This document shows, piece by piece, positions 1 through 49,505 of a stretch of 49,505 nt of DNA. The stretch comes from a virus, in IMG/VR virus record IMGVR_UViG_3300023174_000241, positions 1 through 49,505 of that record, one strand, 5' to 3'. The translations under genes were made by a program, and so were the position numbers. The stretch's first letter is position 1. Every line of letters begins with the position of its first letter. The notes below the pieces were generated by a model. The model saw nothing but the letters and a program-made list of their open reading frames with translations, ran no database searches and was not told the DNA's origin.

Positions 1-475
1 CAATGTTGTAACCTTGTATCACTTGCAAGGGTATTTCTCGGGCGCAACAATATTCTTTCAGTAAAAAAAGTTTGGAAACAATATCCTGTTGTTCTAGTCC
101 TGGACTGTACAACCATTTGTTCCAAATCTGTTTGGCGACATGTTCTTGGCTATGGCTGCTGGGCCAAACACCGTCAACTACAAAATTGCGTAAGCTGTCT
201 GAATCAACTAACTCAGACTTTTTTTCATCACTGTCAATTTCAACATCAAGCTTGCCCAACGCTGTGAGTTGTATAAACACAGCATGATAATCATTGCTTT
301 GTTGCAATGCCATAATGGCTTGATTAATAATCCATTGATTGCTCACAGCCGGGCCTCCCACATCAACCAGTCTCAACCCTATACAACGTAGAATCTTGAC
401 CCAGGTAGGTCTTACCTGGCTGCCCCAGCTAATGCCGCAACCACTAATTAGAAATTTTTTGTTTGACAATGACAT
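1..475 (-). CDS. SGNH/GDSL-hydrolase-like protein, N-terminal 158 codons, cut by the window edge
   Basis: The frame starts at the ATG at 475-473 and stays open to base 1, so the C-terminus is missing. The protein opens with KKFLISGCGISWG, a beta strand followed by a Gly/Ser turn where SGNH hydrolases carry their GDS block. It continues with VDVGGPAVSNQWIINQAI, which resembles the following conserved Gly-Asn block of that superfamily. The usual GDS serine motif is not exact, and the C-terminal Asp-x-x-His block lies outside the window, so catalysis cannot be judged. It overlaps the end of the radical-SAM gene by 32 bases, which suggests translational coupling in the minus-strand operon. If it is an esterase, acyl groups on glycans or lipids would be likely substrates, but that is inference. 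It could also be a non-catalytic relative. Confidence 0.55.
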   Translation of the reverse strand, partial: MSLSNKKFLISGCGISWGSQVRPTWVKILRCIGLRLVDVGGPAVSNQWIINQAIMALQQSNDYHAVFIQLTALGKLDVEIDSDEKKSELVDSDSLRNFVVDGVWPSSHSQEHVAKQIWNKWLYSPGLEQQDIVSKLFLLKEYCCAREIPLQVIQGYNI

Positions 476-1271
476 TGTTTGGGTCAAAATGATTTATTAT
501 TTGTGCTGTAGCACGGTCGGGACACTGCCCGCACACCGATTCAGGCTGTCCAATGTTGCTGATGAATTCAGCTAGATCGTTGTTGCTGTCACAGCCTTGA
601 TAGTTGACTATCTGAGTTTTGGCAACATCAATGATGTTGGCCACTGCTGGACATTTATAAAGTTTGCCACGATACAACACTGGAGTATTTGGGGCACCGC
701 ATATCTTGTGTGCTTCCTTGGGATCGCTGTTCCAAAATTCTATTTTATTTTCTTTTAACTTATAGGGAATTATAAAATCTTGAAATATGCTTTTGTAGAT
801 ACTGACATTGTCTTTACGCCATTCAACTTGGCGATGATCCTGGGCAACAAACTTTTTTATCTGCCAGGCTGTTTTTTCTTTGAGAATAGATTTTATATTT
901 TGATTTATGATACGTTCGTGGTCTTTTCTGTGTATACTAATCTGCATTTCAAATTGACCCAGGGTAAACCAAAATTTGGGGTCAATTCGATTGAGCAAAT
1001 AACCATTGGTTATCAATCGAATAGTACTGTCAGGCCAGGCCTTGCGCACATCCTGACACACTTCGGTAAGTTCAGGGTGTAACGTAGGTTCACCACCAAA
1101 TATGGTCACCACGGCTGGAGATATCAATTGAGACCAGCGATGCAGATCCCGCACAAGATTGTTGCGCGGCTCGACACCGTCTCTTGGCCAGTCGCTGAGA
1201 CTAATACAACCTTTGCAGGCCAGGTTGCATGAATATGCAACCATTACATCAAGTCTAGGTAAGGTGTGCAC
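444..1271 (-). CDS. Radical SAM protein with C-terminal SPASM/twitch-like Cys domain
   Basis: The sequence shows the radical-SAM signature CNLACKGC (C-x3-C-x2-C) about 15 residues from the chosen start, which binds the [4Fe-4S] cluster that cleaves S-adenosylmethionine. A GGEP motif of the SAM-binding strand follows (FGGEPTLHPEL). The C-terminus has further cysteines (CGAP, KCPA, GC, CGQC) in the position of a SPASM or twitch auxiliary-cluster domain, the usual order for this family. The open frame reaches upstream to 1388, but that would overlap the previous gene by 134 bases. The GTG at 1271 gives a 17-base overlap and a family-typical short N-terminus, and the ATG at 1244 is another possibility. 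Substrate is unknown. SPASM proteins often act on peptides or sugars. It lies between an SGNH-like gene and an unrecognised gene in the gp55/gp47 operon. Confidence 0.8.
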   Translation of the reverse strand: MHTLPRLDVMVAYSCNLACKGCISLSDWPRDGVEPRNNLVRDLHRWSQLISPAVVTIFGGEPTLHPELTEVCQDVRKAWPDSTIRLITNGYLLNRIDPKFWFTLGQFEMQISIHRKDHERIINQNIKSILKEKTAWQIKKFVAQDHRQVEWRKDNVSIYKSIFQDFIIPYKLKENKIEFWNSDPKEAHKICGAPNTPVLYRGKLYKCPAVANIIDVAKTQIVNYQGCDSNNDLAEFISNIGQPESVCGQCPDRATAQIINHFDPNNVIVKQKISN

Positions 1272-1947
1272 TATATTTGTTGTGATACTGATCAAGCCAG
1301 TTGCCAAGCACTTTGATGCCAAAATGCTGAAACAACTTTTGTTTAACAGACTCTGTGTTAAAAAACAAATCCTCACAGGGAATAACACAATTGTAATTGT
1401 GTGATGGCTCAGCCCAGGGCAGTTGAGATTTAATTTCCGTTAATCTTTGTGCTCGAGACAATTCAGTGGGAGTAATGCCGTCGGCTAGCAAGCGAAGACT
1501 TAATACATCCATGTCAGGATTGACTTTGCGTATGAACTCGGGATCAACAGCAGTTTCTTTTAAAATTTTTAATTGTCCTAAAAAGTATTCAACGTTGGGT
1601 TCGGGGCTTAGATGTACTTTTAAAATTCTTTGTTCAATCACATACTGCCAAAGCTTGGGATCTTGTGGATTGGCAATGCGAACACTGCGTACATCTTTGA
1701 GATGTTGCACAGCTAGCTCAGTGTTCCTATGTGATGGGACTACATCATACAACTCACTGTGGCTAGACTGCGCCACAATCTTTGGATTGGGTTTTAAAAA
1801 TTCTTGATTAAAAACATCTTTGACTTTGGTACGTTGATTTTTGTAATTTGTGTACTCTAAAGTCACACATTCTTTACTTTGACTTAAATTTGCACAAAAG
1901 TACTCACCACCAACGCCTTGATCGTAGTCAACAAATAAAAACGGCAT
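1255..1947 (-). CDS. Unrecognised phage protein, 230 aa
   Basis: I do not recognise this family with certainty. The frame is intact, starts 2 bases after the gp47 stop and overlaps the radical-SAM gene, so it is expressed as part of the operon. The N-terminus reads MPFLFVDYDQGVGGEYFCA, a hydrophobic strand followed by a Gly-rich turn. The C-terminus (FQHFGIKVLGNWLDQYHNKY) has the aromatic/Trp-x3-Tyr-His pattern often seen at the end of P-loop sulfotransferase-like proteins. That is a weak resemblance, and no full Walker A motif is visible. There is no signal peptide or membrane segment. A nucleotide or sulfate transfer role is only a guess. Confidence 0.6.
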   Translation of the reverse strand: MPFLFVDYDQGVGGEYFCANLSQSKECVTLEYTNYKNQRTKVKDVFNQEFLKPNPKIVAQSSHSELYDVVPSHRNTELAVQHLKDVRSVRIANPQDPKLWQYVIEQRILKVHLSPEPNVEYFLGQLKILKETAVDPEFIRKVNPDMDVLSLRLLADGITPTELSRAQRLTEIKSQLPWAEPSHNYNCVIPCEDLFFNTESVKQKLFQHFGIKVLGNWLDQYHNKYSAHLT

Positions 1948-1949
1948 GC

Positions 1950-2966
1950 TTACAATGATTGATAGATCTGCAACAATAATTTTGGATCATAAAACGCACT
2001 GTCAATCTTGGTGATTTGATCTACTACAATTTGATCAACACTTTCGAACGTGACTTCACCTTGCATTACACTGTCTTCGAGTGCGGAGTTTTTATTAGGT
2101 AGTAATGCCATTTCTCTGAGATTGTATTTTTGAATAAAATTCTCTTTGATGAAATTAGCTTCTTCGTAGCTGATTTCAATATCAAGTTGAACACGCACAT
2201 GCATTTTGGCTTTTAACAACTGATCAGCATTGTCAATTACTTCGCTGAGATTGAATACTCGATATCTTGGTTGATTGTCCCAGGAATGGTACTTGGGCGC
2301 AGATCCCCACTCCAGCACCATCATGCCACGAGCATCATCGCCGGCGTCGGCAAAGTTGTGTGGGAAACAGTTGCCAATGTAGTTTACATTCTTTTTATTC
2401 TGACGCAGATGGAAATGTCCACTAAACACTTCGCCAATGCCTTGAAAATCATCAACTCGAATCTCTCCATGGTCTGGCATCTCCACCATGGCATTCATTT
2501 TGAAATGCGGCAATTCAAAGTGTCCAAACACATACTGTGATGATATTTTTTGCACACGTTTGTAGTCATCTCCCACCATCCAAGGAGCAATAGTAACATT
2601 ACCATCAGTGAACCAGTCATTGACAATGTGAATGTTGGGAATGTGCTTGGCCCACTCTACTCCGTGGATGTCTCTGCGATCACGATAGTACAAATCATGA
2701 TTGCCGGGGATAAAGTAAAAACGATCAAAGGCCTTCGACAGCTTTTCCAAGGCCCGCAGACTGTATTGCAGTGTCTGCAGATTGATGCTGGCACGATGAT
2801 TGTGCCAATCACCTAAAAACAACCCGGTTTCGCAGCCTTCAGATTTAGCCTGGGCAATAAACCAATCTATAAATTGATCACAGTCTAAATTGTGTTGTAG
2901 ACTGTTGCTTTTTAAACCCCAGTGAATGTCAGTGCAGACGGCTGCTTTTTTAAATAGATTACTCAT
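1950..2966 (-). CDS. 47: T4 gp47-like recombination endonuclease subunit (SbcD/Mre11 family)
   Basis: This is a calcineurin-like metallophosphoesterase. The motifs appear in order: D13-x-H15 (TDIHWG), the GDWHNH block near residue 53, GNHD at residues 88-91, FGHFELPH near 149 and GHFH at 183-186. Together they supply the two-metal site. The length of 338 residues agrees with T4 gp47 (339). In T4, gp47 pairs with the ATPase gp46 as a Mre11/Rad50-type complex that resects DNA ends for recombination-dependent replication. No gp46 gene is present in this window. The gene lies 12 bases downstream of gp55 and shares its sigma70-like promoter, fitting early or middle expression. Confidence 0.9.
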   Translation of the reverse strand: MSNLFKKAAVCTDIHWGLKSNSLQHNLDCDQFIDWFIAQAKSEGCETGLFLGDWHNHRASINLQTLQYSLRALEKLSKAFDRFYFIPGNHDLYYRDRRDIHGVEWAKHIPNIHIVNDWFTDGNVTIAPWMVGDDYKRVQKISSQYVFGHFELPHFKMNAMVEMPDHGEIRVDDFQGIGEVFSGHFHLRQNKKNVNYIGNCFPHNFADAGDDARGMMVLEWGSAPKYHSWDNQPRYRVFNLSEVIDNADQLLKAKMHVRVQLDIEISYEEANFIKENFIQKYNLREMALLPNKNSALEDSVMQGEVTFESVDQIVVDQITKIDSAFYDPKLLLQIYQSL

Positions 2967-2978
2967 CTATAGATTATA

Positions 2979-3875
2979 CTACTCATCCAAACTAGATACG
3001 ACCGGACCGGACATGGCTGCCATGCCAGCCTTGCCAGAATTCTGACGAGTCCAAGATGGATTAAGTCCGTTCATTTCTAGTATGTCATCACGGATGTTTT
3101 GATTTTTCTTTTCAATGTTTAGGATACGAGTAAAGCTATTAGTGATAGCGGCAGTATAATACGCAAAAGGGTTCTGCGATTTTGATTCATCGAACTGAAG
3201 TCCGATTTGACTGAGCTGTAGCAGGGCTTGTCCCCGCATTTCTTCGTTGTAGGTGTATCCACGCCAGTTGCTCCTTGTTGCATATCTTTCACACAGTTTC
3301 ATAAACATCATGGCCAACTTGCGTGTCATATTGCCATGGTCCCGACTGTATTCTCCAGTTTCTAAATCGCCTTGCCAGTGACTTTTGCCCACGATGTAGG
3401 GCACTTTGTGATCTGTGACACGATAATGGAAAAAGGGAGGAAAGTTAACACGTACATTGGCCAACTCCACTACTGGGTCAAGCAAGTCATCCGCCTGATC
3501 CTCAGGCGGCAATTCTTCAAGACCCAAAATATCTTCAACAGTTCGTTTTTTCTTTGCAATCTTGGGAACTTTTTTAGGAGCCATTGGAATGTGTTCCCAG
3601 GTCATGATTCTAAAAACAATGTCAGTGTTAGGGATTTTTTTCTCATTGACTTCTACACCGGTTTCTTTGGTGAGACGAGTTGCTCGAGTTCTACGTGCTT
3701 CTGCAATGGTTTTCTGATTGATTTTGGTAACACTGGGCAAAATCATATCGTATTGATGGTCTGTGACTGGGTCCAGATAGCTACAATATGTGTTTTTGCT
3801 TAGATGAATCTCTTTCAAGATATCTTTGTTGTTTAAGTAATTTACTTTTGCTGGGGGTTTTGGTAGTAATGACAT
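2979..3875 (-). CDS. 55: T4 gp55-like late-transcription sigma factor
   Basis: T4 gp55 is the small sigma-like factor that directs host RNA polymerase to late promoters. The N-terminus KVNYLNNKDILKEI aligns with T4 KYNYVNNKELLQAI. The C-terminal half has the sigma-region-2-like block GYTYNEEMRGQALLQL, then FDESKSQNPFAYYTAAITN and RILNIEKKNQN, matching T4 GYTQSWKQEMIADGI, FDETKYKNPHAYITQACFN and RIKKERKE. Between these halves there is an extra segment of roughly 140 residues containing a Lys-rich then acidic stretch. The product is 298 residues against 185 in T4. I chose the ATG at 3875, 12 bases after AGGAG. A second ATG at 3887 abuts that ribosome site and would add four residues. The visible late-promoter octamers downstream on the other strand are its expected targets. 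Confidence 0.88.
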   Translation of the reverse strand: MSLLPKPPAKVNYLNNKDILKEIHLSKNTYCSYLDPVTDHQYDMILPSVTKINQKTIAEARRTRATRLTKETGVEVNEKKIPNTDIVFRIMTWEHIPMAPKKVPKIAKKKRTVEDILGLEELPPEDQADDLLDPVVELANVRVNFPPFFHYRVTDHKVPYIVGKSHWQGDLETGEYSRDHGNMTRKLAMMFMKLCERYATRSNWRGYTYNEEMRGQALLQLSQIGLQFDESKSQNPFAYYTAAITNSFTRILNIEKKNQNIRDDILEMNGLNPSWTRQNSGKAGMAAMSGPVVSSLDE

Positions 3876-3903
3876 ATGCTGTCGCATCTCCTAGATAATA
3901 CTT

Positions 3904-3931
3904 ATTGTAGCATAGAAACAACACTTGTCAA
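3904..3931 (-). promoter_or_regulatory. Sigma70-like early promoter for the gp55-gp47 operon
   Basis: On the minus strand there is a perfect -35 box TTGACA (3931-3926), a 16-base spacer and a -10 box TACAAT (3909-3904, five of six consensus bases). Transcription would begin near 3897, just upstream of the AGGAG ribosome site at 3892-3888. This is host-type sigma70 architecture and fits early expression of the late sigma factor. Confidence 0.75.
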
Positions 3932-3962
3932 CCTTTTCTTAAACATAGCCGTTTATTTTTTA

Positions 3963-3970
3963 GGTAAATA
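3963..3970 (+). promoter_or_regulatory. T4-type late promoter (GGTAAATA)
   Basis: The octamer GGTAAATA resembles the T4 late consensus TATAAATA. By the T4 rule (box at -13 to -6) transcription would start at 3976. That gives a 13-base leader that begins with the Shine-Dalgarno sequence AAGGA (3976-3980) and ends at the ATG at 3989. It is the weakest match of the set. Confidence 0.5.
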
Positions 3971-3988
3971 TTCACAAGGACGACTGAC

Positions 3989-6694
3989 ATGGCAGAAAAT
4001 ACCAACCAAAGCATTTTTATTATCCAGGACCAAAGCGCCTACGATTCAAATGAAGGGTCTGACTTAGCTAATGGCCGGGAAGTCACGCAAGATGAATATA
4101 ATGCTTGGGCAAACGATAATTTAGTTACAGCACTGGATTCCAACGGCGATCTTGTGGACATTGTTGGCGGTAATGACAAAATCAGCGTCACAGATGGCAC
4201 TACAACAGTGGGGTATGATAATGTAGATCAACCTGGTGATGGAACTGGAGCAACATCATACTCTGTTGCAACAACATCAACTACGGTCGCTGACAGCACT
4301 AGTTCAGGGTTATCAACAACCACACAACAACAACTGGATCAGGCGCTTGAGTTTGAACTAACAAATCTTTCCCTTTCCAATCCTAATTTAGAAACTGCCG
4401 CTGGCCGTAGCTTGGCAATTCAAAATGCAAACCTGGCAGGTAATATATTAGAAGCTGATGGAAACGGATTTAATTTAACCACTGAAGAGCGGCAATTATT
4501 GCAAAGAGTTGTCAACGATGGATTGAATATTGCAGTTACCACAAGAGATACCATCAATCTAACACAAGAGGTCATCAACTCTGTTAAAAACATGTCAATC
4601 AGTGATTCAAGTTCTGAGACACTGGCACAATCCAAAGAACGAATAATTTCTGAATTTTATAACCAACTGACCCCAACAGAAAAAGCCATAGTAAACAGCT
4701 CTGGGCTTGGCGCCACAATTAATAATATTATAACTGGATTTGATCAACCTGGCGGAACACTGATTGCACCATCGGCTACAACTTTGGTGCCATACGCTAT
4801 AGCCAACAATACGCTAAATTTAGATCTTACACAACGTGTCACTGATGCACTGGTTGCACAATATATCGGACAAAATGGCAGCATAACTGAAGAACAAATT
4901 CGGGCCATTGAAACGTTGGTACTGACACAAAATGCAATCAACACACAATCTGTGGGATTGCAAGCGGCAGATAGCAGAGCCGAACAGACTGCTGAAAACC
5001 AATTTGGTAATATAAATGTCAACGCCGAAGTTGCCACAGATGTAAACTTACCTACCACAGACCAAGGTGATACCGCAATTCAAACTGTGGAAGTCACGGC
5101 CAACACCAGCGTGTCAAAGGCCATTAGAGACTCCTTGGGGATACCCAATCAAGGCCCTATACTTGAAAAGTTAATTAACAAAGCCATTGACCTAGGCTTA
5201 AATCAAATACCTGGTTATAGCCAAGTTAACAATGCAATTGGAACAGCAAACAAAATAGTAGGTATTGGCGACATTGTAACCAATGTCAATCAAACACCAG
5301 CAGAAGCCGCATTGGCTCTGGCACGACTACTAATCCCACAAGTGAATCTTGTGGTCACTGGATATAATCTTATCAGTGGCAATGGAGGTGGTGGCGGAGG
5401 TGGTGGCGAAGACAATGTATCGTCAACTGGACCGAATGCAGTCAACCCTGGTGTTAATCCACAAGTACCTGCTGGTGGCGGTGGTGATGATGATTTCTTT
5501 GGTGGGTTGTTTGGTGGCACCGATGCTGATTTAATCACTGACGATGGATTTGTGTTGTCTGACCCTAATGATCCCACAAGTCTTAGAGTAGTACCCGAAG
5601 ATCAATTCACAGAAACCGATGGCGGATTAAATGTCTTAACTGAAGAACTCAACACCGACGACATCAACTATGACCCTGACGCAGTTGATGCTGACGCCAT
5701 ACCAAACTATTATCCCAATGGTGTGCCATATGATGACGAAGGCAATTTAAATCCAGGCTGGGCTATAAATCCTGAAACTGGCGAACCCTATTACATTGGC
5801 GAAGATTATGTTGACCCAGGCACACAAGCATTGGCTGATGCTGCCAGAGAACAGGCAACTATTGCGGCAGCGACCCAACGTGCACGTAACCAACAAGCAA
5901 TAGAAGTACAAAGAAAACAAGCCAACGAAGGTGACTGGCGTGTGCGTTTGAGATTGGCCGCCGGCGCAAATTACTTGTACAAAGACCCTGGCATCAATTC
6001 CGAAGGCATACTGTGGCCGTTGAGCATCACTGATGGAGTGATATTTCCTTACACTCCAAAAATTAGTTCAGCCTACAAAGCCAATTACTCATCATCAGAT
6101 CTAACACACAGCAACTATAGAGGCTACTCCTACCAAAATAGTTATGTGGATGAAATATCAATCAACGCTGTTTTCACAGCACAAGACACCACTGAAGCTA
6201 ACTATTTGTTGGCAGTGATACATTTTTTCAGAAGTGTTACCAAAATGTTTTACGGCCAGGATGCACAACGAGGAGCACCCCCTCCCTTGGTATTCTTGCA
6301 AGGACTTGGAGAATTTCAATACAACCTACACCCTTGTGTGGTGTCCAGTTTCAATTACGAATTGCCAAACGATGTTGATTATATTCGTGCCCGGAGCACA
6401 AATCAAGCCGGCACAAGCTTGTTACAACGCAGAGATCGTCAGACCTTGCCAACAAACTCACTATGGTCAAGTGTGGTGAGGCTGGCCAATGCTACATCAA
6501 CTGGCCTACAGCCCGGCGCACTACGATACCCGCCCAGTGTGCCCAGTCTTGGTACCAACAGTCCCACTTATGTGCCCACAAAAATAGAAATTCAATTGTC
6601 TTTGTTGCCCATGCAATCTCGACAACAGATAAGTCAGCAGTTCAGTCTCAAGAACTTTGCAAATGGTAACCTCTTAAAAGGAGGATTCTGGTAA
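3989..6694 (+). CDS. Baseplate tail-tube-cap-like structural protein (gp48/gp54 type C-terminus)
   Basis: The first ~645 residues are low-complexity, Asn/Thr/Asp-rich and unlike any enzyme, with an eight-Gly run near residue 470. The C-terminal ~250 residues, starting at GDWRVRLRLAAGANYLYK (about 648), form a conserved domain with GVIFPYTPKISSAYKANY, EANYLLAVIHFFRSVTKMFY and LPNDVDYIRA. I associate this with the tail-tube cap proteins (gp48/gp54 group) of aquatic T4-like phages. That assignment rests on memory of the family and on the position directly upstream of gp53. The gene ends in TAATG, shared with the gp53 start, so translation is coupled. A late promoter and AAGGA stand at its head. 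The long N-terminal extension is much larger than in T4, where gp48 is about 364 residues. Confidence 0.6.
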   Translation: MAENTNQSIFIIQDQSAYDSNEGSDLANGREVTQDEYNAWANDNLVTALDSNGDLVDIVGGNDKISVTDGTTTVGYDNVDQPGDGTGATSYSVATTSTTVADSTSSGLSTTTQQQLDQALEFELTNLSLSNPNLETAAGRSLAIQNANLAGNILEADGNGFNLTTEERQLLQRVVNDGLNIAVTTRDTINLTQEVINSVKNMSISDSSSETLAQSKERIISEFYNQLTPTEKAIVNSSGLGATINNIITGFDQPGGTLIAPSATTLVPYAIANNTLNLDLTQRVTDALVAQYIGQNGSITEEQIRAIETLVLTQNAINTQSVGLQAADSRAEQTAENQFGNINVNAEVATDVNLPTTDQGDTAIQTVEVTANTSVSKAIRDSLGIPNQGPILEKLINKAIDLGLNQIPGYSQVNNAIGTANKIVGIGDIVTNVNQTPAEAALALARLLIPQVNLVVTGYNLISGNGGGGGGGGEDNVSSTGPNAVNPGVNPQVPAGGGGDDDFFGGLFGGTDADLITDDGFVLSDPNDPTSLRVVPEDQFTETDGGLNVLTEELNTDDINYDPDAVDADAIPNYYPNGVPYDDEGNLNPGWAINPETGEPYYIGEDYVDPGTQALADAAREQATIAAATQRARNQQAIEVQRKQANEGDWRVRLRLAAGANYLYKDPGINSEGILWPLSITDGVIFPYTPKISSAYKANYSSSDLTHSNYRGYSYQNSYVDEISINAVFTAQDTTEANYLLAVIHFFRSVTKMFYGQDAQRGAPPPLVFLQGLGEFQYNLHPCVVSSFNYELPNDVDYIRARSTNQAGTSLLQRRDRQTLPTNSLWSSVVRLANATSTGLQPGALRYPPSVPSLGTNSPTYVPTKIEIQLSLLPMQSRQQISQQFSLKNFANGNLLKGGFW

Positions 6695-6993
6695 TGGCCA
6701 ATTATACAAGCACTAGTCCGTATTTTTTAACACCCTACACTACATTTTATCTTGACAGTATGGTGAATCGTCCCATCCCTCGGGAAAGCGATGACATATA
6801 TTTCCGCATCAACCAAACATATCAATATCGTCCCGACTTGCTGGCATTTGACTTGTACCAGCAAAGTGAACTATGGTGGGTTTTTTATCAACGCAATCCC
6901 AACACATTGACGGCCCCGCCTTGGGATTTTGAAGCAGGCAAAAGCATTTATTTGCCCAAGATTACCACGCTTAGATCTACACTGGGTTTTTAA
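6694..6993 (+). CDS. 53: gp53-like baseplate wedge protein
   Basis: This 99-residue protein has the core of the T4 gp53 family. IYFRINQTYQYRPDLLAFDL is followed by YQQSELWWVFYQRNPNTL, matching T4 YRLRTYYIKGSPRPEELANAI followed by the QLYWVLLM segment. It ends with SIYLPK, as expected for a short LysM-like fold. T4 gp53 is 196 residues, so this is a minimal form with only the conserved core. In T4, gp53 joins neighbouring wedges during baseplate closure. The start codon overlaps the upstream stop (TAATG), and the next gene begins three bases after its stop. Confidence 0.8.
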   Translation: MANYTSTSPYFLTPYTTFYLDSMVNRPIPRESDDIYFRINQTYQYRPDLLAFDLYQQSELWWVFYQRNPNTLTAPPWDFEAGKSIYLPKITTLRSTLGF

Positions 6994-6996
6994 AAC

Positions 6997-9900
6997 ATGT
7001 CAATGACCTTAGAACAACGGGTTGCGGCAATCCTAAACAATCCCAATCTATCTGATAGATTCAAGGAAATTTTTTTACTAAATTGGCGCAACAGCTCACA
7101 GGATCTTCGGGCATTTAATAGAGCGGTGGCCATTGCTGAAACAAAGTCTGGCGAAACAGTATACACAGTGATGGTCAATCAAGACCCGGTGGCCAAAACT
7201 GCACAGGAAGATCAAGGACCGGGTACTCAAAGTGCCGGCACAGAAGTGGCAGCGGCACAAGCCGCAAGAGCAAACAATGCATCCACAACTAACCCACCAC
7301 CTACAGTGGTTGCACCTGCCCCCACCAACACCAATGCAACACCGTATGCTCCAAACATTGATGCTGGCACCGATGACGCTACCAGGTACAGTATAGACAC
7401 ACAGGCCACGCCACCCAATACAGCGGCACCTTCGTACCCACCACCATCATCTCTACCAGGGCCAAACAATTACCCGCCTCAAGACTATCCCAATGAATAT
7501 TATCTAGGATATCCGGCAGCAGGTCCTAACGCTGGGCAAGGTACACCTGCAAGCGCACCACCTGGTCAAGAGTACGACTACACATTTGGTGCAGTAACAT
7601 CTCAAGATCCCGGTGCATCGGCTGCCAGTGATGATGGCACCACTGCAGGCATTGTAGATGCTGGTGCAGAAGATCCATATGGGCTTGGCGGCGGCACTAA
7701 TTCAACCACACAAACTGGTGGTGTAACCAGCCCAGGCAGCAATACCAGCAATGAAATTACCACATTGGTCAACAAAACAGCCAGGCCAATAACTCCAAGA
7801 TCCAACATACTAGATCAATATTCCAGTTACACCTACAGTGTTAGTTTATATCTAATGAGTCCTGAGGACTACAGTCGACTGTTGACAACCAAAAAAAGAT
7901 ATATTCCTGGATATCAACTGTTGATGCAGAGTGGTGGAGCCGCACAATTCTCAGCTGGATACTCTGGTGTGCCCAATGATTTAGAGCCCGGTGGAGTCAG
8001 TATGGCCCAGGGCCGCAATCAATTTTTTCCATTAGACTACTACATTGATGATGTTGAAATTAAAACCTTGCTAAGTGGCAAAGGCACCGGTGGTGCACAC
8101 AACGCAGTTGAATTAAAATTTAAAATAATTGAGCCCAATGGTATTACTTTGCTAGACAACTTGTACAAGGCCACACGCCAGTACATCGAACAAGGTGGAG
8201 GCGCAAGTACCAGCACATCAAACAAAAATTATGCGGCTCAGAATTATCTTATGGTGATTCGTTTTTATGGCTATGATGAAAACGGCAACTTGATCACTAA
8301 TCCAGGAGTGCGAGATACATCCGGTAAAACAGATTCGGCAGCCATTGTTGAAAAATTTATTCCATTCCAGTTCACTGGTATTAAATTTAAAATAGCCAAC
8401 AGATTGACTGAATATGACTGCACTGGAGTATGCCCGCAAAACGTGATTGGTAGCGGCCAAGGTCGAGGTGTAATACCGTTTAACATAGAATTATCAGCCA
8501 CAACACTGCAAAATTTATTAAACGGCACAGCACAATTTAAACAAACCACTACAGTGGCCGATGATGGACGTGAAGTCACAGGATCTATAGCCACACCTGA
8601 CAAAGCCAACACCGCACCCAATCCCACGCTGACCACAGGATTGGCACAGGCTCTCAACAAGTATCAATCTGAGCTGCAAAATGAGGGCACATATGGACTG
8701 GGTGATGTATACAAGTTTGTAATCAGTCACCCCGAGCTGGCCAATGCCAGCATTGTGCCACAGGGAGAAATTGATAGAAAAAGCAAACCCATGATACAAG
8801 CAACATCGGCGGCGCAAGCCAATGATGGAGATAAACAAAGCGTCAACAACAAAGCCAAAACAGTCAGCGCCACTGCCGGTATGTCGATAGTTCAGTTCCT
8901 GGATCTAGTAGCAAGAAGCAGTGATTACATTTATAAACAACAAAACAAAATAATTGACACCAATGGTGATGAAATTCCGCAAGGAACTTCGGCGCAGGCG
9001 TTTGCTTGGTACCGCATAGGGATTCAAGCCAAACCCATTGGATCAGACCCCAAGCGCAATGATGATGCTTACGAAATAACTTATGAATTAGCACCCTACG
9101 GTGTCAATGACATCAAGAGTGAGTACTTTCCAAGAGGTAGATTTAGAGGCGCACAAAAAAAGTATGCTTACTGGTTCACAGGACAGAATGCCAGCGTGTT
9201 GAATTTTGAACAAGACTTTAACTATTTGTATTATATCACAGTGAACAGCCGACAAAAACGCCCATCAACCAAGGGTACTATTGATTATCGAGAAGTGGAA
9301 AAAAGACTGTTTGCACCCAACAGCCCGCAGACTAACCAGGGTGTTGACTCTTGGTACACCAATGAACCCAGCGCCAATGCCGCTGACTATTTGTACAGCC
9401 CATCAGATCAATCACGAGCCAAATTGACTATCATAGGAGATCCAGCCTGGATTGCACAGGGTGAAGTTTGGTCCGGTATTCGGTCCAGTAAAAAAACCTA
9501 CAACAATGATGCAGATGTTTATTTTGATGCATTTTTAAATGATGGTACTATTAACTTTGATGCCAGGGAAGCCTTGTTTGAAATTGAATTTAACAAACCA
9601 GTTGACTATAACTTAGACACTGGGTTAATGAATCCCAACGCTCCCAATGTCACTACACAAAATTATGTGTACAAAGCCATACAGGCTGTGAGTGTGTTCA
9701 AGCAAGGAAAATTCACACAAGAACTTGAGGGTGTGCTGTTGATATTTCCAGACAGCATCAGCAAAACCACACAGATTGTCAAGAATGGATTTGAAAATAC
9801 CACCACTGACAATGTTTTTTCTACAGGTCCAACCCAGGCTGATGCTGCCACTGCTAGACAGCAACAAACAGACGCTCCCAACTTGTCATTAGACATAACT

Positions 9901-10491
9901 GGTCGAATTGGAACAGGTGCTCTTGGCAGTGGAGTATATTATGATGATCCCTTAGGTGGCGTTTACTCTAACTCTACAAATACACAAGCCACAGCCTACA
10001 ACCCGGTGTTATTGGCTGAAACTACCAATAATCCAACTGGTCAAGATACTTCGGCGTCAACATATTTTGACGGCTTTGAACAACCACTGTACCCATCTGA
10101 CAATGCTCCTCCCACCAGTGGCGGACAGCCCATTGGTGGCAACGGAATCAACAACATAGTTGTCAACACCAATGGCCAAGATGGCAGTATTAACACAGCA
10201 AACAACAATGACACCAACAACATTGGTGCCAACTTCTTGCCACCCAATGAAAGTGTAACAGTGATTGCTGGACCCAACTTTGTAGACATACAACCAGTAC
10301 AGGTGGCAGTAAAAACAATTCAAGGTGATGTTATAACTGTAAGTACATCGTCAGAGGCTGCTGAGTTGTACGGCCTAGGCGTTATTTCAATGCCAGAGTA
10401 CAATCGTGCAGTGGTGGTTATTAATGCCTTGCAGGCTGCACAACAGCCTCAACTGGGTACCACTACACAGCTTTTAAGGAAAGATGATTAA
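6997..10491 (+). CDS. Large baseplate structural protein, possibly hub (gp27-like)
   Basis: The 1,164-residue product opens with a short helical head (MSMTLEQRVAAILNN). A Pro/Thr/Ala/Gly-rich linker runs from about residue 65 to 260, and a folded region follows with YSYTYSVSLYLMSPEDYSRL and KRYIPGYQLLMQSGG. Further on it has MSIVQFLDLVARSSDYIYK and KYAYWFTGQNASVLNFEQDF, which recall the domain style of tail hub proteins (gp27/gpD), where a YxxTGxNxxVL pattern recurs. Position between gp53 and the gp5-like spike supports a hub role. The product is about three times the size of T4 gp27 (391 residues), and I cannot prove homology by eye. It ends in another Asn/Thr-rich segment. Either ATG, 6997 or 7003, could be used. 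Its stop overlaps the next start (TAATG). Confidence 0.45.
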   Translation: MSMTLEQRVAAILNNPNLSDRFKEIFLLNWRNSSQDLRAFNRAVAIAETKSGETVYTVMVNQDPVAKTAQEDQGPGTQSAGTEVAAAQAARANNASTTNPPPTVVAPAPTNTNATPYAPNIDAGTDDATRYSIDTQATPPNTAAPSYPPPSSLPGPNNYPPQDYPNEYYLGYPAAGPNAGQGTPASAPPGQEYDYTFGAVTSQDPGASAASDDGTTAGIVDAGAEDPYGLGGGTNSTTQTGGVTSPGSNTSNEITTLVNKTARPITPRSNILDQYSSYTYSVSLYLMSPEDYSRLLTTKKRYIPGYQLLMQSGGAAQFSAGYSGVPNDLEPGGVSMAQGRNQFFPLDYYIDDVEIKTLLSGKGTGGAHNAVELKFKIIEPNGITLLDNLYKATRQYIEQGGGASTSTSNKNYAAQNYLMVIRFYGYDENGNLITNPGVRDTSGKTDSAAIVEKFIPFQFTGIKFKIANRLTEYDCTGVCPQNVIGSGQGRGVIPFNIELSATTLQNLLNGTAQFKQTTTVADDGREVTGSIATPDKANTAPNPTLTTGLAQALNKYQSELQNEGTYGLGDVYKFVISHPELANASIVPQGEIDRKSKPMIQATSAAQANDGDKQSVNNKAKTVSATAGMSIVQFLDLVARSSDYIYKQQNKIIDTNGDEIPQGTSAQAFAWYRIGIQAKPIGSDPKRNDDAYEITYELAPYGVNDIKSEYFPRGRFRGAQKKYAYWFTGQNASVLNFEQDFNYLYYITVNSRQKRPSTKGTIDYREVEKRLFAPNSPQTNQGVDSWYTNEPSANAADYLYSPSDQSRAKLTIIGDPAWIAQGEVWSGIRSSKKTYNNDADVYFDAFLNDGTINFDAREALFEIEFNKPVDYNLDTGLMNPNAPNVTTQNYVYKAIQAVSVFKQGKFTQELEGVLLIFPDSISKTTQIVKNGFENTTTDNVFSTGPTQADAATARQQQTDAPNLSLDITGRIGTGALGSGVYYDDPLGGVYSNSTNTQATAYNPVLLAETTNNPTGQDTSASTYFDGFEQPLYPSDNAPPTSGGQPIGGNGINNIVVNTNGQDGSINTANNNDTNNIGANFLPPNESVTVIAGPNFVDIQPVQVAVKTIQGDVITVSTSSEAAELYGLGVISMPEYNRAVVVINALQAAQQPQLGTTTQLLRKDD

Positions 10492-13178
10492 TGTCAACTA
10501 ATATTCAACGCAACAAGGGTCGCGGCAGTTCCTATAAATTTGACAGGGGCGGCGTTCCTACTGAATTTGGTCCCTACGTGGGCATTGTTAAAAACAATGT
10601 TGACTCTACTAGATCAGGACGTTTACAGGTTTACATTGAACAGTTTGGCGGCAACAATCCCGAAAACAAAACATTGTGGAGAACAGTTAGCTACATCAGT
10701 CCTTTCTACGGATCAACACCACAGAATAGTGCAACAACGACCACAGGGGTCGGCAATTTTAAAGGAAATGCACACAGTTACGGTATGTGGTTTACACCAC
10801 CTGACCTTGGTGTAAGTGTGATTTGCTTTTTTGTAGCTGGAGATCCCAATCAAGGCTACTACCTTGGCTGCATACCTGACCCAGGATCTAACCACATGCT
10901 GCCAGCCATTGGCGCCAGCAAAAAATTTGCCACACAGACTGATTCACAGGCATCGTTGGCTCAAGGGGCCAACGCATTGCAGTTGCCAGTGGTAGAGATC
11001 AACAATGAAAATCAATCCATACACGATAATCCAAGATTCTGGACCGAAACAAAACCAGTGCACAGTTATGTGTTTGGAGTACTCAGCAATCAAGGCTTGT
11101 TAGGTGACTATATCCGTGGAGCAATTGGATCTAACAGCCAACGAGAAAGCCCTAGTGCGGCATATGGAATAACCACACCAGGTCGACCCATTTATCGTGG
11201 CGGCAGTAGTGAAACAGACATACAAGATAAACTAAACAGTGGTGCATTGAAATTGCAAGACGTCAACATTGAAGGTCGACGAGGCGGACATTCGTTGGTG
11301 ATGGATGATGGAGACATTCAAGGCAAAGACAATCTAGTGCGCTTGCGATCAGCCAAAGGGCATCAAATTACCATGAGTGATGAAGCAAATTGTTTTTACT
11401 TTATTCATGGCAATGGTCTAACCTGGTTGGAATTTGGCGAACAAGGCACAGTTGATATCTTCAGCACCAATAGTGTAAATTTAAGAACTCGTGGCACAAT
11501 AAATTTACATGCCGACAAAGACATCAACATCAATGCTGGTGGCACACTGAACATACGAGCCAAGGCCATGAATATTGAAAGTCAAACTTCAATGAATCTC
11601 AACAGCACTGATAAACTGACTCTGTACAGTAAATCCAGTATTGGTGTAGGCAGCGATGGTAGTATATCTGTCAACAGTTCAGGCGGAGGTTGGAAAACAG
11701 ATGGCACATTGTCGTTGAAAGCAAGCCGAATTGATTTAAACAGTGGCAGCAGTCCTGACAGCGTCAGTGCCCCTAACAAAATATCTGAGTACAAGTTAGA
11801 TGACACTTACTTTAATGGTTCCAGTGGTTGGCAAGTAAAACAAGGAGCATTACAAACCATAGTAACTCGAGCCCCCACACATGAACCTTACCCCTATCAT
11901 AACAAAGGTGTTTCAGTCAATGTTGATCTTGGCGGCGGATCAGGCCTTGGTGATATTGGTATAGAAAATCTGGGATTGGCCGATGCTCTTGGCTCGGTCA
12001 CCGGTGTGTCAATTACTGATCCCATAGACTATGCAGATGTATTAAGTATTGGTCCAGCTGACATTACTGTGGGTAGTTTAAATGAAGCACAAGTCACTGG
12101 GCTTGTGGCACAGGCAAAATCGTCAGTGGGGCAGGCAGCCAATGTCATTAGTGTTGACAAAGGTATTGGACAGTTTGGATTCAAGCCCGAAGGGCTTGAA
12201 GCTGCTGGATTATTAATGCCAGGGGCATCAGAGAGATTATCAAAGATTGTGCCCGGCGTGCCCACTGCGGTTGACATTGCGCAAGCTACAAAATTGGGAA
12301 TGTCACCAGTAGATGTGGCCAAGCAAAGAAAAATCAATGAAACGCTGGCATCACCAGGACTATGGACTGGTAACAAAGGAGTGACTGGGCTTGACTCTTT
12401 CCTGGCCAACCCACAATTGCAAAACACCACACAACAGCAACTAATGACCACTGCACTTCGTGGACTACAAAGTGCAGGCGTGGCCAATGGAAAAGAGTCA
12501 GCCAACATACTAGGCCCGTTGGTTCAGAGTGCCACGTTGTTTGGTGTGGCAGCAACCACTGCTTGGTCCAAAAACACAGCAAACACAGCAACTAAAACAG
12601 CCATTAATCAAACAGTGAAAAATGCTCAGTACAGCACCAATTTCATTGACACTAAGGCAAGTACACTGGTGGGATTTGGTAAATCAGCCGAAAGTTCATC
12701 TAACACTGTTAATCGCCAAGGAGTGGACTCGTCTGTGAAATCCTCGATTGGTGACACCAAGATACCTAGTCCCAGTTATAAAACAGTGGTACGAGAAGAC
12801 ACACCACAAAGCGCCGCCGAAACTGAACGCGACAAGTTTTACACAGCCACAGACAACTATAAAAATTGGGCAGATTCAATCAAATCTCAACTTGATGGCA
12901 TTTATGGCGATTTACTGGCACTAGAGTCCAGCGCCACTGTGTCATTGACACAAGTCACTGCCCTGGATAGTCGTTTTCAAACTATTAAACAACAGTACAA
13001 CGGGCAAAAAGCATCCTACATCAACATCATTGAATCTCTACGACAGTCCGCCAGTCCTGAACTCAAAGCCGAATTTAACAACGAGACTGCAACAGTGAAT
13101 GCAGTTGCTAGAATTATTCTTGGCATAAGTCAAGCAATTCAAGAATTGATTATCTTGCTCCGTAACAGAGCCCGGTAA
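10491..13178 (+). CDS. 5: gp5-like baseplate central spike protein without lysozyme domain
   Basis: Residues about 25-130 form the OB-fold seen at the N-terminus of gp5/VgrG proteins (FGPYVGIVKNNVDSTRSGRL, then MWFTPPDLGVSVICFF and GYYLGCIPDPGSNHMLP). Residues about 265-420 are the repetitive beta-helix needle: GHSLVMDDGD, VRLRSAKGHQITM, NLRTRGTINLHADKDINI and further DxxIxxxG-type turns. About 470 further residues, rich in Ala/Ser/Thr and partly helical, follow the needle. I see no T4 lysozyme-like domain between OB-fold and needle, where T4 gp5 carries one. The protein should form the trimeric puncturing spike below the hub. The start lies in a TAATG overlap with the upstream gene. Confidence 0.8.
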   Translation: MSTNIQRNKGRGSSYKFDRGGVPTEFGPYVGIVKNNVDSTRSGRLQVYIEQFGGNNPENKTLWRTVSYISPFYGSTPQNSATTTTGVGNFKGNAHSYGMWFTPPDLGVSVICFFVAGDPNQGYYLGCIPDPGSNHMLPAIGASKKFATQTDSQASLAQGANALQLPVVEINNENQSIHDNPRFWTETKPVHSYVFGVLSNQGLLGDYIRGAIGSNSQRESPSAAYGITTPGRPIYRGGSSETDIQDKLNSGALKLQDVNIEGRRGGHSLVMDDGDIQGKDNLVRLRSAKGHQITMSDEANCFYFIHGNGLTWLEFGEQGTVDIFSTNSVNLRTRGTINLHADKDININAGGTLNIRAKAMNIESQTSMNLNSTDKLTLYSKSSIGVGSDGSISVNSSGGGWKTDGTLSLKASRIDLNSGSSPDSVSAPNKISEYKLDDTYFNGSSGWQVKQGALQTIVTRAPTHEPYPYHNKGVSVNVDLGGGSGLGDIGIENLGLADALGSVTGVSITDPIDYADVLSIGPADITVGSLNEAQVTGLVAQAKSSVGQAANVISVDKGIGQFGFKPEGLEAAGLLMPGASERLSKIVPGVPTAVDIAQATKLGMSPVDVAKQRKINETLASPGLWTGNKGVTGLDSFLANPQLQNTTQQQLMTTALRGLQSAGVANGKESANILGPLVQSATLFGVAATTAWSKNTANTATKTAINQTVKNAQYSTNFIDTKASTLVGFGKSAESSSNTVNRQGVDSSVKSSIGDTKIPSPSYKTVVREDTPQSAAETERDKFYTATDNYKNWADSIKSQLDGIYGDLLALESSATVSLTQVTALDSRFQTIKQQYNGQKASYINIIESLRQSASPELKAEFNNETATVNAVARIILGISQAIQELIILLRNRAR

Positions 13179-13185
13179 ACAACTC

Positions 13186-13193
13186 CATAAATA
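13186..13193 (+). promoter_or_regulatory. T4-type late promoter (CATAAATA) directly before gp25
   Basis: CATAAATA matches seven of eight bases of the T4 late consensus. With the box at -13 to -6, base +1 falls on 13199, the A of the gp25 ATG. There is no Shine-Dalgarno sequence between the previous stop (13178) and this ATG. A message started here would be leaderless. Confidence 0.6.
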
Positions 13194-13198
13194 TTGAT

Positions 13199-13573
13199 AT
13201 GCCAGCATTTATTGGATTTAGCACTGTTGATCAAAATAAAAAGTTCACGTTAACTGACGTGGCGTTGATCAAACGCGACCTAGCAAATGCTTTTAATATA
13301 CAACAAGGCGAAAAACCCGGCAGGCCTGGCTACGGAACCACATTGTGGGGTTTTATATTTGAGAGTCAGGCTCCTGAAACCATACAGGCCATTATAACTG
13401 AAATTCAACGTGTGGCAGCACAAGATCCTCGAGTGTTCATCAGCAATGTTCAAGTTTATCCACAAGAAAACGGAATATTGATAGAACTACAAGTGCAGGC
13501 AGTGTCTAGTAGCAGTGCAGAAAGATTGTCAATATTTTTTGATCAACAATCTCGTCGAGCCACCTTTATCTAA
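13199..13573 (+). CDS. 25: gp25-like baseplate wedge protein
   Basis: The 124-residue protein has the gp25/lysozyme-like wedge family layout. An N-terminal region (DVALIKRDLANAFNIQQGEK) is followed by PGRPGYGTTLWGFIFE, the PxFGxxLxxxLF motif. It continues with TIQAIITEIQRVAAQDPRVF, ending in the DPRV/EPRI motif, and a final strand pair (NVQVYPQENGILIELQVQA). T4 gp25 is 132 residues. In contractile machines gp25 anchors the sheath to the baseplate and sits at the wedge core with gp6 and gp53. The first ATG has no ribosome site, and a late promoter lies five bases upstream. No other Met occurs in the early part of the protein, so a later start is unlikely. Confidence 0.88.
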   Translation: MPAFIGFSTVDQNKKFTLTDVALIKRDLANAFNIQQGEKPGRPGYGTTLWGFIFESQAPETIQAIITEIQRVAAQDPRVFISNVQVYPQENGILIELQVQAVSSSSAERLSIFFDQQSRRATFI

Positions 13574-13594
13574 AACTACTCAGATAATTTGTCC

Positions 13595-13602
13595 AATAAA
13601 TA
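13595..13602 (+). promoter_or_regulatory. T4-type late promoter (AATAAATA) before gp6
   Basis: AATAAATA matches seven of eight consensus bases. Predicted +1 is 13608, giving a 13-base leader that contains GAGG (13613-13616) ahead of the ATG at 13621. This is the normal arrangement, in contrast to the gp25 promoter. Confidence 0.6.
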
Positions 13603-13620
13603 CTCTATACACGAGGCAAT

Positions 13621-16600
13621 ATGGCAAAGACAGCAAGACAAACCGCAATATTCGGCGTAGAAGATTGGAAAAGATTATATCAGACTTACCGAGAAGCTGA
13701 CTTCCAAAGCTACGATTTTGAAACTCTACGCAAGAGTTTTGTAGACTATCTACGCCTTTACTATCCTGAAACTTTCAATGACTACACTGAAAGTTCAGAA
13801 TTTATTGCATTGCTTGATGTCATGGCATTCATGGGGCAGGCATTGGCCTTCCGCAATGACTTAAATTCTCGAGAAAATTTTCTAGACACCGCTGAGCGTC
13901 GCGACAGTGTTGTGAGACTGGCAAACCTAGTAAGTTACACGCCCAAACGCAACACCGCGGCCGAAGGATACTTAAAAGTGGTTGCAGTAAACACCACTGA
14001 AAACATCAATGATTTTAATGGCATCAATTTGGCCAACATCACCATTGATTGGAATGATCCCACTAATCCAAATTGGCTAGAACAATTTACAGCCATAGTC
14101 AATGCCGCGTTTATTGACAGTCAAAAATTTGGTCGGCCAGGCAACAAAACCAGTGTGTTGGGAGTGGAAACCAGCGAATACACAATTAATTTGATACCTG
14201 GATTTTTGCCAATCATACCTTATACTTCGACTGTGGATGGGGTAAACATGCCATTTGAAGTCATCAGTGGTACCACCCTGGGCAAAGATTATGTGTATGA
14301 GCCTAGCCCAAGACCCAGTGGAGCATTCAATATGCTATACCGCAACGACAATCTGGGGTTTGGCAGTGACAACACTGGATTTTTCTTTTTGTTTAAACAA
14401 GGTGTACTGCAAGATCAAGATTTTAATCTGGCAGAGGCTATTCCTAATCGCACAGTAAACATCAACATTGAAGGTTGTAACGAACAAGATCATTGGCTTT
14501 ATAAACTAGATAATCTAGGCAGTGTTTCTTCAGAGTGGACTTATGTAGAAAATATCTTTGCCGGAGCAGTGGAGCAACTGGCACCAAATCAACGAACACT
14601 GTACAGCATAACAAGTCGAGCCAACGATCAAGTGACATTGACATTTGGTGATGGGGTATTCTCCAGTGTACCAGTGGGACAATTTAGAGTGTATGTTCGA
14701 GCCAGTAATGGACTTGAGTACATCATCAATCCCGAAGAAATGCAAAACATTCAAGTACCAATCAGCTACATTAGTCGCAATGGTAGACTTGAAACCATCA
14801 CGTTTACCTGTGGATTAACAACGCCAGTTACAACTGCACAGGCTCGTGAAACCATTGCTGACATCAAACAGCGAGCACCGGCTAGATATTACACACAAAA
14901 TCGCATGGTCAACGGCGAGGATTACAACAACTTTCCGTTTACCAAATTCAACAGTATTATAAAAAGCAAAGCAGTCGCACGTTCTGCCGTGGGCACAAGT
15001 CGATACATTGATTTAACTGATGTCACTGGCAAGTATTCAAGCACAAACATTTTTTCCAGCGATGGTGCATTGTACCGAGAAAATGTCTTGCCTAGTTTTG
15101 AATTTGACTGGTTTAATCGCAACGACATAGTTGACATTATAACCAACAGCATTGAACCAATTATTCAGGGTCGTAGCATGTTGCAGTTTTACTATGACCC
15201 CAAGAATTTCGCACGGCCTTCACTCACAGTGCTGGCCGCAGGCTGGAGTCAAAGCACTACTCTGATTAATCAAACCACAGGATATTTTTATCAAAGTGTC
15301 CCCACAAACCCACTTCCAATTGGCAACTATACAAACAGCAACGCCAAGTACATCACTGTGGGCAGCTTGATTAAATTTATTGCACCAACTGGCTACTTTT
15401 TTGATCCAAACAATAGACTGCAAGCTGGTATCCCCACTAGAGCCGACGAAAAATTGTCAGTGTGGGCCACAGTGATTGATGTTGTACTTGAAGGAACAGC
15501 GCAAGGCCTGGGTAATTTACCCGACGGCATTGGCCCAGTTACACTAAACAATTTTATCCCATCTGGTGCCCTGGCAGATGTAGTAATACCAAAATTCATT
15601 GATGATTTGCCTTCAAGCATTGAGCAGGCAATGATTCAACAGATTGAACTTTTGAGAAACTTTGGCCTAGGATTCAACAACATCACCGGTGAATGGTATT
15701 TGATTACCAGCACCAATTTGGCCATTGACGCACCTTTTAGCAGAATAAATGCACAAGACACACAAGGTCTTAATCTTGATGCGTCTTGGTTGATTGAATT
15801 CATCACAAACGGACAAAGCTATGTGGTCACTAGTCGTGGTCTTGACTACAAATTTGCCAGTGTAATTGAAACAAGATTTTTATATGATGCCGCAGGTGAA
15901 GTTTATGACAGCAGAACTGGAGCAGTGATCAATGATTTTGTGCGGGTACTAAAAACAAATTCAAGACCAGACAGCAATGTTCCGCTGCCTACAAACATTA
16001 CCATGGACATTATTGGGCAACCAATACAAAGCGATGGGTTTGTCAATGACTATGAAGTCATTGTCAGCTTCCAAGACAGTGATGCTGATGGTGTAGCCGA
16101 TGATCCAGATTTCTTTTACGAAATTGTAGCACCTGAAGTATTGCCCAACAGTAAACTGGTATTCTTCCAGCAAGTTGTTGATTTTGATAATCTTGAGCGA
16201 TATCTGCCACTAGAGCCTGGCATTGTAAACAGCAGTTATGCCACTCTTGATGACCTTGAGTTAGACAAGGCTGATTATGTCAACGGGCAGATCTTTTACA
16301 CAACCACCAGCAAGTTATTCTATGAACTTGTGATAACTGTGGTCAATGGTACTACGCAACGAGTATTGATTCAGCGATTTGATTTTGCCGCACGTACTGG
16401 TCGTAGCTCGCTGGGCTTCCAATACAGACACAACAGTCCATTGAGCAATGTAATTGATCCAGGTATTACCAACATCATTGACATGTACTTGGTCACACAA
16501 GCATATTACACTGCATATCAAAACTACATTAAAGACACCACTGGCACAGTGACAGAACCTAGCCCACCAACATTGAATGATTTGTCTACAGCTTACAGTT

Positions 16601-17091
16601 CGTTGGATGACTACAAAATGGTCAGTGACAATCTTGTGTTTAATAGTGTGACATTCAAGCCATTGTTTGGAGCCAAGTCACCATCGCAGTTGCGTGGAAC
16701 TATAAAAGTAATAAAGGCACCAAATACTGTGGCCAGCGACAGCGAGATAAAAAGTCAAGTGATAGCAAACATCAACAATTACTTTACCATTGATAAATGG
16801 GATTTTGGCGATAGCTTCTTTTTCTCAGAGCTATCGGCTTACCTCCATGAAAGAATGGGGTCAATAGTTAGTTCTGTGGTATTAGTACCACTTAATCCCA
16901 CCAAGACATTTGGTGATTTGTACGAAATTAGAAGCGCACCAAATGAAATTTTTGTCAGCGCGGCCACAGTCAATGATGTAGAAGTGATCAGTGCATTAAC
17001 ACAAAGTAATATACGTAGCCAAACACCAGTGGCCGGAATATACCCAAGTAACACCACTTATCAAGGCAGCAGTAACGGAGGTGTTGTATAA
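13621..17091 (+). CDS. 6: gp6-like baseplate wedge protein (baseplate J family)
   Basis: This 1,156-residue protein carries baseplate-J/gp6 hallmarks. Near the N-terminus are FVDYLRLYYPETFNDY, DVMAFMGQALAFRNDL and VVRLANLVSYTPKRNTAAEG, the last being the conserved LAxxLGYxPxxxxAA-type motif. About residue 340 it has LTFGDGVFSSVPVGQFRVYV, the FGDGxxGxxPxxG strand-turn motif. The C-terminal part includes LRGTIKVIKAPN and INNYFTIDKWDFGDSFFFSE, which resemble the end of the J family. gp6 dimers form the iris of the wedge and drive the sheath-contraction switch. T4 gp6 is 660 residues, so about 500 are additional here, probably inserted between conserved blocks. The stop overlaps the start of the giant gene (TAATG). 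Confidence 0.83.
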   Translation: MAKTARQTAIFGVEDWKRLYQTYREADFQSYDFETLRKSFVDYLRLYYPETFNDYTESSEFIALLDVMAFMGQALAFRNDLNSRENFLDTAERRDSVVRLANLVSYTPKRNTAAEGYLKVVAVNTTENINDFNGINLANITIDWNDPTNPNWLEQFTAIVNAAFIDSQKFGRPGNKTSVLGVETSEYTINLIPGFLPIIPYTSTVDGVNMPFEVISGTTLGKDYVYEPSPRPSGAFNMLYRNDNLGFGSDNTGFFFLFKQGVLQDQDFNLAEAIPNRTVNINIEGCNEQDHWLYKLDNLGSVSSEWTYVENIFAGAVEQLAPNQRTLYSITSRANDQVTLTFGDGVFSSVPVGQFRVYVRASNGLEYIINPEEMQNIQVPISYISRNGRLETITFTCGLTTPVTTAQARETIADIKQRAPARYYTQNRMVNGEDYNNFPFTKFNSIIKSKAVARSAVGTSRYIDLTDVTGKYSSTNIFSSDGALYRENVLPSFEFDWFNRNDIVDIITNSIEPIIQGRSMLQFYYDPKNFARPSLTVLAAGWSQSTTLINQTTGYFYQSVPTNPLPIGNYTNSNAKYITVGSLIKFIAPTGYFFDPNNRLQAGIPTRADEKLSVWATVIDVVLEGTAQGLGNLPDGIGPVTLNNFIPSGALADVVIPKFIDDLPSSIEQAMIQQIELLRNFGLGFNNITGEWYLITSTNLAIDAPFSRINAQDTQGLNLDASWLIEFITNGQSYVVTSRGLDYKFASVIETRFLYDAAGEVYDSRTGAVINDFVRVLKTNSRPDSNVPLPTNITMDIIGQPIQSDGFVNDYEVIVSFQDSDADGVADDPDFFYEIVAPEVLPNSKLVFFQQVVDFDNLERYLPLEPGIVNSSYATLDDLELDKADYVNGQIFYTTTSKLFYELVITVVNGTTQRVLIQRFDFAARTGRSSLGFQYRHNSPLSNVIDPGITNIIDMYLVTQAYYTAYQNYIKDTTGTVTEPSPPTLNDLSTAYSSLDDYKMVSDNLVFNSVTFKPLFGAKSPSQLRGTIKVIKAPNTVASDSEIKSQVIANINNYFTIDKWDFGDSFFFSELSAYLHERMGSIVSSVVLVPLNPTKTFGDLYEIRSAPNEIFVSAATVNDVEVISALTQSNIRSQTPVAGIYPSNTTYQGSSNGGVV

Positions 17092-20000
17092 TGGCTTTAC
17101 GTAGAACCGTAGATCTTCTACCCGAAATTTTTAGAACAGACACCAACAAAAAGTTTCTATCCGCCACCCTGGATCAATTGACGCAAGAGCCCAATTTAAA
17201 AAGAACCAAGGGTTTTGTAGGACGGCGTGTTGGTCCCGGAGTCAATCCACTTGACAATTATGTTGTTGAGCCCACAGCCAATCGAACAAATTATCAACTT
17301 GAGCCAGGCGTAGTATTCTTAAAAGATGGCACCGAAGTTGCCGAGGATGCAATAACATACCCAGGCATGATAGACAGTCTTGCCCTGCAAAAAGCCAATG
17401 TTCAACGCCAGGACCGGTTGTGGTCCAGCGAATATTATTCCTGGGATCCATTTTGCGATCTAGACAAATTTACAAACTACAGTCAGTATTATTGGTTACC
17501 AGCTGGACCCGACAGTGTAGATATCAGTACTACTGTAATTCCATTAACTGATAACTTTGATGTAACTCGCAACACCATGAATTACACCTTCTCAGGTGTG
17601 CCAGGCACAAATCCTGTGATTACACTTGCACGTGGCGGAAATTACACTTTTACTGTAAATCAACCAGGGCATAAATTTTGGATACAGTCTGCGCCAGGGG
17701 TTGACGGGGTACTACCAGCAACCCCTAATGTCAGCAGTAGAACAGTGTTGGGAGTGATCAACAATGGTGAAGATCAAGGACAGGTTGAATTTTATGTTCC
17801 TCTCAACACAGCACAAGATTTTTATTATAGTTTAGCAGAAATAGCTCCAGTTGATTTAATTGCAACTACTATTAAATTTAATCAAGTCAACAATGTTTAT
17901 GTAAGCACATTTTTGTCACAATTCCCCAAAGGCATTGACGGCGTCACACAGCTCAATGGCAGAACTGTGGTATTTACTAACAAAATTCAAGGTACCGAAG
18001 AAGGTGGTTGGCAAATCACCACCATGTTTGATCCAATACTTGATTCAGGTGTGCCCGGCGCCTTGGGCACTTACGACACAACTACATTTGATCAAACCAC
18101 TGATATTACAGCACTGAGTCAACGCTACGGTGTGTGGAAAATAAATTATGTCTACGATGAAGACAACAATCCATACATGAGTTTAGAGCGCATAATTGAA
18201 GTTCCAACTCTAACTAAATTTCGTGCATTGTATGGTACACAATGGAGTAGTACATACTGGTACAAAGATTCCAGTGGTTACTTTGTTCAGCAGCCGTTGC
18301 TGACAGCAGTGCAAAATACACTGTATTATCAAGACAGCGAAAACCCAGCAATTTTTGGTCAGATTAAATTGGTGGATGCAAGTCAAACACAGCCAATTGA
18401 CGTCAATGAAATTGTTGGCTCAAAGACCTATACCAGTCCCAATGGCATTGTGCTAACCAACGGGTTAAAAATTCAATTTCGTGGACCTACTACACCAGCT
18501 CAGTATGAAAATTTAGAATACTATGTTGAAGGTGTTGGCACTGGCCCAGGCATCAACCAACGAATTGGATTCATCAACGGAGAAGCCTATTTTGGTGATT
18601 TCCATATTGTCAGTGGACAAAAAATCACAGGACTGTCAAACACAACCACATATCAGCAATATATCTACGACACAGTCGAGGAAAGTTTATTGAATTTTGG
18701 TGTTGGTGGCCCAGATGGTTCCCCACTCCCACAGCAGTCAATCTTTACAACAAACATTGGTAACGGAATTAAATTAATTCCAGTGCAAGACATGGTAACT
18801 CCGGAGCAATACACAAAAAGTGGATTGTTACCGTATAGTAGTACCCCTTACGACATTGGTGGATATGATGCTAGTTTAAATGCACCATTGATCCCAGACT
18901 ATCTCACCATCAATCGAGCAAGCCAGGATAGGAATTCTTGGAGCCGAAGTAATCGTTGGTTCCATGTGGATGTCATTAATTACAGCGCAGCCATAAATGG
19001 CACAGTTGCAGTATTTGACAACGAACTAAGAGCCAAGCGACCAGTTATCGAATTCAATGCAAATCTGCATCTTTGGAACTATGGCACAGAATTTAAACAA
19101 TCAGTAAACATTGTGGATTTCACTCAAACTGATGCATTGAGTGCTGTAAATGGACAGCCCGGATATGGTGTAAATGGTTACACTTTTATTGATGGCACCA
19201 CAGTTATATTTGCCGCTGACAAGGATCCTGCAGTTCGCAACAAAATCTATCGTGTTGATTTTATTGACCCAACTAACTCAGGTACATTGATCATTGATTT
19301 AGTGCCAGTATTAAATGCTGATGCATTGATCAATCAGGTGGTGGTCAGCTTGAATGGATTGACTCAGCAAGGAACAGTGTTTTGGTTTAATGGGGCTACC
19401 TGGCAAGCCGCACAACAAAAAACCAGTGTAAATCAAGCACCGTTGTTTGACGTCTACGATCTTAATGGCATTAGCTTTGGTGATCGAGCCTACTACCCTA
19501 GTACCACATTTGAAGGTACTAGATTATTTGGCTATGCTGAAGGCGGCACCAACATAACAGACGAAGTAATTGGGTTGAGTTTAAAATTCTTAAACATCAA
19601 CAATGTTGGAGATATTGTATTCTCAAACTTCTTCTACGATGATGCATTTATCTATGTCAAAGACAACATCAGTGTTGACACCAAAGTTGGCACTGGATTT
19701 GTAAGACAATACTTTGATCGAGTCAGTTTTAGTAATCAACTAGGCTGGCAAACTGCGGCTGCACCCAATCGAAGCAGACAAGTTTTTAGGTTCACTGACA
19801 CATCTACCAGTTTGATATTAGATGTACCGGTGGATCAAGCGTCGGTGTTCCCGCCAGTGCAAGTCTATGTTGATGGGAAATTCTTTGATCCTGGACAGTA
19901 TTCTTATTCAGTCAGTGACATCAACACCACTATAACATTTTCTACTTTGCCGCCAACTGGCAGTGTGGTTGAAGTACAAGCAATTAGTAATGTAAAAAGC

Positions 20001-23000
20001 TCAGTGGCATTTTATCAAGTGCCTTTGAATTTAGAAAGCAATTCGGTCAACAAAAACAGTTCAGAGTTTACGCTTGGTACAATTAGAAGTTACTATAACA
20101 GCATTGGACAGAATTTAAGAAATGTTCAAGGCAATATCAATGGGGCCAACAACACCAGAGACCTAGGCAATCTAATACCTTACGGCACTGAGATTATACA
20201 AAACTCCAGCCCAATGATGCTGACTGGTGTATTTTTACGTCGACAACAATACGAGTTGTTTAGTGCATTGAATTTCAATAGCACTGAGTATGTAAAATAC
20301 AAGGCATTGGTATGCGACTTGTCGGCCCAGGGCGATTTCATTAATTATACTCCGACCCAAGTGCTTGATGCTGTACTGCAACAGATTAGTTCTGGTAAAA
20401 CCGAAATCAATCCATTTTATTGGTCTGACATGTTGCCTTCTGGTGAAACATACACCGAACTCAACTATACTGTGTCTTTGATCAGCACAGACACTTTTAC
20501 CTTGAGTAGAAGCTATGATTTTACTTCTAGTAATTTCCAAGGACTATTGGTTTATTTGAATGGTACAATATTGACAATGGGATATGATTACACAGTGCCG
20601 GTTGATACCGCAGCCATTGTTGTTTCTGCGCCGTTAACAATCAATGACAAAATTACCATACGTGAGTACCCCACCACCTACGGTAATTTTGTACCAAACA
20701 CGCCTACAAAAATGGGATTGTATCCAGCATACAAACCAGAACTGTACACAGACCTTAGCTACGTAACGCCAACTGATGTTATTCGTGGTCATGATGGTTC
20801 TATCACAGTGGCATTTGGAGACTATCGAGATCAGGTACTGTTGGAATTTGAAAATAGAATTTTCAACAATTTAAAAATCAGATCGCCGATACCTCTGGAT
20901 CTGTCTGATGTAATGCCCGGCGAGTTTAGAACCACCGACTACACCTTGGGCGAAATTAATGACATATTGGCAGTTGACTTTTTATCCTGGACTGGCTTTA
21001 ACAAACTAAACTATTCGCAACAAACGTATTTGGCCAGTGATCCATTTACCTACAACTATAGTCAAAGCGGTAACAGATTAAATGGAGAACCGTTGCTGGG
21101 TGCCTGGCGCGGAATCTACAATTATTTTTATGATACTATAAGCCCAAACACTACTCCCTGGGAGATGTTGGGATTCAGCGAAGAGCCATCATGGTGGGCT
21201 GACCGATATGGTCCTGCACCTTACACATCTGGCAACTTGGTGCTTTGGGGCGATCTTGAACGCGGATATGTAGCCGATCCTGTTGATCCTAAAATAATTC
21301 CCAAATATGCAAGACCTGGCCTTACTTCAGTTATCCCCAGCGACAGCGAAGGCGGCTTAGCAGATCCATTGACTGCGGTGGCCGGTAACTTTGACACCAC
21401 TAGCTTCCGACGTAGTTGGGCATTTGGTGACGACGGGCCAGTCGAAGCCGCCTGGCGCTCTAGCTCAAACTGGCCGTTTGCAGTCATGCGCTTGTTGGCA
21501 TTGACACGCCCGGCTGAATTTTTTAGTCTGTTTGTGGACCGAGATCTCTACAAATTTGATGACACAGTGGGGCAATACCTTTGGAATAATCGAGCAAGAC
21601 TTGAAGCACAAAACATTGCACCCTTGTACGGCAACGGTGAAAGCAAAGCCAGTTATATCAACTGGATTATTGATTATAATCAACAGTTGGGAGTCAACAG
21701 CACTACACAACTTGAAACCACATTGAATAACATTGATGCTCGGTTGTGCTGGAGGCTTGCGGCATTTTCAGATAAAAATTATCTCAAGTTATACACTGAA
21801 AGATCTACACCAGGTGGCACAAACACCAGTTTGTTGTTGCCCGATGAAAGCTATCAAATTTTACTGTACCAAAATCCAGCATTTGATCAATTGACATTTA
21901 GTTCAGTTATTGTGCAAGTGACTGATGATGGCTGGGCAGTGTTTGGATACAGCACAATGTCCAATTACTTTGATATATTCCAATCTAAGCCCAGTGGTCT
22001 AACCACTGAAGTGATTGCTGGCGGCAGTGCAGAAACAATTCCCATAGAATACACATCAAATGTTGTGCAAGTTCCGTATGGATTTGTGTTTACAAACAGA
22101 GCCGCAGTCTGTGATTTCTTGTACAGTTATGGCAAGTTTCTTGAAGCACAAGGCATGACATTTGACGGCGTAGAAAACGGCTATGTCATGGACTGGAAAC
22201 AAATGGCAGTTGAGTTCCTTTACTGGAGTAATCAGGGATGGAGCAGTGGTGGCATCATCAACCTTAACCCAGGCGCGGCCAAAGTCAATGTGATCAAGCC
22301 AGGTGCTGTGGTCGAGAGTTTAACACCCACACGCATCAATAATATTATATTGAATCAAAATAGACAGCCATTGCCCAAGGCAGATTTAATAATCAATCGA
22401 TTGGGCAATGACTTTAATATTGTTACCACGTCTTCAAATACCATCAACTATCTACAGTTGAGATTCACTGCCTATGAACACATCATTGTTTTAGACAACC
22501 GCAGTATTTTTGCTGACTTGATTTATGATCCAATAACTGGAGCTAGACAAAGCAGAATATTAGTGAATGGCTGGTTGAGTGGTGACTGGAATGGCACAGT
22601 CAATGCACCGGGCTTTGTGTTAAATCAAGACAACATACAAGAATGGAAATCCAGCCAGAAGTACAGCAAAGGCGACATTGTATTATTTAAAAACGAATAC
22701 TGGAGCGCGGCATTAATTGTACCAGCAAGTCAAGAATTTGATTATGCTGTTTGGCTAAAAAGCGATTATGCACAAGTTCAGAAAGGGTTGTTGCCCAACG
22801 CCGCCAATGCCAGCGATCAACTGGCATTATCATACAGCACTTACAATGCTAACTTGGAACAAGAAACCGATTTGTTCAGTTATGGGTTGATTGGATTTAG
22901 ACCACGCGATTACATGCAGGCCCTGAATCTAGATGATGTCAGCCAAGTAAATCTTTATCAACAGTTCCTGGGCAGTAAAGGCACACGCCGTAGCACTGAG

Positions 23001-26000
23001 TTGTTTAGTTTTGCTGATCTTGGCAAAGAAACTGCACAATATGATATCTATGAACATTGGGCGGTATTAAGAAGTGTGTACGGCGCCAACGCCAACAGAA
23101 GTTATTTTGATCTAAGATTAAATCAAGCTTTGTTGCCCAGCGACCCCAGCATCATACAAGTTGTACAACCAGAACAAGTCAGTCAGGCTGACCAAACTGT
23201 GCTAGTGTCAGATATATGGCAAAGCAGTTACAAGATTACGTCGCCCAACATATTACCAACAACCTTGACAACACCAACTGACATTGGATTACCGTCTGCT
23301 GGTTATGTTAGTTTAAGTGATGTTGACATTACTGTGTTTGATTTAGTAGATCCAACAAACATAGCCACAGCCATTGATTCAATAGGTGTGGGAACCACAG
23401 TGTGGGTAGCCAAAGTCAATACCTTTGATTGGAATGTGTACATAAGTCAAAAGGTATCTGGCAGCGTTGTGCAAGTTGAAGACAACTTAAACGGATCTTC
23501 TATTGCTACATTTGATGCTGTGCATGGACTAAAAGTCAATGATATTGTTATAATTAAAAACTTTTCAGACACAATCAATGGAGTATATCATGTACTTGCA
23601 ACACCTACCCTGGAATCTATCACCATTGACTACACATTTGCTGACAATCAATCAACCGAAGTTGGCACCGGTCTAGCATTGACTCTTAAAACAACACGAG
23701 TATCACAACCCAGCGACATCTTGAATTTAGATTTTGCTGACCAATTGATACCCGGGGTCCGTGTCTGGGTTGATGATAACGGAACTGGTAGATGGGCCAC
23801 ACTAGAAAAAACTGATCCCTTTATTGAAGATGCTACACTGACGCCAGCCACACTCTATGAGCGAAGTTTATTTGGGGCCAGTGTTGCTCAAGGATTGTTT
23901 AATTCAAGTGCAATGGTTGGGGCACCGGGTTACAACCCCAATAACCTAACAAATGCTCCAGGTGGTGTGTACACTTTTGTACGAACTGACCAGGACATCT
24001 ATGCCGAAAACAGTATTTTAAGTATAAATGCAACTGATACAGTTGGGTACGGCAACGCCATGGACATTGGCGACAAAAATTGGGGAGTGGTTGGTGCCAG
24101 CGCAAGTAACAATTATAGCGGATATGTAACAACAATTTATGTTGCGTCGAGCAGTAGTTTCTTTGATCAACGACAACTATTAGTACCGCCGGATCAGGAA
24201 TTTGGCGCAGCAGAATTTGGTTATTCAGTGACCATGTCTCAAAATGAACAGTGGATGTTTGTGGGTGCACCTGGCAAAAACAAAGTGCATGCTTACACAC
24301 AGGTTCCAGTACAACGCCAACTTATAACTTATGTAACTGATGGCCAACTTGGCAGTTACAATTACAACGATTACATGTCGGTTACTCCAGGACAGCCAGA
24401 ACAAATCAGTGTGGTGTTAGACAACACCTTATTGGTGTACGGAGTCAATTACACAGTAACAGCAACTGATGTCATATTGGCTAGTATTCCAGTGGCGGGA
24501 TTGGAATTGACCATCACACGTAAAAGTGGTGTGCAATTAGATCGCGGCATCTATTTTGATGTAGTGCCAACTTCTACTTCTGGCTCAGGCATTAATGCAA
24601 CATTTACTGTGAACCGGGTGCGTGGTGTTTATTACACAACTTTGCAAGATGCTGGGTCCGGCTACAATGTGGCAGACACTATTACTATTTCGGCAGCATC
24701 TGTTGGCGGCGGCACAAGTCCAGCCAACGATTTGGTGTTGACAGTCACTGACGTCAGTCCTGGTGGCACACTGATATCATTTAGTCAATCGGGCTCAGGA
24801 GTGACCAACACCAGTGTTTTCCAATTAGATCCTTATTTGGCCACGGCAACAAACATATATGCATTTACAGTGCGTGTTAATGGAGAGTTGTACAGACCTT
24901 ACTTGGACTACGATTTTAACTCAGACAGTGCATATCAGCAGTATGATCTAGTGTTTAACACTGTGCCTCTAGCTGGCGCTGATATTTTAGTGTCTTCGGA
25001 CAGCTATTTTGATTTTGTTGAAACACTGACAGTTCCGGGACTGAGTGAAAATGCTAGATTTGGTCATAGCATAAGTTGCAACAGCAACGGAAGTATAATT
25101 TTAGTTGGCACACCAAACACAAATTCAGCGCAAGGCGCCACCTATGTGTTTGATAGGAATGTACAACAATTCATCATCACTGATCCAACACAAACCAACT
25201 ATACAACAGTGCAGAGTCTTGTGACTCCAGGCTATGTGTCAGCAACACTCAATGGGCAGTTTTTAGTTAACACCAATCAGAATATTAATGGAACATACAC
25301 TGTTGATATTAGCTCGCCCGGCAACGAATTTGTCAACATTGGAACTCCGCTAGCTATTGGCGATGTTTTGGAAATTGAAACAAATCAAATCACGTTGGTA
25401 GAAGTAATAGTGAGCCAACAACCGGGTGATGATGCCGCGTTTGGATACAAACTGGATCAATGTGTCAACGATTGCAGCCTGTATATTTCGTCACCATTTA
25501 ACAGTACAATTTTGCCCGAAGCTGGGCAAGTGGAATTTTTCCAGAACCAAAGCAGAGTATATGGAACTATAACATCAACAGTGGCCAACCCTGTGTTGAC
25601 TGCTGGTGATTACATCAGGTTAAACAATCAGTATGTCGAATGTCCAGGGACCACGGTCAAGGATCTAGCAACTGCTGTGAATTCGGCTAACATACCCAAC
25701 GTGGCTGCTACTCTGTTACCAGACCTTGTGCTAGTGGGTGATGGCGCCACACAGTCGTTTGACATCGGTACAATTTACACTGACGCAGTAAGCTACACTC
25801 CTGTGGTATACATTGATGATGTTTTACAAACAGTCAATGTTGACTACGTTGTAGTCAACGATGTTCAAATTAATTTCACTACTGCACCTGACTATCGTGC
25901 TGTCATTGTAGTTGTAGCAGGCAGAGTAACATTTAGTGTGATTAATTATGATGCTAGTACCCCGTTGAATCGTCTGCAAGTATTGCCAGGTACTGGAACA

Positions 26001-29000
26001 GCATTGGATGATCTAGGCCTAGAAATTTATGTGTGGCAGCAAACCATTATTGGCCCAAATCCACAACCACTGAGTCATTTTGGTCAAGGGCTATCTATCA
26101 GCAATAACACCACCACATTGTTGGTGGGAGCACCAAACGGTAACATGGTATCGCCAACTACATTTGACCATGGTACAACTTATTTTGATAGCCACAGCAC
26201 TGTTTTTGCAGATTCTACTTTGCAAAGTGGCGTGGTATATTCGTTTGACGCATTACCGCCGGCTAACCCCACAGTGACTAATCCGTTGAAATTTGTATTT
26301 GGACAGCAATTTGTAAACTCGTCTATACAACCGTTGGACCAGTACGGCACAGCAATTGATTATACAACTGGAACATTGTTGATTGGCGCCCCTGGAAGTG
26401 ATCTTGAAGACAGTGCACTAGCAAATTACGGCAAGGTAATTCAGTACCATAATGTGGATCAAGGGCCAGCCTGGAAACAAATTAGAGTTCAAGAAGAAGT
26501 GGTTGATGTGGCATTGTTGGACACCATCTACATGTACAACGCCGCAACTGGCGGCCCAAGCCAATATTTTGATTATTTTAATCCCTTGCAGGGACGATTG
26601 TTGGGAGTTGTTCGACAAAACTTAGATTACATTGGGGCAGTAAACCCAGCTGCCTATAACCAAGGACCGGTCAACAATTATGGACAGCGTTGGGGACAAG
26701 AACGTGTCGGACACATTTGGTGGGATACCAGCAATGTTAGATTCCTTGATCCAAATCAAGATGACGTTGTGTACGCCAGCCGTCGATGGGGTCAACCTTT
26801 CCCGGGCAGCTCCATTGATGTGTATCAATGGGTAGTCAGTGATGTAAGCCCAGCAAATTACACTGGGCCCGGAACACCACGAGACATTGACAGCTACTCA
26901 ATGTCATCAAGTCTTGACTTGCAAGGGTTTGTGACAACACAGTATTACTTCTGGGTTACAGGGATTAGAACTGTGGATCGTTCTGCTAGAAAAACACTGA
27001 GTGTTGATACTCTAACACGATACATTGAGAGTCCAAGAAGCAGTGGCATTAGTTACATTGCTCCGTTGAATTCAAGCACAGTGGCAATCTACAATGGGTT
27101 AGAGTACATAAGTGCACAAGACACTGTCCTACACATTGAATTTGATAAACAGGCCACAGAAGCTGAAGTTCACGTCGAGTATCAGCTAATACCCGAAGGC
27201 AAAGCAGACGGCTTCTTGAATCCAACTCTGTACAGAAAACTCATAGACAGCTTGAGCGGAGTAGACACTGCTGGCAATGCAGTGCCTGATCCATTGTTGA
27301 GCCCCAGCCAACGTTACGGAATTGAGTTTAGACCACGCCAAAGCATGGTGGTTGATAGATTCCTGGCATTAAACAATTACCTAACACAGGCCAATAGTGT
27401 GCTGGCAAAATATCCCATCAGCGAAATTAAAAAGTTTAATATATTAAACAGTTTTGAAGCTGAGCCACCAGTCAGTAGTAATGCCTGGGACAAACGCCTG
27501 GCCAACATTGAAGAATTGAGTTATCAAGATCTGTATGAGGTACCAGTTGGCTATACATATCTAGTGGCCACAGACAGTACCAACAGTGGCTTATGGACCA
27601 TTTATCAAGTAAATGCAACTGCACTATTAGCTGAACGATATCTAACTTTGATTAGAGTACAAAACTATGACACACGACTGTATTGGAATTACATTGATTG
27701 GTACAGCCCAACATATAACCAATTCACCAGGGTCAACGCCGAAGTGCCCAATCGAAGTAGTCTAGACACATTGACTTTACCAAATGGTTCCACAGTTAAA
27801 GTAACTTACAACTCTCAGTTAAAATGGGAAATCTATCAGTTAGTAAATGGACAATGGATCCGGGTGGGCTTGCAAGACGGAACGATTGAGTTCAAGAGTA
27901 GTCTATGGAGTTACTCAGTTGGTAGATTTGGATTTGACAGCGAAGTGTTTGACGCACAATATTTTGATCAAGCACCGGTTATTGAAACACGAAAAATCAT
28001 TGAAGCCATCAATCAAGAATTGTTCATTGATGAACTGTTGATTGAACGCAATCGCTTGTTGATGTTGATGTTTAACTACATACTCAGTGAGTTAATTGCT
28101 CCGAGCTGGCTGATGAAAACCAGCTTGATTGATGTAGATCACACAATTCGAGATTTGGTACCTTATCAAATATATCGTCGAGATAATCAAGACTTTGTAC
28201 TTGACTACATCAACGAGGTCAAACCTTATCATGTACAAATTAGAGAGTTTAATCTCAAGTATCAGGGACAGGACATCTTCCAGGGATCATTGACTGACTT
28301 TGATTTGCCAGCGTACTATGACACTGCGTCAGGCTTGTTTATTAGCCCAGTACTTGACAACACAGGAACAGTGAGTTCTACTAGCAGTAGACCCAGCACT
28401 GATCCAATTTGGCAGACTTTTCCGTGGAATCAATGGTACCAAAACTATCTGTTAACCATTAACGATGTCACAATTGTCAATGCTGGTAGCGGATATACTG
28501 TGCCGCCAACTGTTGTTGTAACTGGTGATTGTGTATCACCAGCTGTTATGACTGCGCAAATCAACAGTGCTGGAAAATTAATTGGCATCATAATAGTTGA
28601 TGGTGGCGATGGTTATTCAGAAACTGCTACTATAACACTTGAAGGTGGCAATGGATCCGGTGCTCAAGTTGTTGCTGTGATGGGCAATGCACTTGTTAGA
28701 AATTTACTGACAGTGATCAAATATGACCGCTATCAATACCAAGCAAATCTTGCACAGTGGCAACCAAATGTGACTTATTTACAAGGTGCCCTGGTTCGAT
28801 ATGGAAACATTGTTTGGGAAGCCAATGTAACCAACACGGCTGACGATTTTGACACCGGCAGTTGGACAGTGATCCCTGCCGGTGAGTTATCGGGGGTTGA
28901 CCGAACCATGGGCTATTATGTGCCCACAGTGGATCAGCCTGGACTAGACCTAGGACAACTAATATCCGGAGTAGACTACCCAGGAGTGCAAGTATCAGCC

Positions 29001-31244
29001 CCGGGCTTTGATCAAAACACAGGTTATGATCTAGGATTGTTTGATGCACTGCCATATGACAACATTGATTATGGCCCAGAAGGACAACCTACATATGATC
29101 CAGCAATATTGGACACCATATACGAAAGTTATTTCCTTGACAGTTACTTGGGCACACGCCCAACTGACATCAATGTTGATGGTGGTGCCTTTGTTGACAC
29201 TTATGAAAGTCATGCCCCTGAAGAATTAGTTCCTGGCATAACATATGATACACTGGATATGAGAGTGTTTACAACACCAGGTGCAGGCTGGCAAGGAATT
29301 GGTCATGGTTCCCCGCATGCATCACGTGCGGTTGTGTTCGATACACTAGTACCTACACTGTCATTTGCTGACTTGTTGGATTACCCGTTTGTAGTTGAAG
29401 TGTATAATTCCACAACTGGGTTGGCCTTGACACCTACTAGCTACGATTGGATAAATTATCAATTTGATCTCAGCACCGGTGCGGTTGATGGAGACATCAT
29501 TCAGATTCAAGCCTATGGTGTTGGCGGTGGAAATCAATTGTATATTAACAGCTTTATAGGCAACACAGTCAATGATGGATTAACAATACCATTCCCGGCT
29601 GCCGACATCAATGAGTTTGTGATCTACAATGGTGAAACATATCTAGAACCACAACGGTATACATTCTTCCCACTTGATGACTACAACACCTTGCTGTTAT
29701 TCACAGATGACTACACTAGTAACGACAGAATTAATCTAGTTGCGCTTGGGTTTGCGGCGTCTGGGACAACGCACAGTTGGAGTCTACCAGTTACACAAAT
29801 CTGGGTGTCTGACGGTGCGGCTAGCACATCCATAAGGGCCGATAGTCTCATTGGCACCAATCCAGTAAACTTGATTGTTACTCGAAATGGTCTGCGAGCA
29901 AGACCCTATGAAGGCGCAAAATATATTGGTGATGGCACCACAGTGACGTACGAGCTACCCACACGTGGGGGATACAGTCAATCTTTGATAGCTGACAACG
30001 ATGTGTCAGTTTATGTCAACAACACTGCATTGATATTGGGTGTTGGGTATGTGGTTGACCCATATGATGGTATCAATCCAATGACAGTCACCATAACACA
30101 AACCCCTGCAGTTGATTCTTCAATTTTAATTGCAGTGAGAACACAGGCTCAATATTGGGTGACTGGTAATCAACTGCAATTCAGACCCAGCCAGGGATTC
30201 TTGCCACAGGTAGGAGATGTAATTGAGATTACAACTTGGAATGACACATCTGAACAAGATATAGTAACACAGGTATTTGTTGGACCAACTACCTCGGGCA
30301 CACTAATTGGACAAGGGTATGATGAAAGTTTCTATGATTCTGGGGCGATAAACAACAGCCCAGGCACATTTGATTTTAGTCTAGGAATTCAGATCAAGTC
30401 AAATATTTTCTACACCGGACGAGATCTCAGTAAGCCCGAATCACTGACAGTGACACTAAATGGCAAGTTTATTTTCTATGGTCAGGATTACACCATTGAT
30501 GGTTCAAACATTGTTGTTGCAGGACCCACTATTAATCCACAAGCAGTGTTGACAGTTATGTCAACTACAACAACTGTTGTTCCGGCAGCAATGGCATTTA
30601 GAATCTTCCAGGACATGCGTGGATTGCAAAGCACTTATCGTATCACACCTGATACTACAACTAAGTTGTCTCAAGCTCTTTCACAGACTGATCTGGTAAT
30701 ATATGTTGAAGATGCAAGTCGATGTCCTGAGCCAAAATTAGAATATGGTTATTTTGGACTGATAACCATCAATGGAGAGCGCATAGCATATCGTCAACGA
30801 GACTTGGCCACTAATACATTGCTGGGACTACGACGCGGCACAGCCGGAACAGCTATAGACAATCATGCAGTTGATTCTTATGTGTATGATATAACCAGCA
30901 ACAATTATGTTCCAGTTGAGTACCAAAATTACTATGATCGACAGGAGTTCTTGGGTGATGGATCTACCACAGTATTTGCAACAGATTCTATAACAATTGA
31001 TCCAACATTGACTCATGCAGTTGAAGTACTAGTTGGTGGAATATTACAAAATTCTGGATACTCAATCACAGCCGAAGATCCAGTAGTGGTCACATTTGCT
31101 ACAGCACCTTTGGCCAATTACCAAGTCAGCATCCGAGTACTGAGAGCAGAAAGCTGGTATGAACCAGGCACAAGCACAGCCAGTAACGGTGTGCCCTTGC
31201 AAGAAACACAGACCAAAGCCGCAAGGTTTTTCCGTGGGGTTTAA
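17091..31244 (+). CDS. Giant gp7-position baseplate/tail-fibre protein, 4,717 aa, with FG-GAP propeller
   Basis: The gene is one uninterrupted frame. The N-terminus (LPEIFRTDTNKKFLSATLDQ) is of a type I associate with very large structural proteins of aquatic T4-like phages. By order after gp6 it takes the place of gp7, which is 1,032 residues in T4. Visible modules: a cupredoxin-like beta domain near 163-246; carbohydrate-binding-type W/Y modules near 1849-1890 and 3890-3930; seven FG-GAP blades across about 2256-3123; and beta modules starting with GDG-T-x-x-[FY] near 2881, 4278 and 4619. A GE-x-I-x-Y...GLRRGTAGT module lies near 4537-4600. There is no enzyme motif. It likely forms the baseplate periphery and a host-contact structure. 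The stop lies five bases before a perfect late promoter. Confidence 0.7.
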   Translation: MALRRTVDLLPEIFRTDTNKKFLSATLDQLTQEPNLKRTKGFVGRRVGPGVNPLDNYVVEPTANRTNYQLEPGVVFLKDGTEVAEDAITYPGMIDSLALQKANVQRQDRLWSSEYYSWDPFCDLDKFTNYSQYYWLPAGPDSVDISTTVIPLTDNFDVTRNTMNYTFSGVPGTNPVITLARGGNYTFTVNQPGHKFWIQSAPGVDGVLPATPNVSSRTVLGVINNGEDQGQVEFYVPLNTAQDFYYSLAEIAPVDLIATTIKFNQVNNVYVSTFLSQFPKGIDGVTQLNGRTVVFTNKIQGTEEGGWQITTMFDPILDSGVPGALGTYDTTTFDQTTDITALSQRYGVWKINYVYDEDNNPYMSLERIIEVPTLTKFRALYGTQWSSTYWYKDSSGYFVQQPLLTAVQNTLYYQDSENPAIFGQIKLVDASQTQPIDVNEIVGSKTYTSPNGIVLTNGLKIQFRGPTTPAQYENLEYYVEGVGTGPGINQRIGFINGEAYFGDFHIVSGQKITGLSNTTTYQQYIYDTVEESLLNFGVGGPDGSPLPQQSIFTTNIGNGIKLIPVQDMVTPEQYTKSGLLPYSSTPYDIGGYDASLNAPLIPDYLTINRASQDRNSWSRSNRWFHVDVINYSAAINGTVAVFDNELRAKRPVIEFNANLHLWNYGTEFKQSVNIVDFTQTDALSAVNGQPGYGVNGYTFIDGTTVIFAADKDPAVRNKIYRVDFIDPTNSGTLIIDLVPVLNADALINQVVVSLNGLTQQGTVFWFNGATWQAAQQKTSVNQAPLFDVYDLNGISFGDRAYYPSTTFEGTRLFGYAEGGTNITDEVIGLSLKFLNINNVGDIVFSNFFYDDAFIYVKDNISVDTKVGTGFVRQYFDRVSFSNQLGWQTAAAPNRSRQVFRFTDTSTSLILDVPVDQASVFPPVQVYVDGKFFDPGQYSYSVSDINTTITFSTLPPTGSVVEVQAISNVKSSVAFYQVPLNLESNSVNKNSSEFTLGTIRSYYNSIGQNLRNVQGNINGANNTRDLGNLIPYGTEIIQNSSPMMLTGVFLRRQQYELFSALNFNSTEYVKYKALVCDLSAQGDFINYTPTQVLDAVLQQISSGKTEINPFYWSDMLPSGETYTELNYTVSLISTDTFTLSRSYDFTSSNFQGLLVYLNGTILTMGYDYTVPVDTAAIVVSAPLTINDKITIREYPTTYGNFVPNTPTKMGLYPAYKPELYTDLSYVTPTDVIRGHDGSITVAFGDYRDQVLLEFENRIFNNLKIRSPIPLDLSDVMPGEFRTTDYTLGEINDILAVDFLSWTGFNKLNYSQQTYLASDPFTYNYSQSGNRLNGEPLLGAWRGIYNYFYDTISPNTTPWEMLGFSEEPSWWADRYGPAPYTSGNLVLWGDLERGYVADPVDPKIIPKYARPGLTSVIPSDSEGGLADPLTAVAGNFDTTSFRRSWAFGDDGPVEAAWRSSSNWPFAVMRLLALTRPAEFFSLFVDRDLYKFDDTVGQYLWNNRARLEAQNIAPLYGNGESKASYINWIIDYNQQLGVNSTTQLETTLNNIDARLCWRLAAFSDKNYLKLYTERSTPGGTNTSLLLPDESYQILLYQNPAFDQLTFSSVIVQVTDDGWAVFGYSTMSNYFDIFQSKPSGLTTEVIAGGSAETIPIEYTSNVVQVPYGFVFTNRAAVCDFLYSYGKFLEAQGMTFDGVENGYVMDWKQMAVEFLYWSNQGWSSGGIINLNPGAAKVNVIKPGAVVESLTPTRINNIILNQNRQPLPKADLIINRLGNDFNIVTTSSNTINYLQLRFTAYEHIIVLDNRSIFADLIYDPITGARQSRILVNGWLSGDWNGTVNAPGFVLNQDNIQEWKSSQKYSKGDIVLFKNEYWSAALIVPASQEFDYAVWLKSDYAQVQKGLLPNAANASDQLALSYSTYNANLEQETDLFSYGLIGFRPRDYMQALNLDDVSQVNLYQQFLGSKGTRRSTELFSFADLGKETAQYDIYEHWAVLRSVYGANANRSYFDLRLNQALLPSDPSIIQVVQPEQVSQADQTVLVSDIWQSSYKITSPNILPTTLTTPTDIGLPSAGYVSLSDVDITVFDLVDPTNIATAIDSIGVGTTVWVAKVNTFDWNVYISQKVSGSVVQVEDNLNGSSIATFDAVHGLKVNDIVIIKNFSDTINGVYHVLATPTLESITIDYTFADNQSTEVGTGLALTLKTTRVSQPSDILNLDFADQLIPGVRVWVDDNGTGRWATLEKTDPFIEDATLTPATLYERSLFGASVAQGLFNSSAMVGAPGYNPNNLTNAPGGVYTFVRTDQDIYAENSILSINATDTVGYGNAMDIGDKNWGVVGASASNNYSGYVTTIYVASSSSFFDQRQLLVPPDQEFGAAEFGYSVTMSQNEQWMFVGAPGKNKVHAYTQVPVQRQLITYVTDGQLGSYNYNDYMSVTPGQPEQISVVLDNTLLVYGVNYTVTATDVILASIPVAGLELTITRKSGVQLDRGIYFDVVPTSTSGSGINATFTVNRVRGVYYTTLQDAGSGYNVADTITISAASVGGGTSPANDLVLTVTDVSPGGTLISFSQSGSGVTNTSVFQLDPYLATATNIYAFTVRVNGELYRPYLDYDFNSDSAYQQYDLVFNTVPLAGADILVSSDSYFDFVETLTVPGLSENARFGHSISCNSNGSIILVGTPNTNSAQGATYVFDRNVQQFIITDPTQTNYTTVQSLVTPGYVSATLNGQFLVNTNQNINGTYTVDISSPGNEFVNIGTPLAIGDVLEIETNQITLVEVIVSQQPGDDAAFGYKLDQCVNDCSLYISSPFNSTILPEAGQVEFFQNQSRVYGTITSTVANPVLTAGDYIRLNNQYVECPGTTVKDLATAVNSANIPNVAATLLPDLVLVGDGATQSFDIGTIYTDAVSYTPVVYIDDVLQTVNVDYVVVNDVQINFTTAPDYRAVIVVVAGRVTFSVINYDASTPLNRLQVLPGTGTALDDLGLEIYVWQQTIIGPNPQPLSHFGQGLSISNNTTTLLVGAPNGNMVSPTTFDHGTTYFDSHSTVFADSTLQSGVVYSFDALPPANPTVTNPLKFVFGQQFVNSSIQPLDQYGTAIDYTTGTLLIGAPGSDLEDSALANYGKVIQYHNVDQGPAWKQIRVQEEVVDVALLDTIYMYNAATGGPSQYFDYFNPLQGRLLGVVRQNLDYIGAVNPAAYNQGPVNNYGQRWGQERVGHIWWDTSNVRFLDPNQDDVVYASRRWGQPFPGSSIDVYQWVVSDVSPANYTGPGTPRDIDSYSMSSSLDLQGFVTTQYYFWVTGIRTVDRSARKTLSVDTLTRYIESPRSSGISYIAPLNSSTVAIYNGLEYISAQDTVLHIEFDKQATEAEVHVEYQLIPEGKADGFLNPTLYRKLIDSLSGVDTAGNAVPDPLLSPSQRYGIEFRPRQSMVVDRFLALNNYLTQANSVLAKYPISEIKKFNILNSFEAEPPVSSNAWDKRLANIEELSYQDLYEVPVGYTYLVATDSTNSGLWTIYQVNATALLAERYLTLIRVQNYDTRLYWNYIDWYSPTYNQFTRVNAEVPNRSSLDTLTLPNGSTVKVTYNSQLKWEIYQLVNGQWIRVGLQDGTIEFKSSLWSYSVGRFGFDSEVFDAQYFDQAPVIETRKIIEAINQELFIDELLIERNRLLMLMFNYILSELIAPSWLMKTSLIDVDHTIRDLVPYQIYRRDNQDFVLDYINEVKPYHVQIREFNLKYQGQDIFQGSLTDFDLPAYYDTASGLFISPVLDNTGTVSSTSSRPSTDPIWQTFPWNQWYQNYLLTINDVTIVNAGSGYTVPPTVVVTGDCVSPAVMTAQINSAGKLIGIIIVDGGDGYSETATITLEGGNGSGAQVVAVMGNALVRNLLTVIKYDRYQYQANLAQWQPNVTYLQGALVRYGNIVWEANVTNTADDFDTGSWTVIPAGELSGVDRTMGYYVPTVDQPGLDLGQLISGVDYPGVQVSAPGFDQNTGYDLGLFDALPYDNIDYGPEGQPTYDPAILDTIYESYFLDSYLGTRPTDINVDGGAFVDTYESHAPEELVPGITYDTLDMRVFTTPGAGWQGIGHGSPHASRAVVFDTLVPTLSFADLLDYPFVVEVYNSTTGLALTPTSYDWINYQFDLSTGAVDGDIIQIQAYGVGGGNQLYINSFIGNTVNDGLTIPFPAADINEFVIYNGETYLEPQRYTFFPLDDYNTLLLFTDDYTSNDRINLVALGFAASGTTHSWSLPVTQIWVSDGAASTSIRADSLIGTNPVNLIVTRNGLRARPYEGAKYIGDGTTVTYELPTRGGYSQSLIADNDVSVYVNNTALILGVGYVVDPYDGINPMTVTITQTPAVDSSILIAVRTQAQYWVTGNQLQFRPSQGFLPQVGDVIEITTWNDTSEQDIVTQVFVGPTTSGTLIGQGYDESFYDSGAINNSPGTFDFSLGIQIKSNIFYTGRDLSKPESLTVTLNGKFIFYGQDYTIDGSNIVVAGPTINPQAVLTVMSTTTTVVPAAMAFRIFQDMRGLQSTYRITPDTTTKLSQALSQTDLVIYVEDASRCPEPKLEYGYFGLITINGERIAYRQRDLATNTLLGLRRGTAGTAIDNHAVDSYVYDITSNNYVPVEYQNYYDRQEFLGDGSTTVFATDSITIDPTLTHAVEVLVGGILQNSGYSITAEDPVVVTFATAPLANYQVSIRVLRAESWYEPGTSTASNGVPLQETQTKAARFFRGV
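23860..26460 (+). repeat. Seven FG-GAP (integrin-alpha-type) repeats encoded within the giant gene
   Basis: Seven segments share the pattern [FY]G-x-[SAG]-[VIL]...VGAP...G-x-[VA]-Y-x-[FY]. They begin near bases 23871 (FGASVAQ), 24040 (YGNAMDI), 24217 (FGYSVTM), 25060 (FGHSISC), 25440 (FGYKLDQ), 26080 (FGQGLSI) and 26340 (YGTAIDY). Blades 3-4, 4-5 and 5-6 are separated by long insertions holding other beta modules. Seven is the number needed for a closed integrin-type propeller, and Asp/Asn-rich loops could bind calcium. Confidence 0.65.
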
Positions 31245-31248
31245 TACG

Positions 31249-31256
31249 TATAAATA
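31249..31256 (+). promoter_or_regulatory. T4-type late promoter, exact TATAAATA
   Basis: The octamer is identical to the T4 late consensus and lies just after the giant gene. Predicted +1 is 31262, which is the A of the next ATG, and there is no room for a ribosome site. It should drive the small gene at 31262, the virion protein at 31405 and genes beyond. Confidence 0.75.
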
Positions 31257-31261
31257 AATCT

Positions 31262-31408
31262 ATGACAAGCATCGATGAAAACAAAACCCAACCACCTGCT
31301 ACTGCGGCTAACAAACGGCCCAACGAACAGGGACTCGTGCACATAGATGCATTTGTGAAGATAACTGATCCAAACACAAATGAAATTTTAATTGAGATAA
31401 GAGAATGA
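31262..31408 (+). CDS. Small protein, 48 aa, paralogous to the N-terminus of the next gene
   Basis: An ATG frame of 48 codons lies between the late promoter and the next gene and ends in an ATGA overlap with it. The second half, GLVHIDAFVKITDPNTNEIL, lines up with VAVEGFIKIFDPNNGEIFVS at the start of the downstream protein. Shared positions are the hydrophobic-F-x-KI-x-DPN-x-x-EI pattern. The first half is a Pro/Ala/Asn linker. It therefore looks like a free-standing copy of the neighbour's N-terminal beta hairpin, perhaps a virion attachment tag. Codon use and spacing fit a translated gene. There is no Shine-Dalgarno sequence, because the predicted transcript starts at the ATG. Function is unknown. 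Confidence 0.65.
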   Translation: MTSIDENKTQPPATAANKRPNEQGLVHIDAFVKITDPNTNEILIEIRE

Positions 31409-32010
31409 AGTCTACTATTCCAGTTGCAGTTGAGGGATTCATCAAAATATTTGACCCAAATAATGGCGAAATTTTTGTTTCAAAAAAGAACGCCATTCAC
31501 TATGAAAATATGAGTATTGGCCTAGCACAGAGTATTGCAAATAAAAATTTGGGATTCATATATGCCATGGCGTTTGGCAACGGAGGAAGTGCAGTGGACC
31601 CAACCGGGGTCATCACGTATCTTCCACCCAACACCACAGGGCAAAACGCTGATTTGTACAATCAAACTTACATAAAAGTAGTTGATGACAACAGCGCAGC
31701 CAACACAGACCCCAGCAGAAACAAAATCACAGTGTTACACACTGCCGGACAAGTTTACACTGATGTGTTAATAAGTTGTTTATTAGACTATGGTGAGCCA
31801 CCAGGCCAGCAACCATTTGATAACAGCACAAATTTTAATGGTGAGTACGTTTTTGACGAACTTGGGTTAAAAGCATGGGAAGGATCAAGCTCAGAGCTCA
31901 TGCTCTTGACACACGTTATTTTCCACCCTGTGCAAAAGAGTTTGAATCGACAAATTCAAATTGACTATACAGTGAGAATTCAAACGCTAACTAACCTTAG
32001 TGTAGCATAA
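31405..32010 (+). CDS. Virion-associated protein, 201 aa, between giant protein and fibre gene
   Basis: The N-terminus (VEGFIKIFDPNNGEIFVSKK) is a beta hairpin followed by a helical segment (YENMSIGLAQSIANKN) and GFIYAMAFGNGG. The C-terminus has YVFDELGLKAW and LLTHVIFHPVQKSLNRQI followed by IQIDYTVRIQTL, a beta-sheet ending often seen in small virion proteins beside tail-fibre genes. It would correspond by position to the gp8-gp9 region of T4, but I see no clear similarity to either. Translation is coupled to the 48-residue gene upstream by ATGA. The stop codon is embedded in the late promoter CATAAATA for the following gene. Confidence 0.6.
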   Translation: MKSTIPVAVEGFIKIFDPNNGEIFVSKKNAIHYENMSIGLAQSIANKNLGFIYAMAFGNGGSAVDPTGVITYLPPNTTGQNADLYNQTYIKVVDDNSAANTDPSRNKITVLHTAGQVYTDVLISCLLDYGEPPGQQPFDNSTNFNGEYVFDELGLKAWEGSSSELMLLTHVIFHPVQKSLNRQIQIDYTVRIQTLTNLSVA

Positions 32011-32013
32011 ATA
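32006..32013 (+). promoter_or_regulatory. T4-type late promoter (CATAAATA), distal of a tandem pair
   Basis: Seven of eight consensus bases match, and the box contains the stop codon of the upstream gene. Predicted +1 is 32019, 43 bases upstream of the fibre-gene ATG. Confidence 0.5.
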
Positions 32014-32030
32014 TGCACAGAGAATCTTTA

Positions 32031-32038
32031 GATAAATA
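32031..32038 (+). promoter_or_regulatory. T4-type late promoter (GATAAATA), proximal of a tandem pair
   Basis: Seven of eight bases match the consensus. Predicted +1 is 32044, giving an 18-base leader with GGAG (32049-32052) nine bases before the ATG at 32062. It lies 25 bases from the first box, so the fibre gene probably has two late starts. Confidence 0.6.
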
Positions 32039-32061
32039 TCAAGAGCACGGAGTAATCTAAC

Positions 32062-33720
32062 ATGGCGTATACCATTAATTTAACAGATGGCAGCATATTT
32101 GCTACTATAGCAGATGGTACCATCAATACCAGTTCAAGCATGATACTGGTGGGTAAAAACTATGCCGGCTACGGCGAGTTTTTAGATGAAAACTTTATTC
32201 ATCTCTTGGAAAACGGTGCAAACAACACCGCACCAGGCGCACCTTTGACTGGACAACTTTGGTGGGATAAAACCAATAACTTGTTAAAAGTTTACAATGG
32301 TACTACCTTTAAAGTAATTTCTGCCAGCACAGCCAGTGCTAGTCAGCCAACCAGCAATGTCACTGGAGATCTTTGGTTTGATACCACAAATCAACAGTTG
32401 AAAGTTTACAATGGTTCTGCATGGATTTTAGTTGGACCAGCCAGCACCAGCGGACAAGGTACTTCGGGTGCCATTGTTACCACACTCACCGACAACGTCA
32501 GTGTTGACCATGTGGTGATTCAGTTATTTGTGCAAAATACTCTAGTTGGTATTATATCCAAAGATGCAACATTTACTCCAGTTCCGTCAGTCAGCGGGTT
32601 TACTACAATCAGTCCAGGCATACAATTAAGTACCACTGTATCAAGTGCTTTGTTTAGAGGAACTGCTACAGATGCTCAGTTACTAAACACTCTATCTAGC
32701 ACACAATTTTTACGCAGTGATGCCAATGACACTACATCGGGCACATTGGGCATACTCAATGACAGTGGAGTAACTGTTGGCTTGGACCAAGATGCCAAGA
32801 TTTCTGTCAATACTGCAACTTCTGAAGTAACATTTCAGAATCAAACACAAGATGGCAATCTTAGTTTTAAAATCAATGATGGTGGCGTAACAACCACTGC
32901 TATTTTTGTCAACGGATCCACTAGCGCAGTTAGTATCCCTACAACACTGTCAGTGACAGGCAACGTAACTGGTGGAAACTTAGTAACCAGTGGAGCATTC
33001 CAGGCAGCATCAATTAGTGCAACTGGCAATATCACTGGTGGCAATTTAGTCACCACAGGTGTTGTCAGTGTGACTGGAAATGCCACTGTGGGCAATATCA
33101 GTGCAACCAGCATTGTTGGTACATTGACCACAGCAAGTCAACCCAACATCACAAGTCTGGGCGCATTGTCATCATTGGGTGTGGCTGGTAATGCCACAGT
33201 GGCTGGGACAATATCAGTCAACACAAACGGTGGAGTGTTGGCCATTCTCAATGGCGGTGGTAACGGAGTAGGTAATATTGGCAGTTCGACTAGCTATTTT
33301 AACACAGTATTTGCAACTTCGACTAGTGCTCAATATGCCGACGTTGCTGAAAGATTTTCATCTGATTCAGCGTACGAAGCAGGTACTGTGGTTGAGTTAG
33401 GTGGTGTCCACGAAGTCACAATTAGCAATGAAGATCTAAGTGAAAATGTGTTTGGTGTGGTAAGTACACGAGCAGCTTATTTGATGAACTCTGGTGCAGG
33501 AAATGATGCAACGCATCCACCGATTGCTATGACCGGACGAGTACCAGTTAGAATATCGGGAAAAATCAATAAAGGTGATAGATTAGTCAGTGCCGGTAAC
33601 GGATTGGCCAGGGCTGCTCTACCCGGAGAAGCCACAGCGTTTAATGTTATCGGACGTGCACTTGAATCTTCAGATAGTTTGACTTCTCAAACTGTAGAAG
33701 CTATAGTAACAATAAAATAA
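32062..33720 (+). CDS. Tail-fibre protein with TGNxTGGN repeats and C-terminal chaperone/G2-like domain
   Basis: The N-terminus contains two copies of a G[QD]LW[WF]D-x-TN...LKVYNG motif (GQLWWDKTNNLLKVYNG and GDLWFDTTNQQLKVYNG), typical of phage fibre attachment regions. The middle has repeats of the form SVTGNVTGGNLVT, SATGNITGGNLVT and SVTGNATVGN followed by TASQPNITSLGALSSLGV, a pattern of fibrous beta structure. The C-terminal ~130 residues start at YADVAERFSSDSAYEAGTVV and continue through NVFGVVSTRAAYLMN, IAMTGRVPVRISG and KGDRLVSAGNG. This resembles the peptidase-G2 or intramolecular-chaperone endings that assist fibre trimerisation and may be cleaved. The catalytic residues were not verified. 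It likely forms a trimeric host-recognition fibre. Confidence 0.72.
   Translation: MAYTINLTDGSIFATIADGTINTSSSMILVGKNYAGYGEFLDENFIHLLENGANNTAPGAPLTGQLWWDKTNNLLKVYNGTTFKVISASTASASQPTSNVTGDLWFDTTNQQLKVYNGSAWILVGPASTSGQGTSGAIVTTLTDNVSVDHVVIQLFVQNTLVGIISKDATFTPVPSVSGFTTISPGIQLSTTVSSALFRGTATDAQLLNTLSSTQFLRSDANDTTSGTLGILNDSGVTVGLDQDAKISVNTATSEVTFQNQTQDGNLSFKINDGGVTTTAIFVNGSTSAVSIPTTLSVTGNVTGGNLVTSGAFQAASISATGNITGGNLVTTGVVSVTGNATVGNISATSIVGTLTTASQPNITSLGALSSLGVAGNATVAGTISVNTNGGVLAILNGGGNGVGNIGSSTSYFNTVFATSTSAQYADVAERFSSDSAYEAGTVVELGGVHEVTISNEDLSENVFGVVSTRAAYLMNSGAGNDATHPPIAMTGRVPVRISGKINKGDRLVSAGNGLARAALPGEATAFNVIGRALESSDSLTSQTVEAIVTIK
32951..33066 (+). repeat. Imperfect direct repeats coding for TGNxTGGNLVT units
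   Basis: Two units of about 36 bases, near 32955-32990 and 33022-33058, share most bases (core GGCAA-N5-ACTGGTGG-N-AA-N-TTAGT-N-ACCA). They encode the same fibre motif, with a degenerate third copy after 33066. Such copies can recombine and change fibre length. Confidence 0.55.
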
Positions 33721-33738
33721 AAAAGAGGTTAACTAATT

Positions 33739-34728
33739 ATGACTTATTCAGCAGGCAGCACCATTGTTGCAACCGACTATAATGGATTTGTATCAGACAC
33801 AGCTGGTGCAAATGTCAACGACGTTTGGGCCGCGGGGGCAACTGACAAGGGTTGGGGGCAAACAGCCCTTGGCACAGTGTCAGCCGCAGGAACCGTGACA
33901 GCAACACAGTGGGCCAGCTTGGTCAACACATTGAGTTCAATGGGCAGTCAAACTAGCACTGCTCTTACATCAAGAACTGCTCCTGTTGCTGGTAATACTA
34001 TTAATATCCTGGCAGCATTAAACACTGACTTGATCAATGTCACCACCAATCGAGGTAATGCGGCTGCTGTGGGCAGTCAATTCACAGGATGGAGCGGAAC
34101 CTCAGCAAAAACCTCAGCAACTGGTTCTGGCAGTAGTGCCTGGACAATAACATTTACACACACTGTGACATGGGCCAGTGCTGCCGCAGCTCGATATTTC
34201 TTTAATGCCGGCGGCCTAATTAAATGGCAAGTGGGTAAATCATCAACAGGTAATTTAGCCGATGCTGAGTGGAACGACCTGGCTGGCACACTGTGCGGAG
34301 CAATTTACATCAGTGGCCGAGTCAATGGCGCGGCACAAACCATTGCTGGCACTAGCTACACTGGTACCACCAAAATTGGCGGAACTGGTAGCCCTAATGC
34401 TTTGACCACATCAGTTGGTTGGTATCAATTGACGACAAGTGATTCACTGATCTATCGTCAGTATGCTGATACTGCACCTTACACGGGACAGTACATTGCA
34501 ATTAATGCAAAAACAGCAGGTTCGGGTACACAGTTGGTGTTGACAACTACTTGGGTTGATCCCGGCGGTTCTGGCACAGGATCCAGTGATGTTATTTCGG
34601 GCGGAACTGCTCCCAGTGGTGTTACTTTAGGCACAGCACCGGCCACCGTGGTTTCATATTTCCCACCATCAACAACTTATTTGACCAACACTTGGGGTAC
34701 GCCCACTGTGGCGGCCACAACTACTTAA
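33739..34728 (+). CDS. Fibre-like structural protein, 329 aa, Ser/Thr/Ala/Gly-rich
   Basis: The protein is dominated by small polar residues and has no enzyme motif. Recognisable stretches are DYNGFVSDTAGANVNDVW, WASLVNTLSSMGSQT and NILAALNTDLINVTTNRGNA, probably a coiled or shaft-like N-terminal half. A beta-rich C-terminal half follows (WTITFTHTVTWASAAAARYF, FNAGGLIKWQVGKSS, LVLTTTWVDPGGSGTG). The pattern ARYFFNAGG...W...N is of the kind found in phage fibre or adhesin tips. AGAGG lies ten bases before the ATG. It is the last gene before the terminator, the usual place for a host-range determinant. A specific family is not recognised. Confidence 0.6.
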   Translation: MTYSAGSTIVATDYNGFVSDTAGANVNDVWAAGATDKGWGQTALGTVSAAGTVTATQWASLVNTLSSMGSQTSTALTSRTAPVAGNTINILAALNTDLINVTTNRGNAAAVGSQFTGWSGTSAKTSATGSGSSAWTITFTHTVTWASAAAARYFFNAGGLIKWQVGKSSTGNLADAEWNDLAGTLCGAIYISGRVNGAAQTIAGTSYTGTTKIGGTGSPNALTTSVGWYQLTTSDSLIYRQYADTAPYTGQYIAINAKTAGSGTQLVLTTTWVDPGGSGTGSSDVISGGTAPSGVTLGTAPATVVSYFPPSTTYLTNTWGTPTVAATTT

Positions 34729-34748
34729 ACTGGTTATCTTTCCAAAAT

Positions 34749-34775
34749 AAAGGGCCTCTGGGCCCTTTACTTTTA
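34749..34775 (+). terminator. Rho-independent terminator closing the structural operon
   Basis: An eight-base-pair perfect stem (AAAGGGCC at 34749-34756 with GGCCCTTT at 34761-34768) closes a four-base loop TCTG and is followed by ACTTTTAT. It lies 20 bases after the fibre-like gene's stop and separates virion genes from the accessory operon. Confidence 0.8.
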
Positions 34776-34794
34776 TCAAAATTTCGTTTATAAT
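34766..34794 (+). promoter_or_regulatory. Sigma70-like promoter of the accessory operon
   Basis: A perfect -10 box TATAAT (34789-34794) stands 17 bases after TTTACT (34766-34771, four of six -35 bases), which overlaps the terminator stem. The predicted start, seven bases after the -10 box, is 34801, the A of the ATG. There is no late octamer here, so host-type transcription is expected. Confidence 0.6.
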
Positions 34795-34800
34795 AGTAGG

Positions 34801-35109
34801 ATGAATACTAATAACCTAGTTGAATTTTCACGTGCTCGATTTGACCACGAAGCATCACGACGTGTACTCAAAGAAAAATATCAAGCCAAAATGATTTTTG
34901 CCTACAACGGAGGTATGTGGTGTGCAGGACCTGATCTGTTGACAGTGCTGGCAGCATGCCCAGATAGAGACTCTGCTGTGATACTTGACCTATATGAAAC
35001 TCCGGTGCAAATTAATGTAGCAGATCTTGAACTGGCAGCACAGCAACGTTGGCAAGAACAAATGCATGCCTGGCATATTGAATACGAAACACTGAGAAAA
35101 AATAGATGA
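34801..35109 (+). CDS. Conserved small phage protein, 102 aa, function unknown
   Basis: The protein begins NLVEFSRARFDHEASRRVLK, has a central strand-turn KMIFAYNGGMWCAGPDLL, a segment AVILDLYETPVQINV and ends RWQEQMHAWHIEYE. I have an impression of similar small proteins in aquatic T4-like phages but know no assigned function. It is soluble, mixed alpha/beta, with no Cys pair or metal motif. It is the first gene of the accessory operon, and its ATG coincides with the predicted transcription start. The stop overlaps the next start (ATGA), so it is coupled to the first glycosyltransferase. Confidence 0.7.
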   Translation: MNTNNLVEFSRARFDHEASRRVLKEKYQAKMIFAYNGGMWCAGPDLLTVLAACPDRDSAVILDLYETPVQINVADLELAAQQRWQEQMHAWHIEYETLRKNR

Positions 35110-35942
35110 CCACTGGCGCACTTATATTTGCGTTTAACAATGCTGACATTGATTATGTTGAAATGGCAGCCTGGTCAGCTCACAGGATTAAAAAATATTT
35201 AAATATTCCGGTGGCAGTGGTCACCGACTCAACAACTGCAACGCAATACGCATCGTTTGACCAAGTGATCAACACAGATGTAACCTGGGACGGACACCAT
35301 AGATATTTCACTGACTTGGACAAGTCGGTGCCTTGGTATAATGCCAATAGAGTTGATGCATACCAGCTGACGCCTTGGGATAAAACTCTGGTGTTGGATG
35401 CCGATTATGTGGTCAACAGCGCCAGCTTATCGTCAGTGTTGAAATGCAACAAAGACTTTATGTGTCATCGTCATGCCCGGGATATTAGATCCGTTGACAA
35501 TTGGGATTTGAATTATTTTGGCACATGTGATTTTCCCATGTGGTGGGCCACAGTGATGATGTTTCAAAAATCACCAATAGCCCAACATATTTTTAATTCA
35601 ATGACCATGATTAGAAATAATTGGCAACATTACCGTAATCTGTATGGAATTGCACAAAGTCAATATCGCAACGACTATGCATTGAGTATCAGTCTTGGGC
35701 TGGTCAGCGGACACACACTGATTACCACTGATATTGCTGGCAGTATATTGACGCTGACCCCCGAAGTTCAGTTAGCACCAGGTGATCAACACAATGAGTT
35801 CAACATCACTTGGCAGGATATATCGGGTAAAACAAAACGAGGTCAATTAGTTGACTGTGATTTTCATGCCATGGGCAAAAAACAACTAGGAGGTATAATT
35901 GAAGCTGATCGCAGAGCGGGGCTATTTAATACCAGCCATTAA
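35106..35942 (+). CDS. GT-A-type glycosyltransferase-like protein
   Basis: The fold pattern is that of a nucleotide-sugar transferase. The N-terminal strand ALIFAFNNADIDYVEMA is followed by IPVAVVTDS, then NRVDAYQLTPWDKTLVLDAD, where DAD is a DxD metal/nucleotide-sugar motif around residue 98. Later segments FPMWWATVMMFQKSPIA and a C-terminal FHAMGKKQLGG agree with acceptor and metal-binding parts of GT-A enzymes. It should move a sugar from a UDP- or GDP-donor to an unknown acceptor in the cytoplasm. It begins in an ATGA overlap and shares its last 44 bases with the next gene, which is of the same general type. Confidence 0.65.
   Translation: MTTGALIFAFNNADIDYVEMAAWSAHRIKKYLNIPVAVVTDSTTATQYASFDQVINTDVTWDGHHRYFTDLDKSVPWYNANRVDAYQLTPWDKTLVLDADYVVNSASLSSVLKCNKDFMCHRHARDIRSVDNWDLNYFGTCDFPMWWATVMMFQKSPIAQHIFNSMTMIRNNWQHYRNLYGIAQSQYRNDYALSISLGLVSGHTLITTDIAGSILTLTPEVQLAPGDQHNEFNITWQDISGKTKRGQLVDCDFHAMGKKQLGGIIEADRRAGLFNTSH
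35888..35893 (+). promoter_or_regulatory. Strong Shine-Dalgarno (AGGAGG) that fixes a TTG start
   Basis: AGGAGG lies inside the upstream coding sequence, five bases before TTG at 35899. It supports use of this non-ATG start for the following glycosyltransferase-like gene. Confidence 0.7.
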
Positions 35943-36642
35943 CACAGACACCATTGATTATGTTGCATGTGCTGAACGCCTAAAACACAGCATACTGCAC
36001 TGGCATCCCAGTGCCAACATCACAATCATGACCCTGGATGATTTGCCGTATGGTGACAAAGGTGGCCAAGCCAACGACTGGCAAGTGTTCTACGCCAGCC
36101 CGTATCGACAAACAATCAAGCTTGAGGCTGACATGTTTTGTTCCAGTCCCATTGACCACCACTGGACCTTGTTTGAAAATCGAGATGTTGTCATCAGTCA
36201 AGGATGTAGAGATTTATATGATCAACCATCCAAGTCCAGACATTATCGTAAATTGTTTGATCAAAGCAATCTACCAGATGTGTACAATGCAATAACCTAT
36301 TGGCGTAGAAGCGAAGTTGCCAAAACATTTTTTACCTGGGTTAGACAAATATTTGAAAATTGGGAACAGTACAAAACCTTGCTAAAATTCCCCGACCCCA
36401 TGCCCACCACCGATGTTGTGTATGCAATGGTAGCAACAATACTGGGAGTGGATCAAGTGTGTTTGCCACCCGGTGTCGGCCCAAACATAGTACACATGAA
36501 AAAGCACATCATAGGAACACAAACTGAAAACTGGACCAAGGAGTTAGTATGGGAAATACATCAAGGTAATCTAAGAATCAACACAGTTGCTCAATGGGGG
36601 TTGGTACATTATCAAGTCAAGGAATGGTGCAAGCATGACTGA
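35899..36642 (+). CDS. GT-A-type glycosyltransferase-like protein, TTG start
   Basis: Initiation at TTG is supported by AGGAGG five bases upstream. The protein reads LIPAINTDTIDYVACAERLK, then ANITIMTLDDLPYGDK and YRQTIKLEADMF, an E-A-D variant of the DxD motif near residue 78. Like its upstream neighbour it has a middle DVYNAITYWRRSEVAKTFF segment, where the neighbour has FPMWWATVMMFQKS. It ends with VGPNIVHMKKH, carrying the C-terminal His typical of GT-A metal sites. The two are probably distant relatives with different sugar or acceptor choice. The replacement of the first Asp of DxD by Glu is unusual but occurs in some families. Confidence 0.6.
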   Translation: MKLIAERGYLIPAINTDTIDYVACAERLKHSILHWHPSANITIMTLDDLPYGDKGGQANDWQVFYASPYRQTIKLEADMFCSSPIDHHWTLFENRDVVISQGCRDLYDQPSKSRHYRKLFDQSNLPDVYNAITYWRRSEVAKTFFTWVRQIFENWEQYKTLLKFPDPMPTTDVVYAMVATILGVDQVCLPPGVGPNIVHMKKHIIGTQTENWTKELVWEIHQGNLRINTVAQWGLVHYQVKEWCKHD

Positions 36643-36982
36643 CAACACAACAATTTTTCTAGACTTTTGGCAAAATTATCAATGGCCAGACACAATACCC
36701 ACAACTTACAAATTGTACCACAATGGTGATGGCGAACCAATAACTTACAGCGTAGAAGATTTGTCTGGTAATTATATAGACATCACTGCTGATGAATTTT
36801 TATCTGCAGACATGAATGTTGTTGTAAAAGATAAAAAAATTCACAAAATTGTGGTTACCCGACTATCTAAATTAAAACCCAACAATGATACTGGTACAGC
36901 ATGTCACCCCAATGATATCACTGTGATAGTAAACAATGATCAACCACATAAATTATGGTGTTTAACACATGACAAATATTGA
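36635..36982 (+). CDS. Unrecognised protein, 115 aa
   Basis: The start is the ATG at 36635, which overlaps the stop of the previous gene and follows AAGGA at 36619-36623. A longer frame exists upstream but only inside the previous gene. The product begins NTTIFLDFWQNYQWPDTIPT, continues with YKLYHNGDGEPITYSVEDLS and has a beta-rich middle (DMNVVVKDKKIHKIVVTRLS) with two Cys near the end. No family is recognised. Its place between two glycosyltransferase-like genes, with overlaps on both sides, suggests a partner or regulatory subunit rather than a stray frame. Confidence 0.6.
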   Translation: MTDNTTIFLDFWQNYQWPDTIPTTYKLYHNGDGEPITYSVEDLSGNYIDITADEFLSADMNVVVKDKKIHKIVVTRLSKLKPNNDTGTACHPNDITVIVNNDQPHKLWCLTHDKY

Positions 36983-37895
36983 CATAGCAGACCTAGACTG
37001 CATTTATCTCACCTACGATGAACCACAGCAAGAAGAATTCTGGGTTAAAATTCGCAACATGGTCCCATGGGCAAAACGTGTCAATGGAGTCAAAGGCAGT
37101 GACGCCGCGCATAAGGCCGCTGCCGATGCCAGCGAAACTGAAAGATTCATTCTGATAGACGGGGATAACCTGCCTGATGCTAAATTTTTTAATCTCACGC
37201 TTGAACTTGAAAATCCAGACTATCTCAAAGCTGTGTTTCGTTGGCGTGCCCGCAATCATGTCAATGGCTTGATGTATGGTAATGGAGGTCTAAGTTCGTG
37301 GACTCGAGAGCATGTGTGGAATATGCGCACACATGAAGCCACAGATGGTCGTACTGAAACTGAAGTAGAGTTTTGTTTTGATCCCTTGTATTGGAGTATG
37401 CATGACTGTTACTCAACTACCTACCCCAATGGTAGTCCCAAACAGGCCTGGCGTGCAGGATTTCGTGAAGGTGTCAAAATGTGCCTGGATCGTGGTCGGC
37501 GTCCCAGCCTGGGCGAATTTCGAGATCGCGTACACCAGCGTAACCTGGACCACTTGACAATTTGGCACAATGTAGGCCTAGATGTTGATCAGGGAGCCTG
37601 GGCCATTGCTGGTGCAAGGATGGGCACATACAAGACAATGCTCACTGACTGGGATTATCGAGAAGTGCAAAGTTTTGATAACTTAGAACAAATTTGGGAT
37701 TCAATTAACGGCATAGATCCCGGCGAATTAATTGTCCAGTATCAAACCCAATTACAAACACAACTGGATTTGCCAATGAATATTTTACTGCCCAAGGAGA
37801 GTGAATTTTTTAAACATCACTATCGTGGCAACTGGCACAATCAAGGTGTCATGGTTCGTGAAATAGATGTTATTAGAAAGCACGAAGGATGGTAA
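36969..37895 (+). CDS. GT-A-type glycosyltransferase-like protein
   Basis: The N-terminus DCIYLTYDEPQQEEFWVKIR is followed by WAKRVNGVKGSDAAHKAAAD and RFILIDGDNLPDAKFF, with DGD as the DxD motif near residue 65. This is a family I associate with phage proteins that start with a YLTYDEP-type strand and end the Rossmann-like half with IDGDN. The second half includes FCFDPLYWSMHDCYSTTYPN and many Arg residues that could bind an acidic acceptor. It overlaps both neighbours (14 and 7 bases). It is a likely cytoplasmic transferase whose donor and acceptor are unknown. Confidence 0.6.
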   Translation: MTNIDIADLDCIYLTYDEPQQEEFWVKIRNMVPWAKRVNGVKGSDAAHKAAADASETERFILIDGDNLPDAKFFNLTLELENPDYLKAVFRWRARNHVNGLMYGNGGLSSWTREHVWNMRTHEATDGRTETEVEFCFDPLYWSMHDCYSTTYPNGSPKQAWRAGFREGVKMCLDRGRRPSLGEFRDRVHQRNLDHLTIWHNVGLDVDQGAWAIAGARMGTYKTMLTDWDYREVQSFDNLEQIWDSINGIDPGELIVQYQTQLQTQLDLPMNILLPKESEFFKHHYRGNWHNQGVMVREIDVIRKHEGW

Positions 37896-38623
37896 AAAAT
37901 ATTTTAATAATTGCTGACCTAGGTGCCGCCGGTAATTTAATTAAGAATTTACTTTGGTTAAGTTCAGAAGTGGACTGGCCGATACCCAAAGATAAAAATA
38001 CAACCATATTAAATCAATACACCGCAGATACTAGTTTTACACAGTGGTTACACAAAGAATCTCAGTTGAGAGTTTGGAAGCACTACTATGGGATTGACCT
38101 ATCATATGACTTGGATTACTCAACATTTAATAAACATTTTATCAAAAAAGATTTGCCAGTTGTTTTTTTAAATCACTCAGCTTTCTATCAATTGAACAAA
38201 GTCGGCGAATTCGTTGACAATTTTACTACATTGTATATTCGACCAGTCACAGACTTTGGGCTTGAGTGGCAGGTAAGGAGTTATTGTGAAAAAAAATCTG
38301 TGGAACAATTACATAATTTTTCGTTCAACAATAGCCCAGAACAGGAGCGTGATGAATTTATAAGAATTAATGGTCACGATGCATATTATCGTCTTAACAT
38401 AGATAATATGCGTGAGATAATTAGAGATAGACAACATCACCTGGATAAAATAATTCAAAATAAAATAGACCTTGAAACTATTTTATCAGGTAGCACAGAT
38501 GAAATTGCCAATGCTTTGCCGGTCACAGTTGATAAAGCACTAATTACTAAAGTAGTCACCACCTGGCGCAGTCTACACTGGCCGCTAGAAACCACACTTG
38601 ACTGGGAATATACCAATGTCTAA
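37889..38623 (+). CDS. Unrecognised protein, 244 aa, with nucleotide-binding-like N-terminus
   Basis: It begins VKNILIIADLGAAGNLIKNL, a hydrophobic strand followed by a Gly/Ala-rich turn and helix. This resembles the phosphosulfate or nucleotide loop of sulfotransferase-like and glycosyltransferase-like proteins without a complete Walker A. A second strand, LPVVFLNHSAFYQL, and a helical Glu/Arg/His-rich C-terminus follow. It overlaps the previous gene by 7 bases and the aminotransferase by 8, so it belongs to the same operon. A role in transferring a sulfate or sugar group is possible but not shown. The base composition looks more AT-rich than the virion genes. Confidence 0.55.
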   Translation: MVKNILIIADLGAAGNLIKNLLWLSSEVDWPIPKDKNTTILNQYTADTSFTQWLHKESQLRVWKHYYGIDLSYDLDYSTFNKHFIKKDLPVVFLNHSAFYQLNKVGEFVDNFTTLYIRPVTDFGLEWQVRSYCEKKSVEQLHNFSFNNSPEQERDEFIRINGHDAYYRLNIDNMREIIRDRQHHLDKIIQNKIDLETILSGSTDEIANALPVTVDKALITKVVTTWRSLHWPLETTLDWEYTNV

Positions 38624-39209
38624 CACAGTTGAATTATTTGAAAAAAGAATAGCCGAATTTTATGGAGCAAAATATGCAGTAGCTGTGGATTGCTGTACAC
38701 ATGCAATTGAGTTATGCCTAAGAATGCTAAACCCAACAGCAGTTACTTGCACTAGTAACACTTATTTGTCAATTCCAATGACATTTGAAAAGCTAAATTT
38801 GGAATGGGCGTTTGTTGAGGAAGACTGGCACGACTATTATTACATTGGAAATACAAACATCATTGATGCCGCAGTACACTGGAAGCGTGACGGTTATGTT
38901 CCTGGATCATTAATGTGTTTAAGTTTTCAATATAGAAAGCATTTAAACTTGGGTCGAGGCGGCATGATATTGTTAGATAACAAAGAACAATACGAGCAAT
39001 TATCTAAAATGCGCTTTGATGGTCGTACTGATGATACGCCCTGGAAGATGCAAGATATAACAACTATTGGATACCATTACTACATGACTATTGAGACTGC
39101 CCAACTTGGGTTAGAAAAATTAAATCAAGCAATTGAACGATCACCAGTCAAGCAAGGACATCAAAATTATCCACATTTACCATCATTCACAGTTTTTAAA
39201 AACAAATGA
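38616..39209 (+). CDS. Miniature DegT/DnrJ/EryC1-type sugar aminotransferase
   Basis: The family uses pyridoxal phosphate to aminate keto-sugars bound to nucleotides. Visible landmarks are FEKRIAEFYGAKYAVAVDCC at the start and NIIDAAVHW with the cofactor-contacting Asp at 84. LSFQYRKHLNLGRGGMILLD follows, where K108 sits in the family's S-F-x3-K-x-L-x2-G-x-GG lysine motif. GYHYYMTIETAQLGLEKL matches the family GyNyRM...A..GL.QL block. The protein is only 197 residues against about 370-400. Roughly 70 residues before the lysine and the C-terminal small domain are missing, yet the frame is clean. I chose the ATG at 38616 over an upstream TTG at 38598. It may be a minimal active enzyme, or a non-catalytic sugar-binding relative. 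Confidence 0.7.
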   Translation: MSNTVELFEKRIAEFYGAKYAVAVDCCTHAIELCLRMLNPTAVTCTSNTYLSIPMTFEKLNLEWAFVEEDWHDYYYIGNTNIIDAAVHWKRDGYVPGSLMCLSFQYRKHLNLGRGGMILLDNKEQYEQLSKMRFDGRTDDTPWKMQDITTIGYHYYMTIETAQLGLEKLNQAIERSPVKQGHQNYPHLPSFTVFKNK

Positions 39210-40207
39210 AAAAAATTATAAGAGTTCAAACAGTTGATACGCAAATATTAGATTTAGATAATTTAATTATTGAACTCAGTCATCACATGATTACACAACC
39301 CAACTTGTTGGTAAGGATTGGGATGATGGGCGAAGGTCCGTGCTTGACAACAATGGGCCTGTATTCATTGCTGGATAAATTGTGTAATCGATTCAATTTC
39401 CCCAAAAGCCTTGTTGAAATATTTACTGCCAATCTAATAGAGCATCATGCCGAATATAAAATTATTCGACAACATCAAATGTACGAGCTAGAAGCCGCAC
39501 GAGAGCATGCCAATGAAATATTAGACAGTACCAAGACCTTTGATACAGGGTTTAAACATTTTGGTAATTTTATTAGTCACGGAAATCAATATAGATTAGA
39601 ATTATCCAGTTATCTTTATAAAAATCATAAAAATAAATTAATCAACACTTACCATTGCAATCGCACAGAAACATATCATCGACCACACTTGGGAGTAGAG
39701 GATATGATACATGCTGGGCACTCAAAGGACAAAGTTGATCAAGCAATTGATTTAATTTTTCAAAGTCCAATCCAGGTAGAAAAAATAGATAGCTATCCGA
39801 TTCTTTGTCCGGCAACATTAAACATTACCAAGGTATATCCAGATTTTTTCGTTGAATTGGCATGCAATACACATTATACTGGTAATTTATTTTATGTTGA
39901 TGAAAAAATCTGGAGACCAATGTTAATGAAAACACCATTTATCATACAAGGGCCTCAAAATTTTATTAGCAACTTACAACAGCTAGGGTTTAAAACATTC
40001 AGTAATTGGTGGGATGAAGGATATAGTGAAGTCCCTGAGGATCAGCAAGTACCGATAATTTGTAATTTAGTTGACCATCTAAGTAAATTTGCTGTTGATG
40101 ATTTAAAAATAATGTACAATGAGATGTTACCAATACTAACACACAATTATAACTTGTTGTTTAGTTTATCTGACTCAGATTTTAATCGAGTGTTTAATGA
40201 CAAATAA
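39206..40207 (+). CDS. Putative glycosyltransferase-like protein, EK-x-x-[RK]P family, copy 1
   Basis: The C-terminal third carries FYVDEKIWRPMLMKTPFIIQ, then LQQLGFKTFSNWWDEGY. The same block recurs in the genes at 41554 and 47826 with the pattern E-K-[IT]-[WY]-[RK]-P...P-[FW]-[IL]...GF-x-T[FY]...[DE]. An acidic-Lys motif before a hydrophobic strand at this position is like the acceptor/donor-binding end of family-10-type fucosyltransferases, so a GT-B-like transferase is the best guess. The N-terminal two thirds are divergent, His-rich and AT-rich in base use. It begins in an ATGA overlap with the aminotransferase and overlaps the first permuted radical-SAM gene by 11 bases. Confidence 0.5.
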   Translation: MKKIIRVQTVDTQILDLDNLIIELSHHMITQPNLLVRIGMMGEGPCLTTMGLYSLLDKLCNRFNFPKSLVEIFTANLIEHHAEYKIIRQHQMYELEAAREHANEILDSTKTFDTGFKHFGNFISHGNQYRLELSSYLYKNHKNKLINTYHCNRTETYHRPHLGVEDMIHAGHSKDKVDQAIDLIFQSPIQVEKIDSYPILCPATLNITKVYPDFFVELACNTHYTGNLFYVDEKIWRPMLMKTPFIIQGPQNFISNLQQLGFKTFSNWWDEGYSEVPEDQQVPIICNLVDHLSKFAVDDLKIMYNEMLPILTHNYNLLFSLSDSDFNRVFNDK

Positions 40208-41579
40208 ATCTGATTTTTTAACTGCGGCCGAGGGGATGAAGAATACGTTGGGTCCTGCATTATGTCTGGCAAAATGGAAACAAGTCAGCCTTCATTTGCC
40301 AACCGGATTGAATAATTCATGTTATCACCCTCCCTTGCACAAAATTCCCATTGAAGAGATTGGCAAGAATCCTGGGGCATTGCATAATACCCCACATAAA
40401 AAGGCACAACGAGCATTGATGTTAAATGGTGTTAGACCCAGTGAATGTCAGTATTGTTGGAACATGGAAGATCTAGGTGAAATGAGTGATCGACATTATC
40501 GTAGTGGCGAACCTTGGGCCGCTGTAGACCTAGATAAAATAAAAAATTCAACAGGAGAAGAAGATGACGTTATCCCCAGTTACGTGGAAGTTAATTTTAA
40601 TCATGCTTGTAATCTTAAATGTAGTTATTGCTCACCTCAATTTAGTTCAAGTTGGCAAGATGAAATGGAAAGACACGGAGCCTACCCCACCAGTCGCCCT
40701 CATAATGCTCCTGATCATTTCAGCGGTGATCGCAGACCTATTCCTAATCGGGTTGCTAACCCTTACGTAGATGCATTTTGGGAATGGTGGCCAACTTTGT
40801 ATCCCAAATTAAAACATTTTCGCATGACTGGTGGCGAGCCTCTAATGGACCGGAACACTTACAAGGTGTTTGATTATGTGTTGGCTATGCCTAAGCCAGA
40901 TTTACATTTAAATGTCACTAGTAACTTTAGCGTGGAAGATGCATTGTTTGAAAAATACATAGGCTATGTCAAACAACTATGTAATACCAACATAGAACAC
41001 TTTATGCAATATGTGAGTCTAGATACTGGTAACTTCTTACAAGCCGAGTACATACGACACGGACTTGATAGCGCCAGGCTGATTGACAATGTACTGCGCT
41101 ACTTAGATGAAGTTCCTGCTAGAAACAGTCTCACCTTCATTGTCACAATGAACAATCTTTCTGTGACCGGCCTACAAAGTCTGATGGAATGGATCTTGCA
41201 ACTAAGAAAAACATTTAGCAAAACATATCAACGTGTTTGGTTTGATACACCAGTGTTGCGTACACCTGATTGGCAAAGTCTGCAAATTTTGCCCGAAAGC
41301 TATGCTTACCAACTGGAGAAAACGGCTGACTTCATGGAAGCTAATTTGGAAACTGCTAGTGATCCTTTTCATGGATTCAAGGACTACGAAGTCCAACGCC
41401 TGCGCAGAGACGTTGCTTGGATGCGTGAAGGCCAAAACAAAGACAACACTCAAAAGCAAGCTGATTTTTATCGTTTCTTTAGCGAACACGATCGTAGACG
41501 AGGTACAGACTTTTTGCAAACTTTTCCTGAAATGAAGTCCTGGTGGGCTGAATGTGAGTACCATGCTCGGCAATCGTAA
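40197..41579 (+). CDS. Radical SAM protein with N-terminal twitch-like Cys domain, copy 1
   Basis: The N-terminal domain has four cysteines, C23 (LCLAKW), C42 (NSCYHPP) and C84/C87 (ECQYCW), a pattern able to hold one auxiliary [4Fe-4S] cluster. The radical-SAM core follows with CNLKCSYC (C138, C142, C145) and the TGGEPLM motif. After the core there is no Cys-rich domain, the reverse of the usual SPASM order. It is a close paralogue of the gene at 42710, sharing the HPP, LHNT, NPYVDAF[WF]EWW and GGEPLM blocks. Reductive SAM cleavage would give a 5'-deoxyadenosyl radical. Substrate is unknown, but peptides or sugars are usual for relatives. Its C-terminus (HDRRRGTDFLQTFPEMKSWW) recurs in the paralogues. 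Confidence 0.82.
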   Translation: MTNKSDFLTAAEGMKNTLGPALCLAKWKQVSLHLPTGLNNSCYHPPLHKIPIEEIGKNPGALHNTPHKKAQRALMLNGVRPSECQYCWNMEDLGEMSDRHYRSGEPWAAVDLDKIKNSTGEEDDVIPSYVEVNFNHACNLKCSYCSPQFSSSWQDEMERHGAYPTSRPHNAPDHFSGDRRPIPNRVANPYVDAFWEWWPTLYPKLKHFRMTGGEPLMDRNTYKVFDYVLAMPKPDLHLNVTSNFSVEDALFEKYIGYVKQLCNTNIEHFMQYVSLDTGNFLQAEYIRHGLDSARLIDNVLRYLDEVPARNSLTFIVTMNNLSVTGLQSLMEWILQLRKTFSKTYQRVWFDTPVLRTPDWQSLQILPESYAYQLEKTADFMEANLETASDPFHGFKDYEVQRLRRDVAWMREGQNKDNTQKQADFYRFFSEHDRRRGTDFLQTFPEMKSWWAECEYHARQS

Positions 41580-42717
41580 ATTAATCGTAGATACCCACAG
41601 TGAAATTTACAGTATGATCAAGGATCGCACTGATGATGTATTTTGGAATTTAAATGAGCATATCCAAAAAGGTCAAGTAGTGCCCAATGCTGTGTATGTT
41701 ATTGGCAGAGAGCAGATTCGATTATATGGTAACTTATTACGCACACTAATTGACAGTGCCAAAATAAAAGTTGTGTTTAGCAGTCCTTCAGAAGGATCTG
41801 AAACATTAAAAAGTCATTGTTATCTGTATGGTATTTCTGATCTAGTATTAGATAATAGCATTATATTAGTTGGCGGCGGAGATATGGACGATAGATGGCC
41901 GTGCTTAAAGTATGATAGTTTTTTACCCAAAGTATTAGATTACAATGAAAATATATTGGCTATTTCTAGATCAAATGAAATTTATAATAAAACAAATAAA
42001 CCTTATAAATTTTTATTTCTAAACGGTCGTACAAGGCCGCATAGAAAATATTTGCTAGAACAATTACGAATATCTGGACTATTGGATCAAAGTCTCTGGA
42101 CTTGGTTAGATCTTACCACCGGACTGTCACGTAACATTACATGCATGCACCATCAAGAAGATTTACTTGGCCGTCCAAATGAAATAAAATATTTGCCAAT
42201 TGAATACGAATTTGATAATTTTCAAGACCGTATCACTGTTGACCCCAAGGGTAGCAATGCATTTATTAAAATGCATTTGTTTAAAAATAGTTGGGGAGAC
42301 ATATATCTTAAATCTGAACCTTATATTGACACTTACTTTAGTTTGGTAACTGAAACTGTGTTTGAATATCCTTATAGTTTTAGAACAGAAAAAATTTGGA
42401 AGCCTATTGCCATGGGGCATCCGTGGATTGTTGCATCAAATCAAGGGTATTACAGAGACATACGCAATTTAGGATTTCAAACATTTGGGCACGTGATTGA
42501 TGAAAGTTTTGATAGTATTGAAAATACTCAGGACCGATTGGAACGAATCACCCAAGTAGTTCGGGATCTATGCCAGCAAGACCTTGCAAGTTTTCTCAAA
42601 GAGTGTTATAATGTATGTAAATATAACCAACAACATCTCGCAGAACTGCGACCCCAAGTTCAGAAAGAATTCCCCGATCGTTTCTTTCAATTTTTAAAAG
42701 ACCAACACTTTGAATGA
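41554..42717 (+). CDS. Putative glycosyltransferase-like protein, EK-x-x-[RK]P family, copy 2
   Basis: The conserved C-terminal block is YFSLVTETVFEYPYSFRTEK, then IWKPIAMGHPWIVAS and LGFQTFGHVIDESFDSI. It matches copies 1 and 3 closely at EKIWKP, the HP pair, GF-x-T and DES[FY]D. The N-terminal part has a Rossmann-like look (VYVIGREQIRLYGNL, KPYKFLFLNGRTRPHR), where NGR-x-RPHR may contact a phosphate. The start could be the GTG at 41554 or the ATG at 41563, both inside the end of the upstream radical-SAM gene. It sits between two closely related radical-SAM genes and overlaps both, so the products are probably made in step. Its AT-rich coding contrasts with those neighbours. Confidence 0.55.
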   Translation: MSTMLGNRKLIVDTHSEIYSMIKDRTDDVFWNLNEHIQKGQVVPNAVYVIGREQIRLYGNLLRTLIDSAKIKVVFSSPSEGSETLKSHCYLYGISDLVLDNSIILVGGGDMDDRWPCLKYDSFLPKVLDYNENILAISRSNEIYNKTNKPYKFLFLNGRTRPHRKYLLEQLRISGLLDQSLWTWLDLTTGLSRNITCMHHQEDLLGRPNEIKYLPIEYEFDNFQDRITVDPKGSNAFIKMHLFKNSWGDIYLKSEPYIDTYFSLVTETVFEYPYSFRTEKIWKPIAMGHPWIVASNQGYYRDIRNLGFQTFGHVIDESFDSIENTQDRLERITQVVRDLCQQDLASFLKECYNVCKYNQQHLAELRPQVQKEFPDRFFQFLKDQHFE

Positions 42718-44050
42718 TTTAGAATTTCGTCAACAAGTATTAGATCCACTCAGTGGCAGTTTTTGTGCGGCCAAATGGTACAATGCAACCATCTGGTTGG
42801 GTAGTGGCATGACTACAAGTTGCCATCATCCTCCGGCCCATTTAGTCGACAAAGATAAAGTCGGTGCTAACCCTAGGCTGTTGCACAATACTGATCAAAA
42901 GAAAGCGGATCGTGCAAAAATGTTAGCAGGTGAACGCCCAGCTGGTTGCGAATACTGCTGGAAAATTGAAGACATGGGTCGTGACGCTGTGAGTGATCGT
43001 GTGTATAAAAGCAAAATATATCCCATAAAGGCTCTTAATGAAGCATATCAAACACCTTATACCGAAGATGTTAACCTCCGTACCTTGGAGATTGCTTTTG
43101 ATCGCACTTGCCAGTTTGCTTGTAGCTACTGCAATCCTGCTTTTAGTAGCACATGGGTTAAAGATATACGAAACAACGGAGCTTACCAGGGCCTGGTTAG
43201 TGATGGTAGGAATCACTTTACTCATGATCACGCTTCCGCTCAACTTTACCGATTCGGAGAAAGAAATCCCTACGTGGATGCGTTCTTTGAGTGGTGGGAA
43301 ACCGACCTCCACCGGACACTGCAAGAACTTAGAATAACCGGCGGCGAGCCACTGATGAGTGGCTATACATGGAAACTGATTGACTGGTTCAAAGAAAATC
43401 AAGGCAAAAGTACCACCAAACTAGCCATTAACTCAAATCTGGGCTTTGACACTGAAAAGCTCAACGAGTTTATTGAAGCCATACGGCCGCTACCTCACGT
43501 AGAACTGTACACCAGTATGGAAGCCATTGGTTCACAAGCTGAGTACATACGTGACGGATTGGATTATCAACAATGGTTGGACAATGTACACACACTGTTA
43601 AAGAGCAACACAGTAAAAGCTGTGCATGTGATGTGCACAATAAATGCTCTTTGTTTAGACACCCTGCCTGATTTATTGAGTCGACTGATAGATTTAAAAC
43701 AATTGTACGGGCGCCAAAAAGTTAATTTTACATTAAACATCTTGCGTTTCCCCAGCTTCCAGAGCGCACTTGTGCTGCCAGATGAACTACGAACACAATA
43801 TAAAAATGTGTTAGCTGAATGGGCATACAAGAATCGCGCCAATCCTTGGTTGCATGAACATGAGATAAATCACACACAGAGATTAATTGATTACCTAGAT
43901 GTAGTCAAGACACCGCACTCTGACGCATTTGATATGCCAAAGTTACATAATGATTTCCGTGCATTTTATCGTCAATACGATCAACGCAGAAAAAAAGACT
44001 TTGTAGCAACATTTCCTAAATTAAAAGAGTTTTATGACCTACCAGTATAA
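42710..44050 (+). CDS. Radical SAM protein with N-terminal twitch-like Cys domain, copy 2
   Basis: The N-terminal cysteines are C19 (FCAAKW), C38 (SCHHPPAH) and C80/C83 (GCEYCW). The core motif is CQFACSYC (C134, C138, C141), followed by NPYVDAFFEWW and TGGEPLM. It is the closest relative of the 40197 gene, and the glycosyltransferase-like gene lies between them. The only workable start is TTG at 42710, seven bases inside the upstream gene; the overlapping ATG at 42714 leads to an immediate stop in another frame. No clear Shine-Dalgarno sequence precedes the TTG, suggesting translation by re-initiation. The double His-Pro-Pro segment after C38 is shared only by these two copies and could mark a common substrate. 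Enzyme activity is inferred from motifs. Confidence 0.82.
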   Translation: MNDLEFRQQVLDPLSGSFCAAKWYNATIWLGSGMTTSCHHPPAHLVDKDKVGANPRLLHNTDQKKADRAKMLAGERPAGCEYCWKIEDMGRDAVSDRVYKSKIYPIKALNEAYQTPYTEDVNLRTLEIAFDRTCQFACSYCNPAFSSTWVKDIRNNGAYQGLVSDGRNHFTHDHASAQLYRFGERNPYVDAFFEWWETDLHRTLQELRITGGEPLMSGYTWKLIDWFKENQGKSTTKLAINSNLGFDTEKLNEFIEAIRPLPHVELYTSMEAIGSQAEYIRDGLDYQQWLDNVHTLLKSNTVKAVHVMCTINALCLDTLPDLLSRLIDLKQLYGRQKVNFTLNILRFPSFQSALVLPDELRTQYKNVLAEWAYKNRANPWLHEHEINHTQRLIDYLDVVKTPHSDAFDMPKLHNDFRAFYRQYDQRRKKDFVATFPKLKEFYDLPV

Positions 44051-45296
44051 CTCCACAGACTTGGTGAAGCCCGTGGCTCTTACAGAGCGTGAAGAATTCT
44101 TATTAAAAGATTCCAAGACCTTTTGCATTTACCCTTGGATACATTTACATGCTTATCCCACAGGCGAAGCATATCCTTGTTGTCATGCTGAAATGAAACC
44201 AGGTGTTGTGGGTAATTGCAGAACCAACACACTGGCGGAAATCTGGCGTGACAAACCCATGCAGAAACTTCGTGCAGACATGCTGAGTGAGACCCCACAT
44301 GCCGCTTGTACACGCTGTTATGAGCAAGAAGAGTCGGGATTTTTTAGCGGGCGTCGTAGTGCCAACAAGCATCACGGGCACCATGTCAAAAAGCTAGAGG
44401 CAAATCCGTTTGAAATGACCTATTGGGACATTCGTTTCTCAAACTTATGCAACCTAAAATGCCGTAGCTGTGGGCATATCTTCAGTAGTCAGTGGTATCA
44501 AGACCAAGCTCGATTAGCAGGCCCTGAGTGGAAAAATCAAAATACTGTGCTAAACTATGCTGGACGCACAGAAACAGACATGTGGACGCAGTTAGAGCCG
44601 CATTTGGATTATGTTGAACAAGTATATTTTGCCGGGGGTGAGCCATTATTAATGGAAGAGCACTACAATATTCTAGAAGAATTGCTAAAACGTGGACGCC
44701 GTGATGTCCGATTGATCTATAACACAAATTTTACACATACTGATTTAAAAGGTCGCAGTGTATTTGAGTATTGGAAAGAATTTGATTCTGTTGCTGTGGG
44801 AGCAAGTTTAGACGGGTCAGGCAAGTCGGCAGAATACATACGTAAAGGTACCAAGTGGGCAGATGTTGTACAGAACCGTGAAGATATGTTGCGTATTTGT
44901 CCCCAGGTTGATTTTTATATCAGCCCCACACTCAGTATATTAAATGCCTGGCATTTGCCCGACTTTCATAAAGAATGGGTTAAGGCTGGTTTAATTCGTG
45001 CGCAGGATTTAAATGTAAACATACTACAAGATCCCTTGCATTATAGAATAGACATTGCACCTGCAGAATACAAAACACAATTGCAAAATCGTTATAGAGA
45101 TCACATAGACAATTGGCTACAGGGAAAAGATCCATTGCAACGTGCCACACAGGGATTTGAGTCTGCAATACAGTTCATGATGGCCACAGACAACACTCAT
45201 TTGATTGATACATTTTGGCGCAAAACACATGAACTCGATTCCATGCGTGGAGAAGGTTGGCGTGAAGTTTTACCAGAATTAAAGGCATTAGAATGA
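44034..45296 (+). CDS. Radical SAM protein with N-terminal SPASM-like Cys domain, copy 3
   Basis: The N-terminal domain is FCIYPWIHLHAYPTGEAYPC followed by a second Cys. Cysteines sit at 31, 49, 50, 62, 92 and 95, richer than copies 1 and 2 and closer to a full SPASM pattern (FC-x2-PW...G-x4-CC...C-x2-C). The core has NLCNLKCRSCGHIFSS (C139, C143, C146) and FAGGEPLLMEEH. Later segments include GASLDGSGKSAEYIRKGTKW, the substrate-strand block shared with the partial gene at the right edge (CASLDG). A sporulation- or RiPP-type peptide substrate is possible, but no precursor lies nearby. It overlaps its upstream neighbour by 17 bases and its downstream neighbour by ATGA. Confidence 0.83.
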   Translation: MTYQYNSTDLVKPVALTEREEFLLKDSKTFCIYPWIHLHAYPTGEAYPCCHAEMKPGVVGNCRTNTLAEIWRDKPMQKLRADMLSETPHAACTRCYEQEESGFFSGRRSANKHHGHHVKKLEANPFEMTYWDIRFSNLCNLKCRSCGHIFSSQWYQDQARLAGPEWKNQNTVLNYAGRTETDMWTQLEPHLDYVEQVYFAGGEPLLMEEHYNILEELLKRGRRDVRLIYNTNFTHTDLKGRSVFEYWKEFDSVAVGASLDGSGKSAEYIRKGTKWADVVQNREDMLRICPQVDFYISPTLSILNAWHLPDFHKEWVKAGLIRAQDLNVNILQDPLHYRIDIAPAEYKTQLQNRYRDHIDNWLQGKDPLQRATQGFESAIQFMMATDNTHLIDTFWRKTHELDSMRGEGWREVLPELKALE

Positions 45297-46609
45297 GTAA
45301 TTTAAAAAAGATCGTCAGCGAGCAACATTATCGCAGGAGCCAACAAGTAGGCTGGCCCAATTATCTAGAATTTGTTAGTGGCGCCACAGTGGACAACATT
45401 GAAGTAGCTCAGCAAATATCAGAATTTGTGCAACGTTGTCAAGACAGCTATCAAAGATTGATAGAAAAAGGCCTAGAAGCCACAGCCGGGAACCAGGCAG
45501 GTCAACGGCAAGTATTTTTTGACAAACGATTCCAGGGTGACACACACTGTACTGTTCCCTGGGAAACCATGAGTGTGGGTAGTGAAGGTACCGTGACTAT
45601 TTGTATGAGTCCGGCTTGGATACCTGTGTCAGTGGGTAATGTGCTGACAGCAGATGACATTTATACTGACATACTCAATAGCCCATCGGCACAAAGCATA
45701 CGTAATGAAATATTACAAGGTAGATATTATTATTGCAACAACACACTGTGTAGATTCTTTGATCATTATGATAAAAAACTTTATCAACAAGCCCCAGAGG
45801 ACATTGCTGACATTGCTGACTTTGATGCACTAGCCCCGGTGACTGGAAATGACACTTGTGTGACACAAATACCCAGGAATATCATATTTGATTTTGATCC
45901 CACTTGCAATTTACGTTGCCCCAGCTGCCGGTTTAATGTGATCAATTATAACAAGCATCCTGAATTTCGAGCCAATAATGACAACATTGCTGAAAAGATC
46001 AAGCATTTGATTATTGACAACATTGGCACTCAACCTATTGAGATACGTTGGGCAGGCGGCGAACCCTTTATCAGTGAAGTTTATCTTGATCTCATGGACT
46101 ATATCATTGCCACTGGTCGGAGAAACATTCGACACGTTATTCAAACCAATGGTAGTTATCTGAAAAAGAAACAGGAATTGGTGACAAAACTACTGCCATT
46201 TATTAATGAACTACGCATCAGTTTTGATGCTGCCACTGCTGAAACATACAGTCGTGTGCGTGTAAATGGGCAGTGGGACTTGTTGCTGGAAAATGTGCGT
46301 TGGGTACAAGATCAAATCAAACAGCAAGGCCTTAAAGTTCGTGTCAAAGCCGATTTTGTAGTACAATTAGACAACTATCAAGAAATACCACAGTTTAGAA
46401 CACTGTGTAATGAATTGGGCATTAAGCAAATAAACTTTCAACGCATGTGGAACTGGAATACCTGGCCCATTGAAGAACTGGATAGACGCAACGTCTACAA
46501 CGCCAATCACCCTCTTTACCCTGAGGTTATGCGCCTGTTAGACAGCATTGGCGATTCTGAAGGCAGCATATTGATAGAGGATCTAGGATTGAAAAAGGAC
46601 CTAACATGA
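45293..46609 (+). CDS. Radical SAM protein with N-terminal Cys domain and extra N-terminal extension, copy 4
   Basis: An extra ~80-residue helical extension precedes the Cys domain, which starts at HCTVPWETMSVGSEGTVTIC (C86, C104) and ends with C148/C153 (YYCNNTLC, a C-x4-C rather than C-x2-C). The core is DPTCNLRCPSCRFNVINY (C205, C209, C212), then WAGGEPFISEVYLD and IQTNGSYL. The later DAATAETYSRVRVNGQWDLL block is typical of radical-SAM proteins acting on peptides or large acceptors. It is the most divergent of the six permuted copies and probably has a different substrate. Starts and stops with both neighbours are ATGA overlaps, so it is tightly coupled. Confidence 0.82.
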   Translation: MSNLKKIVSEQHYRRSQQVGWPNYLEFVSGATVDNIEVAQQISEFVQRCQDSYQRLIEKGLEATAGNQAGQRQVFFDKRFQGDTHCTVPWETMSVGSEGTVTICMSPAWIPVSVGNVLTADDIYTDILNSPSAQSIRNEILQGRYYYCNNTLCRFFDHYDKKLYQQAPEDIADIADFDALAPVTGNDTCVTQIPRNIIFDFDPTCNLRCPSCRFNVINYNKHPEFRANNDNIAEKIKHLIIDNIGTQPIEIRWAGGEPFISEVYLDLMDYIIATGRRNIRHVIQTNGSYLKKKQELVTKLLPFINELRISFDAATAETYSRVRVNGQWDLLLENVRWVQDQIKQQGLKVRVKADFVVQLDNYQEIPQFRTLCNELGIKQINFQRMWNWNTWPIEELDRRNVYNANHPLYPEVMRLLDSIGDSEGSILIEDLGLKKDLT

Positions 46610-47820
46610 ACATACCACACGATAAATTTTGCGTACTACCCTGGGTTAGCCTAGAGGCCAGTCCCATTGGCACTGTGCGTCCTTGTTGTTTAGCTGACGA
46701 TGAGCTAGTGGATGACACCGGCAACAAGTTCAGTTTACTCACTGCTGACTTTGCTGACATACAAAACAGCGCCAGCATGCGTGGCCTACGTGAACAGTTT
46801 CTTGCAGGCAAACAACCACAAACGTGCCGTAAATGCTGGAATGAAGAACGTTCAGGCCGCACATCAAAGCGCATGCACACCCTGGAACGAATGAAGCACA
46901 TGGGTATTACATCAGATTGGACAGCAGACGCTAAACCTTTGATGTTTTTAGATCTAAAGCTGGGCAATATCTGCAACTTAAAATGTCGTATTTGCGGTTC
47001 ATGGAGTTCGAGTCAATTTGCCACAGAAGAAATTAATCAGTTACCACGGGAAAAGCAAAAACAATCATTTCCCTATCAAATGTTAAAGGCCGGAGCATGG
47101 CCCAGAGAAAATGAAAGTTTCTGGAACGAAATTGATCAGTGTTTGAATGACATACGCTATATTGAATTCACTGGCGGAGAGCCATTCATGATTGATCAAC
47201 ACTTTGACATGTTGCAAGGCATTGTTGATCGTGGCATTGCTCATCAAGTTGAAATCCACTACAACACAAATGGCACACACTTCCCCGAAAAAGCAGAAGC
47301 TATTTGGAAGCACTTTAAAACAGTGGAAATTGCGTTTTCGATTGATGACTTACGAGAAAGATTTGAATATCAGCGTTCAAATGCTGTGTGGAGCGAAGTA
47401 GTCTTTAATATTGATCGTTTCCGTTTACTCCGGGAAGACTATCCCAATATTCAATTACAATGCTGTAGCACAGTGAACATATTCAATGTGCGTTACATTG
47501 ATGAACTGGCTCGCTGGATTGTGGAACAACAATTTGATTTTGTGTACTGGAACATGATGCACGATGCATGGTATTTCAGCATTGCCAACTTGCCAACCAA
47601 AGCCAAAACGGCCATTGCTGATCATTTGCGTCAGGCCGAAATACCTGTAAAATATCAAACTGAATTTGATAGTATAATTGATTTCATGATGAATGGTCCT
47701 GACACAGACGGTGCGCAAATGCTGAGAGAAATAAAGAACTTGGACCAACGCCGGGGTCAAGACCTGGCCCAGGTGGAACCGGAGTTTGCTCAAGTAATTG
47801 ACTATGTTAGAATTGACTAG
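46606..47820 (+). CDS. Radical SAM protein with N-terminal SPASM-like Cys domain, copy 5
   Basis: The protein opens directly with the Cys domain, FCVLPWVSLEASPIGTVRPC with C9, C27, C28 and then C74/C77 (TCRKCWNEERSG). The core is NICNLKCRICGSWSSSQF (C123, C127, C130) with FTGGEPFMIDQHFDML and HYNTNGTHFPEKAE. It resembles copies 3 and 6 in having PW after the first Cys, a CC pair, and an MRGLREQFLAG-type helix before the last Cys pair. The C-terminus (LDQRRGQDLAQVEPEFAQVI) parallels that of copies 1-3. The start is an ATGA overlap, and only five bases separate it from the glycosyltransferase-like gene downstream. Confidence 0.84.
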   Translation: MNIPHDKFCVLPWVSLEASPIGTVRPCCLADDELVDDTGNKFSLLTADFADIQNSASMRGLREQFLAGKQPQTCRKCWNEERSGRTSKRMHTLERMKHMGITSDWTADAKPLMFLDLKLGNICNLKCRICGSWSSSQFATEEINQLPREKQKQSFPYQMLKAGAWPRENESFWNEIDQCLNDIRYIEFTGGEPFMIDQHFDMLQGIVDRGIAHQVEIHYNTNGTHFPEKAEAIWKHFKTVEIAFSIDDLRERFEYQRSNAVWSEVVFNIDRFRLLREDYPNIQLQCCSTVNIFNVRYIDELARWIVEQQFDFVYWNMMHDAWYFSIANLPTKAKTAIADHLRQAEIPVKYQTEFDSIIDFMMNGPDTDGAQMLREIKNLDQRRGQDLAQVEPEFAQVIDYVRID

Positions 47821-47825
47821 GCCCG

Positions 47826-48722
47826 ATGAATAAAATAAACCTGGTATTGCATCCTAAAGAATATACTAGCTTTAAGATAGCATATCTCCGCCCGTTGTTT
47901 AATCTGTATTTCAACATAACTATTTTTGACGAATCTGTTAATTACCCCAATAAGACATTATTTGTTACTGGGCAATCTTTTGATAAAACTTGGGCCAAGA
48001 TGTTACATAAATCTGGCCATAAAGTCATAGTTGATAATTTGTGGGACATAGAAAAAGTTACCACTGATTTTTACACACTATACAATAAAAACTGGTATTG
48101 GTATAATGAATCTCTTTGGTATCAAAGTTTAGGGTATAACACATACGCACCCAATAGGAATTATTCTAAATTAGCATTTATGCCAATTAATCAAAAAAAA
48201 TCTTATAGAGATCTTTTAGTAAACAAGTTAAGCAGTCGACTCGACCAGTTTATCTACAGTTACAACAGTGAGTTGCAAGGAGACAACAAAACTGGACTAA
48301 ATTGGCAACGCTATTTTAATCCAACCTGGTATGATTCTACCTATTTTAGTCTGGTGGTCGAAACAAAAGTTAGAGCATCTGCAACTGGCACAGTGTTTAT
48401 ATCTGAAAAAACATATAAACCCATAGCACTTCAACATCCGTTTTTGGTATACGGGCCTCCTAATATATTAACAAGTCTTAAAGATAACGGATTTGTAACT
48501 TACGAAAATCTGTTTGACGAGTCATATGATCAGTTAACAGACATTGATACCAAGGTAACAGCCATGCTAGACAATGTTGATAACTTTAAACAAGTATCAT
48601 ACGATAGACTCACACTAGATAAGATTCAGCACAATTACAATCATTTTTTTAACAAATCTTTAATTGTAAATAAAATTAAACAAGAAATAATAGACCCTCT
48701 AATAGAATATGCAGAAACCTGA
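47826..48722 (+). CDS. Putative glycosyltransferase-like protein, EK-x-x-[RK]P family, copy 3
   Basis: At 298 residues this is the shortest copy. Its C-terminal block reads YFSLVVETKVRASATGTVFI, then SEKTYKPIALQHPFLVYGPP and NGFVTYENLFDESYDQL, matching copy 2 at YFSLV-x-ET, EK-x-x-KP, HP and DESYD. The N-terminus (HPKEYTSFKIAYLRPLFNLY) and KVIVDNLWDI suggest a Rossmann-like first domain. It is coded with strongly AT-rich codons (many AAT, AAA, TTT, ATA), unlike the radical-SAM genes on each side. It overlaps the last radical-SAM gene by 14 bases. Its function as a sugar transferase is inferred from the shared motif and operon context only. Confidence 0.55.
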   Translation: MNKINLVLHPKEYTSFKIAYLRPLFNLYFNITIFDESVNYPNKTLFVTGQSFDKTWAKMLHKSGHKVIVDNLWDIEKVTTDFYTLYNKNWYWYNESLWYQSLGYNTYAPNRNYSKLAFMPINQKKSYRDLLVNKLSSRLDQFIYSYNSELQGDNKTGLNWQRYFNPTWYDSTYFSLVVETKVRASATGTVFISEKTYKPIALQHPFLVYGPPNILTSLKDNGFVTYENLFDESYDQLTDIDTKVTAMLDNVDNFKQVSYDRLTLDKIQHNYNHFFNKSLIVNKIKQEIIDPLIEYAET

Positions 48723-49505
48723 ATCATTGTGCCTGGCGCCTTGGACACACACATACCTAAGTCCCCAGACCGAGCGCAGGATGTGTTGTGCTAGTAGAGA
48801 GCCAGCCAACAATTTTAAACAATACATAGATACATCAGCGGGCACTGGCAAATACATTCCTGTCAAGCTAGAAGATCACTGGAACAATGATCACATGCGA
48901 GGAGTTCGTCGACGAATGATGGCTGGGGAAACCTTGCCTGAGTGTGATGTATGCAACAGTAAATTGCTGAACACATCGGTTTATCGAGACTATTTTTGGC
49001 ACTTATTCAAACACAAACTGCCCGAGGTGTTTGAAACAACATCCAGTGATGGGCACACCACCATGAAGCCAGTGAGCTGGGATTATCGATTCAGCAATCT
49101 CTGCAATTTTAAATGCAGAACATGCGGTGACATGTTGAGTTCATCTTGGGAAAGTGAACAACGACAGAACAACATGATAGACTGGAGCAATACAAAAAAT
49201 GCTTGGATGCTGCCAGAAATAAAACAGCAAATAACACAGTTTCAAGATCAACAAATCGAAGCAGAGTTTGCCGAAGCTGTGGAACAACACCGAATAGAAG
49301 AAATTTACTGGGTTGGTGGCGAGCCCCTAATGTATGAACAACATTGGCGCTACATGAAACGCATAATTGAATTAAATGATGGAGGCAAGGTATATGCAAG
49401 GTATAACACCAATCTTAGTCGCGTTGATTTTCGGGGTAGTAATCTATATCGTGATATTTTATCTAATGTTCGCGATTGGCAAATCTGTGCCAGCCTGGAC
49501 GGAAC
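48709..49505 (+). CDS. Radical SAM protein with N-terminal SPASM-like Cys domain, copy 6, cut by the window edge
   Basis: The ATG at 48709 lies inside the end of the upstream gene, and the frame is open to the last base (265 complete codons). The Cys domain is LCLAPWTHTYLSPQTERRMC with C8, C26, C27 and C79/C82 (ECDVC), preceded by the MRGVRRRMMAGE helix. The core has NLCNFKCRTCGDMLSSSW (C132, C136, C139), then YWVGGEPLMYEQHW and ARYNTNLSRVDFRGSNLY, closely following copy 3. It ends at CASLDG, the strand shared with copy 3, so roughly the last third is missing from the window. Further genes of the same operon probably continue to the right. Confidence 0.82.
   Translation, partial: MQKPESLCLAPWTHTYLSPQTERRMCCASREPANNFKQYIDTSAGTGKYIPVKLEDHWNNDHMRGVRRRMMAGETLPECDVCNSKLLNTSVYRDYFWHLFKHKLPEVFETTSSDGHTTMKPVSWDYRFSNLCNFKCRTCGDMLSSSWESEQRQNNMIDWSNTKNAWMLPEIKQQITQFQDQQIEAEFAEAVEQHRIEEIYWVGGEPLMYEQHWRYMKRIIELNDGGKVYARYNTNLSRVDFRGSNLYRDILSNVRDWQICASLDG

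Follow-up and report, generated by a model that had tools for sequence, protein, structure and literature searches.

Integrin-type β-propellers, bacterial ones included, are delimited by the criteria of Chouhan et al. 2011 (PMC3192720), and a literature search on FG-GAP repeats in baseplates found nothing relevant. T4 shows the gene order gp6 then gp7. Mass spectrometry places two giant homologues of the protein described here in the virion: PA5oct gp355, according to its record annotation, and phAPEC6 gp245 (PMC7247149), which we picked in that report by its size and its position after the baseplate wedge.

The window, a 49,505-nucleotide stretch of viral DNA covering positions 1 to 49,505 of IMG/VR record IMGVR_UViG_3300023174_000241, encodes a gp25 homologue, a gp6 homologue, and, directly after gp6, an open reading frame of 4,717 residues (P0001; Table 1). 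The phrog_10938 'virion structural protein' profile matches this frame over four stretches (E 1.9e-279), and BLAST revealed homologues in eight phages. The source is an uncultured jumbo phage and the protein is of the tail-baseplate type; where the propeller sits on the virion is judged from gene order and homology only. The first-pass annotation had placed it in a 'gp7-position' protein, which holds as gene order only; hhalign against T4 gp7 returned a probability of 0.2%, a weak test with one sequence as target. Rfam and tRNA searches returned nothing. A minus-strand open reading frame at 23899-24300 overlaps the propeller region and is without support.

Table 1. Giant protein and propeller features, with residues, window positions, and basis of assignment
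Feature	Residues (aa)	Positions	Strand	Basis
Giant baseplate-region virion protein P0001		17091..31244	+	4,717 aa open frame
Hairpin before propeller, VRVWVDDNGTGRWATLEK	2223-2240	23757..23810	+	sequence reading; strand in model
Seven-bladed FG-GAP_2 propeller	2242-3131	23814..26483	+	VIA alignment of two models to integrin α 1-452; Pfam FG-GAP_2 58 bits
Strand before blade 1	2245-2250	23823..23840	+	DSSP of model
Blade 1	2261-2310	23871..24020	+	motif; held-out HMM above all shuffles; DSSP
Blade 2	2320-2364	24048..24182	+	motif, DSSP; missed by held-out HMM
Blade 3 strands A-C	2376-2405	24216..24305	+	motif, held-out HMM, DSSP
Blade 3 C-D insert	2406-2638	24306..25004	+	alignment, survey of relatives, DSSP
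Blade 3 strand D	2639-2646	25005..25028	+	DSSP
Blade 4 strands A-C	2657-2695	25059..25175	+	best single FG-GAP_2 stretch 2644-2687; held-out HMM
Blade 4 C-D insert	2696-2758	25176..25364	+	family survey, DSSP
Blade 4 strand D	2759-2773	25365..25409	+	DSSP
Blade 5 strands A-C	2784-2819	25440..25547	+	family survey, DSSP; missed by held-out HMM
Blade 5 C-D insert	2820-2979	25548..26027	+	alignment, profile matches, DSSP
Blade 5 strand D	2980-2986	26028..26048	+	DSSP
Blade 6	2997-3074	26079..26312	+	held-out HMM, DSSP
Candidate loop motif TTFDHGTTYFD, blade 6	3023-3033	26157..26189	+	conservation; carriers vs non-carriers
Blade 7 strands A-C	3085-3120	26343..26450	+	motif; held-out HMM (8/2,000 shuffles reach score); DSSP

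Within this protein, seven FG-GAP-type repeats lie at aa 2261, 2320, 2376, 2657, 2784, 2997, and 3085, and the propeller, earlier drawn at 23860-26460, extends beyond both of those ends. Pfam FG-GAP_2 (PF14312) scores 58 bits on the propeller region against a cut-off of 23, assigning it to that family, and matches all 16 of the first relatives collected. Throughout 83 relatives, the FG/GAP-type motifs of all seven positions stay in register, giving the seven consecutive repeats by which such propellers are recognized (PMC3192720), with variants in the window at blade 2 (GAS) and blades 4 and 5 (GTP/SSP). In a leave-one-blade-out test, each held-out blade was scored against 2,000 shuffles with an HMM built from the other blades. 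Blades 1, 3, 4, and 6 exceeded all 2,000 (blade 3 by a narrow margin) and blade 7 was equalled or exceeded by 8; the HMM missed blades 2 and 5, and their support therefore comes from the family alignment and the models. Chance repeats are rejected by the family score, the shuffle test, and the motifs in relatives; with the two models described below, the seven blades noticed at first pass are confirmed.

Structure prediction, proposed at first pass as the way to tell a closed ring from separate β domains, gave two models in which four-stranded blades form one integrin-α-like ring (VIA Z scores 32-41). For the AlphaFold2 model from 61 sequences (pLDDT 90.2, pTM 0.88), the top 50 VIA matches were all integrin α, with Z up to 34.9, and residues 1-452 of integrin α aligned at 2.7 Å over 359 residues with 18% identity; an earlier model from 16 sequences reached Z scores up to 41. 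Because the model matches the whole integrin α head propeller, the seven blades are predicted to close into one ring. The strand before blade 1 is a likely candidate for blade 7's fourth strand, which would close the modeled ring as in integrins; the VIA alignment begins at aa 2242, equivalent to integrin residue 1, which fits this strand, and a model strand at aa 3128-3133 offers an alternative. The preceding hairpin likely belongs to the junction with the core, and similar hairpins flank the corresponding site in propeller-less homologues. A sequence search for solved structures gave only a chance-level match for the propeller and none for the core.

An arrangement in which FG-GAP-like repeats are scattered among separate β domains, without a closed propeller, would accommodate the sequence weakness of blades 2 and 5 and the long modules that break the repeat series. 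It is extremely improbable and is rejected by both predicted models, which align to the complete integrin α propeller; moreover, one carrier lacking most inserts (L204) has seven FG-GAP blades in an unbroken row.

The inserted β modules seen at first pass are present, but the predicted structure places them inside the loops between the third and fourth strands (C-D loops) of blades 3, 4, and 5, not simply between blades. The blade-3 insert, composed of 'VxLNNxLLxYGxDYxV'-type modules and one GSGY-type module, spans 142-316 aa in relatives under a close definition, and the blade-4 insert is of near-constant length among relatives. The blade-5 insert carries a T7-tail-fibre-N-like module at aa 2881-2941, in place of which some relatives hold a CBM_5_12 module or none; from such comparisons, accessory modules appear to be swapped between lineages. 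Presumably on the face opposite the blade-6 loop, the C-D loop modules would serve as exchangeable side attachments, some of them perhaps sugar-binding. The blade-5 A-B loop contains C2791 and C2795, both Cys being present in 80 of 83 relatives, and the B-C loop of blade 6 is extra-long (aa 3015-3046).

No DxDxDG was found in the A-B loops of any blade of the window propeller. Across nearly all of the 83 relatives these loops are fixed at 17-19 residues (FG to GAP), and DxDxDG-like matches in relatives fall either within inserts or within the hairpin that precedes blade 1. Calcium dependence, suggested at first pass, is not borne out, and a calcium-dependent propeller is rejected on A-B loop sequence and length. 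The propeller is best read, from its sequence, as calcium-independent, in which case the integrin fold would persist here in the absence of calcium.

The propeller occupies one fixed site. Conserved blocks common to the giant protein and jumbo-phage homologues cover aa 1-145, 600-2030, and 3115-3750, and cultured jumbo-phage homologues align on both sides of the site and have no blades there. By BLAST boundaries, the equivalent site in the PA5oct, Atu_ph07, RaK2, and PBECO4 homologues holds 90-1,500 aa of other sequence. In more detail, RaK2/PBECO4/CBB have about 220 aa there, GSGY-type repeats occupy the site in L194, and Atu_ph07 and Phosso carry unrelated sequence of about 1,540 aa. Such varied contents are what a passive structural spacer would predict, the propeller merely filling and stiffening the wedge as unrelated β modules do at the same site elsewhere. 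We regard this as improbable, given that the entire clade retains seven blades and a loop motif whose D, T, and D do not vary, which a spacer would not require.

At least 500 core sequences exist, from which the best 80 per query were taken as relatives. Among the 80 nearest core relatives, 70 matched all seven blade profiles, nearly all others being truncated by contig ends, and relatives lie on at least 216 contigs. On the core tree, propeller presence needs a single change, gain or loss (SH-aLRT 100), dividing a large environmental jumbo-phage clade from the PA5oct, Atu_ph07, RaK2, and PBECO4 relatives. The propeller is a clear clade marker, and carriers with and without each module form a natural series. 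A scan of 50,697 phage records turned up no member of the group with a propeller, DNA searches for near and distant matches and a tblastn search for the propeller among named phages gave none, and a search for the core in bacterial genome assemblies, made for a host link, likewise found none.

The blade-6 loop contains a candidate functional site, TTFDHGTTYFD, in which D3026, T3030, and D3033 show maximal conservation. Close carriers retain FDxxxTxF in 80 of 83 cases and wider carriers in 53 of 54, and none of 20 propeller-less relatives has it, against a background of 0.05 per 1,000 aa; model confidence is lowest in this loop (pLDDT 49-64). We infer that this B-C loop (TTFDxxxTxFD) would bind a partner that all members of the clade share; a further tail protein or a conserved feature of the host surface is most likely. 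Binding of a tail protein would explain fibre recruitment by giant wedges, and binding of a host feature would make the loop a conserved adhesion device. The loop is a single short target for mutation. Conservation alone would look the same for a structural partner as for a conserved receptor.

The propeller is shared by hundreds of related environmental phages and so probably serves the tail as a conserved docking platform. We favor, with moderate confidence, a calcium-independent seven-bladed FG-GAP_2 propeller with the integrin α head fold, set at one site in the giant protein after gp6, that would most likely form a rigid interaction hub at the baseplate exterior. The main rival, possible but rather doubtful, retains the first-pass idea of a host-receptor-binding head, without calcium: the propeller or its modules would bind a receptor or glycan of the bacterial surface and help set host range. 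Some phage receptor-binding proteins do use β-propellers, as in phi11 (PMC4901313), and the CBM_5_12 modules in the blade-5 insert of some relatives, the differences in accessory modules between lineages, and the haemagglutinin annotation of FG-GAP proteins in a related jumbo phage are compatible with such a head. However, the propeller and its inserts are evenly and moderately conserved, not hypervariable (mean pairwise identity 0.44-0.55 versus 0.64 for the core), and their conservation pattern among the relatives surveyed gives no sign of host-range diversification. The site is also internal, 1,600 residues ahead of the C-terminus, and a separate tail-fibre-like gene lies downstream at 32062-33720.

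Beyond the favored hub, we tentatively entertain a bolder scenario, in which the clade ancestor gained an integrin-α-like propeller in its baseplate wedge and the blade-6 loop became an obligatory partner site used by all descendants, while individual lineages fitted the ring with differing accessory modules. The ring would then parallel, in a phage, the integrin head's role as an adhesion platform. Apart from this scenario, a complete propeller of the integrin-head type is predicted in the baseplate of a widespread jumbo-phage group.

Among known systems, the phrog_10938 giants (PA5oct gp355, Atu_ph07 gp180, and those of RaK2 and PBECO4) share the protein and its gene order, with the site lacking a propeller. 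Free-standing FG-GAP proteins of related jumbo phages, which likewise contain FG-GAP_2 repeats, include Atu_ph07 gp320 ('hemagglutinin', 393 aa, seven repeats read by eye) and Phosso gp107, gp108, gp129, and gp130; these are separate genes outside the baseplate protein, with weak sequence similarity only. Foldseek also matched BFVD entries for integrin-like FG-GAP proteins from giant viruses and from uncultured phages (A0A6J5L8L4, A0A6J5S3H5, and others), mostly unnamed or uncharacterized, with E values down to 3e-29; A0A6J5L8L4 may be a fragment of a homologous protein. Chain 9k09_U of cyanophage A4 also appears among the Foldseek matches. FG-GAP_2 proteins (PF14312) have in common with the phage propeller the sequence family and short calcium-free A-B loops, but usual members are not baseplate proteins, whereas the phage one bears long modules in three blades and a clade-specific blade-6 loop. 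Integrin α likewise has seven four-stranded FG-GAP blades, with a predicted whole-domain fold match (Z 34.9, 2.7 Å) and extra domains on loops; its closing strand before blade 1 has a likely candidate counterpart in the phage model. In contrast to integrin α, the phage propeller lacks calcium sites, is about 18% identical, bears its inserts within blades 3-5, on the C-D loops, instead of having an I domain placed between blades 2 and 3, and is embedded in a phage structural protein.

Seven FG-GAP repeats, as read in the first-pass annotation, are borne out by motifs starting at residues 2261, 2320, 2376, 2657, 2784, 2997 and 3085, by a Pfam FG-GAP_2 score of 58 bits on the propeller region (cut-off 23), and by a register kept at all seven positions across 83 relatives. 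The FG-to-GAP spacing measures 19, 18, 19, 19, 19, 19 and 17 residues in blades 1-7, with hardly any exception among these relatives. In a leave-one-blade-out test, with each blade dropped in turn from the training set and compared with 2,000 shuffles, held-out blades 1, 3, 4 and 6 were recovered above all 2,000 (blade 3 by a narrow margin), the level of blade 7 was reached by 8 of 2,000, and blades 2 and 5 were not detected from the remaining blades. The blades that are weak in this test are supported by motifs and spacing kept across the 83 relatives. The A-B loop of blade 5 carries a cysteine pair, perhaps a disulphide or a metal site, both residues being present in 80 of the 83.

A first structure model (16 sequences, aa 2090-3165) reached pLDDT 76 and pTM 0.76, and a deep AlphaFold2 model (61 sequences, aa 2200-3150) reached pLDDT 90.2 and pTM 0.88, all five models scoring 88-90. 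For both, the VIA-align top 50 consists exclusively of integrin alpha chains (best Z 41.3 for the first; 34.9, 2.7 Å over 359 residues, for the deep model), the alignment spanning aa 2242-3131 against integrin alpha residues 1-452, the complete propeller. Foldseek with the deep model also ranks integrins first. In these models the blades close into one integrin-alpha-like ring, in agreement with the single closed propeller proposed from sequence; the alternative, a set of independent beta domains with no common ring, is disfavoured by these predictions, which match the whole integrin alpha propeller.

Features of the giant protein, its surroundings and FG-GAP proteins of relatives
Feature	Residues	Positions	Strand	Remarks
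Giant protein ORF	1-4717	17091-31244	+	4,717 residues, single open frame, contains the propeller
Insert, blade 3	2406-2638			Deep model
Insert, blade 4	2696-2758			Deep model
C-x3-C, blade 5	2791-2795	25461-25475		A-B loop
Insert, blade 5	2820-2979			Deep model
CBM_5_12 module	3889-3917	28755-28841	+	Chitin-binding type; exceeds Pfam cut-off
Most variable stretch	4101-4450	29391-30440	+	About 30-50% identity to relatives
Tail-fibre-like gene		32062-33720		Separate, downstream of giant ORF
DegT/DnrJ/EryC1 aminotransferase		38598-39209	+	203 aa
Radical-SAM run		40197-49503	+	At least five proteins, three with SPASM domains
Atu_ph07 gp320		5019-6200 (Atu_ph07 locus L187)		Free-standing, 393 aa
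Phosso FG-GAP_2 proteins		4339-24979 (L185); 2125-4533 (L186; Phosso loci)		Adjacent giants of 3,162 and 3,692 aa; two further of ~393 aa; 55 repeat matches over all four

In the deep model, each blade is composed of strands A-B-C followed by a D strand immediately before the next FG; a long insert precedes this D strand in each of blades 3, 4 and 5. Integrins have their I domain between blades 2 and 3; it lies on the face opposite to the calcium-binding one. Because their D strands come after the inserts, the three modules are predicted to emerge from the C-D loops of adjacent blades, and so on the face that corresponds to the calcium-binding one of integrins, formed by A-B and C-D loops (PMC3192720). 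The inserted beta modules noted earlier are thus present, with their modelled position refined from between blades 3 and 6 to within blades 3, 4 and 5. Among relatives, the insert spans 142-316 aa in blade 3 and 99-211 aa in blade 5, and is near-constant in blade 4. In the window, the blade-5 insert contains a T7-tail-fibre-N-like module; other lineages have a CBM_5_12 module in it, or neither. In the divergent carrier L193, as read by eye, a CBM_5_12-like module apparently sits in blade 2 and not in blade 5.

The definition of integrin-type propellers includes A-B loops with DxDxDG (PMC3192720; PMC8023676). None occurs in the A-B loops of the window's propeller, and DxDxDG-like matches in relatives precede blade 1 or, in a small number of them, fall within inserts. 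At a constant 17-19 residues, the distance from FG to GAP is that of the FG_GAP_2 kind, which is calcium-free. The proposed calcium dependence is therefore not upheld, and the propeller is not classed as strictly integrin-type, though the fold is the same.

Upstream of the giant ORF, on a window comprising the entire virus record (49,505 bases), lie homologues of baseplate hub/lysozyme, gp25 and gp6. With E 1.9e-279, the giant protein hits the profile phrog_10938, described as a giant 'virion structural protein'. Its closest named relatives are jumbo myophages (PA5oct, Atu_ph07, Phosso, SCTP-2, Vibrio 2.275.O, CBB, PBECO4 and RaK2), and the record of the PA5oct homologue bears a mass-spectrometry note. 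A 382-kDa phAPEC6 virion protein, gp245 (17 peptides), immediately follows baseplate wedge gp244 (PMC7247149); by size and position, we take it as a homologue. Elsewhere in the window, the aminotransferase, whose best match covers positions 163-239 of a 360-position profile, is a shortened form. The radical-SAM proteins, interspersed with proteins lacking a Pfam match, are unusually dense for a phage and possibly form a peptide- or sugar-modifying cluster.

The 32-residue B-C loop of blade 6 has the lowest model confidence (pLDDT 49-64), with D3026, T3030 and D3033 invariant and F3025 and F3032 near-invariant. Of the 83 close relatives, 80 have FDxxxTxF; in the wider set, a somewhat relaxed version of it occurs in 53 of 54 carriers and 0 of 20 non-carriers (background 0.05 per 1,000 residues). 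Such conservation with low predicted order is the pattern that a binding loop would be expected to show. The propeller is most likely a rigid ring anchored in the wedge protein by both ends; its blade-6 loop probably binds a partner shared across the clade, and the opposite-face modules would serve as exchangeable attachments. A receptor head, as first suggested, is possible, especially via the CBM-like modules. A tail protein is a somewhat more likely partner than a host receptor, because the propeller and its inserts are moderately and evenly conserved (0.44-0.55 versus 0.64 for the core) and a distinct tail-fibre-like gene lies downstream. For a host-range tip, the giant protein's most variable region is a better candidate than the propeller.

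A tblastn search of the propeller against 50,697 named phage records gave no match, and at least 216 IMG/VR contigs, some of 320-353 kb, encode propeller relatives. All seven blade profiles are matched in 70 of the nearest 80 core relatives; eight others are cut by contig ends, locus L165 has no blade-2 match and locus L171 ends early. A wider search anchored on PA5oct (best 80 matches per query) yielded carriers and non-carriers: between conserved flanks, blades are present in 54 loci, the window included, and absent from 20, whose site is mostly 218-534 aa long. The non-carrier L194 has about 900 aa of GSGY-type repeats there; in Atu_ph07 and Phosso the site contains other sequence, about 1,540 aa long. 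In core trees built without the propeller (60 rows; 26 in a second, including the window), one branch divides carriers from non-carriers (SH-aLRT 100). A single gain or a single loss would explain this distribution in the quick, unrooted trees of these best matches.

Integrins and bacteria are known to have FG-GAP propellers (PMC3192720, PMC8023676), and BFVD includes FG-GAP-annotated proteins from uncultured phages and giant viruses; no description of one integrated in a baseplate wedge protein was found in the literature searched. Atu_ph07 gp320, annotated as haemagglutinin, shows seven FG-GAP_2 repeats by eye and adjoins tail-sheath-annotated genes; the Sinorhizobium phage Phosso encodes four FG-GAP_2 proteins. 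These cultured relatives carry the repeats in separate genes, whereas in the window they lie inside the wedge protein.

Follow-up and report, generated by a model that had tools for sequence, protein, structure and literature searches.

A viral contig in which six radical-SAM genes, each with its auxiliary Cys domain ahead of the core, are packed into one cassette raises the question of what a phage modifies with so many related enzymes. The window analyzed here is the whole stretch of 49,505 nucleotides (IMG/VR record IMGVR_UViG_3300023174_000241, positions 1 to 49,505), and the six genes, R1 to R6, lie within 40197-49505. The contig is that of a T4-like jumbo phage, as its baseplate, tail, and late sigma genes of T4 type show, in agreement with the phage origin proposed in a first-pass annotation. 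Motif reading of R1 to R6 likewise found the Cys-rich part first, followed by CX3CX2C and then GGEP, at the places where that annotation had put them. The cassette genes, which it had described as coupled by overlaps, do overlap by 4 to 26 bases, with one exception, a 5-base gap between R5 and g47826. In phage relatives, the cassette runs on past the stretch seen in the window.

Table 1. Genes of the radical-SAM cassette and its upstream region, with positions in the window
Gene	Description	Position	Strand	Basis
g35899	conserved, LEADMF motif, glycosyltransferase-like by eye	35899..36642	+	without family match
g36969	very conserved, 308 aa, IDGDN motif, glycosyltransferase-like by eye	36969..37895	+	without family match
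	DegT/DnrJ/EryC1/StrS sugar-aminotransferase-like, short, variable slot	38598..39209	+	PF01041, 70.2 bits (cut-off, 19.8)
g39206	glycosyltransferase-like, related to g41554, immediately precedes R1, variable slot	39206..40207	+	alignment with g41554
R1	N-terminal-twitch radical SAM, HPP class, 460 aa	40197..41579	+	NF033640, 312.8 bits
g41554	glycosyltransferase-like, interleaved, probable GT-B fold, 387 aa	41554..42717	+	predicted fold
R2	N-terminal-twitch radical SAM, HPP class, 446 aa	42710..44050	+	NF033640, 310.7 bits
R3	N-terminal-twitch radical SAM, CC pair, 420 aa	44034..45296	+	NF033640, 392.6 bits
R4	divergent radical SAM, N-terminal SPASM-like (CX4C), 438 aa, optional	45293..46609	+	NF033640, 104.4 bits
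R5	N-terminal-twitch radical SAM, CC pair, 404 aa	46606..47820	+	NF033640, 341 bits
g47826	second interleaved glycosyltransferase-like, optional	47826..48722	+	motif block as in g41554
R6	N-terminal-twitch radical SAM, CC pair, separate lineage, cut by window end	48709..49505	+	NF033640, 212.7 bits (part present)

Five of the proteins (R1, R2, R3, R5, and R6) exceeded the 170-bit cut-off of NF033640 (N_Twi_rSAM), a family with the same domain order, while R4 fell below it and was not filed as a member. The inverted layout, which the first-pass annotation had regarded as remarkable in itself, is therefore already known, and novelty of the N-terminal auxiliary domain was rejected. NF033640 carries no assigned reaction and makes no mention of a fixed five-member set. 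The SPASM/twitch half motif CX9-15GX4C...CX2C, as defined previously (PMC6231123), was matched strictly, and solely before the core, in R1 (C23, C42, C84, and C87), R2, R3, and R5 (P values of 0.0001 to 0.0013 in composition-preserving shuffles of the N-terminal part). R6 deviates by a Thr in place of Gly and R4 by CX4C in place of CX2C; the full seven-Cys SPASM motif with its two clusters was not found, only its first four Cys. Pfam SPASM matches lay ahead of the core in R3 (residues 31-96; E, 3e-12), R4 (residues 86-149; E, 9e-8), and R5 (residues 9-78; E, 1.4e-5), and PF04055 was matched above its cut-off in R4 and R5 only.

Across 53 to 56 de-duplicated orthologues each of R1, R2, R3, R5, and R6, the seven ligand Cys (four twitch and three core) were 98 to 100% invariant, reaching 100% for the cluster Cys of R1 in 56 orthologues. 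Given their invariance and spacing, the four N-terminal Cys are putative [4Fe-4S] ligands of a BtrN-type twitch cluster. Furthermore, the AF2 model of R1, predicted with high confidence (pLDDT, 93; pTM, 0.90), resembles radical-SAM structures, with MoaA as a weak match, and shows, ahead of the core, a Cys-framed beta-hairpin with a CX2C helix, bearing out the N-terminal domain that had been read from the motifs. BtrN, MoaA, and SkfB combine the same four-Cys half motif with a radical-SAM barrel; in those enzymes, however, the twitch follows the core, whereas in R1 to R6 it precedes it. An auxiliary Cys motif after the core was absent from R1 to R5 and from the part of R6 that is present. The lack of a C-terminal Cys domain that had been noted for all six copies thus holds for R1 to R5, whereas for R6, which is cut by the window end, the C terminus was judged from relatives; no second Cys motif was seen there in L030:12455-13747, one of the complete R6 orthologues of about 430 aa. 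Additional invariant Cys (R1 C262 and C453, R2 C315, R3 C289, R5 C287, and R6 C260) were considered as epimerase-type hydrogen donors and set aside, since their alignment positions differ.

Weak matches to viperin models, restricted to the core, and weak matches to viperin structures raised the alternative that these enzymes are viperin-like or otherwise serve in defence or nucleotide modification. This alternative is extremely improbable, and a viperin or defence function was rejected: the best NF038283 score, 55.1 bits for R4, is far under the cut-off of 180 and confined to the shared barrel, and the N-terminal twitch domain is foreign to viperin.

Among related viral loci, R1, R2, R3, R5, and R6 were all found together in 75 of 80, the other five ending at contig ends, while R4 was present in only 5 of 81. 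Contigs titled as bacterial MAGs (L088-L090, L138, and L156) have phage gene order and were counted as phage contigs. R3 is the best conserved copy (76 to 85% identity over 80 viral loci), and marine phage-like contigs retain the set at 38 to 60% identity, along with g36969 and a carbamoyltransferase. In the tree, each of R1, R2, R3, R5, and R6 formed its own supported clade that includes its marine-phage counterpart, and a Bacteriovoracaceae counterpart also fell inside the R1, R2, R5, and R6 clades, indicating that the paralogues split anciently and have been kept as a set. The copies thus recur together rather than singly, in line with the earlier view that they are different enzymes of one set. 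The accompanying division into three groups (the first two copies with HPP; the third, fifth, and sixth with a CC pair; the fourth alone) proved too coarse: R2 is the sister class of R1, and the placement of R6 beside R3 and R5 was rejected because R6 forms a deep lineage of its own.

Phages with multiple radical-SAM genes are already known. The T4-like TARA_ERS488813_N000010 (2017) has 12 in one genome, and Aeromonas phage 332-Vera (2025), compared here by its published description, has 8 inside its structural cluster and is phiKZ-type, unlike the T4-like phage studied here (PMC12390700). In the passages of these two descriptions considered here, the N-terminal twitch layout, paralogue sets, and a glycan context are not named. 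Vibrio phage K566/K567 resembles the cassette in having a cluster of three to four N_Twi-like genes, but at 21 to 26% identity, and the two copies placed in the tree fall outside the R1 to R6 clades. A search for R2 among isolated phages found none, and in the literature we found no paper connecting radical SAM either to glycosyltransferases in jumbo phages or to carbamoyltransferases. The five-member module as such appears to be undescribed.

The genes interleaved with the cassette had been called glycosyltransferase-like. The first of these, g41554, is present in 74 of 81 loci and starts with GTG, an ATG three codons in being conserved among relatives. In a fold search of its AF2 model (pLDDT, 94) against the PDB, the top matches were glycosyltransferases (best E, 2.2e-3; TM up to 0.46), with no match below an E of 1e-3. 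Its distant paralogue g47826 shares the motif block EK..KP..HPF...GF.T...DE and has a full-length homologue in 18 loci, and g39206 has full-length homologues in 25. The interleaved genes had no match in Pfam, NCBIfam, or PHROGs. On the strength of the GT-B-like predicted fold, with its weak scores, they are putative glycosyltransferases. Further upstream, g36969 is conserved at about 72% identity across phages, g35899 is found in 71 loci, and the DegT/DnrJ/EryC1/StrS-like gene is rare in relatives. Pfam and NCBIfam gave no match for g36969, g35899, g41554, or a conserved 345-aa gene downstream, and a PDB sequence search with the glycosyltransferase-like and conserved upstream proteins returned nothing usable.

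The phage relatives encode further candidate modifying enzymes, and the neighbourhood is consistent with the modification pathway proposed earlier. A NodU/TobZ-type carbamoyltransferase (Pfam) lies just downstream of the cassette in 71 loci and is the sole carbamoyltransferase found per genome in seven genomes; its PDB kin are TobZ, GdmN, and the novobiocin carbamoyltransferase. An amidinotransferase of the GATM/StrB1 family, with StrB1, HsvA, and SxtG as kin, is present in 47 loci, and an aminotransferase and an FkbM methyltransferase are also encoded. Since these carbamoyl- and amidinotransferase kin come from small-molecule pathways, and BtrN is an aminoglycoside enzyme (PMC9012708), the product could instead be an aminoglycoside- or guanidino-carbamoyl-type metabolite, such as a host-directed effector, signal, or cofactor, with no surface glycan involved. 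We consider this improbable, as neither a cyclitol synthase nor an exporter dedicated to metabolites was recognized, and the many glycosyltransferase-like genes, together with exporters of the bacterial relatives, favour a polymer.

Phage base-modification systems include radical-SAM, carbamoyltransferase, and glycosyltransferase genes, and the enzymes and glycosyltransferases could accordingly modify bases of the phage DNA. Such hypermodification is disfavoured and highly unlikely: the thymidylate-synthase/hydroxymethylase family PF00303 was found in none of five relatives of 342 to 353 kb (the control was positive in nine genomes), Tet_JBP was found in none of seven relatives in a search run without a positive control, and the same enzyme set occurs on a bacterial chromosome.

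That chromosome, of Bacteriovoracaceae UBA6144 (locus L094), carries one operon in the order R2, R6, R5-like, R3, R5, R1, R2, with identities to the phage proteins of 41 to 51% for R1, R2, R3, and R6 and 35% for R5. It shares the R1, R2, R3, R5, and R6 types with the phage cassette but lacks an adjoining g41554-type gene or carbamoyltransferase, and it contains an additional R1-class copy as well as a nucleotidyltransferase-like gene. The operon adjoins obg- and rplU-like genes. Although L094 has the most complete set among the bacterial loci, its flanks within 20 kb hold non-glycan genes, except for an NDP-sugar-pyrophosphorylase-like ORF recognized by eye, and this lack of glycan genes counts against a glycan substrate. 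Around R1/R2 relatives of Bacteriovoracales, on the other hand, GT2 genes occurred within 10 kb in 5 of 13 loci (0.71 expected; P, 4e-4; post hoc and from few genomes). ABC-2 exporter genes of polysaccharide type lie beside R2 in three loci (L199, L200, and L202), joined by GT4 in L199 and by a DegT aminotransferase and a carbamoyltransferase in L200. Furthermore, homologues of g36969 with 33 to 36% identity sit beside R1-type genes in Bacteriovoracales, mirroring the phage arrangement; their association with R1/R2 relatives was significant for co-occurrence (P, 0.0016) and co-location (P, 5e-4), again post hoc and with few genomes. Many single N_Twi genes of other bacteria come with no examined glycan link, a further point against sugars as substrates.

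Tail-fibre-like genes g32062 and g33739 precede the cassette in freshwater and marine phages alike, a position that suits protein modification equally well. The main rival explanation is that the enzymes introduce cross-links, epimerized residues, or oxidations into these or other virion proteins encoded upstream, or into an unrecognized precursor peptide. Many characterized SPASM/twitch enzymes act on peptides or proteins (PMC6231123), and 332-Vera keeps its radical-SAM genes among structural genes (PMC12390700). Yet the bacterial relatives have no adjoining tail genes, and polysaccharide-type loci surround some of them; the spaces between genes in the loci read showed no small conserved ORF (among ORFs of at least 80 aa), and kin of the carbamoyl- and amidinotransferases work on sugars, cyclitols, and small molecules. 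We regard modification of a protein or peptide as rather unlikely.

Of the glycan, virion protein, and small molecule options raised in the first-pass annotation, the glycan gains most, because bacterial relatives lie in polysaccharide-type loci. The proximity of those relatives to sugar-polymer genes points to a coat or decoration of unusually modified sugars as the phage's product. We infer, with about an even chance of being right, a phage-encoded multi-step radical pathway that modifies sugars of a phage-made glycan. Points in its favour are the intactness of the set, its old clades, the L094 operon, the GT2 proximity, the exporters, the g36969 link, the carbamoyl- and amidinotransferases, the GT-B-like fold of g41554, an Fe-S carrier, and the BtrN precedent; the weakness of the GT-B fold match is a point against it. 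R1, R2, R3, R5, and R6, with R4 optional, would act in series or at different sugar positions of a glycan assembled by the co-encoded glycosyltransferase-like proteins and decorated by the carbamoyltransferase, amidinotransferase, aminotransferase, and FkbM methyltransferase of the relatives. Cleavage of SAM at the CX3CX2C cluster would yield a 5'-deoxyadenosyl radical, which would abstract hydrogen from an unactivated C-H. The four-Cys cluster at the N terminus would have all its ligands, like that of BtrN, a twitch enzyme that oxidizes an aminocyclitol with a four-Cys auxiliary cluster (PMC9012708), and would most likely accept the substrate electron in a dehydrogenation, or alternatively may tune the substrate radical for epimerization. 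The finished glycan might be placed on tail fibres, other virion parts, or the infected cell surface. More tentatively, freshwater and marine jumbo phages and Bacteriovoracales may possess, as one module, an undescribed radical glycan pathway in which the five N-terminal-twitch enzymes modify C-H positions one after another in the sugars of a glycan, on the surface or the virion, that also receives carbamoyl and amidino groups.

With a fixed five-enzyme set in dozens of phage contigs and on chromosomes of relatives of predatory bacteria, the anonymous N_Twi_rSAM family becomes an ordered pathway open to reconstitution, and the set is relevant to the ways in which jumbo phages decorate their virions or alter cell surfaces. 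If the enzymes act on sugars, phage-made glycans would join the substrates of radical-SAM chemistry, and the cassette would illustrate how a phage can sustain so many oxygen-sensitive enzymes by bringing its own Fe-S carrier. An A-type Fe-S carrier gene was present in eight of eight phage relatives and also in TARA_ERS488813_N000010.

Six radical-SAM genes (R1 to R6) run in one direction to the end of the window, as the first-pass annotation had observed, and are coupled by overlaps of 4 to 26 bases and one 5-base gap. Using the published definition of the half-SPASM motif (CX9-15GX4C..CX2C; PMC6231123), strict matches were found before the CX3CX2C core in R1, R2, R3, and R5, and near matches in the corresponding region of R4 (CX4C) and R6 (no Gly), which each depart from it at a single point; no such motif followed the core in R1 to R5 or in the part of R6 present. 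The motif occurred by chance in 0.01 to 0.13% of shuffled sequences. Pfam SPASM matched R3, R4, and R5 ahead of the core, and the seven ligand cysteines were 98 to 100% invariant among 53 to 56 de-duplicated orthologues per gene (R1, R2, R3, R5, and R6). A confident AlphaFold2 model of R1 (pLDDT, 93; pTM, 0.90) placed C23 and C42 around beta-hairpin 29-40 and C84/C87 on helix 82-92, with the barrel after. Foldseek searches with this model returned radical-SAM enzymes from the PDB at weak scores and, among viral models, phage relatives over the whole length (best TM, 0.77). Collectively, these observations strongly suggest that the enzymes bind clusters. A viperin-like function was rejected, as the score was too low. 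A seventh radical-SAM gene in the window carries a twitch-like Cys motif behind its core, the canonical order, whereas R1 to R6 show the opposite one.

The twitch-first layout, highlighted in the first-pass annotation, is not new; it is already covered by a curated NCBIfam subfamily (NF033640), whose cut-off was exceeded by five of the six copies. Phages with multiple radical-SAM copies are also known: two reports describe a T4-like marine phage genome with 12 such genes and an A-type carrier (PMC5332604) and Aeromonas phage 332-Vera, whose structural cluster holds eight (PMC12390700). The literature searched, which excluded most subscription journals, contained no description of the conserved module of five paralogues, of its occurrence in both phages and Bacteriovoracales, or of its glycan context.

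The gene content of the 49,505-base window (an IMG/VR record) is that of a T4-like jumbo myovirus, with PHROGs matches to baseplate wedge proteins, a late sigma factor, and an SbcD-like nuclease subunit, as well as a tail-fibre-like gene; related contigs reach 342 to 353 kb. About 6 to 10 genes above the NF033640 cut-off were counted per phage genome, with further radical-SAM matches below it. All eight relatives carry one or two clear A-type Fe-S carriers, which suits a phage having many clusters to load.

Coordinates of window features, and genes found downstream of R6 in relatives
Feature	Position (strand)	Loci	Match
R1 to R6	40197-49505		radical SAM
Seventh radical-SAM gene, 314 aa	444-1388 (-)		
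Single 4,717-aa ORF within structural block	17091-31244 (+)		
345-aa conserved protein	downstream of R6	55	no family match
NodU-type carbamoyltransferase	downstream of R6	71	Pfam
Amidinotransferase	downstream of R6, opposite strand	47	PDB sequence match: GATM, StrB1-type, SxtG
FkbM methyltransferase	downstream of R6, at times	13	Pfam

A search with R3 yielded 213 viral relatives, and in the best 80 of these loci R1, R2, R3, R5, and R6 were all present in 75, R3 by construction; the other five lacked copies only at or near contig ends. With the window counted, R4 occurred in 5 of 81 loci, and the interleaved glycosyltransferase-like genes g47826 and g41554 in 18 and 74, respectively. The upstream gene order from g31405 to g36969 was kept in relatives. 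Extra lineage-specific twitch-first copies lie between R3 and R5 or after R5 in five loci (L053, L072, L029, L031, and L078); the cassette therefore often gains paralogues.

Marine-type contigs L089 and L090 carry R1, R2, R3, R6, and R5 at 38 to 60% identity behind the same upstream genes, L090 also encoding a carbamoyltransferase (47%); L088 stops before R5. These three, L138, and L156 have the window phage's gene order despite MAG titles of Verrucomicrobia, Betaproteobacteria, Pelagibacter, Rhodobacteraceae, or Rickettsiales, and probably represent phage sequence placed in the wrong bins. In a Bacteriovoracaceae contig (L094), one operon, adjoining obg- and rplU-like genes identified by eye, holds R2, R6, an R5-like gene, R3, R5, R1, and R2. 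In a maximum-likelihood tree (quick search, SH-aLRT support, long-branch warnings applying), each phage group had support of 99 to 100, and R1, R2, R3, R5, and R6 each joined their marine counterpart (96 to 100). Bacteriovoracaceae counterparts joined R1, R5, and R6 at 99 and R2 at 88, while the bacterial R3 copy lay near phage R3 (82, unresolved). R1 and R2 formed one class (100), and R4 was remote. On the simplest reading of these sequences, the five types would predate the split of these phages, and the whole set would have moved between phages and bacteria, in one direction or the other.

Within the order of this bacterium, 48 of 129 genomes carry an R1/R2-class gene. In many Bacteriovoracales loci (L094, L199, L202, L204, and L207), R2 adjoins a gene for a nucleotidyltransferase-like protein, whose SDLDLT-type motif was recognised by eye; no counterpart was seen in the phage loci. 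Reading of individual stretches, some neighbours by eye, placed ABC-2 export genes beside R2 in L199, L200, and L202, a GT4 gene in L199, and a DegT aminotransferase and a carbamoyltransferase in L200; in L209, an R1-type gene has GT2 genes and a gene for a PRK07208-type flavin enzyme in its vicinity. A GT2 gene lay within 10 kb of an R1/R2-class gene in 5 of 13 cases (nine genomes; 0.71 expected; P value, 4e-4). Of the neighbours in the phage, g36969 is the most conserved; its homologues occurred in nine of 129 genomes, eight with an R1/R2-class gene (P value, 0.0016), and lay within 10 kb of one in 3 of 13 cases (0.15 expected). Since these GT2 and g36969 tests were chosen after the loci had been seen, they are support, not proof.

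In seven large genomes only one carbamoyltransferase gene was found per genome, and it adjoins the cassette in the genomes compared. The same combination is present in a distant phage: a 7,955-base single-cell contig (L168, Marine virus AG-345-D19) has a carbamoyltransferase (48%) directly 5' of a twitch-first gene, and an amidinotransferase-like gene. Four-Cys twitch enzymes such as BtrN, whose substrate is an aminocyclitol, oxidise a substrate radical, probably via the auxiliary cluster (PMC9012708). Alongside the observed set, ligands, fold, and neighbours, we propose that five BtrN-like oxidation steps may act on sugar residues of a glycan, which the interleaved GT-B-like proteins would make and carbamoyl and amidino groups would decorate. 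Protein or peptide modification is the strongest rival, at perhaps one chance in four, and a small-molecule pathway is less probable; PF00303 was absent from all five relatives searched, in a scan whose control worked, which disfavours DNA hypermodification. For the proposed glycan, candidate acceptors are the tail fibre, another virion part, and the cell envelope; the cassette consistently follows tail-fibre-like genes, a position that favours the virion or, at the minimum, expression late in infection.
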